Shown here one piece after another: positions 1 through 39,507 of a stretch of 39,507 nucleotides of DNA (positions are counted from its first letter, which is position 1; each line of letters begins with the position of its first letter). The notes below the pieces were generated by a model that was not told where the DNA came from, ran no database searches, and saw only the letters and a program-made list of their open reading frames with translations. Both the position numbers and the translations under genes were made by a program. The DNA comes from Kineosporia sp. R_H_3 (lineage in GTDB: Bacteria > Actinomycetota > Actinomycetes > Actinomycetales > Kineosporiaceae): assembly GCF_002198675.1 (NCBI RefSeq), contig NZ_MWLL01000017.1, positions 1 through 39,507 on the forward strand, written 5' to 3'.

Positions 1-18
1 CCCCCGAGGCCCCCGAGG
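1..18. repeat. tandem 9-mer at window edge
   Basis: CCCCCGAGG occurs twice back to back (1-9 and 10-18). The window begins here, so further copies to the left cannot be excluded. No function is apparent. Confidence 0.6.
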
Positions 19-103
19 CCCTGACCACAACGCCCCCTTACGCCCATGGACCCGAACGGTGCGCGTGCCGCGGCCCTCCCGCCCGACCGATGGAGACATC
101 CCG

Positions 104-2593
104 ATGACGACCACTCCCGAGCCCCTCGCCCGTACGGTCCTCGAGCTCGACGGGGTGCAGTGGGCGAGCCAGGCCGCCACCGTGGAGGCGACCCTGAGGC
201 GCCACCCCGGGGTGGTCCAGGTCGACGCCAACCCGGCGGCGCAGACAGCCACGGTCGTGTTCGACCCCGCCCAGACGAGCGTGGCGGAGCTCGCCGCCCG
301 GATCCGCCGGTGCGGCTACGGCTGCCGCGGCGAGTCGCTCCCGGACCACATCTGCCCCCCTCAGGGCACGGCAGCCTTCGAAGGCACGGCAGCCTTCGAA
401 GGCGCGGCAACCGCTGGAGGCACGCCAACCGCTGAGGTCAGCGTTGCGTCGCACGGCACCCACGCCGCCGAGGGACACGCCGGCCACGACACTGGTCACG
501 AGGCATCAGCGCCGCATGTCGCCAGCCCCGCGCAGGTGATGGGGCACGGCGGTCATGGCGAGGCCTCAATGGCCGACATGGTCCGCGACATGCGTAACCG
601 GTTCGTCGTCGCGGCGGTGCTCGGCGTCTTCGTGACGCTGTGGTCGCGGATCGGCCGGGACGTGGTCGGGTTCACCGTGACCGCGCCGTTCGGGCTGCGT
701 GACGACCTCTTCCAACTGCTGCTGAGCCTGCCGGTGATGGCGTACTCCGCGCAGGTGTTCTTCGCCGGTGCACTGCGCGCGCTGCGTGCCCGCACGCTCG
801 ACATGATGGTGCTGGTAGCGGTTGCCGTGGGCGCCGGCTGGCTGTATTCCCTGGGGGTCACTCTGACCGGTGGCGGCGATGTGTTCTATGAGGCAGCCAC
901 GATCCTCACCGCCTTCGTGTTACTCGGGCACTATTTCGAGATGCGGGCCCGGGGCGGTGCAAACGAGGCCGTCAGGGCGCTGCTGAAGCTCGCTCCGCCT
1001 GTCGCGGTCGTGCTGAGGGGCGACGAGGCCGTCGAGATCCCCACCGACCAGGTTGTCGTCGGCGACCTGTTGCTCGTCCGGCCCGGGAGCAAGATCGCCG
1101 CTGACGGTGTGATCGAGGACGGCGAGAGTGACGTCGACGAGTCCACGGTCACCGGAGAGAGTCTGCCTGTGCACAAGGTCCAGGGGGACGAGGTCGTCGG
1201 GGCCACGATCAACACCACCGGGACGTTGCGGGTCCGGGCCACAAAGGTCGGTGCCGACACTGCGCTGGCGCAGATCGTCAAGCTGGTACAGGAGGCGCAG
1301 AACTCCAAGGCGCCGGGGCAGCGGCTCGCGGACAAGGCCGCGTTCTGGCTGGTGTTCGTTGCGCTGATCGGCGGCGCGGGCACGTTTGCCGCCTGGTTGC
1401 TCGCCGGGCGCCCGGTGGAGCAGGCACTGCTCTTCGCGATCACCGTCGTCGTCGTGACGTGCCCGGACGCGCTGGGGCTGGCCACCCCTACCGCAATCAT
1501 GGTCGGGACCGGTCTCGGCGCCCGGCGAGGACTGCTGTTCAAGAACGCCACGGCGATCGAGACGTCCAAGACGATCGACGTCGTCGTCATGGATAAGACG
1601 GGCACACTCACCATGGGTGCCCCCGAGGTGACGGATGTGGCAACCATCGGCGTCAGCGAGGCCGAGGTCCTCGCCCTGGTTGCCGCCGTCGAACGCGAAT
1701 CCGAACACCCGCTGGCTAAGGCGGTGGTGCGCCGGGCCGAGGCGGTGTCTGCACCTCGGCTGCAGGCGGAAGACTTCGTCAGCATTCCCGGTCAGGGGGC
1801 GGTCGCGACGGTTGACGGGCACCGAGTCGTCGTGGGGAACACCCGGCTGATGACGGCACAGGGGGTGGTCGTCGGCGGCCTTGACGCCCGGCACAGCGAG
1901 TTCGCCGCCCAGGGCGTGACTGCCGTGCTGGCTGCAGTCGACGGTCAGGTGGTCGCGGTCGTCGGGATCGCGGACGCGGTGCGGCCCACCTCGGCCGGGG
2001 CGGTGGAGCAGTTGCGTGAGCTCGGTGTCGAGGTCGTCATGCTCACAGGCGACAACGCGACGACCGCGGCCCGCATCGCCGGCCAGCTGGGGATCTCCAC
2101 CGTGATCGCGGACGTGCAGCCCGGCGACAAGGCGGCCAAGGTCCGTGAGTTGATCGACGCCGGGCACCATGTCGCGATGGTCGGCGACGGGGTCAACGAC
2201 GCACCTGCGCTGGCCCAGGCCCACCTCGGTGTCGCGATCGGCGCGGGTACCGACGTCGCAGTCGAGACCGCAGACGTGGTCCTGATGCGCTCGGACCCCC
2301 AGGACGTCGCCGTGGCGCTGCGGATCGGTCGAGGGACCGTCGCCAAGATGCGGCAGAACCTCACCTGGGCCATCGGCTACAACTCCGTCGCACTGCCCGT
2401 CGCGGCCGGCGTCTTCGAACCCGCCCTCGGCCTCGTCCTCCGACCAGAGATCGCCGCCGTCACGATGGCCGGATCCAGCCTGCTCGTCGCGGTGAACGCG
2501 CTGACCCTCAAACGGCTCCGACTGCTCCCGCCCGCCGCAGGCAGCAGCCCGAGGGCCCGGCGACCGCGGGTCGAGCAGATCGAGCAGGAATGA
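104..2593 (+). CDS. heavy-metal translocating P1B-type ATPase with CPD motif (copy 1)
   Basis: Predicted inner-membrane ATP-driven metal exporter of 829 residues. The ATG at 104 is preferred over the upstream in-frame GTG at 59 because GGAGA lies at about 92-96 and the HMA fold starts just after it. Layout: an HMA-like domain (about residues 9-75) whose usual CxxC loop is replaced by a Trp-Ala-Ser segment; a CGYGC...HIC cysteine cluster at the domain end; a His/Gly-rich linker (about 110-165); membrane helices; actuator TGES at 350-353; membrane metal site C453-P454-D455; phosphorylated D497 in DKTGT; SEHP nucleotide-binding motif; and hinge GDGVND from 694. P1B pumps usually show CPC, CPH, SPC or TPC; CPD is rare and leaves the metal uncertain. 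The second copy at 18592-21174 shares all these features. The gene ends with TGATG, overlapping the next (broken) gene by one base. Family assignment is certain; substrate is not. Confidence 0.95.
365..412 (+). repeat. 18-bp in-frame tandem repeat in ATPase linker
   Basis: An 18-bp unit beginning GGCACGGCAGCC occurs at 365-382 and 383-400, with a diverged partial copy at 401-412. It adds a GTAAFE-type hexapeptide repeat to the linker between the HMA-like domain and the His-rich stretch. The paralogue at 18.6 kb lacks it, so it is probably a recent slippage expansion. Confidence 0.8.
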
Positions 2594-3273
2594 TGGCGGC
2601 TCTTGACGCGGACGTCGTGATCGTGGGAGCCGGCCCGGGCGGCTGTGCCGCGGCGCTGGCCGCGCTGCGTGCACGCGGGGACGCACGGGTGCTCCTCCTG
2701 GACCGCGCACCCCGCGGGCCTTGACAAGGTCTGTGGAGACGCCGTCGGGCCGCGGGCCCGGCAGACGCTGGAGGCGCTCGGCGCGGAGACGGTGTTGCGC
2801 CACGAGGAGCAGGTCAGCCGGTTCCGGCTGGTGTCCCCGTCGGGCCGGTCAGTGTCCGGTGCGGTGTCGACGCCGGGCTTTGTCGTGCCGCGGCGAGTTC
2901 TGGACGCCCGGTTGCTGGACGCCGCGGTCGCTGCAGGTGCGCAGTTCCACCGGGCCACGGTGGCAGCGGTGTCGACAGGCGCTACGGACGTCGTGGTGAC
3001 CCTACGCGGCGGCGGGACGGTCCGTGCAGCCGTCGTGGTCGGGGCCGACGGCGCGAACTCCGTGGTCCGGCGCAGCATCGGAGAACCGCCGAACCGGGAC
3101 ACCCACCTGGCTCTGGCCGTGCGGGGGTACATGGACCGGCCGCCGGACTTTCGCGAGCTGCTGATCCGGTGGCACCCGGTCGCGCGTGGCGTCGCCTATG
3201 CGTGGGCGTTCCCGACCGCGGACGGTCACGTGAACGTCGGATACGGGGCGCCCGTGAGTGAACCGCCCCGGGA
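2593..3273 (+). pseudogene. geranylgeranyl-reductase-like FAD oxidoreductase, frameshifted and truncated
   Basis: An ATG at 2593 overlaps the ATPase stop codon and opens a typical flavin N-terminus (VVIVGAGPGGCAAAL, dinucleotide-binding GxGxxG), but the frame hits TGA near 2722-2724. The protein continues in another frame with GLDKVCGDAVGPRA, the KxCGD motif of the geranylgeranyl reductase family, then VVVGADGANSVVRR and a plausible substrate domain. The two frames meet at about 2705-2722, indicating a one-base gain or two-base loss. The second frame runs into the IS3 element at 3274, and nothing after the element looks like the missing C-terminus. The family reduces isoprenoid double bonds using FAD, but this copy should be inactive. 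Two independent lesions argue against a sequencing error as the only cause. Confidence 0.8.
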
Positions 3274-3314
3274 TGTCCGGAGACCGTGGCCTGCCCCGGG
3301 TCTGACGGAGTCGA
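3274..3314 (+). repeat. IS3 terminal inverted repeat, transposase 3' side
   Basis: Starts TGTCCGGAGA, then an 8-base spacer, TGCCCCGGG, 5 variable bases and CGGAGTCGA. It matches the opposite end with a 3-base length difference in the first spacer. Confidence 0.85.
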
Positions 3315-3327
3315 ACGGGCTGGACTC

Positions 3328-4470
3328 TCACGCCACCGGTGGTTGGTTCTCGAACTGTATCGGCGACAGGTAGCCCAGGGCGGAGTGGCGACGTTGCCGG
3401 TTGTAGAAGATCTCGAGGTACTCGAAGATCGCGTTCGCGAGCTCGATCCGGGTGCGCCAGCGTCGCCGGTTGAGGAGCTCGACCTGCATTCGGGACCAGA
3501 ACGACTCCATCATCCCGTTGTCGTAGCAGTCCCCGATCGAGCCCATCGACGGGACCAGTCTCGAGGCCTTCGCGCGCTCGGTGAAGGCCCAGGAACCGAA
3601 CTGGACGCCCTGGTCGATGTGGATCACGGTGCCGTTGATGTCGCGGCGGTTGTCGATGGCCATTCCGAGCGCGTTCGTGACCAGGGCCGCGGTCGGTGAG
3701 GCGTCGATGGACCAGCCGACGACCCGACGCGAGTACGTGTCCAGGACCACGGCGCAGTACGCCTTGCCCTCACGGGTCGGGTGCTCGGTGATGTCGGTGA
3801 CCCACAACGCGTTCGCCCGGCTACGGGCGAAGTCCCGGTTGACCAGGTCGGAGGCGTAGGTGTCCGGCTTGGCGTGCTTCCACTTTCGGCGCCCGGGAAG
3901 TCCTGCCAGGCCGGCGCGGGTCATGAGCAGCTCGACCTGGCCGTGCCCGACGGTGATGCCGTGCCCGAGGACGAGCTCGGCGTGGACACGCCGGGCGCCG
4001 TAGACGCCACGTGAGGCGGTGTGTATGGCGCGGATCTGCTCGGTCAGGTTCGTGTGCCGCACCGCCCGCGCTGAGGGCCGCCGGTTCCGCCACTCGTAGT
4101 AGCCCGACTCTGCGACTCCGAGCAGGCGGCAGGACCGCTGCACCGAGTGCCCGTCAGCGGCCATCCGTCGGACGGCCGCGTAGCGGACTTTTGGGGGCAC
4201 CACTCCCTTCAACAGCTCCAGGGCTCGTTGCGCGGCGGCCAGCTCGGCCTGCAACCGGGCGATGCTGCGCTGGGCCGCCGCGAGCTCGGTCTTCTCGCTC
4301 GTCGTCGCGCCGGCCTGCAGGCCGCGGTCAATGCGGTCCTGCCGGCGCCAGCTGTAGATGGTCTGCTCGCTGATCTCCAGGTCGCGCGCGATGTCAGCGA
4401 CCTTGCGTCCGGACTCGAGCAGATCCAAGACCTTGCGACGGAACTCAGCCGGGTAGCCCCTCGGGGCCAT
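3328..4470 (-). CDS. IS3-family transposase, OrfA-OrfB in one frame
   Basis: A 380-residue transposase. Residues about 1-95 are an OrfA-type HTH (YPAEFRRKVLDLL...SEQTIYSWRRQ) followed by a leucine-zipper-like segment. Residues about 110-380 are OrfB with an HTH_21 region and an rve/integrase core. The catalytic DDE triad is visible as WVTDIT, IHIDQGVQFGS and MMESFWSRMQ, and the C-terminus has the usual YNRQRRHSALGYLSP. Most IS3 members need a programmed -1 frameshift to join OrfA and OrfB; here both lie in one open frame. The ATG at 4470 has AGGAGG about 5 bases upstream. All catalytic motifs are intact, so the enzyme may be active. Confidence 0.95.
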   Translation of the reverse strand: MAPRGYPAEFRRKVLDLLESGRKVADIARDLEISEQTIYSWRRQDRIDRGLQAGATTSEKTELAAAQRSIARLQAELAAAQRALELLKGVVPPKVRYAAVRRMAADGHSVQRSCRLLGVAESGYYEWRNRRPSARAVRHTNLTEQIRAIHTASRGVYGARRVHAELVLGHGITVGHGQVELLMTRAGLAGLPGRRKWKHAKPDTYASDLVNRDFARSRANALWVTDITEHPTREGKAYCAVVLDTYSRRVVGWSIDASPTAALVTNALGMAIDNRRDINGTVIHIDQGVQFGSWAFTERAKASRLVPSMGSIGDCYDNGMMESFWSRMQVELLNRRRWRTRIELANAIFEYLEIFYNRQRRHSALGYLSPIQFENQPPVA

Positions 4471-4511
4471 CGATGCCTCCTGTGCTCAGACGGCACAAGA
4501 ATCCAACATCA

Positions 4512-4549
4512 TCGACTCCGTAGTCCCCGGGGCAGACCATCTCCGGACA
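4512..4549 (-). repeat. IS3 terminal inverted repeat, transposase 5' side
   Basis: The reverse complement starts TGTCCGGAGA, then 5 bases, TGCCCCGGG, 5 variable bases and CGGAGTCGA, pairing with 3274-3314. It lies upstream of the transposase start and probably carries its promoter. Confidence 0.85.
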
Positions 4550-4696
4550 CGCCGGGGCGATTCAACCTCGTGGTGGCGCGCCGGCCTGTCATGGAGTGGG
4601 ATCGGGGATCGTGACGCGGTCACCGCTCGCGTGACTAGTGTCGGTTGTGGCTCCGTCCGGGGCTTGTCCGGGTGCGTTGTCCGGGCATGTCCCGAG

Positions 4697-5212
4697 TCAG
4701 GGTGCCCGTTGACTCAGTGCGCGAATCGTGGTCGACAGCCTGTCTGCCAAGCTGTCCCGCGAGATCCATGCCCCGGCGCCGAGGTCGATGGCGCTGCGGT
4801 AGTAGTCGCTCGACGGTTCCGGCCCGACGACGACCACGCGATCTCTCGGGAAGCGGCGCAGCGCATCGCGGCAGCAGGCGGGGAAGTCTCCGGTGTCGAC
4901 GACGAGCAGATCGGGTCGGTAGCGCTCGAGGGCGTCGGCGAGCATCTCACCCTCGTGGGGTATCAGGGCCGTACACCCACAGTCCCGGGCAAGGATCTCG
5001 CAGACGAAGCGCTGCACGAGCGTGTGCCGTATCGCTACCAGCGCGGTGCTGCTTCCTCCGGGGTCGGCCTCGCTAGATCCGTGAGGGTCCCCGAGGATCG
5101 CCTCAACGCCCGGCGACGCGTCTGTGTCCGGGGCCGTGACACTGTGGGGCACAGGGTCGCTGTGGAGGGTAGAAGGCGCTGGCTGCGCTGCAGCGTTGTC
5201 GAGATGCACCAT
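4697..5212 (-). CDS. stand-alone pseudo-receiver (REC-like) protein
   Basis: 171 residues. The ATG at 5212 has AAGGAGGG seven bases upstream. Residues 1-55 are low-complexity; residues about 56-168 follow a CheY-like receiver pattern (ALVAIRHTLVQRFVCEILAR ... PDLLVVDTGDF ... RVVVVGPEPSS ... DLGAGAWISRDS). An Asp sits at the phospho-acceptor position (D106), but the acidic pair expected after strand 1 is absent (AIRH) and the conserved Lys near the end is Arg. It may therefore work as a non-phosphorylated partner. No HTH output domain is present. It lies 160 bp downstream of the NarL-type regulator on the same strand and may be co-transcribed. Fold assignment is inferred from pattern only. Confidence 0.65.
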   Translation of the reverse strand: MVHLDNAAAQPAPSTLHSDPVPHSVTAPDTDASPGVEAILGDPHGSSEADPGGSSTALVAIRHTLVQRFVCEILARDCGCTALIPHEGEMLADALERYRPDLLVVDTGDFPACCRDALRRFPRDRVVVVGPEPSSDYYRSAIDLGAGAWISRDSLADRLSTTIRALSQRAP

Positions 5213-5372
5213 GTCACCGCCCTCCTTGTAGAAGTGTCAGTGCTGACCTGTGCTGCGGACATCCGCACCGCCTACGCAGTGGGTAGGTGGGTTCCCCGCG
5301 GACCGTCTATCGCGCGCCGGCCGGCGTCGTGGGCCTCCGCGGCTCCAGGAGCCGGAGTCAACGACTGGGAGG

Positions 5373-6023
5373 TCACGTCTCCTCGAGGAGCCCGAAGTCG
5401 CGGGCGACCGCGACCAGGTCGGCGCGGGTGTGCCGCTGGAGCTTCTGGGTCAGGTGCATCCGGTGCGTTTCGACGGTCCGTACGGACAGGAACAGCTCGC
5501 CGGCGATCTCTGCGTTCGTGTGCCCCGTCGCGATCAGGCGCAGGACGGCCTCTTCGCGTTCGGTCAGCTCGCCACCGGGGCCGTTGACTCGTCGACCGGG
5601 CTCGGGCGCGGTGAGCAGCGCGGCTCCGAGGGACGGGTGGACGTAGGCGCCGCCTCCCGAGACGGTCCGTACTGCCGCGACCAGTTCGACGTCCGCGGCG
5701 TCTTTGAGCAGGTAGCCGGTGGCGCCGGCTGCGAACGCTTGCCGCACGTACCCGATGTCTTCCTGCATGGTCAGGACCAGGACGCGGGTGGCCGGGCTCT
5801 GGTCGCGTACCAGACGCGTGGCGTCGATCCCGTTGGTTCCGTGCAGCCCGATGTCCATGACGACCACATCGGGGCGGTGGGTGGCCACTGCGGCTGTCGC
5901 GTCCTCGGCGGTGGCGGCCTCGCCGACCACGGTGATGTCTGGCTCGGCTTCGAGGATCAGCCGTAGGCCCGTCCGGACAACGCGATGGTCGTCGCACAGG
6001 ACAACTGTGATCATGGTGGTCAT
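5373..6023 (-). CDS. NarL/LuxR-type response regulator
   Basis: 216 residues, DNA-binding partner of the kinase just upstream. Receiver domain 1-120: acidic pair D11-D12 after strand 1, phospho-acceptor D57 in VVVMDIGLHG, LTM switch region and conserved Lys in YLLKDA. LuxR-type HTH about 153-205 (LTEREEAVLRLIATGHTNAEIAGELFLSVRTVETH). The pattern is that of the NarL/DevR group, which is phosphorylated by GAF-type HisKA_3 kinases. The kinase stop codon is 22 bases before this start. An in-frame ATG at 6014 is an alternative; neither start has a strong Shine-Dalgarno sequence. Confidence 0.93.
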   Translation of the reverse strand: MTTMITVVLCDDHRVVRTGLRLILEAEPDITVVGEAATAEDATAAVATHRPDVVVMDIGLHGTNGIDATRLVRDQSPATRVLVLTMQEDIGYVRQAFAAGATGYLLKDAADVELVAAVRTVSGGGAYVHPSLGAALLTAPEPGRRVNGPGGELTEREEAVLRLIATGHTNAEIAGELFLSVRTVETHRMHLTQKLQRHTRADLVAVARDFGLLEET

Positions 6024-6045
6024 CGCGGAGTCTCGCTCGTCTCGC

Positions 6046-7380
6046 TCATGTCTGCGGTCCCTCCAGGGGTACGCGCAGCGCGACCGTCGTGCCGTGGCCC
6101 ACTCGTGACGTTACCCGCACGGCGCCCCCGATGAGGGCGGCACGTTCGGCCATACCCCGTAGGCCCAGGGAGGTGGCGTGCTTCGAGACGTCGAAGCCTC
6201 GGCCGTCGTCGATCACGTCGGCGCTGAGGCGGTCCTGGGTCGCGGTGATCCGCACGACGACATGCTGCGCTCCGGCGTGCCGGACGACGTTGGTGAGGGA
6301 CTCCTGCACGACCCTGTAGGTGACCGTCTCCACGGGAGCCGGTAGCCGTGGAGACCCATCCGAGGGATCATGTTGGGTCGCCCCGGGGTGGCCCTGCGCT
6401 TGTCGTGTGCTCTGGCGATAGTCCTGCTGCAAATCGATGTCGATGTTGTCTCGAGCGGTCAGGTCCGTTACGAGACGTTCGAGAGCCGCGGCCAGACCCA
6501 GGTCGTCAAGGACGGTCGGGCGCAGCCCGGAGGCCAACTGGCGGACCTCGGTGAGGGCCTGGGCTATCAGGCTGCGCACGTCCGCGATCCGACGGTCGAC
6601 CTGTTCCATGTCCAAGGGGTCGGTGCGCAGACCCGTCTCGACCAGGTGCAGCCCGAGCAGGACGCCGGTCAGGGACTGACCGACCTCGTCGTGCAGGTCT
6701 CGGGCGACCCTTGCGCGCTCCTCCTCCTGGGCGGTGATGACGTCCGCCAGGGTCTGGCTGCGAAGCCGTGTGCGCTCCTGCGCAGCCGCAGCCTGCGCGA
6801 GGGCCTCGCCGCGTTCGCGTTCGGCGGTCACCAGGTGTGCGCCGTCGATCGCGCACGCCGCGAAAGCGGCCAGCGTCGTCAGGGACCACTCGTCGGAGAG
6901 GTCGAACGAGGGCCCCTCGTCCTGGGCGACGTACAGGTTGCCGTGGCGCCGGCCGCCGCTGCGGATCGGGACGCCGAGGAAGGAGGTGAGCCGCGGATGG
7001 CCGGAGGGCAGACCGACGTAGCTGGGATGCTGCTCGACGTCGGATGTCCGGACCGGGCCGTCGGCGAGCGCGGTCACCGAGAGCAGCCCCCAGCCGCGTG
7101 GTAGTCGCCCGATCCGGGACACCACCGCGGGACTCATTCCGCGGTGCAGGAAACGAACTGCGGTGCCTGCGGAGTCGTACTGCGCCAGCGCAGCGTACCG
7201 GGCGCCCGTGACGGCCAGAGCGGAGTCGAGGATGCGTTCCAGGATGCCTGCTTCATCCGTCTCCCGGGCCACTGCGAGCGCCGCCTCGAGAAGCACGGCG
7301 TGTCGCCGAGGGTCAGGGAGGTCGGACGTTGTCGTTCCTTCCGGTGGGTGGTCTTCGCGTCGAGGTCCCGGCATCACCAC
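6046..7380 (-). CDS. GAF-domain HisKA_3 sensor histidine kinase
   Basis: 444 residues, soluble. GAF domain about 34-185, a helix about 186-222, the HisKA_3 dimerisation box RVARDLHDEVGQSL with phosphorylated H230, then a HATPase_c domain with N-box (VVQESLTNVVRHA) and G-boxes (DDGRGFD, LGLRGMAERA, GHGTTV). A hydrophilic insert of about 30 residues (LQQDYRQSTRQAQGH...) interrupts the ATPase domain before the N-box. The domain order resembles DevS/DosS-like kinases, which sense redox state or gas, but no haem ligand can be assigned by eye. Possible starts are GTG 7380, GTG 7377 and ATG 7374. A BlaI-like dyad (7381-7397) directly abuts the start, so the transcript may be nearly leaderless. Confidence 0.93.
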   Translation of the reverse strand: MVMPGPRREDHPPEGTTTSDLPDPRRHAVLLEAALAVARETDEAGILERILDSALAVTGARYAALAQYDSAGTAVRFLHRGMSPAVVSRIGRLPRGWGLLSVTALADGPVRTSDVEQHPSYVGLPSGHPRLTSFLGVPIRSGGRRHGNLYVAQDEGPSFDLSDEWSLTTLAAFAACAIDGAHLVTAERERGEALAQAAAAQERTRLRSQTLADVITAQEEERARVARDLHDEVGQSLTGVLLGLHLVETGLRTDPLDMEQVDRRIADVRSLIAQALTEVRQLASGLRPTVLDDLGLAAALERLVTDLTARDNIDIDLQQDYRQSTRQAQGHPGATQHDPSDGSPRLPAPVETVTYRVVQESLTNVVRHAGAQHVVVRITATQDRLSADVIDDGRGFDVSKHATSLGLRGMAERAALIGGAVRVTSRVGHGTTVALRVPLEGPQT

Positions 7381-7397
7381 GACTACCGAGGATAGTA
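7381..7397 (-). promoter_or_regulatory. BlaI-like operator 1 (kinase promoter)
   Basis: ACTA-N7-TAGT dyad (7382-7396) with the same 4-7-4 architecture as the sites at 9581 and 11428. On the minus strand TACTAT within it could be the -10 box, placing transcription start at or very near the kinase start codon; a bound repressor would then block the promoter. This site is the least symmetrical of the three at its outer bases. Confidence 0.5.
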
Positions 7398-7484
7398 CTC
7401 GAGCTGACGGTTATCCCACGCGAACCGCTGCAGGCGTTGACGCGACGGTCGCCCCGCGAAGGGCCGGCCGACGACTCGTGGCGA

Positions 7485-8360
7485 TCAGGTGCGCGAGACG
7501 CGGGTGTACACCACAGTTGCAGTCCAGATGGCACGCTTGCTGACGAATCCGCCAGTCTTGGGAGCGTCGTACATCATGCCGTTCCCGGCGTAGATACCGT
7601 TGTGGTAGACGCGGCCACCGGAGACGAACGAGACCAGGTCGCCGGGACGTGCCTGCGATCTGGGCACCTGGGTGGTGGCTCGCATCTGCTGGTCTGCCGT
7701 TCTGGGGAGGCTGACCCCGACCGCCGCGTACACGTATCTCACGTATCCCGAGCAGTCGAACCCTGCGGGAGTGGTGCCGCCGTAGAGGTAGGGAACGCCC
7801 ACGTACCTGGCCGCTACGGCCAGCACCTCGGACGCGTCCGCTGCCTGGTCGGGGGTGGTTGCACGGGGGGCGCCGGTCCCGGTCCTGGGCGCGGTCGTGC
7901 CCCCACTGGTCGGGGAAGCCCGCCGGTTGCCGCGGGAGGCCTTCGCTGGTGTCGCGTTGCGTGCGGGCCGCGCCGATGCTGCGGCAGGACGGGGACGGGT
8001 GACAGCACTGATCGTGGTGTCCGGTGCGAACCGGACGGTCACCGGGGGCGCGGTGAGGGGCTGTCCCGTCAGGGCGCCCGGCGCGAGCCGGGTGGCAGTA
8101 CCCGACGCGAGGCCGCGTGCGGCGGTGACGCCCGGGTCGATTGGCGCGACGGATGCTGTCGCGGCGGGAGAGCGGTCGCCGCCGGCGTAGGCCGCCAAGA
8201 CCGGGATGCTGCCTGTGAGGGCGAGCCCGGAGGACATGGCGATCGCGACGCTTCCGCGGCTCAGGGTGGGTGCGCGGTCCGTGACGGCCGCGCGGGCGAT
8301 CGTGAGCGGTGTGCTGGCGCAGCGTTCGGCTCTATGCCGCGCGGGGCGTGCCTCAGTCAT
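7485..8360 (-). CDS. NlpC/P60 cell-wall hydrolase
   Basis: 291 residues, a peptidoglycan peptide hydrolase expected outside the membrane. An uncleaved or signal-type hydrophobic stretch lies at about 38-58, followed by a long Ala/Pro/Thr-rich linker (about 60-175). The C-terminal NlpC/P60 domain has nucleophile C203 (FDCSGYVRYVY), H253 (YHNGIYAG) and D265 (MMYDAPKTG) in the third position, where the family often has His, Asn or Glu. The ATG at 8360 has AGAGGG six bases upstream. Expression is probably controlled by the ydaO riboswitch directly in front, a common arrangement for actinobacterial wall hydrolases. Confidence 0.9.
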   Translation of the reverse strand: MTEARPARHRAERCASTPLTIARAAVTDRAPTLSRGSVAIAMSSGLALTGSIPVLAAYAGGDRSPAATASVAPIDPGVTAARGLASGTATRLAPGALTGQPLTAPPVTVRFAPDTTISAVTRPRPAAASARPARNATPAKASRGNRRASPTSGGTTAPRTGTGAPRATTPDQAADASEVLAVAARYVGVPYLYGGTTPAGFDCSGYVRYVYAAVGVSLPRTADQQMRATTQVPRSQARPGDLVSFVSGGRVYHNGIYAGNGMMYDAPKTGGFVSKRAIWTATVVYTRVSRT

Positions 8361-8370
8361 GTGTGCCCTC

Positions 8371-8490
8371 TGACACCTGCGGGGTTAGCTGTCGGGTTCG
8401 GGCAGAGGAAGCGCCCGGCCGCGTCTGCGGCTTCACCCCAAAGGAGCCAGATGTCGCACCGGCCCCGCGATTGGGTTCCCCGTCCCTGCC
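8371..8490 (-). ncRNA. cyclic di-AMP (ydaO/yuaA) riboswitch
   Basis: Read on the minus strand, the leader carries the hallmark blocks of the ydaO class in order: GGGACGGGGAACCCAATCG, then TTTGGGGTGAAGCC, then CCCGAACCCGACAGCTAACC followed by CGCAGGTGTC. The last block ends about 10 bases before the start codon of the NlpC/P60 gene, so ligand binding could affect ribosome access as well as termination. In this class c-di-AMP binding normally turns expression off. Outer boundaries are approximate. Confidence 0.85.
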
Positions 8491-8746
8491 ATGGACTCGA
8501 AGACGTACCACGGATGGCAGGGCTCGGCGTCCGCGGTGGCCGTTCTCGAAGAGACGGCGCCCGCACCATACTCACGGGTCCGCGATGCTGCGCAACCGGC
8601 CAGGACGACACCGGGCCACCATTTACCGAATCTTCATGGAGCACCCGGCATCCCGAGATGTGCTCGCGGGTGCACAGTCGAGGGGTTGTGACGGATCAGG
8701 GCAGCGACAGCGAGGCGAAGGTGCGTGGGATCAAGGTGGTGGCGGC
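8491..8746. other. intergenic region with possible riboswitch promoter
   Basis: About 256 bases between the riboswitch and the ccdA stop codon. On the minus strand TTGCGC (8590-8595) and TATGGT (8565-8570) could form a promoter, but the spacing is a long 19 bases. No gene seen. Confidence 0.3.
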
Positions 8747-9532
8747 TCAGAGCACCGTGGACCAGGCCGCGGCCCAACCTTGGGCGATGACCACGACATC
8801 GGTCCACAGCCCGGTGACCTCCGCCGCCCCCAGCAGGACAAGTCCCGCGCCCCCCACGCGAAGCAACGCCTGGGCGTGCACGCGGGGCCAGGAGAACGCA
8901 CGCGCGGCCCGTTCGGTGAAGACGGCCGTGACCACGAACGGCAACCCGAGTCCCAGGCTGTAGGCGAAGGCCAGCGCGGCGCCCCGGCCGGCTCCGGCCG
9001 CGGAAGTGGCGAGCGCCAGGACAGAGGCCAGCGTGGGGCCGATGCACGGCGTCCATCCCAGCCCGAACAGGACCCCGAGGACCGGTGCGCCGACGAGTCC
9101 CGTCCGTGGGCGATAGGAGACGCGCAGCGAGCGGGAGGCCCAGGGCAGTCTCGCCAGCACGCCGGCGAATGACAGTCCCAGCACGATGGTCAGCACGCCC
9201 AGGGTCACCGTCAGGGCCCGCTGGTGAAGGACCAGGGCTCTCCCGGCGGCCCCGAAAGCGGCACCGTACGCGGTGAACACACCCCCGAACCCTGCGACGA
9301 ACAATGCGGCGCCGGCGGCCGTCCGCGCAGGTGTCGGGCGTGGGGGCCGACCCGCCACGGCCGTGGAGAGGAGGTCACCACCCACGGTTCCTGACACGTA
9401 GGCGAGGTATCCCGGTACCAGGGGGAGGCAGCACGGAGAGGCGAAAGAGACCAAACCGGCCGTCGCTGCGACAAGGACAGCCAGCACAAGCGGGCCGTGG
9501 GTGACGATCTGCCCCGTGGCGGTGGCGTCCAC
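8747..9532 (-). CDS. ccdA: CcdA/DsbD-type transmembrane thiol-electron carrier
   Basis: 261 residues with about six membrane helices. CcdA proteins pass electrons from cytoplasmic thioredoxin to extracytoplasmic thiols. The two family cysteine motifs are present: [20 protein letters not shown] near the N-terminus and [12 protein letters not shown] mid-protein. Start is GTG at 9532, preceded by GGAGGGGG and GGAAGG. It is divergent from the blaI-like gene, and a BlaI-like dyad lies between them. No ResA or cytochrome c maturation gene is in the window, so its target is unknown; likely clients are Cys-rich exported or membrane proteins of this island. Confidence 0.92.
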
Positions 9533-9580
9533 CCTTCCAACCCCCTCCGTAGAAATGTCACTCGACGGGTATGAGAGGAC

Positions 9581-9597
9581 TACTAGAGAGCATAGTA
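9581..9597 (+). promoter_or_regulatory. BlaI-like operator 2 (ccdA / blaI intergenic)
   Basis: TACTA-N7-TAGTA, extended to CTACTA...TAGTAG at 9580-9598: perfect arms around a 7-base spacer. It sits between the divergent ccdA and blaI-like genes, where an autoregulating BlaI dimer would bind. Confidence 0.7.
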
Positions 9598-9717
9598 GGA
9601 GACGGTCAGCGACAGATCCCGGTCATCACGAGCAGCGGCAGGTAGCGCCCGACAAGGTTCCTCGGTCTGCCAGGCGTGGCGGCAGGGCTCGCTGCGCCGT
9701 CGGCAGGGCGGCTTACG

Positions 9718-10260
9718 ATGAGGCCGACAAGTGGAGGACGGTTGCGACGACTAGGTGACCTGGAAGCGGCGGTGATGGACCGGCTGTGGGGCCAAGACCG
9801 TGCCGTCAGCGTCAGAGAGGTTCTCGAGGACCTGAATAAGGACCGCGCACTGGCCTACACGACGGTCATGACGGTTCTGGACAACCTCCATCGCAAAGGC
9901 CTGGTCACGAGGACGCAGTCGGGCCGCGCCTACTTCTACCTACCGGTCAAGAGCCGCGCGGAACATGCGGCCGATCTGATCGCGGGGGTCCTCGAACAGG
10001 CTGCCGACCGCACCGTGCCGCTGCTGCATTTCGTCCAGAGCCTGACACCGCAGGAGATGCACCGTCTGCGGACGGCGCTGGACGCGTCCAGGGTCGCAGA
10101 TCGGCAGATGCCGGACGGCGTTGGCATCGGCACCGAGGCCGGCACCGAGACCGGCACCGAGGCTGCGCCGCCGCAGGCCGGCCGCCGGTCTCGCCGCCCC
10201 GCAGCCAGCACGGACGCTGCATCCGCGCCACGGACACGGACACGGGGTCGGGGCCGGTGA
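9718..10260 (+). CDS. BlaI/MecI/CopY-family transcriptional repressor
   Basis: 180 residues. The winged-helix pattern RRLGDLEAAVMDRLWGQDRAVSVREVLEDLN...YTTVMTVLDNLHRKGLV is typical of BlaI, which represses as a dimer and is inactivated when a partner M56 membrane peptidase is triggered. The dimerisation region follows to about residue 115, then a disordered tail with a GTEAGTETGTEA repeat and many Arg. The ATG at 9718 is chosen; a TTG at 9742 with GGAGGA only 3 bases away is a second possibility. Its stop overlaps the M56 gene start (GTGA), so the pair is translationally coupled. Confidence 0.93.
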   Translation: MRPTSGGRLRRLGDLEAAVMDRLWGQDRAVSVREVLEDLNKDRALAYTTVMTVLDNLHRKGLVTRTQSGRAYFYLPVKSRAEHAADLIAGVLEQAADRTVPLLHFVQSLTPQEMHRLRTALDASRVADRQMPDGVGIGTEAGTETGTEAAPPQAGRRSRRPAASTDAASAPRTRTRGRGR

Positions 10261-11210
10261 GAACGGCGGTTGCTCTCTTCGGGTACGCCGCGGTGGTGGG
10301 CTCGCTCGGGGTCCGATGGCTGAGCGGAGTCCGCTGGAGACTACGGGCACCCCGCTTGGCGCTGTGCATGTGGGCGTTCGTGCTGCTGAGCTCGCTGACC
10401 TCGCTCGTGCTGGCCGGGCTGCTCACGGCCGCGCCGGACTCTGGCTTCACCGTGAGTCTGGCTGACCTCATGCATGCCTGTGCGGCGGCGGTGGAGCAGG
10501 CCTACCGGGCGCCGGGTGACGCGCTGCTGCATACCGGTGGGGCGGTCCTGGCGTTCGGAACCATCGCCTGGGTCCCAGTCCAGTTCGCGGTGTACTGGTG
10601 GTCCTTGCACCGGCACCGCGCACGGCATACCCGCCACCTGCGCCTGATCGCGCGCCCTGGCCCGTTGCCGGGGGTCGTCGTTCTGGACCACCACGTTCCC
10701 GCGGCGTACTGCCTCGGCGGAAGGCGCGGCGTCGTCGTGCTGACGTCCGCCGCCCTCGTCGTCCTCGACGCGGCCGAGCTGGAGGCCGTACTGGCTCACG
10801 AAGCCGCCCACCGCGCCGGACGCCATCACCTGGTGCTGACCGTGACCCGAGCGCTGTCCCGGTGCCTCGCACTGCTCCCGACGGCTCGACGGGCCGTCTC
10901 GGCCGTCCACGAGCTCTTGGAGATGGTGGCCGATGACGCCGCGGTTGCCGCGGCCGGATCTGGCGCTACCCGGTCGGCCCTGCTGAAGATCGCCGTTCCG
11001 GGTTTCGATGGGCGCCAGGTCATGCTTGCTGCCGGGGACACCGCAGTCCTCCTGCGCCTGCGCCGACTGCAGGACCGTCCACGGCCGCTGCAGCGAATCT
11101 CGTCGGTCGCGATGCTGGCCGCGGGCCTGGCGGTGGCCACCCTCCCGCTCCTGGTGGCCGCGGCGCCGGCATTGACCGCAGTCCGATGGGACTACTGCCC
11201 GCTCTCATGA
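10257..11210 (+). CDS. M56-family (BlaR1/MecR1-like) membrane zinc peptidase
   Basis: 317 residues, starting at GTG overlapping the blaI stop. Hydrophobic segments lie at about 3-20, 34-60, 88-115 and 277-305. The zinc motif HEAAH is at 181-185 and a downstream acidic ligand region HELLEMVADDAA follows. The basic cytoplasmic loop and C-terminal membrane segment fit the M56 fold. Unlike BlaR1 there is no extracellular penicillin-binding sensor domain, so the trigger is probably a membrane or redox signal rather than beta-lactam. By family analogy it relieves repression by the adjacent BlaI-type protein, either by cleaving it or through an intermediate step. Confidence 0.9.
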   Translation: MRTAVALFGYAAVVGSLGVRWLSGVRWRLRAPRLALCMWAFVLLSSLTSLVLAGLLTAAPDSGFTVSLADLMHACAAAVEQAYRAPGDALLHTGGAVLAFGTIAWVPVQFAVYWWSLHRHRARHTRHLRLIARPGPLPGVVVLDHHVPAAYCLGGRRGVVVLTSAALVVLDAAELEAVLAHEAAHRAGRHHLVLTVTRALSRCLALLPTARRAVSAVHELLEMVADDAAVAAAGSGATRSALLKIAVPGFDGRQVMLAAGDTAVLLRLRRLQDRPRPLQRISSVAMLAAGLAVATLPLLVAAAPALTAVRWDYCPLS

Positions 11211-11516
11211 GGGGGGCCATTCTGGCCGCGGCTCCCCCGCGGTCGTTGCCGCGCCAAGCCGGTCGAGCCGGATCGAGCGGGACCGCGACGTCGACGGCAC
11301 CGGCGAGCCTGCCGGAACAGGCTTCGGGACCGATATCGACTGCCGCTGCTGACCAGGGCTCGTGACGCCCTCGCCGGACAGCGTCGACCCATGCACTCGC
11401 GAGGCGGACATCGTCGAAGCCAACCACTACTATGCGAAGTAGTAGTTATTGGCCGCGATGTCGAGCGGCGCACGGCTCGCCGTCGTCGCCGCCGCCACCA
11501 GGATGGTGATGGACGC
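11211..11516. other. intergenic region holding BlaI-like operator 3
   Basis: 306 bases between the M56 gene and the Lgt-like gene. The only clear element is the dyad at 11428-11444. An open frame covering part of it has no convincing start or family pattern. Confidence 0.5.
11428..11444 (+). promoter_or_regulatory. BlaI-like operator 3 (Lgt-like gene promoter)
   Basis: TACTA-N7-TAGTA with spacer TGCGAAG, extended by further ACT/AGT symmetry on both sides (11426-11446). It lies about 70 bases before the proposed ATG of the Lgt-like gene. Its architecture is identical to operator 2. Confidence 0.65.
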
Positions 11517-13070
11517 ATGAAGAAGGCGGGTCGGAAGCAGGGCCGCAACCCAGGCCCGGTACCGGGCACAGCCGCGGCCACGGGACGAACCCCGACCGGG
11601 AGCCACGGCCTTCCCGCGGGCGACAGACCCGCCGCCGACGTGGACGCGGCCGCATCGGCGATACCGAGCGCGTTCCTCCGTGCTGCGCATCCTCCGAGAC
11701 TGCACGCCGACCGAACCCGCGGACTCAGTGACGCCGCGGTGGTCGACGACAGAGTCGGGGCGGTCCTGGCTGGAACGGGCCTTCCGCCCGAGGGGACCCG
11801 CCGGTCGCCCGGCGCTCGTTCCGACGGTGGAAGATCGCCTGGGCGGTCGGCCTCCAACTCGCCGGCGCAGCCGGGCGTTCCGGTCTGCGATCCCGCCGCC
11901 TTCCAGGGATGGGTGTGGCCGCATCTGCTGCGGAGACGGCCCGTGACCTCGGTGGAGATGGCACGTTCCCTGTGGCGAGTCCTCGATGCCGTCGAACCGC
12001 AGGCCATCTCGTTGACGTACTGGTTCCGCACCTCGGCGACGGTGAGCCCGACCGACACCGCGCCCGCGCCGGTCGAGGTGCGGGTCGCGGGCCGACGGCG
12101 CCCGGACGACACGCAGCCCGAGGAGTACGCGGACGTGAGGCGCGAGCGCTGCAGGGACGCCGTCGACGAGGTGTACCGCTTGGACGTCGGTCTACCACCG
12201 GGCGGAGTCGTTGCGTGGACGATCAGAGTCCAGGACCTGACCCCCGGCGTCTGGGACCTCACCGCGAGCCCCGTCCTGCCCGTCGGTGCGACCACCACTC
12301 GCGTGGTGCCGCGTCATGACGCGAGCGTCGCCCTGTCGGGGCGGACCGTCTTCACCCCCCTGGCGAAGAACGTCGCGCCAGGCGTGCGTGTCGGTGCTTG
12401 GCCGGCCCTTGTCGCGACCGGCGCCGCGGCGGGACTGGGGTTGCAGTACACGCTCGCCCGCCAGGCGGGGCTGCCGGCCGGACTCGTCACCGCGCTGTCG
12501 CTGCTCGCCTGTCTGGTCGGGGTGGTGGGCGCGAAGTCGTACTACCTGATGACGCATCCACGTGATCGCTACCGCGAACTGACAACCGGGATGTCGGTGC
12601 AGGGGTTCGTGCTCGGCGTACTGATCACGTTGGGTGCAGCCGTGCCGGCGTGGGGCCTCTCGCTCGGTGCCGTGCTCGATGTGAGCATCCCCGGCCTTCT
12701 CGCCGGACTTGCCGTGGGACGACTCGGCTGCCTTCTCGGTGGCTGCTGCGTAGGACGTCCCACTGCCTCGCGGTGGGGCCTGTGGTCCTCTGACCGGGCC
12801 CTGGGTGTGCGGCGGATCCCTGTGCAGCTGCTCGAGTCGTCCAGCGCGGCGATCCTTGCCGTCGCCACGCTCCTGATCGTTCTCGAGACCGGTACACGGA
12901 CGGGAGCGATGTTCGTCGCCGGCCTGTCCACGTACATCCTGGTTAGGCAACTCCTTTTTCCCTTGCGGGCCATCGAGCGAGCCACTCGTCACGGTCGCCG
13001 GATCACGCTCTGGGCCTCGGCAGGAGTCAGCGTTGTCGCCACCACCCTGCTGGCGCTCGGAGTCGCGTGA
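11517..13070 (+). CDS. Lgt-like (prolipoprotein diacylglyceryl transferase family) membrane protein with N-terminal extension
   Basis: Up to 517 residues; the start is uncertain. The first 140 residues from ATG 11517 are low-complexity, and GTG 11942 or ATG 11957 are alternatives. Residues about 150-280 form a soluble beta-rich segment (ISLTYWFRTSATVS...GGVVAWTIRVQDLTPGVWDL) not seen in standard Lgt. The C-terminal 240 residues hold about seven membrane helices with Lgt-type landmarks: GMSVQGFVLG, then DVSIPGLLAGLAVGRLGCLLGGCCVGRP (about 390-416), and RRIPVQLLES near the end. Standard Lgt has a GRxGNxxNxE-type motif; here Asn/Glu positions are replaced by a Cys-rich LGCLLGGCC. It may lipidate a special substrate or serve a redox role. 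It sits between a BlaI-like operator and the cytochrome b cluster. Confidence 0.72.
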   Translation: MKKAGRKQGRNPGPVPGTAAATGRTPTGSHGLPAGDRPAADVDAAASAIPSAFLRAAHPPRLHADRTRGLSDAAVVDDRVGAVLAGTGLPPEGTRRSPGARSDGGRSPGRSASNSPAQPGVPVCDPAAFQGWVWPHLLRRRPVTSVEMARSLWRVLDAVEPQAISLTYWFRTSATVSPTDTAPAPVEVRVAGRRRPDDTQPEEYADVRRERCRDAVDEVYRLDVGLPPGGVVAWTIRVQDLTPGVWDLTASPVLPVGATTTRVVPRHDASVALSGRTVFTPLAKNVAPGVRVGAWPALVATGAAAGLGLQYTLARQAGLPAGLVTALSLLACLVGVVGAKSYYLMTHPRDRYRELTTGMSVQGFVLGVLITLGAAVPAWGLSLGAVLDVSIPGLLAGLAVGRLGCLLGGCCVGRPTASRWGLWSSDRALGVRRIPVQLLESSSAAILAVATLLIVLETGTRTGAMFVAGLSTYILVRQLLFPLRAIERATRHGRRITLWASAGVSVVATTLLALGVA

Positions 13071-13481
13071 CCCGGCAGGCCCCGGTCCGCGCGGGCTGCG
13101 CCTGACTACCAGGTGGCGCGTATGACGCCGGGGTCCTGGCTGTGGCGGCGGCGCTCGGCCCAGTAGGACATCGTGCTCTCCGGCTCCGGCCGGCGGTGGC
13201 CCACGCCGACCATCATCGGCTCCGCTTGCCCGGACCGCGGTTGTCCGATCTCAGTCACGGGCTTCTTCGCGAGGCCATGCGTACATGTCCGCATCGACAC
13301 GCGGACATCGCCCGGATCCGGGAGCGCCGGAGGTCGCCGCACAGTGACTGTGGCGTCCCGTCGTCCGGGGCGCAGCGTCCGCTGGCAGCAGCGCACCTGT
13401 CCTCGTCCTGCGCGGTTCGGATGGCTCGAACCAGGTGACCAGGTGGGGCGCGGCGGCTCGCGGCCCGGTTAAGGAGCGGTG
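13071..13481. other. intergenic region with inverted repeat
   Basis: 411 bases. ATGTCCGC (13285-13292) and GCGGACAT (13301-13308) form a perfect 8-bp inverted repeat around 8 bases. A short antisense frame (13106-13258, GTG start, ending ...GVIRATW) exists, but it matches no family I recognise and lacks a clear ribosome site. The promoter of the following cluster should lie here. Confidence 0.35.
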
Positions 13482-14111
13482 ATGACGAATTCACTTGTAC
13501 GACTCCGTCAACATAGCAGCACGCCTGGTTCAGCCCGTGGCGCGACCGCGCGCTGGTGCCACCGGGTCGCCGTCGCGGTCCTAGCCGCTGTCCTCGTTGG
13601 GGTCCCCGTCGGCTCGGCGTGGGCCGACGAGGAGGGGGAGTCCGACCAGGCGCGGGTCCTGGTCCAGCAGGCCCTCGCGCTCCTGGTGAACGGGAACACC
13701 GTGGAGTCGGTGCGCGAGAAGCTGGACGACGCCGTTGGCGCGCCGATCCAGGAGGGCGTTGACATGGCGGTCGTGGAACGTGTGAGGCCGTCGCTCGACC
13801 AGCCCTCCGCGGTGTCGGGGGAGAGTGACCGGGAACGCATCGCGTCCCAGCTCCAGCCAGCTCTCCTGCCCGCGGTGACAGTGACGATGGCCACCGGAGC
13901 GGACACGGGCACCACGGTGGTCCTGCCCGAGCTCAAGCCGGCTCGAGGAGTGACCGACCCCGGTGACGCAGGTCTGCTGGGCAGCGCAGCGCTGGCGATC
14001 GGCGTCGGCGTCACGCTGGCCTACCGGTGGCGTCCGGCCGTGACCGTCGCGTCGCTGCGCCGCGCCGAACGCGAGGAAGCCGTCACACCCGAGGAAGGGG
14101 TACGGCCATGA
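13482..14111 (+). CDS. exported single-anchor protein of unknown function
   Basis: 209 residues. The ATG at 13482 has AAGGAG five bases upstream, a better spacing than the GTG at 13479. A signal peptide is clear (basic n-region to about 27, hydrophobic core about 28-44, AWA cleavage near 47). The mature part is acidic and helical (QARVLVQQALALLVNGNTVESVREKLDDAVGAP), then a Thr/Val-rich stretch, a C-terminal membrane helix (about 165-183) and a basic/acidic cytoplasmic tail. I do not recognise the family. It is the first gene of a chain in which stops and starts overlap, and its stop overlaps the cytochrome b start (ATGA), so it probably works with it. Confidence 0.8.
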   Translation: MTNSLVRLRQHSSTPGSARGATARWCHRVAVAVLAAVLVGVPVGSAWADEEGESDQARVLVQQALALLVNGNTVESVREKLDDAVGAPIQEGVDMAVVERVRPSLDQPSAVSGESDRERIASQLQPALLPAVTVTMATGADTGTTVVLPELKPARGVTDPGDAGLLGSAALAIGVGVTLAYRWRPAVTVASLRRAEREEAVTPEEGVRP

Positions 14112-15280
14112 CTGACAGCCCTACGCGCAGGCCCCCCCGAACCGGTGGGGACGACGCTCCCGGTTCGGTCATCCCGGATCCCGGCGTCAGAGCGAACGGT
14201 GGACAGGAACCACCGCCGCGTCGAACGATCGGCGACGGGCCCGGGACGGCGCGACCCCCGGCGTGGCGTCGGGTCGTCGCGGTGGTGGACGAACGCATGG
14301 GTATCGACGCCTTGCGCTACGAGGTGCCCGAACATGCGAACAACGTCCCCTGGAGCCTGGGCGGCCTCACCGCCGTGTCGTTCGTGACGCTGCTGGTCAG
14401 CGGGATCTATCTGGCGCAGTTTTACGATCCGATGCCTGAGACAGCCAATCAGTCCATCCGTTCGATCATGACCGACGTGTGGCTCGGTAGCTTCGTGCGC
14501 GGTATCCACTACTGGGCAGCGCAGGCGATGTTCGTCCTCGCACTGCTGCACATGTTGCGGATCTTCTTCCACGGCTCCTTCAAGAAGCCTCGCGAGGGCA
14601 ACTGGGTCGTCGGGTCAGCAATGCTCCTGTTGACCTTCCTCGCCGTCTTCACCGGTTCGGTGATCAAGTGGGACCAGGAGGGCTACGAGGCCCTGATGCA
14701 CAACCTGGACGTCGCGGAGCTGCTGGGTGGCGCCGGGCTATGGTTCACCCCGCAGCTCACGACCCGGGTATCTCTGCTGTTCCGGCTCTACACCGCCCAC
14801 GCCGTGATCATCCCGGGCCTGATCCTTGCGCTCGTCGTGATCCATGCGCTGCTGGTCAAGCGCCACAAGATCTCGTCGCATCCTTCGGTCCCGGCATCCG
14901 CAGTCGAGCCCACCGAGCCGTTCACGGCCCATCTGCGGCGTGTCGCCGCCTGCGGTCTCGTCGTCGTCGGGACGCTGTCCGTCCTGGCAGTACTGATCCC
15001 ACCGGTGGTCGGCCCGACGCCTGTCGAGGGTGTCGAGACGACGCGGCCGCTGTGGTTGTTCTGGTGGTTCTTCCCGCTCGAGCAGTGGTTCGGAGTGCCG
15101 TCCGTCGGCCTCGCCATCGCCGGCGTGTTCCTGCTGGTCTTCGCGGTGCCGTTCCTCGATCGCAGTGCGAAACGGCGCCTGCGTGAACGCCTGTGGTCCC
15201 TGGGGGTGGCAGCCGTAGTCCTGGTCACTCTGCTGGCCGTGACCGTGAACGTGTGGATCAACAACCCGCGGGGTCATTGA
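14108..15280 (+). CDS. orphan diheme cytochrome b (b6-like)
   Basis: 390 residues. After a disordered 60-residue N-terminus come MDERMGIDALRYEVPEHANNVPWSLGG, then membrane helices A-D with the four haem-axial histidines: H134 and H148 in helix B (13 residues between) and H231 and H246 in helix D (14 between). The extra residue in helix D is the b6-type spacing rather than the mitochondrial bc1 type. A subunit-IV-like C-terminal part follows, with several helices and an atypical PPVVGPTP loop. No Rieske protein or cytochrome c is next to it, unlike qcrCAB, so it may move electrons between quinone and another membrane partner of this cluster. The start overlaps the preceding stop (ATGA). Confidence 0.92.
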   Translation: MTDSPTRRPPRTGGDDAPGSVIPDPGVRANGGQEPPPRRTIGDGPGTARPPAWRRVVAVVDERMGIDALRYEVPEHANNVPWSLGGLTAVSFVTLLVSGIYLAQFYDPMPETANQSIRSIMTDVWLGSFVRGIHYWAAQAMFVLALLHMLRIFFHGSFKKPREGNWVVGSAMLLLTFLAVFTGSVIKWDQEGYEALMHNLDVAELLGGAGLWFTPQLTTRVSLLFRLYTAHAVIIPGLILALVVIHALLVKRHKISSHPSVPASAVEPTEPFTAHLRRVAACGLVVVGTLSVLAVLIPPVVGPTPVEGVETTRPLWLFWWFFPLEQWFGVPSVGLAIAGVFLLVFAVPFLDRSAKRRLRERLWSLGVAAVVLVTLLAVTVNVWINNPRGH

Positions 15281-15281
15281 C

Positions 15282-15758
15282 ATGACGCGTCGGGTGACGC
15301 CTTCAGCCGTAGCCGACGACTCGACGGTCATCACCGAGGCAGTGCAGGCCGCGGCACGCCGCGCCGGAGTGTGGTTCTGGTGCCTCGCCGTGGTGGGCTT
15401 GCTGGACATGGGCTGGCTCTATGCATCCTTGACCTCCACGCCGTCCGCCCTTGTCGGGCTATCGGTGGCCGCTTCCGGGCTATCGCTGGTGCCCGTGGTC
15501 GTGCAGGCGGCGCGGCTCCGGGCCGCCGTGAGCACCTTCGTGCACATGTCGTCCGCGGCTGCGCGACCAGGTAGAAGGATCATCCCCCGCATGAAGGACT
15601 GGTATGCGGCTTCAGCGAACCTTCACGGCGCGCGACGGCCACTCTCCACACCGCGGATCGATGATGGACATGCAGCCGAGCGCAAGGAGTCGTGCCCGTC
15701 ACGCGCCCCGCTCGGGAGACACCACCAAACAGGCCTCAAAGGCCGGAGACGAACATGA
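15282..15758 (+). CDS. small membrane protein of unknown function
   Basis: 158 residues, starting one base after the cytochrome b stop. Two hydrophobic helices (about 29-48 and 56-78) are followed by a basic, probably cytoplasmic tail of about 70 residues with low complexity. No family recognised. Its stop overlaps the next start (ATGA), supporting co-translation. Association with cytochrome b is inferred from position only. Confidence 0.7.
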   Translation: MTRRVTPSAVADDSTVITEAVQAAARRAGVWFWCLAVVGLLDMGWLYASLTSTPSALVGLSVAASGLSLVPVVVQAARLRAAVSTFVHMSSAAARPGRRIIPRMKDWYAASANLHGARRPLSTPRIDDGHAAERKESCPSRAPLGRHHQTGLKGRRRT

Positions 15759-15994
15759 ACAGACCGCGCATCAACATCTCGACCGGCGAGCGAGCCGGGC
15801 GGGTCCTCCTCGGCGCAGCCGGTGTGGCTGCGGGAGCGGCACTGCTGACCCAGTCACCCGGTGCGGTGGCTGCGGTGCTGGAGGTGCTCCTGGCCCTCGC
15901 AGGTCTCGACCTTGTGGTCACAGGCCTGATGGGCCACTGCCCGCTCTATCGGCTGCTCGGCCACGTCCCCGCCTCCTTGAGGAGGGCGGCGTGA
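15755..15994 (+). CDS. DUF2892 (YgaP-type membrane domain) protein
   Basis: 79 residues, two membrane helices. The ATG at 15755 has GGAGAC about 4 bases before it. The opening (NISTGERAGRVLLG) and the ending GHCPLYRLLGHVP are typical of DUF2892, the domain fused to rhodanese in YgaP. The conserved single Cys in GHCPLY suggests a thiol-related role, which fits CcdA and cytochrome b nearby. Both ends overlap neighbouring genes by four bases (ATGA and GTGA). Confidence 0.85.
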   Translation: MNRPRINISTGERAGRVLLGAAGVAAGAALLTQSPGAVAAVLEVLLALAGLDLVVTGLMGHCPLYRLLGHVPASLRRAA

Positions 15995-16371
15995 CTCCGA
16001 TCGGGGACAACGAGGGCGCCCGGCGCGAGGGGGAGACCCGCCCGCCCGTCGGACCTTTCGGCCCGATGGAAGACCCATCGGACGCCGCGGCGAGGTGGGA
16101 ACCCAGACCACCGCAGGATCGCCCGCCGGGTCACCGAGGGCACGCGGGCCATCGGTGGATGATGCTCGCCTGCTGCGTCCCCATGCTGGTGATCGCGGTG
16201 ACGCTGGTGGTGACCGGGGTCGCGAACGCGGGTGCGATCGTCATCGCGTTGGTCTGCACGGCGATGATGGCGTTCATGATGATGGGTATGGGCCACGGGG
16301 ACGGCCGAGACGCGCCGGACAACGCACACGGCCTCGATGGTCACGAGGAGCATGACCGCCGAGGTCGCTGA
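15991..16371 (+). CDS. small membrane protein with Met/His-rich tail (DUF2933-like)
   Basis: 126 residues from GTG 15991, which overlaps the previous stop and has GAGGAGGG upstream. A disordered Pro/Gly-rich N-terminus is followed by HRGHAGHRWMMLACCVPMLVIAVTLVVTGV and a second helix ending AMMAFMMMGMGHGDG, then a His/Asp-rich tail. The HRWMMLACCVPML pattern resembles DUF2933, a short family often found near metal transporters. The Met, His and Cys residues could bind soft metals; this is inferred. Confidence 0.75.
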   Translation: MTPIGDNEGARREGETRPPVGPFGPMEDPSDAAARWEPRPPQDRPPGHRGHAGHRWMMLACCVPMLVIAVTLVVTGVANAGAIVIALVCTAMMAFMMMGMGHGDGRDAPDNAHGLDGHEEHDRRGR

Positions 16372-16446
16372 GAACGCCGTGATCTTCAGAGATTCTTCAT
16401 GCCGTGGCGGCAGGAAAACGCATGCGGTGTTCGGCAGGCTGGTGCC

Positions 16447-17241
16447 ATGGCAGTTGGTGCAACGGGTGTGACCGATGAGGGCGGCGTCGACGGGAAGCGA
16501 GGCGCCTCGGCGTCGGGCGGACCGGCCCCTGGTGCCTCGCGACGCGTGCTGGTCGTGGATGACGAGGCGCCGTTGGCGCAGTTGGTCGCCAACTACCTGG
16601 CGCGCGACGCGTTCGAGGTGACGGTTGTCGGGGACGGGCTCGCCGCTGTGGAAGCCGCGCGCACCGTCGACCCGGATGTCCTGGTGCTCGACCTCGGGCT
16701 GCCCGGCCTGGACGGCATCGAAGTGTGCCGGCAGGTTCGGATGTTCTCCGACTGCTACATCCTCATGCTCACCGCCCGCACCGATGAGGTCGACAAGCTC
16801 GTCGGGTTGTCCGTGGGCGCCGACGACTACATGACCAAGCCGTTCAGCCCTCGGGAACTTCTTGCACGGGTCCACGTGCTCCTTCGCCGCCCTCGGGCAG
16901 GCGCGCAGCGGCCGCAGGTCGTGGAGGAAGCGCCGCCTCGCATCTTCGGTCGACTGCGTGTCGACGTGGCAGCACGCGAGGTCGAGGTGGACGGCCACCC
17001 GGTCGCCCTGACCCGGACCGAGTTCGACATCCTGGAGGCGCTGTCCGCGCACCCGAAGCGTGTGTTCTCGCGGTCCGCCTTGATCGCTGACGTCTGGGGA
17101 CGGGACTGGGTGGGTGACGAGCATCTCGTCGACGTTCATGTCGGCCACCTCCGTCGCAAGCTTGGGGACGACGCGTCGAACCCCACCTTCATCCGCACGG
17201 TCCGTGGCATTGGATACCGAATGGGCGGGGGCGGTGAGTGA
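16447..17241 (+). CDS. OmpR/PhoB-type response regulator
   Basis: 264 residues. After about 30 disordered residues comes the receiver domain (RRVLVVDDEAPLAQL, phospho-acceptor D82 in VLVLDLGLPG, MLTARTD, and Lys in DDYMTKPFSP). The winged-helix DNA-binding domain lies at about 165-262 (LTRTEFDILEALSAHPKRVFSRSALIADVWG ... VDVHVGHLRRKLGDD ... IRTVRGIGYRM). ATG 16447 is preferred; ATG 16399 is possible and neither has a strong ribosome site. Its stop overlaps the kinase start (GTGA). Target promoters may include the metal ATPase downstream. Confidence 0.93.
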   Translation: MAVGATGVTDEGGVDGKRGASASGGPAPGASRRVLVVDDEAPLAQLVANYLARDAFEVTVVGDGLAAVEAARTVDPDVLVLDLGLPGLDGIEVCRQVRMFSDCYILMLTARTDEVDKLVGLSVGADDYMTKPFSPRELLARVHVLLRRPRAGAQRPQVVEEAPPRIFGRLRVDVAAREVEVDGHPVALTRTEFDILEALSAHPKRVFSRSALIADVWGRDWVGDEHLVDVHVGHLRRKLGDDASNPTFIRTVRGIGYRMGGGGE

Positions 17242-18431
17242 AAATTGTGCGGCGTCGAACTGGACGGATCGGGGCACGACGGCTGACACGCGGGGACCGG
17301 ACCGGCCGGCCAGGGCCTGGACTCGCGGCTCGACTGATCTCCGCCCAGCTGCTGGTCATCTGCACGGCCGTCGTCACGGCCTGGGTGGTCGCTGCGGCCG
17401 TCGGCCCACGCATCTTCCACGGTCATCTGAACCGGATCTCGCACGCGGACTCGCCGGCACAGGCGCAGTTCCACGCGGAGCAGGCGTTCCGTGATGCGAG
17501 CCTGATCTCGACGGCAGTGGCACTGATCGCCGCGCTCAGCGTGGCGATGGCTGTGAGCTCGTACGTCACACGGCGGATCTCCTCACCGGTGTCGGCCCTG
17601 GCCGCGGCCGCGCAAGAGGTCGCCGGAGGCCACTACGACGTGAGAGTTCCGCGGCCGGCGCTCGGTGTGGAGTTCCAGACGCTGGCGCGGTCGTTCACGT
17701 CGATGGCGGAACGACTTCAGAGCGTCGAGGTCACGCGGCGCAGGTTGCTCGCGGATCTGGCGCACGAGATGCGGACTCCCGTGGCCACTCTGGACGCCTA
17801 CCTGGAGGCGATCGAGGACGGCGTCGCGAATCTGGACGTTGCCACGTCAGCGGTCCTGCGTGCGCAGACCCGACGGCTCGCGCGTCTGGCCGAGGACGTC
17901 ACGTCGGTCTCCCGTGCCGAGGAGCACCAGCTCGACCTGTATCTCACCCTGGTCTGGCCTGGGAACCTTGTCGCTGCGGCCGTCAACGCGGCGGCCGAAC
18001 GCTACGCCGCGGCCGGCGTGACGCTTTCGCACGTCGTGGCGCCTCAGAGCCCAGAGGTCCACGTCGACATCGACCGAATGGGCCAGGTGCTGGGAAACCT
18101 GCTCGACAACGCGTTGAGGCACACCCCTGCAGGTGGCCAGGTCCAGGTGCGCGTGTCGACGGACCTCGGCAAGGTCCGTATAGAGGTGGCCGACAGCGGT
18201 GTGGGGCTGTCACCCGAGCACCTCGCCCACGTCTTCGAGCGCTTCTACCGCGTCGATCAGGCCCGCGACCGTGCGCACGGAGGAAGCGGCATCGGACTGG
18301 CGATCGTGAAGGCCGTCGTCGAGGCTCACGGTGGCCGGGTGGCTGTCTCCAGCGACGGTCCCGGGCGGGGCGCCGTCTTCACCGTGGTTCTGCCCGCCGT
18401 CGCCCGGTCCGTCCAGCGCGGCGCGTCCTGA
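17238..18431 (+). CDS. membrane sensor histidine kinase with HAMP domain
   Basis: 397 residues from GTG 17238. Membrane helices at about 34-57 and 88-110 enclose a short 30-residue outer loop containing two His ([12 protein letters not shown]), which could contact metal. HAMP about 111-163; HisKA with H176 in [16 protein letters not shown]; HATPase_c with N-box ([12 protein letters not shown]), G1 (DSGVGL), F-box ([10 protein letters not shown]) and G2 ([19 protein letters not shown]). It is the cognate partner of the overlapping OmpR-type regulator. The small sensor loop suggests sensing within the membrane or of a small ion. Confidence 0.93.
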
Positions 18432-18498
18432 TCCGCAAACCCCGTGGATCGGGATGCCGCTAACCGTCTCCGACGGGTCACTCCGTATCTCTGTCGGA

Positions 18499-18515
18499 AT
18501 ACCCGGCGGGGGTAT
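18499..18515 (+). promoter_or_regulatory. CsoR-like operator before the second ATPase
   Basis: ATACCC-GGCGG-GGGTAT: a dyad with a GC core and ATACC/GGTAT arms, the known layout of copper-type CsoR operators. It lies 77 bases before the GTG start of the ATPase. No csoR gene is in the window, so the regulator would be encoded elsewhere. Confidence 0.6.
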
Positions 18516-18591
18516 CATCCTTGTAGTGCTCACGCCGAAGCCCCGCGGCGTCGAGAACAGCCCGAGCGGGGACCTCGAAGAGGAGGACACC

Positions 18592-21174
18592 GTGGCCAGC
18601 ACCCCACGAGCGCCGGAACGAACCGTCACGCTGGACGTCAGCGGTCTGCGCTGGGCGACCTCGGCGGCGATCGTCGAGCGGGCGTTGACCCGCCGGCCCG
18701 GTGTCGTCGCGGTCGAGGCCAACGCGACCAGCCAGAGCGCCACCGTCACGTACGACCCTGGCGCGACGACGGTCGCCGAGCTGCGCGGCTGGGTCCGCGA
18801 CTGCGGCTACCACTGCTCCGGGCAGGTCGTCCCGAACCACATCTGCGACCCCATGGCGGACGCGGAGTCCGCCCCCGCCGACCAGACCGACACCGCCGCG
18901 CACTCCCCCGCCGTCCACCATGGCGAGGCTCGCCACGAGGGGACCCATCACAAAGGCACGCACGACGCGGGTGTGGACCACGGCAGCAGTGCCCCTGCTC
19001 ACGCGGACGGCGGGCACGGCGGTCATGCGGGGATGTCGATGGCGGACATGGTCGCGGACATGCGACGTCGGTTCGTCGTCGCCGGGGTGCTGTCGGTGCC
19101 GATCCTGCTCTGGTCCCCGATCGGCCGGGAGGTCCTGGGGTTCACCGTCGCGGCACCGTTGGGTCTGCGCGACGACGTCTTCTCGCTGCTGCTGAGCCTG
19201 CCCGTCGTGTTCTACAGTGGCTGGATCTTCTTCGCGGGAGCGTGGCAGGCGTTGCGCGCCCGGACGCTGGACATGATGGTCCTGGTCGCGGTCGCGATCG
19301 GCGCCGGCTGGCTGTACAGCGTCGGCATCACCCTGAACGGCGGAGGCGAGGTCTTCTACGAGGCCGCCTCCGTGCTCACCGCGTTCGTGCTGCTCGGCCA
19401 CTGGTTCGAGATGCGCGCCCGCGGCGGCGCGAACGACGCCGTCCGCACGCTGCTGGAGCTCGCCCCCGCCAAGGCCGTCGTCCTGCGCGCCGGCGAGCAG
19501 GTCGAGATCCCGACGTCAGAGATCGTCGTCGGTGACCTGCTGCTCGTGCGACCGGGCGCCAAGGTGCCTGTCGACGGAGTCGTCGAAGACGGCGACAGCG
19601 AGGTCGACGAGTCCATGGTCACCGGCGAGTCCCTGCCCGTCGCGAAGCACCCCGGTGCCGAGGTCATCGGCGCGTCGGTGAACACGACCGGGTCACTGCG
19701 GGTCCGGGCGACGAAGATCGGCGCCGACACCGCCCTGGCCCAGATCGTCGCCCTGGTGCAGCAGGCACAGAACTCCAAGGCACCCGGGCAACGGCTCGCC
19801 GACCGGGCCGCGTTCTGGCTGGTGCTCGTCGCGCTCCTCGGCGGCGCCGGCACCTTCGGAGTCTGGCTGGCCGCCGGCCGCAACGCGTCCGAGGCCCTAC
19901 TCTTCGCGATCACCGTGGTGGTGATCACCTGCCCCGACGCGCTCGGGCTGGCCACCCCGACCGCGGTCATGGTCGGCGCCGGACTGGGCGCCCAGCGTGG
20001 CGTCCTGTTCAAGAACGCCACCGCCCTCGAGGGGTCCGCCAAGATCGACACCGTCGTCATGGACAAGACCGGCACCCTGACCCGCGGCGAGCCCGAAGTG
20101 ACCGACGTCCTGACCTTCCCCGCGGCGAGCAGCACTTCCACCGCAGCCCGCAAAGGGGACGACGCTCCCGGCCTCGTCGCGGTCATGACCGAGGCACGCC
20201 TCCTTGCTCTCGCGGCGGCCGTCGAGCGCGAGTCCGAGCACCCACTTGCCGCCGCAGTGGTCCGGCATGCGGAAGCGCAGGGCGCGCCCAGACTGGCTGC
20301 CTCGCAGTTCCTCAATGTCCCCGGCAGCGGCGCCGCCGGAATCGTCGACGGCCTCGCCGTCCTGGTCGGGGCCTCTCGGCTGCTGCACCAGCAGAACATC
20401 GACATCCCGGACGACGTCCTCGCCGCCCGTCAGCAGCTCAGCGAGACCGGCCGCACCGCGGTCTTCGTCGCCGTCGACGGCCACGCAGTCGCGGTCATCG
20501 CGATGGCCGACGCGGTCCGTGACACCGCCCGCGACGCGGTCGCCGCACTGCACGACCTCGGCGCCCGGGTCGTCATGCTCACCGGTGACAATGCCGCCAC
20601 CGCGTCCCGGATCGCCGACCAGCTCGGCATCGACACCGTCATCGCCGGCGTCCTGCCCGACGGCAAGGCCGAGAAGATCCGCTCCCTGCAGGGCGCCGGG
20701 CGCCGGGTGGCCATGGTCGGCGACGGCGTCAACGACGCCCCCGCACTCGCCCAGGCCGACCTCGGGATCGCGATCGGCGCCGGTACCGACGTCGCGATCG
20801 AGACCGCCGACGTGGTCCTCATGCGCTCCGACCCGCTCGACGTCGCCACCGCCCTGCGCGTGGGCCGCGGCACCCTGGCCAAGATGCGACAGAACCTCTA
20901 CTGGGCTATCGGCTACAACGCCATCGCCCTGCCCATCGCAGCCGGCGTCTTCGAACCCGCCTTCGGCCTCACGTTAAGGCCTGAGATCGCCGCCCTGTCG
21001 ATGTCCGGATCGTCGTTCATCGTCGCCGTCAACGCCCTGCTCCTCAAGCGCCTGAGCCTGCCGGTCGCCGCGCGGACGTCTCACGGTAGCGGCGGCCAGG
21101 ACGAGGGGATCACGCCACCGGCCGCCGGCCGGGACCGGCCTGCGCCCATACCAACTGCGCGCCAGGGCCACTGA
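18592..21174 (+). CDS. heavy-metal translocating P1B-type ATPase with CPD motif (copy 2)
   Basis: 860 residues. GTG 18592 has AGGAGG five bases upstream; the same frame is open far upstream but carries no family pattern there. Layout matches copy 1: degenerate HMA-like domain without CxxC ([12 protein letters not shown]), the CGYHC...HIC cluster, a long His-rich linker ([19 protein letters not shown]), TGES, membrane motif C447-P448-D449, phosphorylated D491 in DKTGT, SEHP and GDGVND. It differs by a 20-residue insert after the phosphorylation site ([14 protein letters not shown]) and a longer His-rich linker. The putative CsoR-type operator in front hints at copper(I), but the CPD site and neighbouring nickel genes leave the substrate open. 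Confidence 0.95.
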
Positions 21175-21255
21175 CGATGGCGTCCCCGTGCCGTCCGCCG
21201 CGCAGAGGCCGTCACGGCGGTGGACCGGCCGCACCTGCCCAGGAGCAGTGACCGG

Positions 21256-21726
21256 ATGCGGACTCCCCCCGCCACGACCGACGCGTCGGCGCGCCGTGAG
21301 GAGTTGCGCGCGCTGGGACGTGTCACCGGTAGCCGGCTGCTCGTCCTCGAGGCCCTGGAAGCCTCACCTGCGAACCATCTGACCGCCCAGCAGATCCACG
21401 AGGCCTTGGGCGCCCTCGGCTACCGGAGCACGCTGTCGACGGTCTACCGCACCGTGACGTGGCTACTGGACGCCGGGCTGGTCCACGAGGTCGTCGACGG
21501 CCAGGGCGCCCGATGGGGCGCCCGAGCCCGGGCGCACCACCACCTGGTGTGTTCCCGTTGCGGCACAACCACTGATGCCGCGGACAGCGACGCCGTCGAC
21601 GATTCCGTCGCGGACCTGTCCTCGCTTGCCGGGTGGGGACCCCCCACGGGCCGGCTCGCGATCACCGCGCTTTGCCCGCCATGCAACTCGGGAGGCACCT
21701 CTGCGAGCTCGACGCCAGCGACGTGA
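21256..21726 (+). CDS. Fur-family metalloregulator (Nur- or Zur-like)
   Basis: 156 residues. The ATG at 21256 follows AGGAGC; an upstream GTG start is possible. N-terminal winged helix about 20-85 (SRLLVLEALEASPANHLTAQQIHEALGALGYRSTLSTVYRTVTWLLDAGLVHEV), then the C-terminal metal/dimer region with HHH at 94-96 and two CxxC pairs, C99-x2-C102 and C140-x2-C143, which usually hold the structural zinc. It stands between a metal exporter and a nickel/cobalt importer that has a Nur-box-like site, so a nickel-responsive repressor is the best guess; Zur cannot be ruled out. Confidence 0.9.
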   Translation: MRTPPATTDASARREELRALGRVTGSRLLVLEALEASPANHLTAQQIHEALGALGYRSTLSTVYRTVTWLLDAGLVHEVVDGQGARWGARARAHHHLVCSRCGTTTDAADSDAVDDSVADLSSLAGWGPPTGRLAITALCPPCNSGGTSASSTPAT

Positions 21727-21801
21727 GAGGCACACCCGTGGCCTTGCCGGCTTCCTAAAGCAGTACTAATGACGTGTATCGGGCATGAATTCAGAGTGCA
21801 G

Positions 21802-21818
21802 TTGCGAACTCCTTGCAT
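21802..21818 (+). promoter_or_regulatory. Nur-box-like site before the nickel/cobalt permease
   Basis: TTGCGA-N5-TTGCAT, close to the TTGCAA-N5-TTGCAA Nur consensus known from Streptomyces (10 of 12 bases). It lies 12 bases before the GTG start, well placed for repression of transcription or initiation. Confidence 0.5.
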
Positions 21819-21830
21819 TAGGTTCGCCCG

Positions 21831-23033
21831 GTGACGTCCACCGTGGTGCCCACGACGCCTCAACGGGGCGGCCTCCGCCACCACCTGCGGTTCACCCGTG
21901 ACGAGTTGCCAGCGCTGTTCGGTGTCCTGGGCGTCGTGACGTTCCTGCACGTCGCCGGCTGGGGGCTGTTCCTGTACTACAACTCCCGGCCCGAGTACCA
22001 CTCGCTCACCAACGGCCAAGGGGCGCTGGTCTACGCAGGCGCGGGTGCGCTCGCCTACTCGTTCGGGCTGCGGCACGCCTTCGACGCCGACCACATCTCC
22101 GCGATCGACGACACCACCCGGCTGATGCTCGCCAAGGGCAAGAAGCCGCTCGCCGTCGGACTGTTCTTCTCCCTCGGACACTCCACGATCGTCATGGCCC
22201 TGTCCATCGGCGTCGCATTCGCCGCCAAGAAGGCCGTCGAGTTCCAGAGCTCGTTCGCCGACACCGGCGCAACGATCGGCGCCTCGGTCTCGGCGTTCTT
22301 CCTCTACCTCGTTGGCATCCTCAACCTCGTGATCCTCGTCGGGATCTGGAAGGTCTGGCGCAAGGCCAAGACGGGCCAGTTCAGCCACGAGCACCTCGAG
22401 CAGCTCCTCAACGAGCGCGGCCTCATGCGGCGCATCTTCCGCGGCCGCTTTGCCAAGGGCTTCGACCACTCCTGGCAGCTCTACCCCGTCGGAGTACTGT
22501 TCGGGCTCGGCTTCGACACCGCAACAGAGGTCGCCCTCCTCGGCATCTCGGCGACGGCCGCCGTAGGGACCGTCGGTGGGAGCCTGCCGCCCCTGGCGAT
22601 CATCGCACTGCCGCTGATCTTCGCGGCCGGGATGTCGATGATGGATGCCCTCGACGGCATCTTCATGACCAAGGCCTACTCCTGGGCGTTCACCTCGCCC
22701 CTGCGGAAGATCTTCTACAACCTGACTACGACAAGCCTGTCCATCTTCGTGGCCCTGGTCATCGGCACCGTCCAACTCGTCGCAGTGCTGTCCCGCCACA
22801 CCTCGATCGGCGCCGTCGAACCGTTCAAGACGATGGCAGAGGTCGATCTGGGGAAGATCGGTTACTTCATCGTCGGGTCGTTTGTCGCAGCCTGGCTGTT
22901 CTCGGTAGTCCTGTGGCGCGTGCGCCGCTACGAGCAGCGCCTCCCCGACGGCATCGACGCGACCGAACATAGCCACAGGGAGATTCACATCGACCGTGCG
23001 GAACCGACGAGCCCTGTGCAGCGGAACCTCTGA
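21831..23033 (+). CDS. NiCoT-family nickel/cobalt permease (HoxN/NixA type)
   Basis: 400 residues, eight or so membrane helices. The family signature RHAFDADHISAIDDTTR is at 81-97 (H82 and H88 bind nickel), followed by LFFSLGHSTIVMAL, then LGFDTATEVALLG and MSMMDALDGIFM. Start is GTG 21831. The family imports Ni2+ or Co2+ for metalloenzymes such as urease, hydrogenase or Ni-SOD; none is in the window. The C-terminal His-containing tail (HSHREIHIDR) is about 30 residues longer than minimal members. It is adjacent to the Fur-family gene and a Nur-box-like site, implying nickel-controlled uptake. Confidence 0.95.
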   Translation: MTSTVVPTTPQRGGLRHHLRFTRDELPALFGVLGVVTFLHVAGWGLFLYYNSRPEYHSLTNGQGALVYAGAGALAYSFGLRHAFDADHISAIDDTTRLMLAKGKKPLAVGLFFSLGHSTIVMALSIGVAFAAKKAVEFQSSFADTGATIGASVSAFFLYLVGILNLVILVGIWKVWRKAKTGQFSHEHLEQLLNERGLMRRIFRGRFAKGFDHSWQLYPVGVLFGLGFDTATEVALLGISATAAVGTVGGSLPPLAIIALPLIFAAGMSMMDALDGIFMTKAYSWAFTSPLRKIFYNLTTTSLSIFVALVIGTVQLVAVLSRHTSIGAVEPFKTMAEVDLGKIGYFIVGSFVAAWLFSVVLWRVRRYEQRLPDGIDATEHSHREIHIDRAEPTSPVQRNL

Positions 23034-23058
23034 CCCAGGGGCCGGCCCCTCTGCTGAG

Positions 23059-23073
23059 ATACCCGGGAGGTAT
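23059..23073 (+). promoter_or_regulatory. orphan CsoR-like dyad
   Basis: ATACC-CGGGA-GGTAT, flanked by further imperfect symmetry (TGCTGAG / TTGAGCA). It resembles the site at 18499-18515, but no gene starts within 600 bases to the right and the gene to the left ends before it. It may be the remnant of a lost metal gene promoter. Confidence 0.4.
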
Positions 23074-23364
23074 TGAGCAGAGAGTTTATCCACAATGAGG
23101 ACCCGACGTTGAGGGGTCGGAACCTGTTGAAGGTCTGGCCCGTTGGCGCTGGGGCCACCACCTGGTCTCGCTGACAGCGAGGTGCAGGCGTGCGCGGGCC
23201 AGGACGCCTGGAATCCATCAGGTCAGGCCCGTCGTCGATCGCGGGGGGTCCTCGCTGTGGCGCTGAACCTCGAAGGGTCAGTTGGAATGCCTACAGTCGA
23301 ACGTCGCATACCGCTGTCGCGCACTCTCCTTGGGCCAAGTACAGACAGCAATGGTCGCGTCAAC

Positions 23365-23399
23365 TGATCTCCCGTGATCCCCGGGGAGCACGGAGATCA
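23365..23399. repeat. 35-bp near-perfect palindrome
   Basis: Arms TGATCTCC(C)GTGATCCCC and GGGGAGCACGGAGATCA pair with one bulge and one mismatch and almost no loop. It could be an operator, a recombination site or a transcript end. Confidence 0.6.
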
Positions 23400-23493
23400 C
23401 CCTTGATAGTCATGCGTGGCATCAAGAGGTTGTGAACCACTGGTCGTTGGGGTGCGATACTGGCATCGCTGCAGGTCGCAGCCACGTCGTCCC

Positions 23494-23520
23494 GAGGTTC
23501 AACTCCCCCCTCGCGCACCA
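23494..23520 (+). other. tRNA-like 3' end fragment (possible att site)
   Basis: GAGGTTCAACTCC resembles a T-arm (G-TTCAACT-C), followed by a pyrimidine-rich stretch and CTCGCGC-A-CCA, the form of an acceptor strand with discriminator base and encoded CCA. Upstream bases do not fold into a D-arm and anticodon arm, and two T-stem pairs are mismatched, so this is not a working tRNA. It could be the displaced tRNA 3' end left at the distal edge of an integrated element. Confidence 0.4.
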
Positions 23521-23528
23521 GACGATGT

Positions 23529-23560
23529 GGCCCCTGACCTGCGGAGACGCAGCAGGGGCC
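23529..23560 (+). terminator. strong terminator-like hairpin
   Basis: GGCCCCTG and CAGGGGCC enclose a second perfect stem CTGCG-GAGA-CGCAG, followed by ATTCGTTT. It begins 9 bases after the tRNA-like CCA end, the usual place for a tRNA gene terminator in these genomes. Confidence 0.75.
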
Positions 23561-23691
23561 ATTCGTTTGCGGCGGTTCGGGAGCCCTCCGGGGAGCTGGC
23601 ACCGTGACGCGGAGATCGTCTAGGTTGCGCCGGTGGGACAGAGGGGGACCGCCGCAGCCGTGCGCAGCCGGGTCCTGGGGGGCTGACCGCC

Positions 23692-24279
23692 ATGGTGCTC
23701 TCCGCGGCACTCGTCGAGTACGTCAGTGCGATCTCCCCGCTCGAGCCCGGCACGTGGGCGGCGCTCGAGCCGCTCTTCCACGCCACGCGGGTCGCCAAGG
23801 GCGCCCACGTCGCGCCCGCAGGCAGACCGGCGTTGCGCTTCGGCCTGCTTGAGGCGGGCTGGGTCCGCGCGTACCACGTCAGCGCCGACGGGGCCGAGTA
23901 CAGCAAGTACCTGTTCCACGGCCCGGCGCTCGTGGGCGACTACGCCTCGCTGCTCACCGGGGAGCCGGTGCGGACACCCCAGCAGGCGCTCACCGAGTGC
24001 ACCGTGCACTTCGCCGACTGGTCACGGGTGCAGGTGCTGGTCGACCGGCACCGGGACCTCGAGCGGCTGGCGCGGCGGTTCGCCGAGCTGCTCTACCTGG
24101 AGAACGAGAAGCGGGAGATCGAGCTGGTCACCCTGCCCGCCGCGGAGCGGCTGCGCCTCCTGCTCGAGCGGCATCCGACGATCGAGCAGGATCTGCCGAA
24201 GTACCAGATCGCGGCGCACCTGGGCATCACGCCGACGCAGCTGAGCCGGATCCGGAGATCCGGGCGTTCCTCGACATAG
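23692..24279 (+). CDS. Crp/Fnr-family transcriptional regulator
   Basis: 195 residues. A cyclic-nucleotide-binding-like beta barrel (about 20-115: RFGLLEAGWVRAYHVSADGAEYSKYLFHGPALVGDYASLLTGEP) is followed by a dimerisation helix and a short HTH (YQIAAHLGITPTQLSRIRR) at about 170-190. The phosphate-binding cassette of cAMP receptors is not obvious, so the ligand is unknown. The start at ATG 23692 follows GGGGGG at modest distance. It lies 39 bases before a membrane protein gene and probably regulates it. Confidence 0.88.
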   Translation: MVLSAALVEYVSAISPLEPGTWAALEPLFHATRVAKGAHVAPAGRPALRFGLLEAGWVRAYHVSADGAEYSKYLFHGPALVGDYASLLTGEPVRTPQQALTECTVHFADWSRVQVLVDRHRDLERLARRFAELLYLENEKREIELVTLPAAERLRLLLERHPTIEQDLPKYQIAAHLGITPTQLSRIRRSGRSST

Positions 24280-24318
24280 GTCGAGGACTTCCGTGCCTGC
24301 CGATGGCACAACAGCCTC

Positions 24319-24813
24319 ATGAAGACCACATCAGGACGTCGCACCGACCGGGCCGGGCTGCCGGCGCTCGCTCCCCGGTCCTGGGTCCCTCACGGGTGGG
24401 GGCTGCTCTTCCTCGCCGCGGGCCTGTGGACGCTGCTCGGTGCGGTTCCCGGGCTCGTCGACCCCGCGGCCGCGTACCAGCGCTTCCACGCCGGCCCGGT
24501 GACCGAGGACGTCCTGGCGCTGTTCCGCGGCTCCTCGGGCCAGACGTTCCTCTTCGGGGTGGGCTACGTGGTCGCCGCCTTCGCGCCCCGCCGTCATGCG
24601 CTCGTGGTGGCCCTCGGCGGAGCAGGCAAGGCGGTGTACGCGGTCCGCCTGCTGTCCGAGGCGGCTGCCGGACAGGCCGGACCGCTCACCCTGGTCGCCG
24701 CGGTCGGCGATCTTGCGTTCGTCGCCGCGTTCGTCGCGTTCTTCGCCACCGGCATCACCGCGCGCCGTGCGGTCGACCGGCCCGCCGGGCCTGCGTCAGG
24801 GGCGACCCGTTGA
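24319..24813 (+). CDS. four-helix membrane protein of unknown function
   Basis: 164 residues with helices at about 26-46, 76-93, 95-112 and 121-145. It reads as a short integral membrane protein (FGVGYVVAAFAPRRHALVVALGGAGKAVYAVRLL). No family named with confidence. It follows the Crp/Fnr-like gene on the same strand and overlaps the convergent membrane protein gene by 18 bases at their 3' ends. Confidence 0.75.
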   Translation: MKTTSGRRTDRAGLPALAPRSWVPHGWGLLFLAAGLWTLLGAVPGLVDPAAAYQRFHAGPVTEDVLALFRGSSGQTFLFGVGYVVAAFAPRRHALVVALGGAGKAVYAVRLLSEAAAGQAGPLTLVAAVGDLAFVAAFVAFFATGITARRAVDRPAGPASGATR

Positions 24814-25419
24814 CACGCGCAGACGCCACCACGGTGCGTCCGCCAGGGCGGCGACGAGCAGCGCCGCGGCGAGGGCGCCGGTGACGGCCCAGCCGACCGT
24901 GCTGAGGTGCCAGCCGGTCGCGGACGTCGTCCCGTAGGGGAAGACCGCGAGCTGCTCGTCGAACGGCCGGACGAGCGCCCACGCCGTCACCGCCGGCACG
25001 ACGACGCCGGCGAAGACGAGCCCGGGGGCCTCCTCGCCGCGCGCGCGGCGCCAGCACGCGACGGCGGCGCCCACGGTGATCGCGACCAGACCCTGGACGA
25101 GGACGGCGCGCGGGTGCCCGAACCCGGCGTCGTCGCCGGTCCGGTGCACCGCGAGCACCCAGGCGAGCACGAGCACCAGCACGGCGGGGCCGCGGGCGGC
25201 GGCCCGCCAGGCGAGCCCGCGAGGGGCGGTGTCGACGACGGCGACGGCGACGTCGTCGAAGCACCAGGCGGTCGCCCCGGCGAGCAGGCCGACCGCCGTT
25301 CCCTGGAGCGGCCACAGCGCCCACGGGTCGCGGCGGACCAGGTCCATGAGGAGCACGACGAGCCCCGCCGCCAGGGCGACCCGGCCCCACGGGACCGCCC
25401 TGGCGGCGTGGCCGAGCAT
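24796..25419 (-). CDS. polytopic membrane protein, last gene of the sigma/ABC operon
   Basis: 207 residues. ATG 25419 shares its A with the stop of the permease gene (TGATG), which fixes the start; the longer upstream frame is a shadow. About six hydrophobic segments (VALAAGLVVLLMDL, PLQGTAVGLLAGATAW, GPAVLVLVLAWVLAV, AVLVQGLVAITVGAAV, LVFAGVVVPAVTAWALV, TVGWAVTGALAAALLVAAL). It probably serves as a second membrane subunit of the ABC exporter. Function not recognised beyond that. Confidence 0.78.
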   Translation of the reverse strand: MLGHAARAVPWGRVALAAGLVVLLMDLVRRDPWALWPLQGTAVGLLAGATAWCFDDVAVAVVDTAPRGLAWRAAARGPAVLVLVLAWVLAVHRTGDDAGFGHPRAVLVQGLVAITVGAAVACWRRARGEEAPGLVFAGVVVPAVTAWALVRPFDEQLAVFPYGTTSATGWHLSTVGWAVTGALAAALLVAALADAPWWRLRVSTGRP

Positions 25420-26300
25420 CAGCAGACCTGGCAGACGTCCGGGTCCACGACGCTCTCGGTGAAGCCGACCGTCATCGTGAGCAGCCCGAGGACGACGGCG
25501 GCGCCGGCCAGGCCGAGCGCCGTCGTCCGCAGCCGCGAGCGGTCCGACTCCGGGTCGTGCAGGACGGCGAGGACGACGCCGAGGGCGCACAGGGTCGCGA
25601 GGTAGAGCAGCCACAGGTACGGGTTGCCGGGCACGGTCGTGAAGTGGTGGGTGCCGGGCCCCCCGTCCGGGCTCTGGGTGAGGAAGTAGGTCCAGAACCA
25701 GAACACCCGGTAGCGCTGCTCACCGAGCAGGCCGCCCTGCAGCAGGATCGTCACGGTCACGAGCAGCACCACGGCCACCGCGGCGACCCCGCGCCGCGGC
25801 AGGTACCGGGCGAGCAGCAGGCCGAGCAGCGGGCCGCCGACCGCGCACAGGACGCCGTCGCCGAACATCTGGGCGTAGACGAAGGTGTCGCCGATCCCTG
25901 GCGGGACGACGTACCCGGCGGGCGGGTGCACGTTCCAGGTGACGACCGCGGCGACGAACGACAGCAGCGCCACCGAGAACGGGACGACCGTCGCGCACGC
26001 GAGGGCGAGCGTCCGGGTCCGCTCCGGGACGGCGACCGCGCCGGCCGCCTCGGCCGCCCGGTCGGACCGGCGGGCCAGCCCGAACATCACTCCGACGCCG
26101 AGCAGCCCGAGCAGCGCCGCCGGGGCGATCATGTAGGACGCGCTCGACGTCGGGTCGCCGTCCAGGTCGAGGACCATGACGACGGCGACGGCGAGGGTGA
26201 GCGCGGCGCCGAGCCAGAACGGCTTGGCGCGCAGGTAGTTCCGGATCTCCTGCCGGGCGAGCACGCCCAGGATCGGTCCGGTCGCGGTGACGGTGCTCAT
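25419..26300 (-). CDS. ABC-2-type exporter membrane subunit
   Basis: 293 residues. ATG 26300 overlaps the ATPase stop (TGATG), with AGGAG upstream. It has about six membrane helices, an N-terminal amphipathic segment (ILGVLARQEIRNYLRAKPFW) typical of ABC-2 permeases, and a larger outer loop (about 195-225). The last residues are VCQVC, a Cys pair that could bind metal or form a disulfide. It partners with the upstream ATPase, and its stop overlaps the next gene. Confidence 0.85.
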   Translation of the reverse strand: MSTVTATGPILGVLARQEIRNYLRAKPFWLGAALTLAVAVVMVLDLDGDPTSSASYMIAPAALLGLLGVGVMFGLARRSDRAAEAAGAVAVPERTRTLALACATVVPFSVALLSFVAAVVTWNVHPPAGYVVPPGIGDTFVYAQMFGDGVLCAVGGPLLGLLLARYLPRRGVAAVAVVLLVTVTILLQGGLLGEQRYRVFWFWTYFLTQSPDGGPGTHHFTTVPGNPYLWLLYLATLCALGVVLAVLHDPESDRSRLRTTALGLAGAAVVLGLLTMTVGFTESVVDPDVCQVC

Positions 26301-27163
26301 CAGGTGACTCCTTGTCTCGTGCGCCCCTCGGAGCGGAGCAGCAGGTACGCGTCCTCGACCGACGGGTCGACGACGCAGGAGTCGGGAGCGGGCTGTCCCC
26401 CGACGGACCGGACCAGCCCGGTTCCGGTCTTCCAGGTCTGGACCGCGCCAGTGGAGGCGCTCGGTCCGAGATGGACACGGCCGGCTGCCGTGGCCAGGAG
26501 CTCGGTCACCGTGCCGTCGAAGCGGATCGCCCCGGCGTCGATGACGAGCACTCGGTCGCACAGGGCCGAGACGTCCTCGGTCTGGTGCGTCGAGATCAGG
26601 ACCGTCCCCGCGAGGCCCGAGAGCAGGCCTCGCAGCGACGCGCGCTGCTCGGGGTCGAGCCCGGTGGTGGGCTCGTCGAGGACGAGCAGCTCGGGGGCGC
26701 CGATGAGCGCCTGCGCGATGACGACGCGGCGGCGCTGGCCGCCGGACAGCCTGGACAGCCTCGTCGCGCCCCGGTCGCCGAGGTCGACGAGGTCGAGGAC
26801 CCGCCGCACCTCCGCGTGCCGCGCGGCGGCGTCCTTCCACTCCTTGAGGACGGCGACGTAGTCGAGGAAGCCGGACGCCGTCATCCCGCGCGGCAGCGTC
26901 ACCTCCTGAGGGCAGTAGCCGAGCCGGCGCCGGGCCTCGACCCGGTTCACGTGCGACGCGGTGACGTCGAAGCCCGCGATGACGATCCGGCCGGTGCTGG
27001 GTGGCAGCGCGGTGGACAGCAGCCGCAGCAACGTCGTCTTGCCGGCGCCGTTGGGGCCGAGCAGGCCGACGACGCCGGGCCGCAGGTCGAACGACGTCGG
27101 CCGGACGGCGGTCGTCCCGCCGTACCTCTTGGAGACCTGCTCGAAGGTCGCGACCACGCTCAC
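26300..27163 (-). CDS. ABC transporter ATP-binding protein
   Basis: 287 residues from GTG 27163, which overlaps the anti-sigma stop (GTGA). Walker [12 protein letters not shown] (about 34-44), Q-loop in [11 protein letters not shown], signature [11 protein letters not shown], Walker [17 protein letters not shown]-loop and H-loop (STHQTED). The 60-residue C-terminal extension resembles exporters of the antibiotic/lipid type. The open frame continues far upstream through the anti-sigma region, but that part is a shadow. It powers the two membrane subunits encoded next. Confidence 0.95.
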
Positions 27164-27981
27164 AGCTCGCCTCCCTGCAGCCGCAGCGTCGAGGTCCGCA
27201 GCACGAGGGCCCCGGCGAGGACCAGCCCGGCCGCGACGAAGCCGGCCTGGGCCAGGGGTTCGGTGAGTGGGTCGACCGTGCCGTTCGTCCGGACCACGAC
27301 GACCAGACCTGTCCACAGCGCGCAGACCATCGCCCCCGCGACCTTGGCGTCCCACCAGGTGAGCAGGACCAGGGCGCCGAGGGTCAGGCCGAAGGACGGC
27401 GCGAGCCAGACCCAGGCGAGGTCCTCCATCGCCGGCACGACGAGGCCGATCGCCGCGGTCGACGGCAGTGCGACCGCGAGCGCGGCGCAGGCCCGCAGCA
27501 GCGCGAGCCGGAGCTTGCTGTACGGCGTCGGCGCCGCCAGCTCGCGCAGCGGGTCGAGGGCGTCGTACGCCGCGACGATGGCCAGCACGGGCCCGAGCGG
27601 CGCGGCCGCCAGGAACACGGTGTGCTGGTTCACGGGGCCGAGCCCGGCGAGGCCCACGAGGCAGGCGCAGGCGACCGCGAAGCCGACCGCCACCGCCCAC
27701 GGCACGAGCAGCGAGTCCGCGCCCGAGAGGGCGACGAGGTCGTCGTCCCGCGCGCCCAGGCGCCGCAGCAGCCGCACCGGGGCGGACGGCGCCGGCACCG
27801 TGATCGTGGCCCGCACGTCGGCCCACACCCGTTCCGCCGTCGCCGCCGGGGCGTTCCGCCGGGCCGTGGCCCGGCACTCGGCGCACCGGGCGACGTGGGT
27901 GTCGACGGACGCCTCCGCCGCCGCGTCGAGCCGCCCCCCGACGTACGCCTGCCAGACCTGGTCGTCCACGTGCCAGCTCAT
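27160..27981 (-). CDS. zinc-finger (zf-HC2) membrane anti-sigma factor
   Basis: 273 residues. ATG 27981 overlaps the sigma stop (ATGA). The N-terminal cytoplasmic domain holds the anti-sigma motif [17 protein letters not shown] (Hx3CxxC), followed by about six membrane helices from residue 92 onward, more than the single helix of most anti-sigma factors. It may both hold the sigma factor inactive and act as part of the transporter. The partner is the ECF sigma factor encoded immediately upstream. Confidence 0.88.
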
Positions 27982-28541
27982 GACCACGCCTCCCCGCGCA
28001 CCAGCTGCTCGCGCAGCCTGACCTTCGCCAGCCGGACCCTGCTCTTGACCGTGCCCGCAGGGATCCCGAGCAGCTGCGCCGCCTCCCGGGTCGACAGCCC
28101 GTCGACCACGGTCGCTTGCAGCGCCTGCCGCAGCTCGGGCGACAGCGCCCGCATCGCGTCGCCGACCGGTCCGTGCTCGACGGCCACGAGCACCTCGTCC
28201 TCGGCGCTGCGGACGGTCGGCGAGAGCGCCGAGAGCGCCTGCCCCGCAAGGGGTGTCGGCTGCGCGCGCAGCCGGAGCCGGGCCACGAGCCGGCGGATGG
28301 CGATCCCCCACAGCCAGGCTCCGACGTCCCCGTCCCCGCGGTACGCCTGCGGTCGCTGCCAGACGGCGACGAACGTGTCGTGCAGCGCCTCGTGCGCCAG
28401 GTCCCGGTCGGGCGTCCGGCGCATGAGCCGCAGCAGCAGCCAGGCCGAGTGCCGCTCCACGAGCTCGCGCAGGGCGGCCTCGTCCCGCTCGGCGACCAGG
28501 CGGAGGAGCCCGGCGTCGCTCGCGTCGGAGTGCGGCTGCAT
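27978..28541 (-). CDS. ECF-type RNA polymerase sigma factor
   Basis: 187 residues. Region 2 at about 15-80 (LLRLVAERDEAALRELVERH ... LAHEALHDTFVAVWQRPQAY) and region 4 at about 130-182 (ALSPELRQALQATVVDGLSTREAAQLLGIPAGTVKSRVRLAKVRLREQL), joined by a Pro-rich linker. ATG 28541 is chosen over GTG 28547; neither has a Shine-Dalgarno sequence. It is the first gene of a five-gene operon in which every junction overlaps. It is likely autoregulated and released from the adjacent anti-sigma by envelope stress. Confidence 0.93.
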   Translation of the reverse strand: MQPHSDASDAGLLRLVAERDEAALRELVERHSAWLLLRLMRRTPDRDLAHEALHDTFVAVWQRPQAYRGDGDVGAWLWGIAIRRLVARLRLRAQPTPLAGQALSALSPTVRSAEDEVLVAVEHGPVGDAMRALSPELRQALQATVVDGLSTREAAQLLGIPAGTVKSRVRLAKVRLREQLVRGEAWS

Positions 28542-28637
28542 GGCCACACTGTCGCGCGCGGCACGGCGATCGGATCACCTCGGGCCGAAGTTTCTGCGGC
28601 GGTCGTCGGGAGGGCCTGGCCTTTCGTCGTCCGGCCG

Positions 28638-29288
28638 TCAGCCGTCGAGCAGCGTCGCCGTGAGCGTCGTCCGCAGCCAGTCCTCGTACGCCTGCGCCGT
28701 CCAGCCCCAGTCGACCCGGAGCATCCGGTGCACCTCGGGGCTCGTCGTCGTCCACAGCACGGCCGCGGCCTCCTCCGTCGTCCGCCCGTCGCGGAACCCG
28801 CCGTGGGCGGCGACCCAGCCGGCGACGGCGAGCATCGCGCCCCGGCGCTGACGGAGCTGGAGGTCCTCGCGCAGCGCCGCGGCGTCCGGGTCGACCGCCG
28901 CCGCGCCGCGGAGGATGTCGTCGGCCGGGCGGATCCGCTCGAGCTGCGTCGTCACCCCCGCGGCGAACATCTCCAGCTGCCGGCGCTGGTCGGGTTCGGC
29001 CCGCATCGCCTGCGGACCCTCACGGTCGAGCAGCGCGACGTCCGCGTCGTCGCCGCCGATGACGACGTCCATGACCTCCTTGAGCAGCGCGAGCTTGTTC
29101 CCGAAGAGGTGCAGCACGGTGTCCGCCGCGACGCCGGCCTCCGCGCCGACCGCGGCGATCGTCGTCCGCGGGTAGCCGCGCTCGACGAAGAGCCGCGAGG
29201 CGGCGTCGACGACCCGGCGCCGGGTCTCCCGGGCCTGGGCCTCGCGCGCCGGGGAGCTGTAGCCGCGGGTCTTGACCGGTCTGGACAT
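28638..29288 (-). CDS. TetR-family transcriptional regulator
   Basis: 216 residues. N-terminal HTH about 20-65 (ETRRRVVDAASRLFVERGYPRTTIAAVGAEAGVAADTVLHLFGNKLALLKEVMD) typical of TetR; the C-terminal ligand domain is helical and unassigned. ATG 29288 is the start. It is divergent from a methyltransferase gene, with a near-perfect palindrome between them that is its likely operator, so it probably represses itself and the methyltransferase. Confidence 0.93.
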   Translation of the reverse strand: MSRPVKTRGYSSPAREAQARETRRRVVDAASRLFVERGYPRTTIAAVGAEAGVAADTVLHLFGNKLALLKEVMDVVIGGDDADVALLDREGPQAMRAEPDQRRQLEMFAAGVTTQLERIRPADDILRGAAAVDPDAAALREDLQLRQRRGAMLAVAGWVAAHGGFRDGRTTEEAAAVLWTTTSPEVHRMLRVDWGWTAQAYEDWLRTTLTATLLDG

Positions 29289-29306
29289 CGAGGGCAGTCT
29301 ACAGAT

Positions 29307-29333
29307 ATTCGATCCAGTGCCACTGGAGTGAAT
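29307..29333 (+). promoter_or_regulatory. TetR-type operator palindrome
   Basis: Core TCCAGTG-C-CACTGGA (29313-29327) is a perfect 15-bp palindrome, and outer ATTC / GAAT arms extend the dyad to 27 bp. It is centred 32 bases from the TetR start and 50 bases from the methyltransferase start. Confidence 0.8.
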
Positions 29334-29369
29334 TGACAGCGGTGCGGGGCACTGCGGAGAAGGGGCGTC

Positions 29370-29972
29370 ATGACCATGGGATACGTCCTCGCCTACCGGT
29401 TGGGCATCGCGCCCTGGGAGCGCGCCGGCGAGGAGGGGGCCGAGCAGCTCGACGCCCTGCTCGGCCGGGAGGAGGTGCGGACGCCGCCCGGTCGCGCGCT
29501 CGACCTCGGCTGCGGTCGCGGGGCGCACAGCGTCGAGCTGGCCCGGCGCGGCTGGGAGGTCACGGGCGTGGACGTCGTCCCGCGGGCGCTCGCGGCGGCG
29601 CGCGAGCGGGCGGCCGGTGCGGGGCAGCAGGTGACGTTCCTCGAGGCCGACGTCACGGCGCTGCCCGAGTCGGTCGGGCGCGGGTACGACTTCGTCCTCG
29701 ACGTCGGCTGCTTCCACGGGCTGACCACGTCGCAGCGTGCGCTGCTCGGCCGCGGGATCGAGCGGGTCACCGGGGTCGGGGCGACGATGCTCGCGCTGTG
29801 CTTCGCCCCGGGCGGGCGGGGGCCGCTGCCACGCGGGGCCGCTGCCGCCGATCTCACGGCCGCGTACCGCGGCTGGTCGGTCGTCGACGAGGAGCCGGCC
29901 GAGACCGCGGGCATGCCCGCGCCGCTGCGCCGCCGGGCGCCCGTCTTCTACCGGCTGCGCCGCGACGCCTGA
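29370..29972 (+). CDS. class I SAM-dependent methyltransferase
   Basis: 200 residues. SAM-binding motif I ALDLGCGRGAHSVELARRG (about 42-60), acidic end of strand 2 at VTGVDVVPRAL, motif II FLEADVTALPE and motif III region YDFVLDVGCFHGLT. The pattern and length fit small-molecule methyltransferases, including thiol/thiopurine-type members. GTCATGACC start with AAGGGG nearby. The substrate is unknown; control by the divergent TetR protein suggests response to a toxic small molecule. Confidence 0.9.
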   Translation: MTMGYVLAYRLGIAPWERAGEEGAEQLDALLGREEVRTPPGRALDLGCGRGAHSVELARRGWEVTGVDVVPRALAAARERAAGAGQQVTFLEADVTALPESVGRGYDFVLDVGCFHGLTTSQRALLGRGIERVTGVGATMLALCFAPGGRGPLPRGAAAADLTAAYRGWSVVDEEPAETAGMPAPLRRRAPVFYRLRRDA

Positions 29973-30048
29973 GGCCCGCCGGACGCCGGGTGCCTGCCGC
30001 CCGGCTGCTGCCCGTCGCACGCGGCCCCTTGGTCGGGATTCAGGGCTC

Positions 30049-30077
30049 TTGACGTGATCGTCGTCATCGAGTGAGAT
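30049..30077 (+). promoter_or_regulatory. predicted promoter of the GH6 gene
   Basis: TTGACG (30049-30054), a 17-base spacer and TGAGAT (30072-30077). The predicted transcript start near 30084 lies just before the CelR/CebR-like palindrome, giving a leader of about 150 bases. Confidence 0.5.
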
Positions 30078-30087
30078 GTCCTATGAC

Positions 30088-30101
30088 CGGGAGCGCTCCC
30101 A
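30088..30101 (+). promoter_or_regulatory. CelR/CebR-type operator
   Basis: CGGGAGCGCTCCCA matches 13 of 14 bases of the TGGGAGCGCTCCCA site bound by the LacI-family cellulose regulators CelR (Thermobifida) and CebR (Streptomyces). It overlaps the predicted start of transcription of the GH6 cellulase gene, so cello-oligosaccharides should relieve repression. Confidence 0.85.
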
Positions 30102-30235
30102 GTGGGCTCCCAGCCGCGTGCGACGGCGCCCTCGGTCGATCGTGCGGCGTCGCGCGGAGAAGGCGTGCGCGCCGTTTCCGTCGCGATGCTGCGCGGGCCA
30201 GGCGCAGGGTCGCTCCTGCGTGAGGAGCTCCCGTG

Positions 30236-31615
30236 ATGAGACGTCTGCACCACCCGCCGTCCGCAACGGCCCCGACAGGGCAGGTGCCGTCCCACCGGCA
30301 CCGCCGCCGGCCCGCCGTCCTCGGTGCGCTCGTCGCCGGCGCGCTCGCGCTGAGCGGTCTCGCCACCGCTCCCGCGGCGCAGGCGCACGACGGCCACGAC
30401 CGGTCGACCGCGTTCTACGTGCCGCCGCCGGACCCGGGCGCCCCGGCGCAGATCAAGGCCCTGCGCAAGGCCGGCGCCCGGGCGGACGCCGCACGCATCG
30501 AGGCGATGATCGAGACCCCGCAGGCCGTGTGGGTCAACGGCGGCACGAGCGACGCGCGGACCAGGGCCGACGTCGCCGCCGTCGTCCGCCGCGCCGCGGC
30601 GAAGCGCACCGTCCCCGTGCTCGTCCTCTACAACATCCCCTACCGGGACTGCGCCCAGTACTCCTCGGGCGGCGCCTCGAACGCGGCCGAGTACGCGTCG
30701 TGGGTGCGGGCCGTCGCGAAGGGCATCGGCGGCCGCCGGGCCGTCGTCCTGCTCGAGCCGGACAGCCTCGGGATCATCCCCTGGTACACCCCGGTCGGGC
30801 AGACCTCGCCGGAGTGGTGCCAGCCGCAGGTGGACGGCGCACCGGCCCCCGAGGCCGACCCGCAGACCCGCTTCGCCGAGCTCAACGACGCAGTCGACGT
30901 CCTCACCGCCCTGCCGAAGGTCGACCTCTACCTCGACGGCACGCACAGCGGCTGGCTCAACGTCGGCGACATCACCGACCGGCTGCTCAAGGCCGGCGTC
31001 GAGCGGGCGGACGGCTTCTACCTCAACGTGTCGAACTACCAGTACACGGTGAACTCGCAGTTCTACGGCACGTGGATCTCCTCGTGCCTGGCGTGGGTGA
31101 CCCGGGTGACGACGCCGGCCTCGGTCGGCGACTGCCCGAACCAGTACTGGAACGGCGGGCCGACGAACGGTTTCAACGGCGTCGCGCTGAGCAAGTACGG
31201 CGAGTGGAGCGACACTGCGACGCAGGCCGACCTCGACACGGCGTCGATCACGGCCCGCTACGCGACGATGCTCGCCGGCGTCACGCCGACCGCGCGCTTC
31301 GTCGTCGACACGAGCCGCAACGGCCTCGGGCCGTGGGAGCCGCCGGCCGGCGTCTACCCGGACCCGCAGGACTGGTGCAACCCGACCGGGCGCGGCCTCG
31401 GCCCCAGGCCCACGACCCGTACCGGGAACCCGCTCGCCGCGGCACTGCTGTGGGTGAAGATCCCCGGCGAGTCCGACGGGCAGTGCAACCGGGGGGTCGC
31501 CGGCTCGACGACCGACCCGGAGTGGGGCGGCATCGTCGACCCCGCGGCCGGTGAGTGGTTCGGCGCGATGGCCCTCCAGCTGTCCCGCAACGCCGTCCCG
31601 CCGCTGCACCGCTGA
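30236..31615 (+). CDS. secreted glycoside hydrolase family 6 cellulase
   Basis: 459 residues from ATG 30236 (GTG 30233 also possible; GAGGAG lies upstream). The signal peptide has a long basic n-region, a hydrophobic core at about 27-42 and AQA cleavage near 50. The single GH6 domain includes VLVLYNIPYRDCAQYSSGGA with D138, VVLLEPDSLGIIPW with catalytic-acid D176, SNYQYT and WVKIPGESDGQC. It cleaves cellulose beta-1,4 bonds with inversion. No carbohydrate-binding module or linker follows, unlike many actinobacterial GH6 enzymes. Disulfide cysteines are present. Whether it is an endoglucanase or a cellobiohydrolase depends on active-site loops that cannot be judged by eye. Regulated by the CelR/CebR-type operator upstream. 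Confidence 0.95.
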   Translation: MRRLHHPPSATAPTGQVPSHRHRRRPAVLGALVAGALALSGLATAPAAQAHDGHDRSTAFYVPPPDPGAPAQIKALRKAGARADAARIEAMIETPQAVWVNGGTSDARTRADVAAVVRRAAAKRTVPVLVLYNIPYRDCAQYSSGGASNAAEYASWVRAVAKGIGGRRAVVLLEPDSLGIIPWYTPVGQTSPEWCQPQVDGAPAPEADPQTRFAELNDAVDVLTALPKVDLYLDGTHSGWLNVGDITDRLLKAGVERADGFYLNVSNYQYTVNSQFYGTWISSCLAWVTRVTTPASVGDCPNQYWNGGPTNGFNGVALSKYGEWSDTATQADLDTASITARYATMLAGVTPTARFVVDTSRNGLGPWEPPAGVYPDPQDWCNPTGRGLGPRPTTRTGNPLAAALLWVKIPGESDGQCNRGVAGSTTDPEWGGIVDPAAGEWFGAMALQLSRNAVPPLHR

Positions 31616-31630
31616 CCCGCCTCCCGGACG

Positions 31631-31691
31631 ACCGCCGTCCGTCGGCCGCACGGTCTCCCAGGACCGCGCCCTCCGGCTGACGGACGGCGGT
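31631..31691. terminator. bidirectional terminator-like hairpin
   Basis: ACCGCCGTCCGTC (31631-31643) and GACGGACGGCGGT (31679-31691) form a 13-bp perfect stem; a nested stem CGGTC / GACCG lies in the loop. It sits between the convergent GH6 and LysR genes. Confidence 0.75.
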
Positions 31692-32623
31692 CACGAGCGG
31701 GGGCGCCTGGCCAGCGCCGGCCCGAGGACGTCGGGCTCGGGCGTCGACATCGCGAGCCGGAGGAACCGCCGGGTCACCGGGGACGGCGCGCTGCCGCGGC
31801 GCCGGACGAGCGCCGTCTCGACGACGGGGGCGTTGAGCCGCAGCGGCACCGCGACGGCGCCCTCGCCGCAGACCGACCCCGCGCTCGCGGGCAGCACCGA
31901 CACCCCCAGACCCGCACCGACGAACGCGACGACGGTCTGGGCCAGGCCGACCTCGCGGACGTCGGGCTCGAACCCGGCGAGCCGGCAGGCGGCGACGAGG
32001 TGCGGGTGCAGCGCGCCGCGCGGCGTCCGGGTCGGCGCCAGGAACGTCTCGGCCGCGAGCGAGGCGAGGTCGGCGCGCTCGCCGGACGCCATCGGGTGCG
32101 CCCGCGGCAGCACCGCGACGAGCGGCTCCCGGTCGACGACGGCGACGTCGAGGTCCCGGTCGACGGGCGGCTGCGGCAGCAGGTGGACGAGCCCGAGGTC
32201 GCAGCGCCCGGCACGGACGTGCTCGACGACCTCGTCCGGCCCGGCCTGCACGAGGTCGACGGTGACGTCCGGCAGGTCCGCGCGGAGCTGGGCGAGCAGC
32301 GGCGGCAGCACGCTCCAGGCGCTCGCGGCGACGAACGCGAGCCCGAGCCGGCCGGTGCGGCCCTGCCCGACCCGGCGGACGGCGTCCGTCGCGGCGTCGA
32401 CGCCGGCGAGCAGCCGCCGGGCGTGCACGAGCAGCTCCTCCCCGGCCTCGGTGAGCTCGACGCCGCGGTTGTGCCGCCCGAGCAACGGGACGCCGACCTC
32501 GTGCTCGAGCCGGGCGAGCTGGGCCGACAGCGGCGGCTGGGTGATGTGCAGTCGCGCGGCGGCCCGGGTCACCGACCGCTCCTCGGCGACGGCGACGAAG
32601 TAGCGCAGCTGCCGCAGCTCCAC
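31691..32623 (-). CDS. LysR-family transcriptional regulator
   Basis: 310 residues. GTG 32623 has AGGAGG five bases upstream. N-terminal HTH MELRQLRYFVAVAEERSVTRAAARLHITQPPLSAQLARLEHEVGVPLLGR (1-50) and the periplasmic-binding-like co-inducer domain (about 90-300, GRLGLAFVAASAWSVLPPLL... LHLLPQPP...). The open frame continues upstream without family resemblance. It is divergent from the dioxygenase/hydroxylase pair, the classic layout for an aromatic-catabolism activator. Confidence 0.95.
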   Translation of the reverse strand: MELRQLRYFVAVAEERSVTRAAARLHITQPPLSAQLARLEHEVGVPLLGRHNRGVELTEAGEELLVHARRLLAGVDAATDAVRRVGQGRTGRLGLAFVAASAWSVLPPLLAQLRADLPDVTVDLVQAGPDEVVEHVRAGRCDLGLVHLLPQPPVDRDLDVAVVDREPLVAVLPRAHPMASGERADLASLAAETFLAPTRTPRGALHPHLVAACRLAGFEPDVREVGLAQTVVAFVGAGLGVSVLPASAGSVCGEGAVAVPLRLNAPVVETALVRRRGSAPSPVTRRFLRLAMSTPEPDVLGPALARRPRS

Positions 32624-32794
32624 GGGCACCTCCTGTCGGAACACCCCGTCGGACACCCTGCCGAACACCTTGCCCATATGTCCGACGTATGGCCAGCCCT
32701 GCAAACAGGTATTGGACGTATGGACGACGGGCGCGCGACAGTGAGGGCGGTCACACGACGGGCCGGCCGGTCCGTCGCCGGACGAGGAGGTCCC
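32624..32794. promoter_or_regulatory. divergent LysR / dioxygenase control region
   Basis: 171 bases. Two near-identical direct repeats, CCGACGTATGG (32682-32692) and TTGGACGTATGG (32712-32723), lie about 30 bp apart, three helical turns, so a tetramer could contact both on one face. They partly form inverted symmetry with CATATG at 32676. Likely LysR binding sites. Confidence 0.5.
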
Positions 32795-33691
32795 GTGAGC
32801 ACCGAACCAGCCGGCGCGTCGGACGACGCGCTGCAGGCCGGCCGCGAGGCGGCGGTCACCGCGGCGGTGCTCGCGTCGTTCGAGGGTGCGGCCGACGACC
32901 GCTACCGCGAGGTCATGCAGTCGCTCGTGACGCACCTGCACGCCTTCGCCCGCGACGTCCGGCTCACCCAGGCCGAGTGGGAGGCCGCGGTCGGCTTCCT
33001 CACCCGCACCGGCCACATCACCGATGACCGGCGGCAGGAGTTCATCCTCCTGTCCGACGTCCTCGGGTTCTCGATGCTGACGATCGCGATCAACGCGCCG
33101 GTGAGCGCCGGGGCCACCGAGTCGACCGTCTTCGGGCCGTTCTTCGTCGCCGACGCCCCGACGATCCCGATCGGCGGCGACCTGTCGTTCGGGGCCAAGG
33201 GCGTGCCGTGCCACGTGTCGGGCCGGGTGCTCGGCACGGACGGCGCCCCGCTCGCCGGGGCGTGGCTCGAGGTCTGGCAGTCCGACGAGGACGGGTTCTA
33301 CGACGTCCAGTACGCCGGGGACGTCACCGCCGCCCGCGGCCGCCTGCAGGCGGACGACGAGGGCCGGTTCGCGTTCTGGAGCGTGCGGCCCGCCGCGTAC
33401 CCGATCCCGGACGACGGGCCGGTCGGCGACCTGCTCAAGGCCGCCGGCCGCGGGCCGATGCGCCCGGCGCACATCCACTTCATGGTGAGCGCGCCCGGCC
33501 ACCGCACCCTCGTCACCCACATCTTCGCCGCGGGCGACGAGTACCTGACGAACGACGCCGTCTTCGGCGTCAAGGAGTCCCTCGTCGCCGACTTCGCCGA
33601 CCACCCGGCCGGCACCGCCCCCGACGGCCGGGTCCTGCCCGGCCCGTGGGCCGACGTCACCTTCGACCTCGTCCTCGCCCAGGAGACCTGA
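32795..33691 (+). CDS. intradiol ring-cleavage dioxygenase (hydroxyquinol 1,2-dioxygenase-like)
   Basis: 298 residues from GTG 32795 with GAGGAGG four bases upstream. An N-terminal helical dimerisation domain (YREVMQSLVTHLHAFARDVRLTQAEWEAAVGFLTRTGHITDDRRQEFILLSDVLG) precedes the beta-sandwich. Fe(III) ligands are visible: Tyr in DGFYDVQY, Tyr in RPAAYPIPDDGPVG, and His-x-His in RPAHIHFMV. It opens hydroxyquinol or catechol to maleylacetate or muconate. Coupling (TGATG) with a TfdB-like hydroxylase favours hydroxyquinol as substrate. No maleylacetate reductase is nearby. Confidence 0.92.
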   Translation: MSTEPAGASDDALQAGREAAVTAAVLASFEGAADDRYREVMQSLVTHLHAFARDVRLTQAEWEAAVGFLTRTGHITDDRRQEFILLSDVLGFSMLTIAINAPVSAGATESTVFGPFFVADAPTIPIGGDLSFGAKGVPCHVSGRVLGTDGAPLAGAWLEVWQSDEDGFYDVQYAGDVTAARGRLQADDEGRFAFWSVRPAAYPIPDDGPVGDLLKAAGRGPMRPAHIHFMVSAPGHRTLVTHIFAAGDEYLTNDAVFGVKESLVADFADHPAGTAPDGRVLPGPWADVTFDLVLAQET

Positions 33692-35505
33692 TGACCGAGC
33701 CGACGGCGTCCACCCCGCCGGAGCGCAGCCCGTCCCGGATGCCGACCGTCACGTCGTCCGACCACGACGTCGAGACCGACGTCCTCGTCATCGGCAGCGG
33801 CCCGGCGGGAGGCTCCGCCGCGCTGTTCCTCGCGACCCTCGGCGTCGAGCACCTCGTCATCACGAAGTACCGGTGGACGGCGAACACCCCGCGCGCGCAC
33901 ATCACGAACCAGCGGACCATCGAGATCTTCCGCGACCTCGGCATCGAGGCGGACCTGCTCGCCCAGGGCACGCCGCACCACCTCATGGGCGACACCGTCT
34001 TCTGCACGAGCCTCGCCGGGGACGAGATCGGCCGGGTCCGCACCTGGGAGACGCACCCCGCGCGGGAGGCCGACTACCTGCAGGCGAGCCCGTCGCCGAA
34101 CGCCGACATCCCGCAGACGCTCCTCGAGCCGATCCTCATCGGTCACGCGGCCGCACGGGGCAGCCGGATCCGGTTCGACACCGAGTACCTCGGCCTCGAG
34201 CAGGACGACGCCGGCGTCACCGTCACGGTGCGGGACAGGGTGTCCGGTGCGGTCTCGACGATCCGCGCCAAGTACGTCATCGGCGCGGACGGCGGCCGCA
34301 GCGCCGTCGCGCGCGACGTCGGCCTGCCCTTCGAGGGCCAGATGGACATCGCCGGCAGCATGAACATCGTCTTCCACGCCGACCTCACGCAGTACGTCGA
34401 GCACCGCCCGAGCGTCCTGTACTGGGTGCTCAAGCCGGGGGCCGACATCGGCGGGATCGGCCTCGGGCTCGTGCGGATGGTGCGGCCGTGGAACGAGTGG
34501 CTCGTCGTCTGGGGCTACGACATCAACCAGCCGCCGCCCGAGGTCGACGACGAGGCCGCGATCAAGATCGTGCACGACCTCGTCGGTGACGACACGATCC
34601 CGGTGACGATCCGGTCGACGTCCCTGTGGGGCAACAACAAGATGTACGCCACCCGCTACCGGGCCGGCCGGGTCTTCTGCATGGGCGACGCGACCCACCG
34701 GCACCCGCCGTCAAACGGGCTCGGCTCGAACACCTCGGTGCAGGACGCGTACAACCTCGCCTGGAAGCTCGCCCTCGTGCTCCGCGGGACGGCGGGCGAA
34801 GGGCTGCTCGACTCCTACGACGCCGAGCGGGCGCCGGTCGGCAAGCAGATCGTGCTGCGCGCCAACAAGAGCATCGAGGAGTTCGGGGCGATCTTCGAGG
34901 CGCTCGGGATCACCGACACCTCCGACCCCGAGGTGATGCGCGCCCGGATCGCCGCCCGCGCGGACGACACCCCCGAGGGCGCCGAGAAGCGCCGCGCGCT
35001 GCGGCTCGCGCTCGAGCTCAAGGACTACGAGTTCAACGCCCACGGCGTCGAGCTCGGCCAGCGCTATGCGTCGTCCGCGGTCGTCGCCGACGGCACGCCC
35101 GAGCCGGCGTACACCCGCGACCCCGAGCTCTACTACCACCCGACGACGTGGCCGGGCGCCCGGCTGCCGCACGTCTGGCTCGGCCGCGGCGGCCACAAGG
35201 TGAGCACCCACGACCTCGCCGGCAAGGGCCGGTTCTGCCTGCTCACCGGCATCACGGGCCAGCCCTGGGCGGACGCCGCCGAGAAGGTCGCCAAGCTGCT
35301 CGGGGTGGACCTCGTCGCGCACGTCGTCGGCCCCGGCCGCGAGTACGAGGACCTCTACGAGGACTGGGCCCGCGCCCGCGAGGTCGAGGAGGACGGCTGC
35401 GTCCTCGTCCGCCCCGACGCGCACGTCGCCTGGCGCTCGCAGGGCCGCGTCGCCGACCCGACCGCCGAGCTCGAGGCCGTGCTCCGGTCGCTGCTCTCCC
35501 GCTAG
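33691..35505 (+). CDS. FAD-dependent aromatic hydroxylase (phenol / TfdB-like)
   Basis: 604 residues. ATG 33691 overlaps the dioxygenase stop. FAD-binding GxGxxG (VLVIGSGPAGGSAALFLATLG) near 32-50, DG motif (YVIGADGGRSAVARDVG), GD motif (VFCMGDATHRHPPSNGLGSNTSVQDAYNLAWKLALVL) and a C-terminal thioredoxin-like domain as in the phenol/dichlorophenol hydroxylase group. It adds a hydroxyl to a phenolic ring using NAD(P)H and O2, probably producing hydroxyquinol from resorcinol, hydroquinone or a related phenol for the coupled dioxygenase. Confidence 0.93.
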   Translation: MTEPTASTPPERSPSRMPTVTSSDHDVETDVLVIGSGPAGGSAALFLATLGVEHLVITKYRWTANTPRAHITNQRTIEIFRDLGIEADLLAQGTPHHLMGDTVFCTSLAGDEIGRVRTWETHPAREADYLQASPSPNADIPQTLLEPILIGHAAARGSRIRFDTEYLGLEQDDAGVTVTVRDRVSGAVSTIRAKYVIGADGGRSAVARDVGLPFEGQMDIAGSMNIVFHADLTQYVEHRPSVLYWVLKPGADIGGIGLGLVRMVRPWNEWLVVWGYDINQPPPEVDDEAAIKIVHDLVGDDTIPVTIRSTSLWGNNKMYATRYRAGRVFCMGDATHRHPPSNGLGSNTSVQDAYNLAWKLALVLRGTAGEGLLDSYDAERAPVGKQIVLRANKSIEEFGAIFEALGITDTSDPEVMRARIAARADDTPEGAEKRRALRLALELKDYEFNAHGVELGQRYASSAVVADGTPEPAYTRDPELYYHPTTWPGARLPHVWLGRGGHKVSTHDLAGKGRFCLLTGITGQPWADAAEKVAKLLGVDLVAHVVGPGREYEDLYEDWARAREVEEDGCVLVRPDAHVAWRSQGRVADPTAELEAVLRSLLSR

Positions 35506-35609
35506 CCGCACGCCGTCCGGCCCGTACCGCAGTTCGTCACAAGAGCGCTCCCAGCGCCGACACGCCACGTCCGAGGGCCGTTCGTGCGTGCTGCGGTACG
35601 CGTGCCGGG
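35506..35609. terminator. convergent intergenic region with inverted repeat
   Basis: CGTACCGCAG (35523-35532) and CTGCGGTACG (35591-35600) form a perfect 10-bp stem around a 58-base loop between convergent genes. The loop contains AGAGCGCTCCCA (35542-35553), identical to 11 of 14 bases of the CelR/CebR operator. Confidence 0.4.
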
Positions 35610-36107
35610 CTACGGCTGCTGGCGGACGCCGCCCAGCACCGCGGCGACCGCCGTCCGGACGACGTCCACGAGCACCGGGTGCGCGGCCGCCCCGCTCGCG
35701 AGCAGCTCGTCGGCGGTGAGCCACGCCGTCCCCGTGGTGAACTCGGCCTCGGTCCCGGTGAGCCCGTCGAACGCGGCGACGGTGCCGTCGGGCACCCGGA
35801 CGGCGAAGAAGAGGCTGTCCCGCACGACCGGCTCGCCGCGCCACGTCAGCGTGAACGTGTGCCGCGCGAGCCGAGGCGTGACGTCCGCCGGGTCGACGAC
35901 GATCCCGGTCTCCTCGCGCAGCTCGCGGACCGCCGCCTCGAGCGCCGTCTCGCCCGGCTCGAGGCCGCCGCCGACCGAGAACCAGAAGGCCGATCCGGGG
36001 CGGGCGGGGTCGGTACCGCTCAGCAGCAGGACCCGCCCGTCGGACCGGACCGGGAGCATCCGCCCCGAGGTCCGCACCTCGTCGGGGCGGGTCGCCGGCT
36101 CGTCCAC
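35610..36107 (-). CDS. NUDIX hydrolase
   Basis: 165 residues from GTG 36107 (GGTAGGG 9 bases upstream); GTG 36116 or 36149 would lengthen it. The Nudix box Gx5Ex7REUxEExGU is exact: GGGLEPGETALEAAVRELREETGI. It hydrolyses a nucleoside-diphosphate-linked compound; the substrate cannot be read from sequence. It is divergent from the DUF4442 gene and convergent with the hydroxylase. Confidence 0.92.
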   Translation of the reverse strand: MDEPATRPDEVRTSGRMLPVRSDGRVLLLSGTDPARPGSAFWFSVGGGLEPGETALEAAVRELREETGIVVDPADVTPRLARHTFTLTWRGEPVVRDSLFFAVRVPDGTVAAFDGLTGTEAEFTTGTAWLTADELLASGAAAHPVLVDVVRTAVAAVLGGVRQQP

Positions 36108-36152
36108 GACCGGCACCCTACCGACGCACGGTCTGGTTAAGTTACCCACCGG

Positions 36153-36158
36153 TAGCCT
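36153..36158 (+). promoter_or_regulatory. predicted -10 box, near-leaderless transcript
   Basis: TAGCCT lies 11 bases before ATG 36170, and no Shine-Dalgarno sequence precedes that ATG. The transcript of the DUF4442 gene is therefore probably leaderless or nearly so, common in actinobacteria. No clear -35 box. Confidence 0.4.
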
Positions 36159-36169
36159 AGAGTCCCCGC

Positions 36170-36649
36170 ATGCGCGTGCTCTCGATGTGGACGGCGACGA
36201 GCCGGGTCCGGGTGGGTCGCTTCGCCGTCGGCAAGGCGGTCTTCTCGAAGGCGTTCGCGCTCAAGGCGCCGTACTTCGCGACGGTCCGGCCGCGGTTCGT
36301 GGCGCTGCGGCCGAACTACGCCGAGCTCGTCGTCCCCAAGCGCCGCCGGGTGCACAACCACCTCAGGACGGTGCACGCGATCGCGCTGTGCAACGGGCTC
36401 GAGGCGGCGATGGGTGCGCTCGCCGAGGTGAGCATCCCGGCGGACAAGCGGTGGATCCCCAAGGGGATGGAGGTCGCCTACACCGCCAAGGCGACGAGCG
36501 ACATCACGTGCATCGCCGAGACCGACCCGCAGCAGTGGACCGGCGACGACCCCGACGTGCCGGTCCGCGTGCGCGGCGTCCGGGACGACGGCACGGTCGT
36601 CGTCGAGGGCGTCATCCGGTTGTGGGTCACGCCGCGCCCGGCGCGCTGA
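36170..36649 (+). CDS. DUF4442 hotdog-fold protein (thioesterase-like)
   Basis: 159 residues. The conserved segment KRRRVHNHLRTVHAIALCNGLEAAMGALAE and the strand-rich rest (MEVAYTAKATSDITCIAE ... VVVEGVIRLWVTP) match DUF4442, a hotdog-fold family related to acyl-CoA thioesterases. It may hydrolyse or bind an acyl-CoA; no specific substrate can be given. It stands alone with a terminator 28 bases after the stop. Confidence 0.88.
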   Translation: MRVLSMWTATSRVRVGRFAVGKAVFSKAFALKAPYFATVRPRFVALRPNYAELVVPKRRRVHNHLRTVHAIALCNGLEAAMGALAEVSIPADKRWIPKGMEVAYTAKATSDITCIAETDPQQWTGDDPDVPVRVRGVRDDGTVVVEGVIRLWVTPRPAR

Positions 36650-36677
36650 GGGCGCAGGCGGCCGGCCGGTTCCGCCG

Positions 36678-36723
36678 GGACGACGAACGGCGCCGCGGTC
36701 GACCGCGACGCCGTTCGTCGTCC
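36678..36723. terminator. bidirectional terminator hairpin
   Basis: GGACGACGAACGGCG (36678-36692) and CGCCGTTCGTCGTCC (36709-36723) form a perfect 15-bp stem; the 16-base loop is itself largely self-complementary (CGCGGTCGACCGCG). It lies between the convergent DUF4442 and xylanase genes. Confidence 0.85.
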
Positions 36724-36764
36724 GGAGGTCCGTCAGCCGGTGGGCTGCGTCGACCTCACACCGT

Positions 36765-39000
<2,236 letters not shown>

Positions 39001-39120
39001 ACATTTAAATGCGCCCGATGTCGACCGTTATGTCGCTCAGGTAGGGGCGGCCGGAGCCGTCGGGACTGTCGGCGGTCCGCGGTTGACTCTCGACCTGGTC
39101 GAGACACGAGGGTCGGACAG

Positions 39121-39507
39121 GTGGAGAGCACGTACGGGATCGGTGAGATGGCCCGGGCGACCGGGCTGTCGGTGAGCGCGCTGCGGTTCTACGACCGCGA
39201 AGGGCTGCTCACCCCGGCGCACGTGGACCCGCGGTCCGGCTACCGGCGGTACGCGGACGAGCAGGTCGCGGTCGGGCGGCTCGTCGCCCGGCTGCGCCGG
39301 GTCGGGCTCCCGCTCGCCGACGTCGGCCGGGTGCTCGCGCACCCGCACGACCAGGCCGTCGTCGGGGCCGTGCTCGGTGCGCACCTGCACCGGCTCGAGT
39401 CCGGCCTCGCCCTCGCCCGGCGCGAGCTCTCCGCCGTCCTGGAACAGCTCCGGGACGACCTCGACGACCAGGAGACCTCGATGACCACCCCGACCACCCC
39501 GGCCACC
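39121..39507 (+). CDS. MerR-family transcriptional regulator (cut by window end)
   Basis: At least 129 residues, running off the right edge. Proposed GTG 39121; HTH YGIGEMARATGLSVSALRFYDREGLLTPAHVDPRSGYRRY (about 5-45) and a coiled-coil helix (about 80-118) typical of MerR. After QETS it enters a Thr/Pro-rich linker (TTPTTPAT), suggesting a further effector domain outside the window. Confidence 0.85.
   Translation, partial: MESTYGIGEMARATGLSVSALRFYDREGLLTPAHVDPRSGYRRYADEQVAVGRLVARLRRVGLPLADVGRVLAHPHDQAVVGAVLGAHLHRLESGLALARRELSAVLEQLRDDLDDQETSMTTPTTPAT

Follow-up and report, generated by a model that had tools for sequence, protein, structure and literature searches.

BlaI-type repressors and their BlaR1 partners are best known for antibiotic-resistance switching. 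Extracts of the published BlaR1 work place both the N and C termini outside the membrane and describe loop EL1 as extracellular (PMC9834060). Members of the family also act elsewhere: in Synechocystis, as far as the excerpted reports go, the BlaI-type factor PetR and the BlaR1-family protease PetP form the plastocyanin/cytochrome c6 copper switch (PMC7896320, PMC12292863, PMC13421787), in which copper-activated PetP cuts PetR (PMC7896320). ATP synthase is named among the targets of Mycobacterium tuberculosis BlaI (Rv1846c) in the excerpted text of two reports (PMC5874750, PMC12565901). In CopY, the extract of a further report has metal sensed by the repressor's own C-terminal CXC motif and gives RNYKACANNTGTMRNY as the bound sequence (PMC7253601).

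We analyzed a 39,507-nucleotide stretch of Kineosporia sp. R_H_3 DNA (the window), in which a blaI gene and an M56-type protease gene lie among candidate operator dyads (Table 1). The host is a groundwater actinobacterium.

Table 1. Candidate operators and neighboring genes in the window
Feature	Coordinates	Strand	Evidence	Position or proposed role
LuxR-type response regulator	5373..6023	-	Response_reg 92 bits, GerE 63.4 bits	after kinase; possible regulon member
GAF histidine kinase	6046..7380	-	GAF, HisKA_3, HATPase_c	possible regulon member
Dyad 1	7381..7397	.	GACTACCGAGGATAGTA, one mismatch, outermost base	abuts GAF-kinase start; weakest member
ccdA-like thiol-transfer membrane protein	8747..9532	-	PF02683 DsbD_TM 47 bits	
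Dyad 2	9581..9597	.	TACTAGAGAGCATAGTA, exact	between divergent ccdA and blaI; putative BlaI operator
blaI, BlaI/MecI/CopY-family repressor	9718..10260	+	PF03965 86.8 bits; no cysteine in translation	
M56-type membrane metalloprotease, 317 aa	10257..11210	+	PF01435 Peptidase_M48 42.8 bits; HEAAH 181-185; Cys75, Cys314	
Dyad 3	11428..11444	.	TACTATGCGAAGTAGTA, exact	5' of Lgt-like gene; putative BlaI operator
Lgt-like membrane protein, 517 aa	11517..13070	+	PF01790 81.7 bits	

The blaI product passes the curated Penicillinase_R cut-off (86.8 versus 22.6 bits), and in the sequence a dyad lies upstream of its operon, as a BlaI/MecI/CopY operator would. It resembles M. tuberculosis BlaI in that its nearest solved chain is 2g9w (E = 1.2e-21), which we take to be that protein. 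It shares a repressor family with CopY, but its TIGR02698 score of 35.7 bits is far under the cut-off of 121.95 and, having no cysteine, it lacks the Cys-X-Cys motif. With PetR-PetP, as excerpted, the locus shares a BlaI-type factor, an M56/BlaR1-type protease, electron-transport genes as targets (here putative) and the lack of a beta-lactam role; compared by gene content, it differs in that the sites adjoin not petE or petJ but ccdA, tlpA, the Lgt-like gene and others. Cytochrome c maturation and thiol genes likewise set it apart from the M. tuberculosis regulon. The putative operator TACTA-N7-TAGTA also differs from the TACA/TGTA type that the extract gives for staphylococcal BlaI/MecI (PMC7253601).

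A preliminary description of this DNA had listed three TACTA-N7-TAGTA dyads. All three coordinates hold, but since the copy at 7381 carries one mismatch the count is strictly two exact dyads (9581 and 11428) plus one near match; the 4-7-4 dyad said to be common to them is there, as the shorter core ACTA-N7-TAGT occurs in each. Exact copies averaged 0.00 in shuffled windows, against two in the real one. Allowing one mismatch, the window yields just three matches (shuffled mean, 0.01), and the statement that it holds no other full copy is therefore right. In the whole genome (7,260,683 bases), the exact motif occurs twice, both times inside the window, and within one mismatch at nine distinct places, three of them in the window. 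Dyad 1 adjoins the GTG at 7380 of the kinase open reading frame (ORF), dyad 2 lies ∼48 bp upstream of the ccdA GTG (9532) and ends ∼120 bp before the blaI ATG, and dyad 3 ends ∼72 bp before ATG 11517, a start of the Lgt-like gene backed by the sister genome. That gene meets the wider fold family PF01790; we rejected it as a true Lgt because it falls below all NCBIfam Lgt equivalog cut-offs (best model, 56.3 versus 334 bits; TIGR00544, 35.9 versus 118.9 bits). The NlpC/P60 gene at 7485-8360 and the cytochrome b region were dropped as regulon members because no TACKA-type dyad lies nearby (up to two mismatches; 8300-8760, 13060-14300, and 15200-16500 scanned).

A fourth site in this genome, with one mismatch, lies on contig C90 5' of a gene for a TlpA-like thioredoxin (AhpC-TSA, WCPPC) and a Cytochrom_C_asm gene; no such site was found, at up to two mismatches, at the paralogues L164 to L167. 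The remaining one-mismatch places are on C88 (5' of a 116-aa ORF), C164 (within an ORF), C98 (two), and C106 (one). The genome's one resB gene (C60) sits beside a ccdA-like gene; scanning 12 kb at this locus gave no TACKA-type site, even with one mismatch allowed. Versions of all four sites are present in the sister genome: the C90 site is kept; dyad 1 is kept at 12322, in flanks that are ∼90% identical anyway; dyad 2 is a TACGA variant; and dyad 3 has identical arms with four of seven spacer bases changed. The sister has an additional site before a resB gene (PF05140, 428 bits). A third genome of the genus, G011, has no BlaI, kinase or Lgt-like gene and none of these sites. Judged on the DNA, the BlaI encoded in the window very likely uses these dyads as its operators, which would define a putative regulon. 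The earlier proposal that one BlaI controls the kinase pair, ccdA, its own operon and the Lgt-like gene is well supported in silico except at the kinase, whose site has a mismatch and depends on one sister genome. Its "redox gene set" is right in theme; cytochrome c maturation, thiol exchange and respiration describe it more sharply, and the C90 pair probably belongs to it as well.

Conservation of the motif beside orthologous operons, on which the preliminary description had staked its regulon, extends beyond the genus: 17 of 37 BlaI-anchored loci carry an exact TACTA-N7-TAGTA. Among the other 20 are all 13 Streptomyces loci, in none of which an M56 gene was found adjoining blaI; the fetched loci range from ∼3.3 to 20 kb, so the lack of an exact dyad partly reflects the amount of DNA fetched. 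In a scan of 196 genomes, at least 14 of the 29 exact CTACTA-N7-TAGTAG sites found outside the genome analyzed here lay within 5 kb of a BlaI match. At 1e-18, BlaI was found in 20/22 site-bearing genomes versus 87/174 others (Fisher, 1.8e-4), the two site-bearing genomes with no match at that threshold being G050 and G120. Many Actinomycetota and two Armatimonadota have a dyad next to a blaI-M56 pair. Genes near them include ccdA, resB, tlpA, dsbA, cydA, and COX1, with DsbD_TM, ResB, AhpC-TSA, DSBA, Cyt_bd_oxida_I, COX1, and ATP-synt_A among the Pfam families of site neighbors. Counting against this theme, in 18 of the 26 stretches chosen for the motif the site has no neighbor with a clear link to thiols, respiration or copper. 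G124 carries a dyad in its atp region (L127, atpB), which agrees, at the level of the target gene, with the atp target in the excerpted M. tuberculosis work; the M56 protein of G124 (L153) lacks both cysteines discussed below.

The M56 partner had been described as lacking a beta-lactam sensor, and indeed the protein stops four residues past its last predicted helix. The pair resembles staphylococcal BlaI-BlaR1 and MecI-MecR1 in its repressor family, the HExxH motif of its protease and, in the model, a BlaR1-like N-terminal fold, and differs in having no C-terminal extracellular sensor domain. BlaR1 (8exq) is the top structural match to the model (Z, 10.3; rmsd, 5.1; 215 residues), followed by BepA (10.1); the alignment reaches model residue 262, short of the final helix, and pLDDT is 53 in the model's last block. 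Cys75 falls in the loop matching EL1, and Cys314 follows the last helix. Alignment A5 has Cys75 in 14 of 16 rows and the tail cysteine in 15, among members that, the sister excepted, are 22 to 38% identical to the window protein and in which few other columns hold. This M56 partner has no beta-lactam sensor yet carries two clade-conserved cysteines, which is new.

Both cysteines occur in 32 of 64 BlaI-M56 pairs and neither in 26. Two loci at contig ends (L059 and L063) and one in the wrong frame (L124) do not enter these counts. Pairs that shared an M56 end were treated as one, L027 has no bearing, and the pair search skipped shorter or second copies (L001-L003, L006-L008, L037, L056, L093, L099, and L100). 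The cysteine pair is conserved across a deep clade, and because it follows a clade, its covariation is not independent evidence; the tree, which excluded proteins of <280 aa (59 rows), did not reveal independent covariation. G114, G124, G134, and G176 have strict sites (at cydA in two, atpB in one), and the sole BlaI pair found in each at 1e-15 has an M56 protein with neither cysteine; the dyad therefore does not need the cysteine pair. Conversely, L060 to L062, L143, L144, and L146 to L149 have the pair or a His variant of it, but the DNA fetched for them lacks an exact dyad. The M56 protein had no match in a plasmid collection.

Taking binding, proteolysis, membrane side and signal together, we infer that a BlaI dimer on C-TACTA-N7-TAGTA-G would repress ccdA, the blaI-M56 operon, the Lgt-like gene and the C90 tlpA/cytochrome c assembly pair; repression of the GAF kinase and its regulator is less certain. 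The M56 protease, activated by a signal from outside the membrane, would cut BlaI and derepress a set serving system II cytochrome c maturation and linked electron-transport chemistry. Cys75 and Cys314, presumably on the outer side, may form a copper(I) site or a thiol/disulfide switch that replaces the BlaR1 beta-lactam sensor; by analogy with cyanobacterial PetRP, we propose such a copper or thiol switch. This account as a whole is probably correct, and its operator part is the firmest; that the cysteine pair, the best candidate, is the sensor in this clade is plausible but tentative.

The same operators and regulon could instead answer a lipid, cell wall or membrane-energy cue sensed within the membrane, in which case the cysteines would have a structural role (a permanent disulfide between EL1 and the tail) or be an incidental trait of the clade. 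TACTA or TACGA dyads also accompany M56 partners that lack both cysteines, some sites have NlpC/P60, M23, or Lnt genes beside them, and the mycobacterial regulon, in the excerpted publication, includes ATP synthase (PMC5874750). We nevertheless consider such a cue less likely, given that two cysteines persist in a divergent clade in which little else does and that thiol and cytochrome genes recur at the sites.

The other alternatives dispense with BlaI. NarL-type heptamers resemble TACTAT-type half sites, and the LuxR-type regulator gene adjoins dyad 1; however, of the 26 stretches chosen only for the motif (L115 to L140), 13 hold a BlaI homologue and one a homologue of this regulator, a count that disfavors it as the binder, and many loci have the site 5' of blaI itself, making it a very improbable candidate. 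A TACTAT half could also act as a -10 box, and it is present in 48 of 79 collected sites, one set of which was picked for flanking C/G. Against promoter boxes, the spacer varies but the two arms and the overall length of 17 bp are conserved, and sites and blaI are missing together in G011; chance palindromes were rejected on the near-zero shuffles and the genome-wide count. A reading with no regulator at all thus verges on the untenable.

A literature search, mainly of open-access listings and abstract openings, turned up no recognized BlaI-M56 regulon of cytochrome c maturation in Actinomycetota, nor such cysteines. Returning to BlaI-M56 control through the cysteines, we suggest, with more reserve than for the sensor itself, a widespread and hitherto undescribed clade of switches in Actinomycetota, with Armatimonadota members, in which a loop and a C-tail cysteine would sense the envelope through copper(I) or a disulfide, and the TACTA-N7-TAGTA operator would place cytochrome c maturation and disulfide chemistry under joint control with terminal oxidases and copper handling. 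Such a switch would be a proteolytic sensor of respiratory assembly on the fold of an antibiotic-resistance receptor. If this is true, a large actinobacterial BlaI-M56 clade would signal the state of copper or thiols beyond the membrane and set cytochrome and oxidase assembly, the published regulation of ATP synthase that BlaI exerts in M. tuberculosis would fall within a wider respiratory regulon, and the cyanobacterial PetRP switch would have a parallel in other phyla. Cys75 and Cys314 would then offer a two-residue handle on how an M56 protein with no sensor domain gets its signal.

Exact TACTA-N7-TAGTA dyads are found at two places in the window (dyads 2 and 3) and nowhere else in the 7.26-Mb genome. 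Dyad 1 is a copy with one mismatch, and shuffled windows contain practically none of either kind. The three sites of the preliminary description are thus borne out as two exact dyads and one near copy, with the 4-7-4 core ACTA-N7-TAGT common to all three. At ≤1 mismatch, the genome has nine distinct places, three of them within the window. The window also encodes two heavy-metal P-type ATPases (59-2593 and 18331-21174) and a NicO-type nickel transporter (21831-23033); no dyad at ≤1 mismatch lies beside these genes.

Dyads and adjoining genes in the window, on contig C90 of the same genome (G000), in the sister genome (G012), and in loci from relatives
Source	Feature	Position	Context
Window	Dyad 1	7381-7397	GACTACCGAGGATAGTA, one mismatch; GAF kinase ORF starts directly at it, then LuxR-type regulator gene
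Window	ccdA (DsbD_TM)	8747-9532	Diverges from dyad 2
Window	Dyad 2	9581-9597	Exact
Window	blaI-M56	9718-11210	Diverges from dyad 2, opposite ccdA
Window	Dyad 3	11428-11444	Exact
Window	Lgt-like gene	11517-13070	Start ATG 11517, ∼72 bp past dyad 3; downstream, 210-aa protein without assigned function, then cytochrome b
G000, C90	Dyad	35749	One mismatch
G012	Dyad	8382	One mismatch; upstream of methyltransferase ORF
G012	Dyad	12322	One mismatch; before kinase
G012	Dyad	14561	TACGA variant; ccdA/blaI
G012	Dyad	16276	Exact; before resB (PF05140, 428 bits)
G012	Dyad	18105	Exact; before Lgt-like gene
L057, Cryobacterium	AhpC-TSA, Lnt		
L066, Kribbella	CopC-CopD		After blaI-M56
L069, Kineosporia	DsbA-like, VKOR-like		Names read from sequence
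L080, Tomitella	DsbA-like with DsbD_TM		
L082, Rhodococcus	DsbD_TM		760 bp from site
L087, Lentzea	COX1		
L089, Luteipulveratus	CydA		
L064, L085, L087	NlpC/P60 homologues		Near sites
L117	P-type ATPase		Strict site
L121, L123	DsbA		Strict sites
L126, L138	CydA		Strict sites
L127	atpB		Strict site
L129	AhpC-TSA		Strict site, with blaI
L132	ResB/AhpC-TSA		Strict site

The site on contig C90 has the C and G flanks of the consensus. An ORF encoding a WCPPC motif (AhpC-TSA, 67.7 bits) starts ∼72 bp downstream of the site, and behind it comes a second ORF, for cytochrome-c assembly (PF01578, 74.4 bits). The sister orthologue of the WCPPC gene (80%) has TACTATCCCGGATAGGA some 70 bp upstream. No dyad within two mismatches was found at four homologues (G000:C60, G012:C108, and two in G011, a third genome of the genus; L164-L167, ∼3.6 kb each). 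We regard the C90 site as a putative fourth member of the regulon.

The locus is kept in the sister genome (contig C93), where resB sits between M56 and the Lgt-like gene; its counterpart is absent from the window. At dyad 3, every arm base is kept and four of the seven spacer bases are changed; conservation of dyad 1 carries little weight because its surroundings are ∼90% identical anyway. Homology of the Lgt-like protein to the sister begins at ATG 11517. Judged by its sequence, this protein is probably not a lipoprotein enzyme. Lgt enzymes have a GRxGNF motif; GRLGCLLGGCCVG stands at its place here, and the long N-terminal region has no Pfam match. Matches (blastn) of window positions 1-9000 to the sister locus (L046) are confined to 776-3260 and 4565-9000; an ORF at 3328-4470 that reads as transposase-like occupies the place of the sister's phosphoketolase and methyltransferase genes, and the FAD-type ORF at 2645-3373 falls short of the 385 aa of the sister's ORF. 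G011, which is 100% complete, yielded no BlaI at E 0.001, no kinase at 1e-40, and no Lgt-like protein at 1e-10. It has just three TACKA-N7-TMGTA matches, and the same 17-mers are found elsewhere in G000 and G012. Since the entire locus is missing, the absence of sites and blaI counts as one event.

Among 37 loci retrieved with a BlaI alignment, the fetched DNA contains exact TACKA-N7-TMGTA in 24 and exact TACTA-N7-TAGTA in 17. All Streptomyces loci (13) and five Catenulispora-type loci are among the 20 that lack the TACTA form. No M56 gene was found after blaI in the 13 Streptomyces loci or in L089, the locus with the dyad before CydA. The DsbA name in L069 is backed by a Pfam match of its 49% homologue in L121. 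Some loci, L068 (methyltransferase) and L088 (phosphorylase) among them, do not fit the theme. In six Streptomyces loci (L067, L071, L073, L081, L083, L084), a TACGA-type dyad lies ∼100 bp upstream of a gene encoding roughly 200-227 aa (Peptidase_M23 in L067), 5-9 kb from the M56-less blaI. Two or three overlapping TACKA-type dyads in 15-bp steps precede a different blaI in Kineosporia-type genus g6 (L009-L013, L015). Two Armatimonadota MAG loci (L090, L092) combine an exact dyad before blaI with both M56 cysteines.

The strict form CTACTA-N7-TAGTAG occurs in 22 of 196 genomes of the class, at 31 places, 29 of them outside G000. BlaI matches at 1e-18 are present in 20 of the 22 site-bearing genomes (none in G050 and G120) versus 87 of the 174 others (Fisher, 1.8e-4). 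Judged from their coordinates, no fewer than 14 of these 29 sites are within 5 kb of a BlaI match and no fewer than 18 within 20 kb. In 26 stretches chosen around strict sites (L115-L140), a BlaI homologue was found in 13 and a homologue of the window response regulator in one. By our reading, the gene adjoining a site belongs clearly to thiol, respiratory, or copper functions in eight stretches but not in the other 18, among which are UPF0014, Gfo/Idh oxidoreductase, DUF222, DUF3105, an M23/Lnt pair, methyltransferase, and two stretches with no called gene nearby. DUF3105 genes adjoin strict dyads repeatedly (L122, L134, L135). The M. tuberculosis BlaI regulon was reportedly defined by Sala et al. 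in 2009. The L127 site sits between a 164-aa ORF and atpB, and the atp operon is described as a BlaI target in that species (PMC5874750, PMC12565901). The operator from 79 distinct sites is C-TACTA-N7-TAGTA-G, with the outer C in 77%, in part owing to a set of sites selected for that base. A TACTAT half that might also function as a -10 box is present in 48 of the 79.

The window M56 (317 residues) was modeled with AF2 from 16 rows (mean pLDDT, 84.9), giving helices at 2-24, 32-58, 86-131, and 280-313 and HEAAH at 181-185. The best solved match is BlaR1 (8exq; Z 10.3, rmsd 5.1, 215 residues, model 1-262 on chain 1-290); BepA (10.1) and ZMPSTE24 (9.5) score nearby, and such Z values can be common in helical proteins. 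BlaR1 has both termini outside and an extracellular loop, EL1 (56-96), joining helices 2 and 3 (PMC9834060). Mapped onto BlaR1, Cys75 would fall within EL1. Cys314 follows the last helix and would lie where the BlaR1 sensor begins; its side of the membrane is inferred, since the alignment omits that helix and the last model block has a pLDDT of 53. In the 16-row M56 alignment, 14 rows have Cys75, which is replaced by His in L069 and by Trp in L068; every row but L068, 15 in all, has the tail Cys. Only the start Met and seven residues, among them H181, E182, H185, and E222, are invariant.

Among 64 BlaI-M56 pairs, 32 have both cysteines, 5 the tail only, 1 the loop only, and 26 neither; in four of the five tail-only pairs (L048, L121, L123, L144), the loop carries His and the tail two cysteines. 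Where the fetched locus contains an exact dyad, the tail Cys is found in 27 of 28 pairs, versus 10 of 36 where it does not, a soft contrast given the differing locus lengths. On the tree, the tail Cys requires two changes and the loop Cys six; the pair follows a clade, so its covariation is not independent evidence. Both cysteines are missing from the Kineosporia tandem-dyad group and from a family-f8 group (L150, L151, L153-L155). Strict dyads occur in G114, G124, and G134 (cydA, atpB, and cydA sites) and G176, whose sole BlaI pair at 1e-15 is Cys-less (L150, L153, L151, and L152, respectively). These genomes speak against a close coupling of dyad and Cys pair: the dyad is common to two M56 classes, with the Cys pair a candidate sensor of the window's class.

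In the proposed switch, BlaI would repress its target genes. A signal from outside, received at the Cys pair, would turn on M56; BlaI would then be cut, and the genes of cytochrome-c maturation and those linked to them would be derepressed. PetR-PetP offers the closest functioning analogue; there, copper activates the PetP protease (PMC7896320; see also PMC12292863 and PMC13421787). As the signal, we lean toward copper rather than thiol redox on two grounds: the loop Cys can give way to His in proteins with two tail cysteines, and genes for copper-type ATPases or CopCD occur close to several sites. The preliminary claim that the dyads define a putative BlaI/M56 regulon across redox genes largely holds. 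The present analysis adds to it a putative fourth member and a candidate sensor, together with the resB site of the sister genome and the conservation seen across the phylum.
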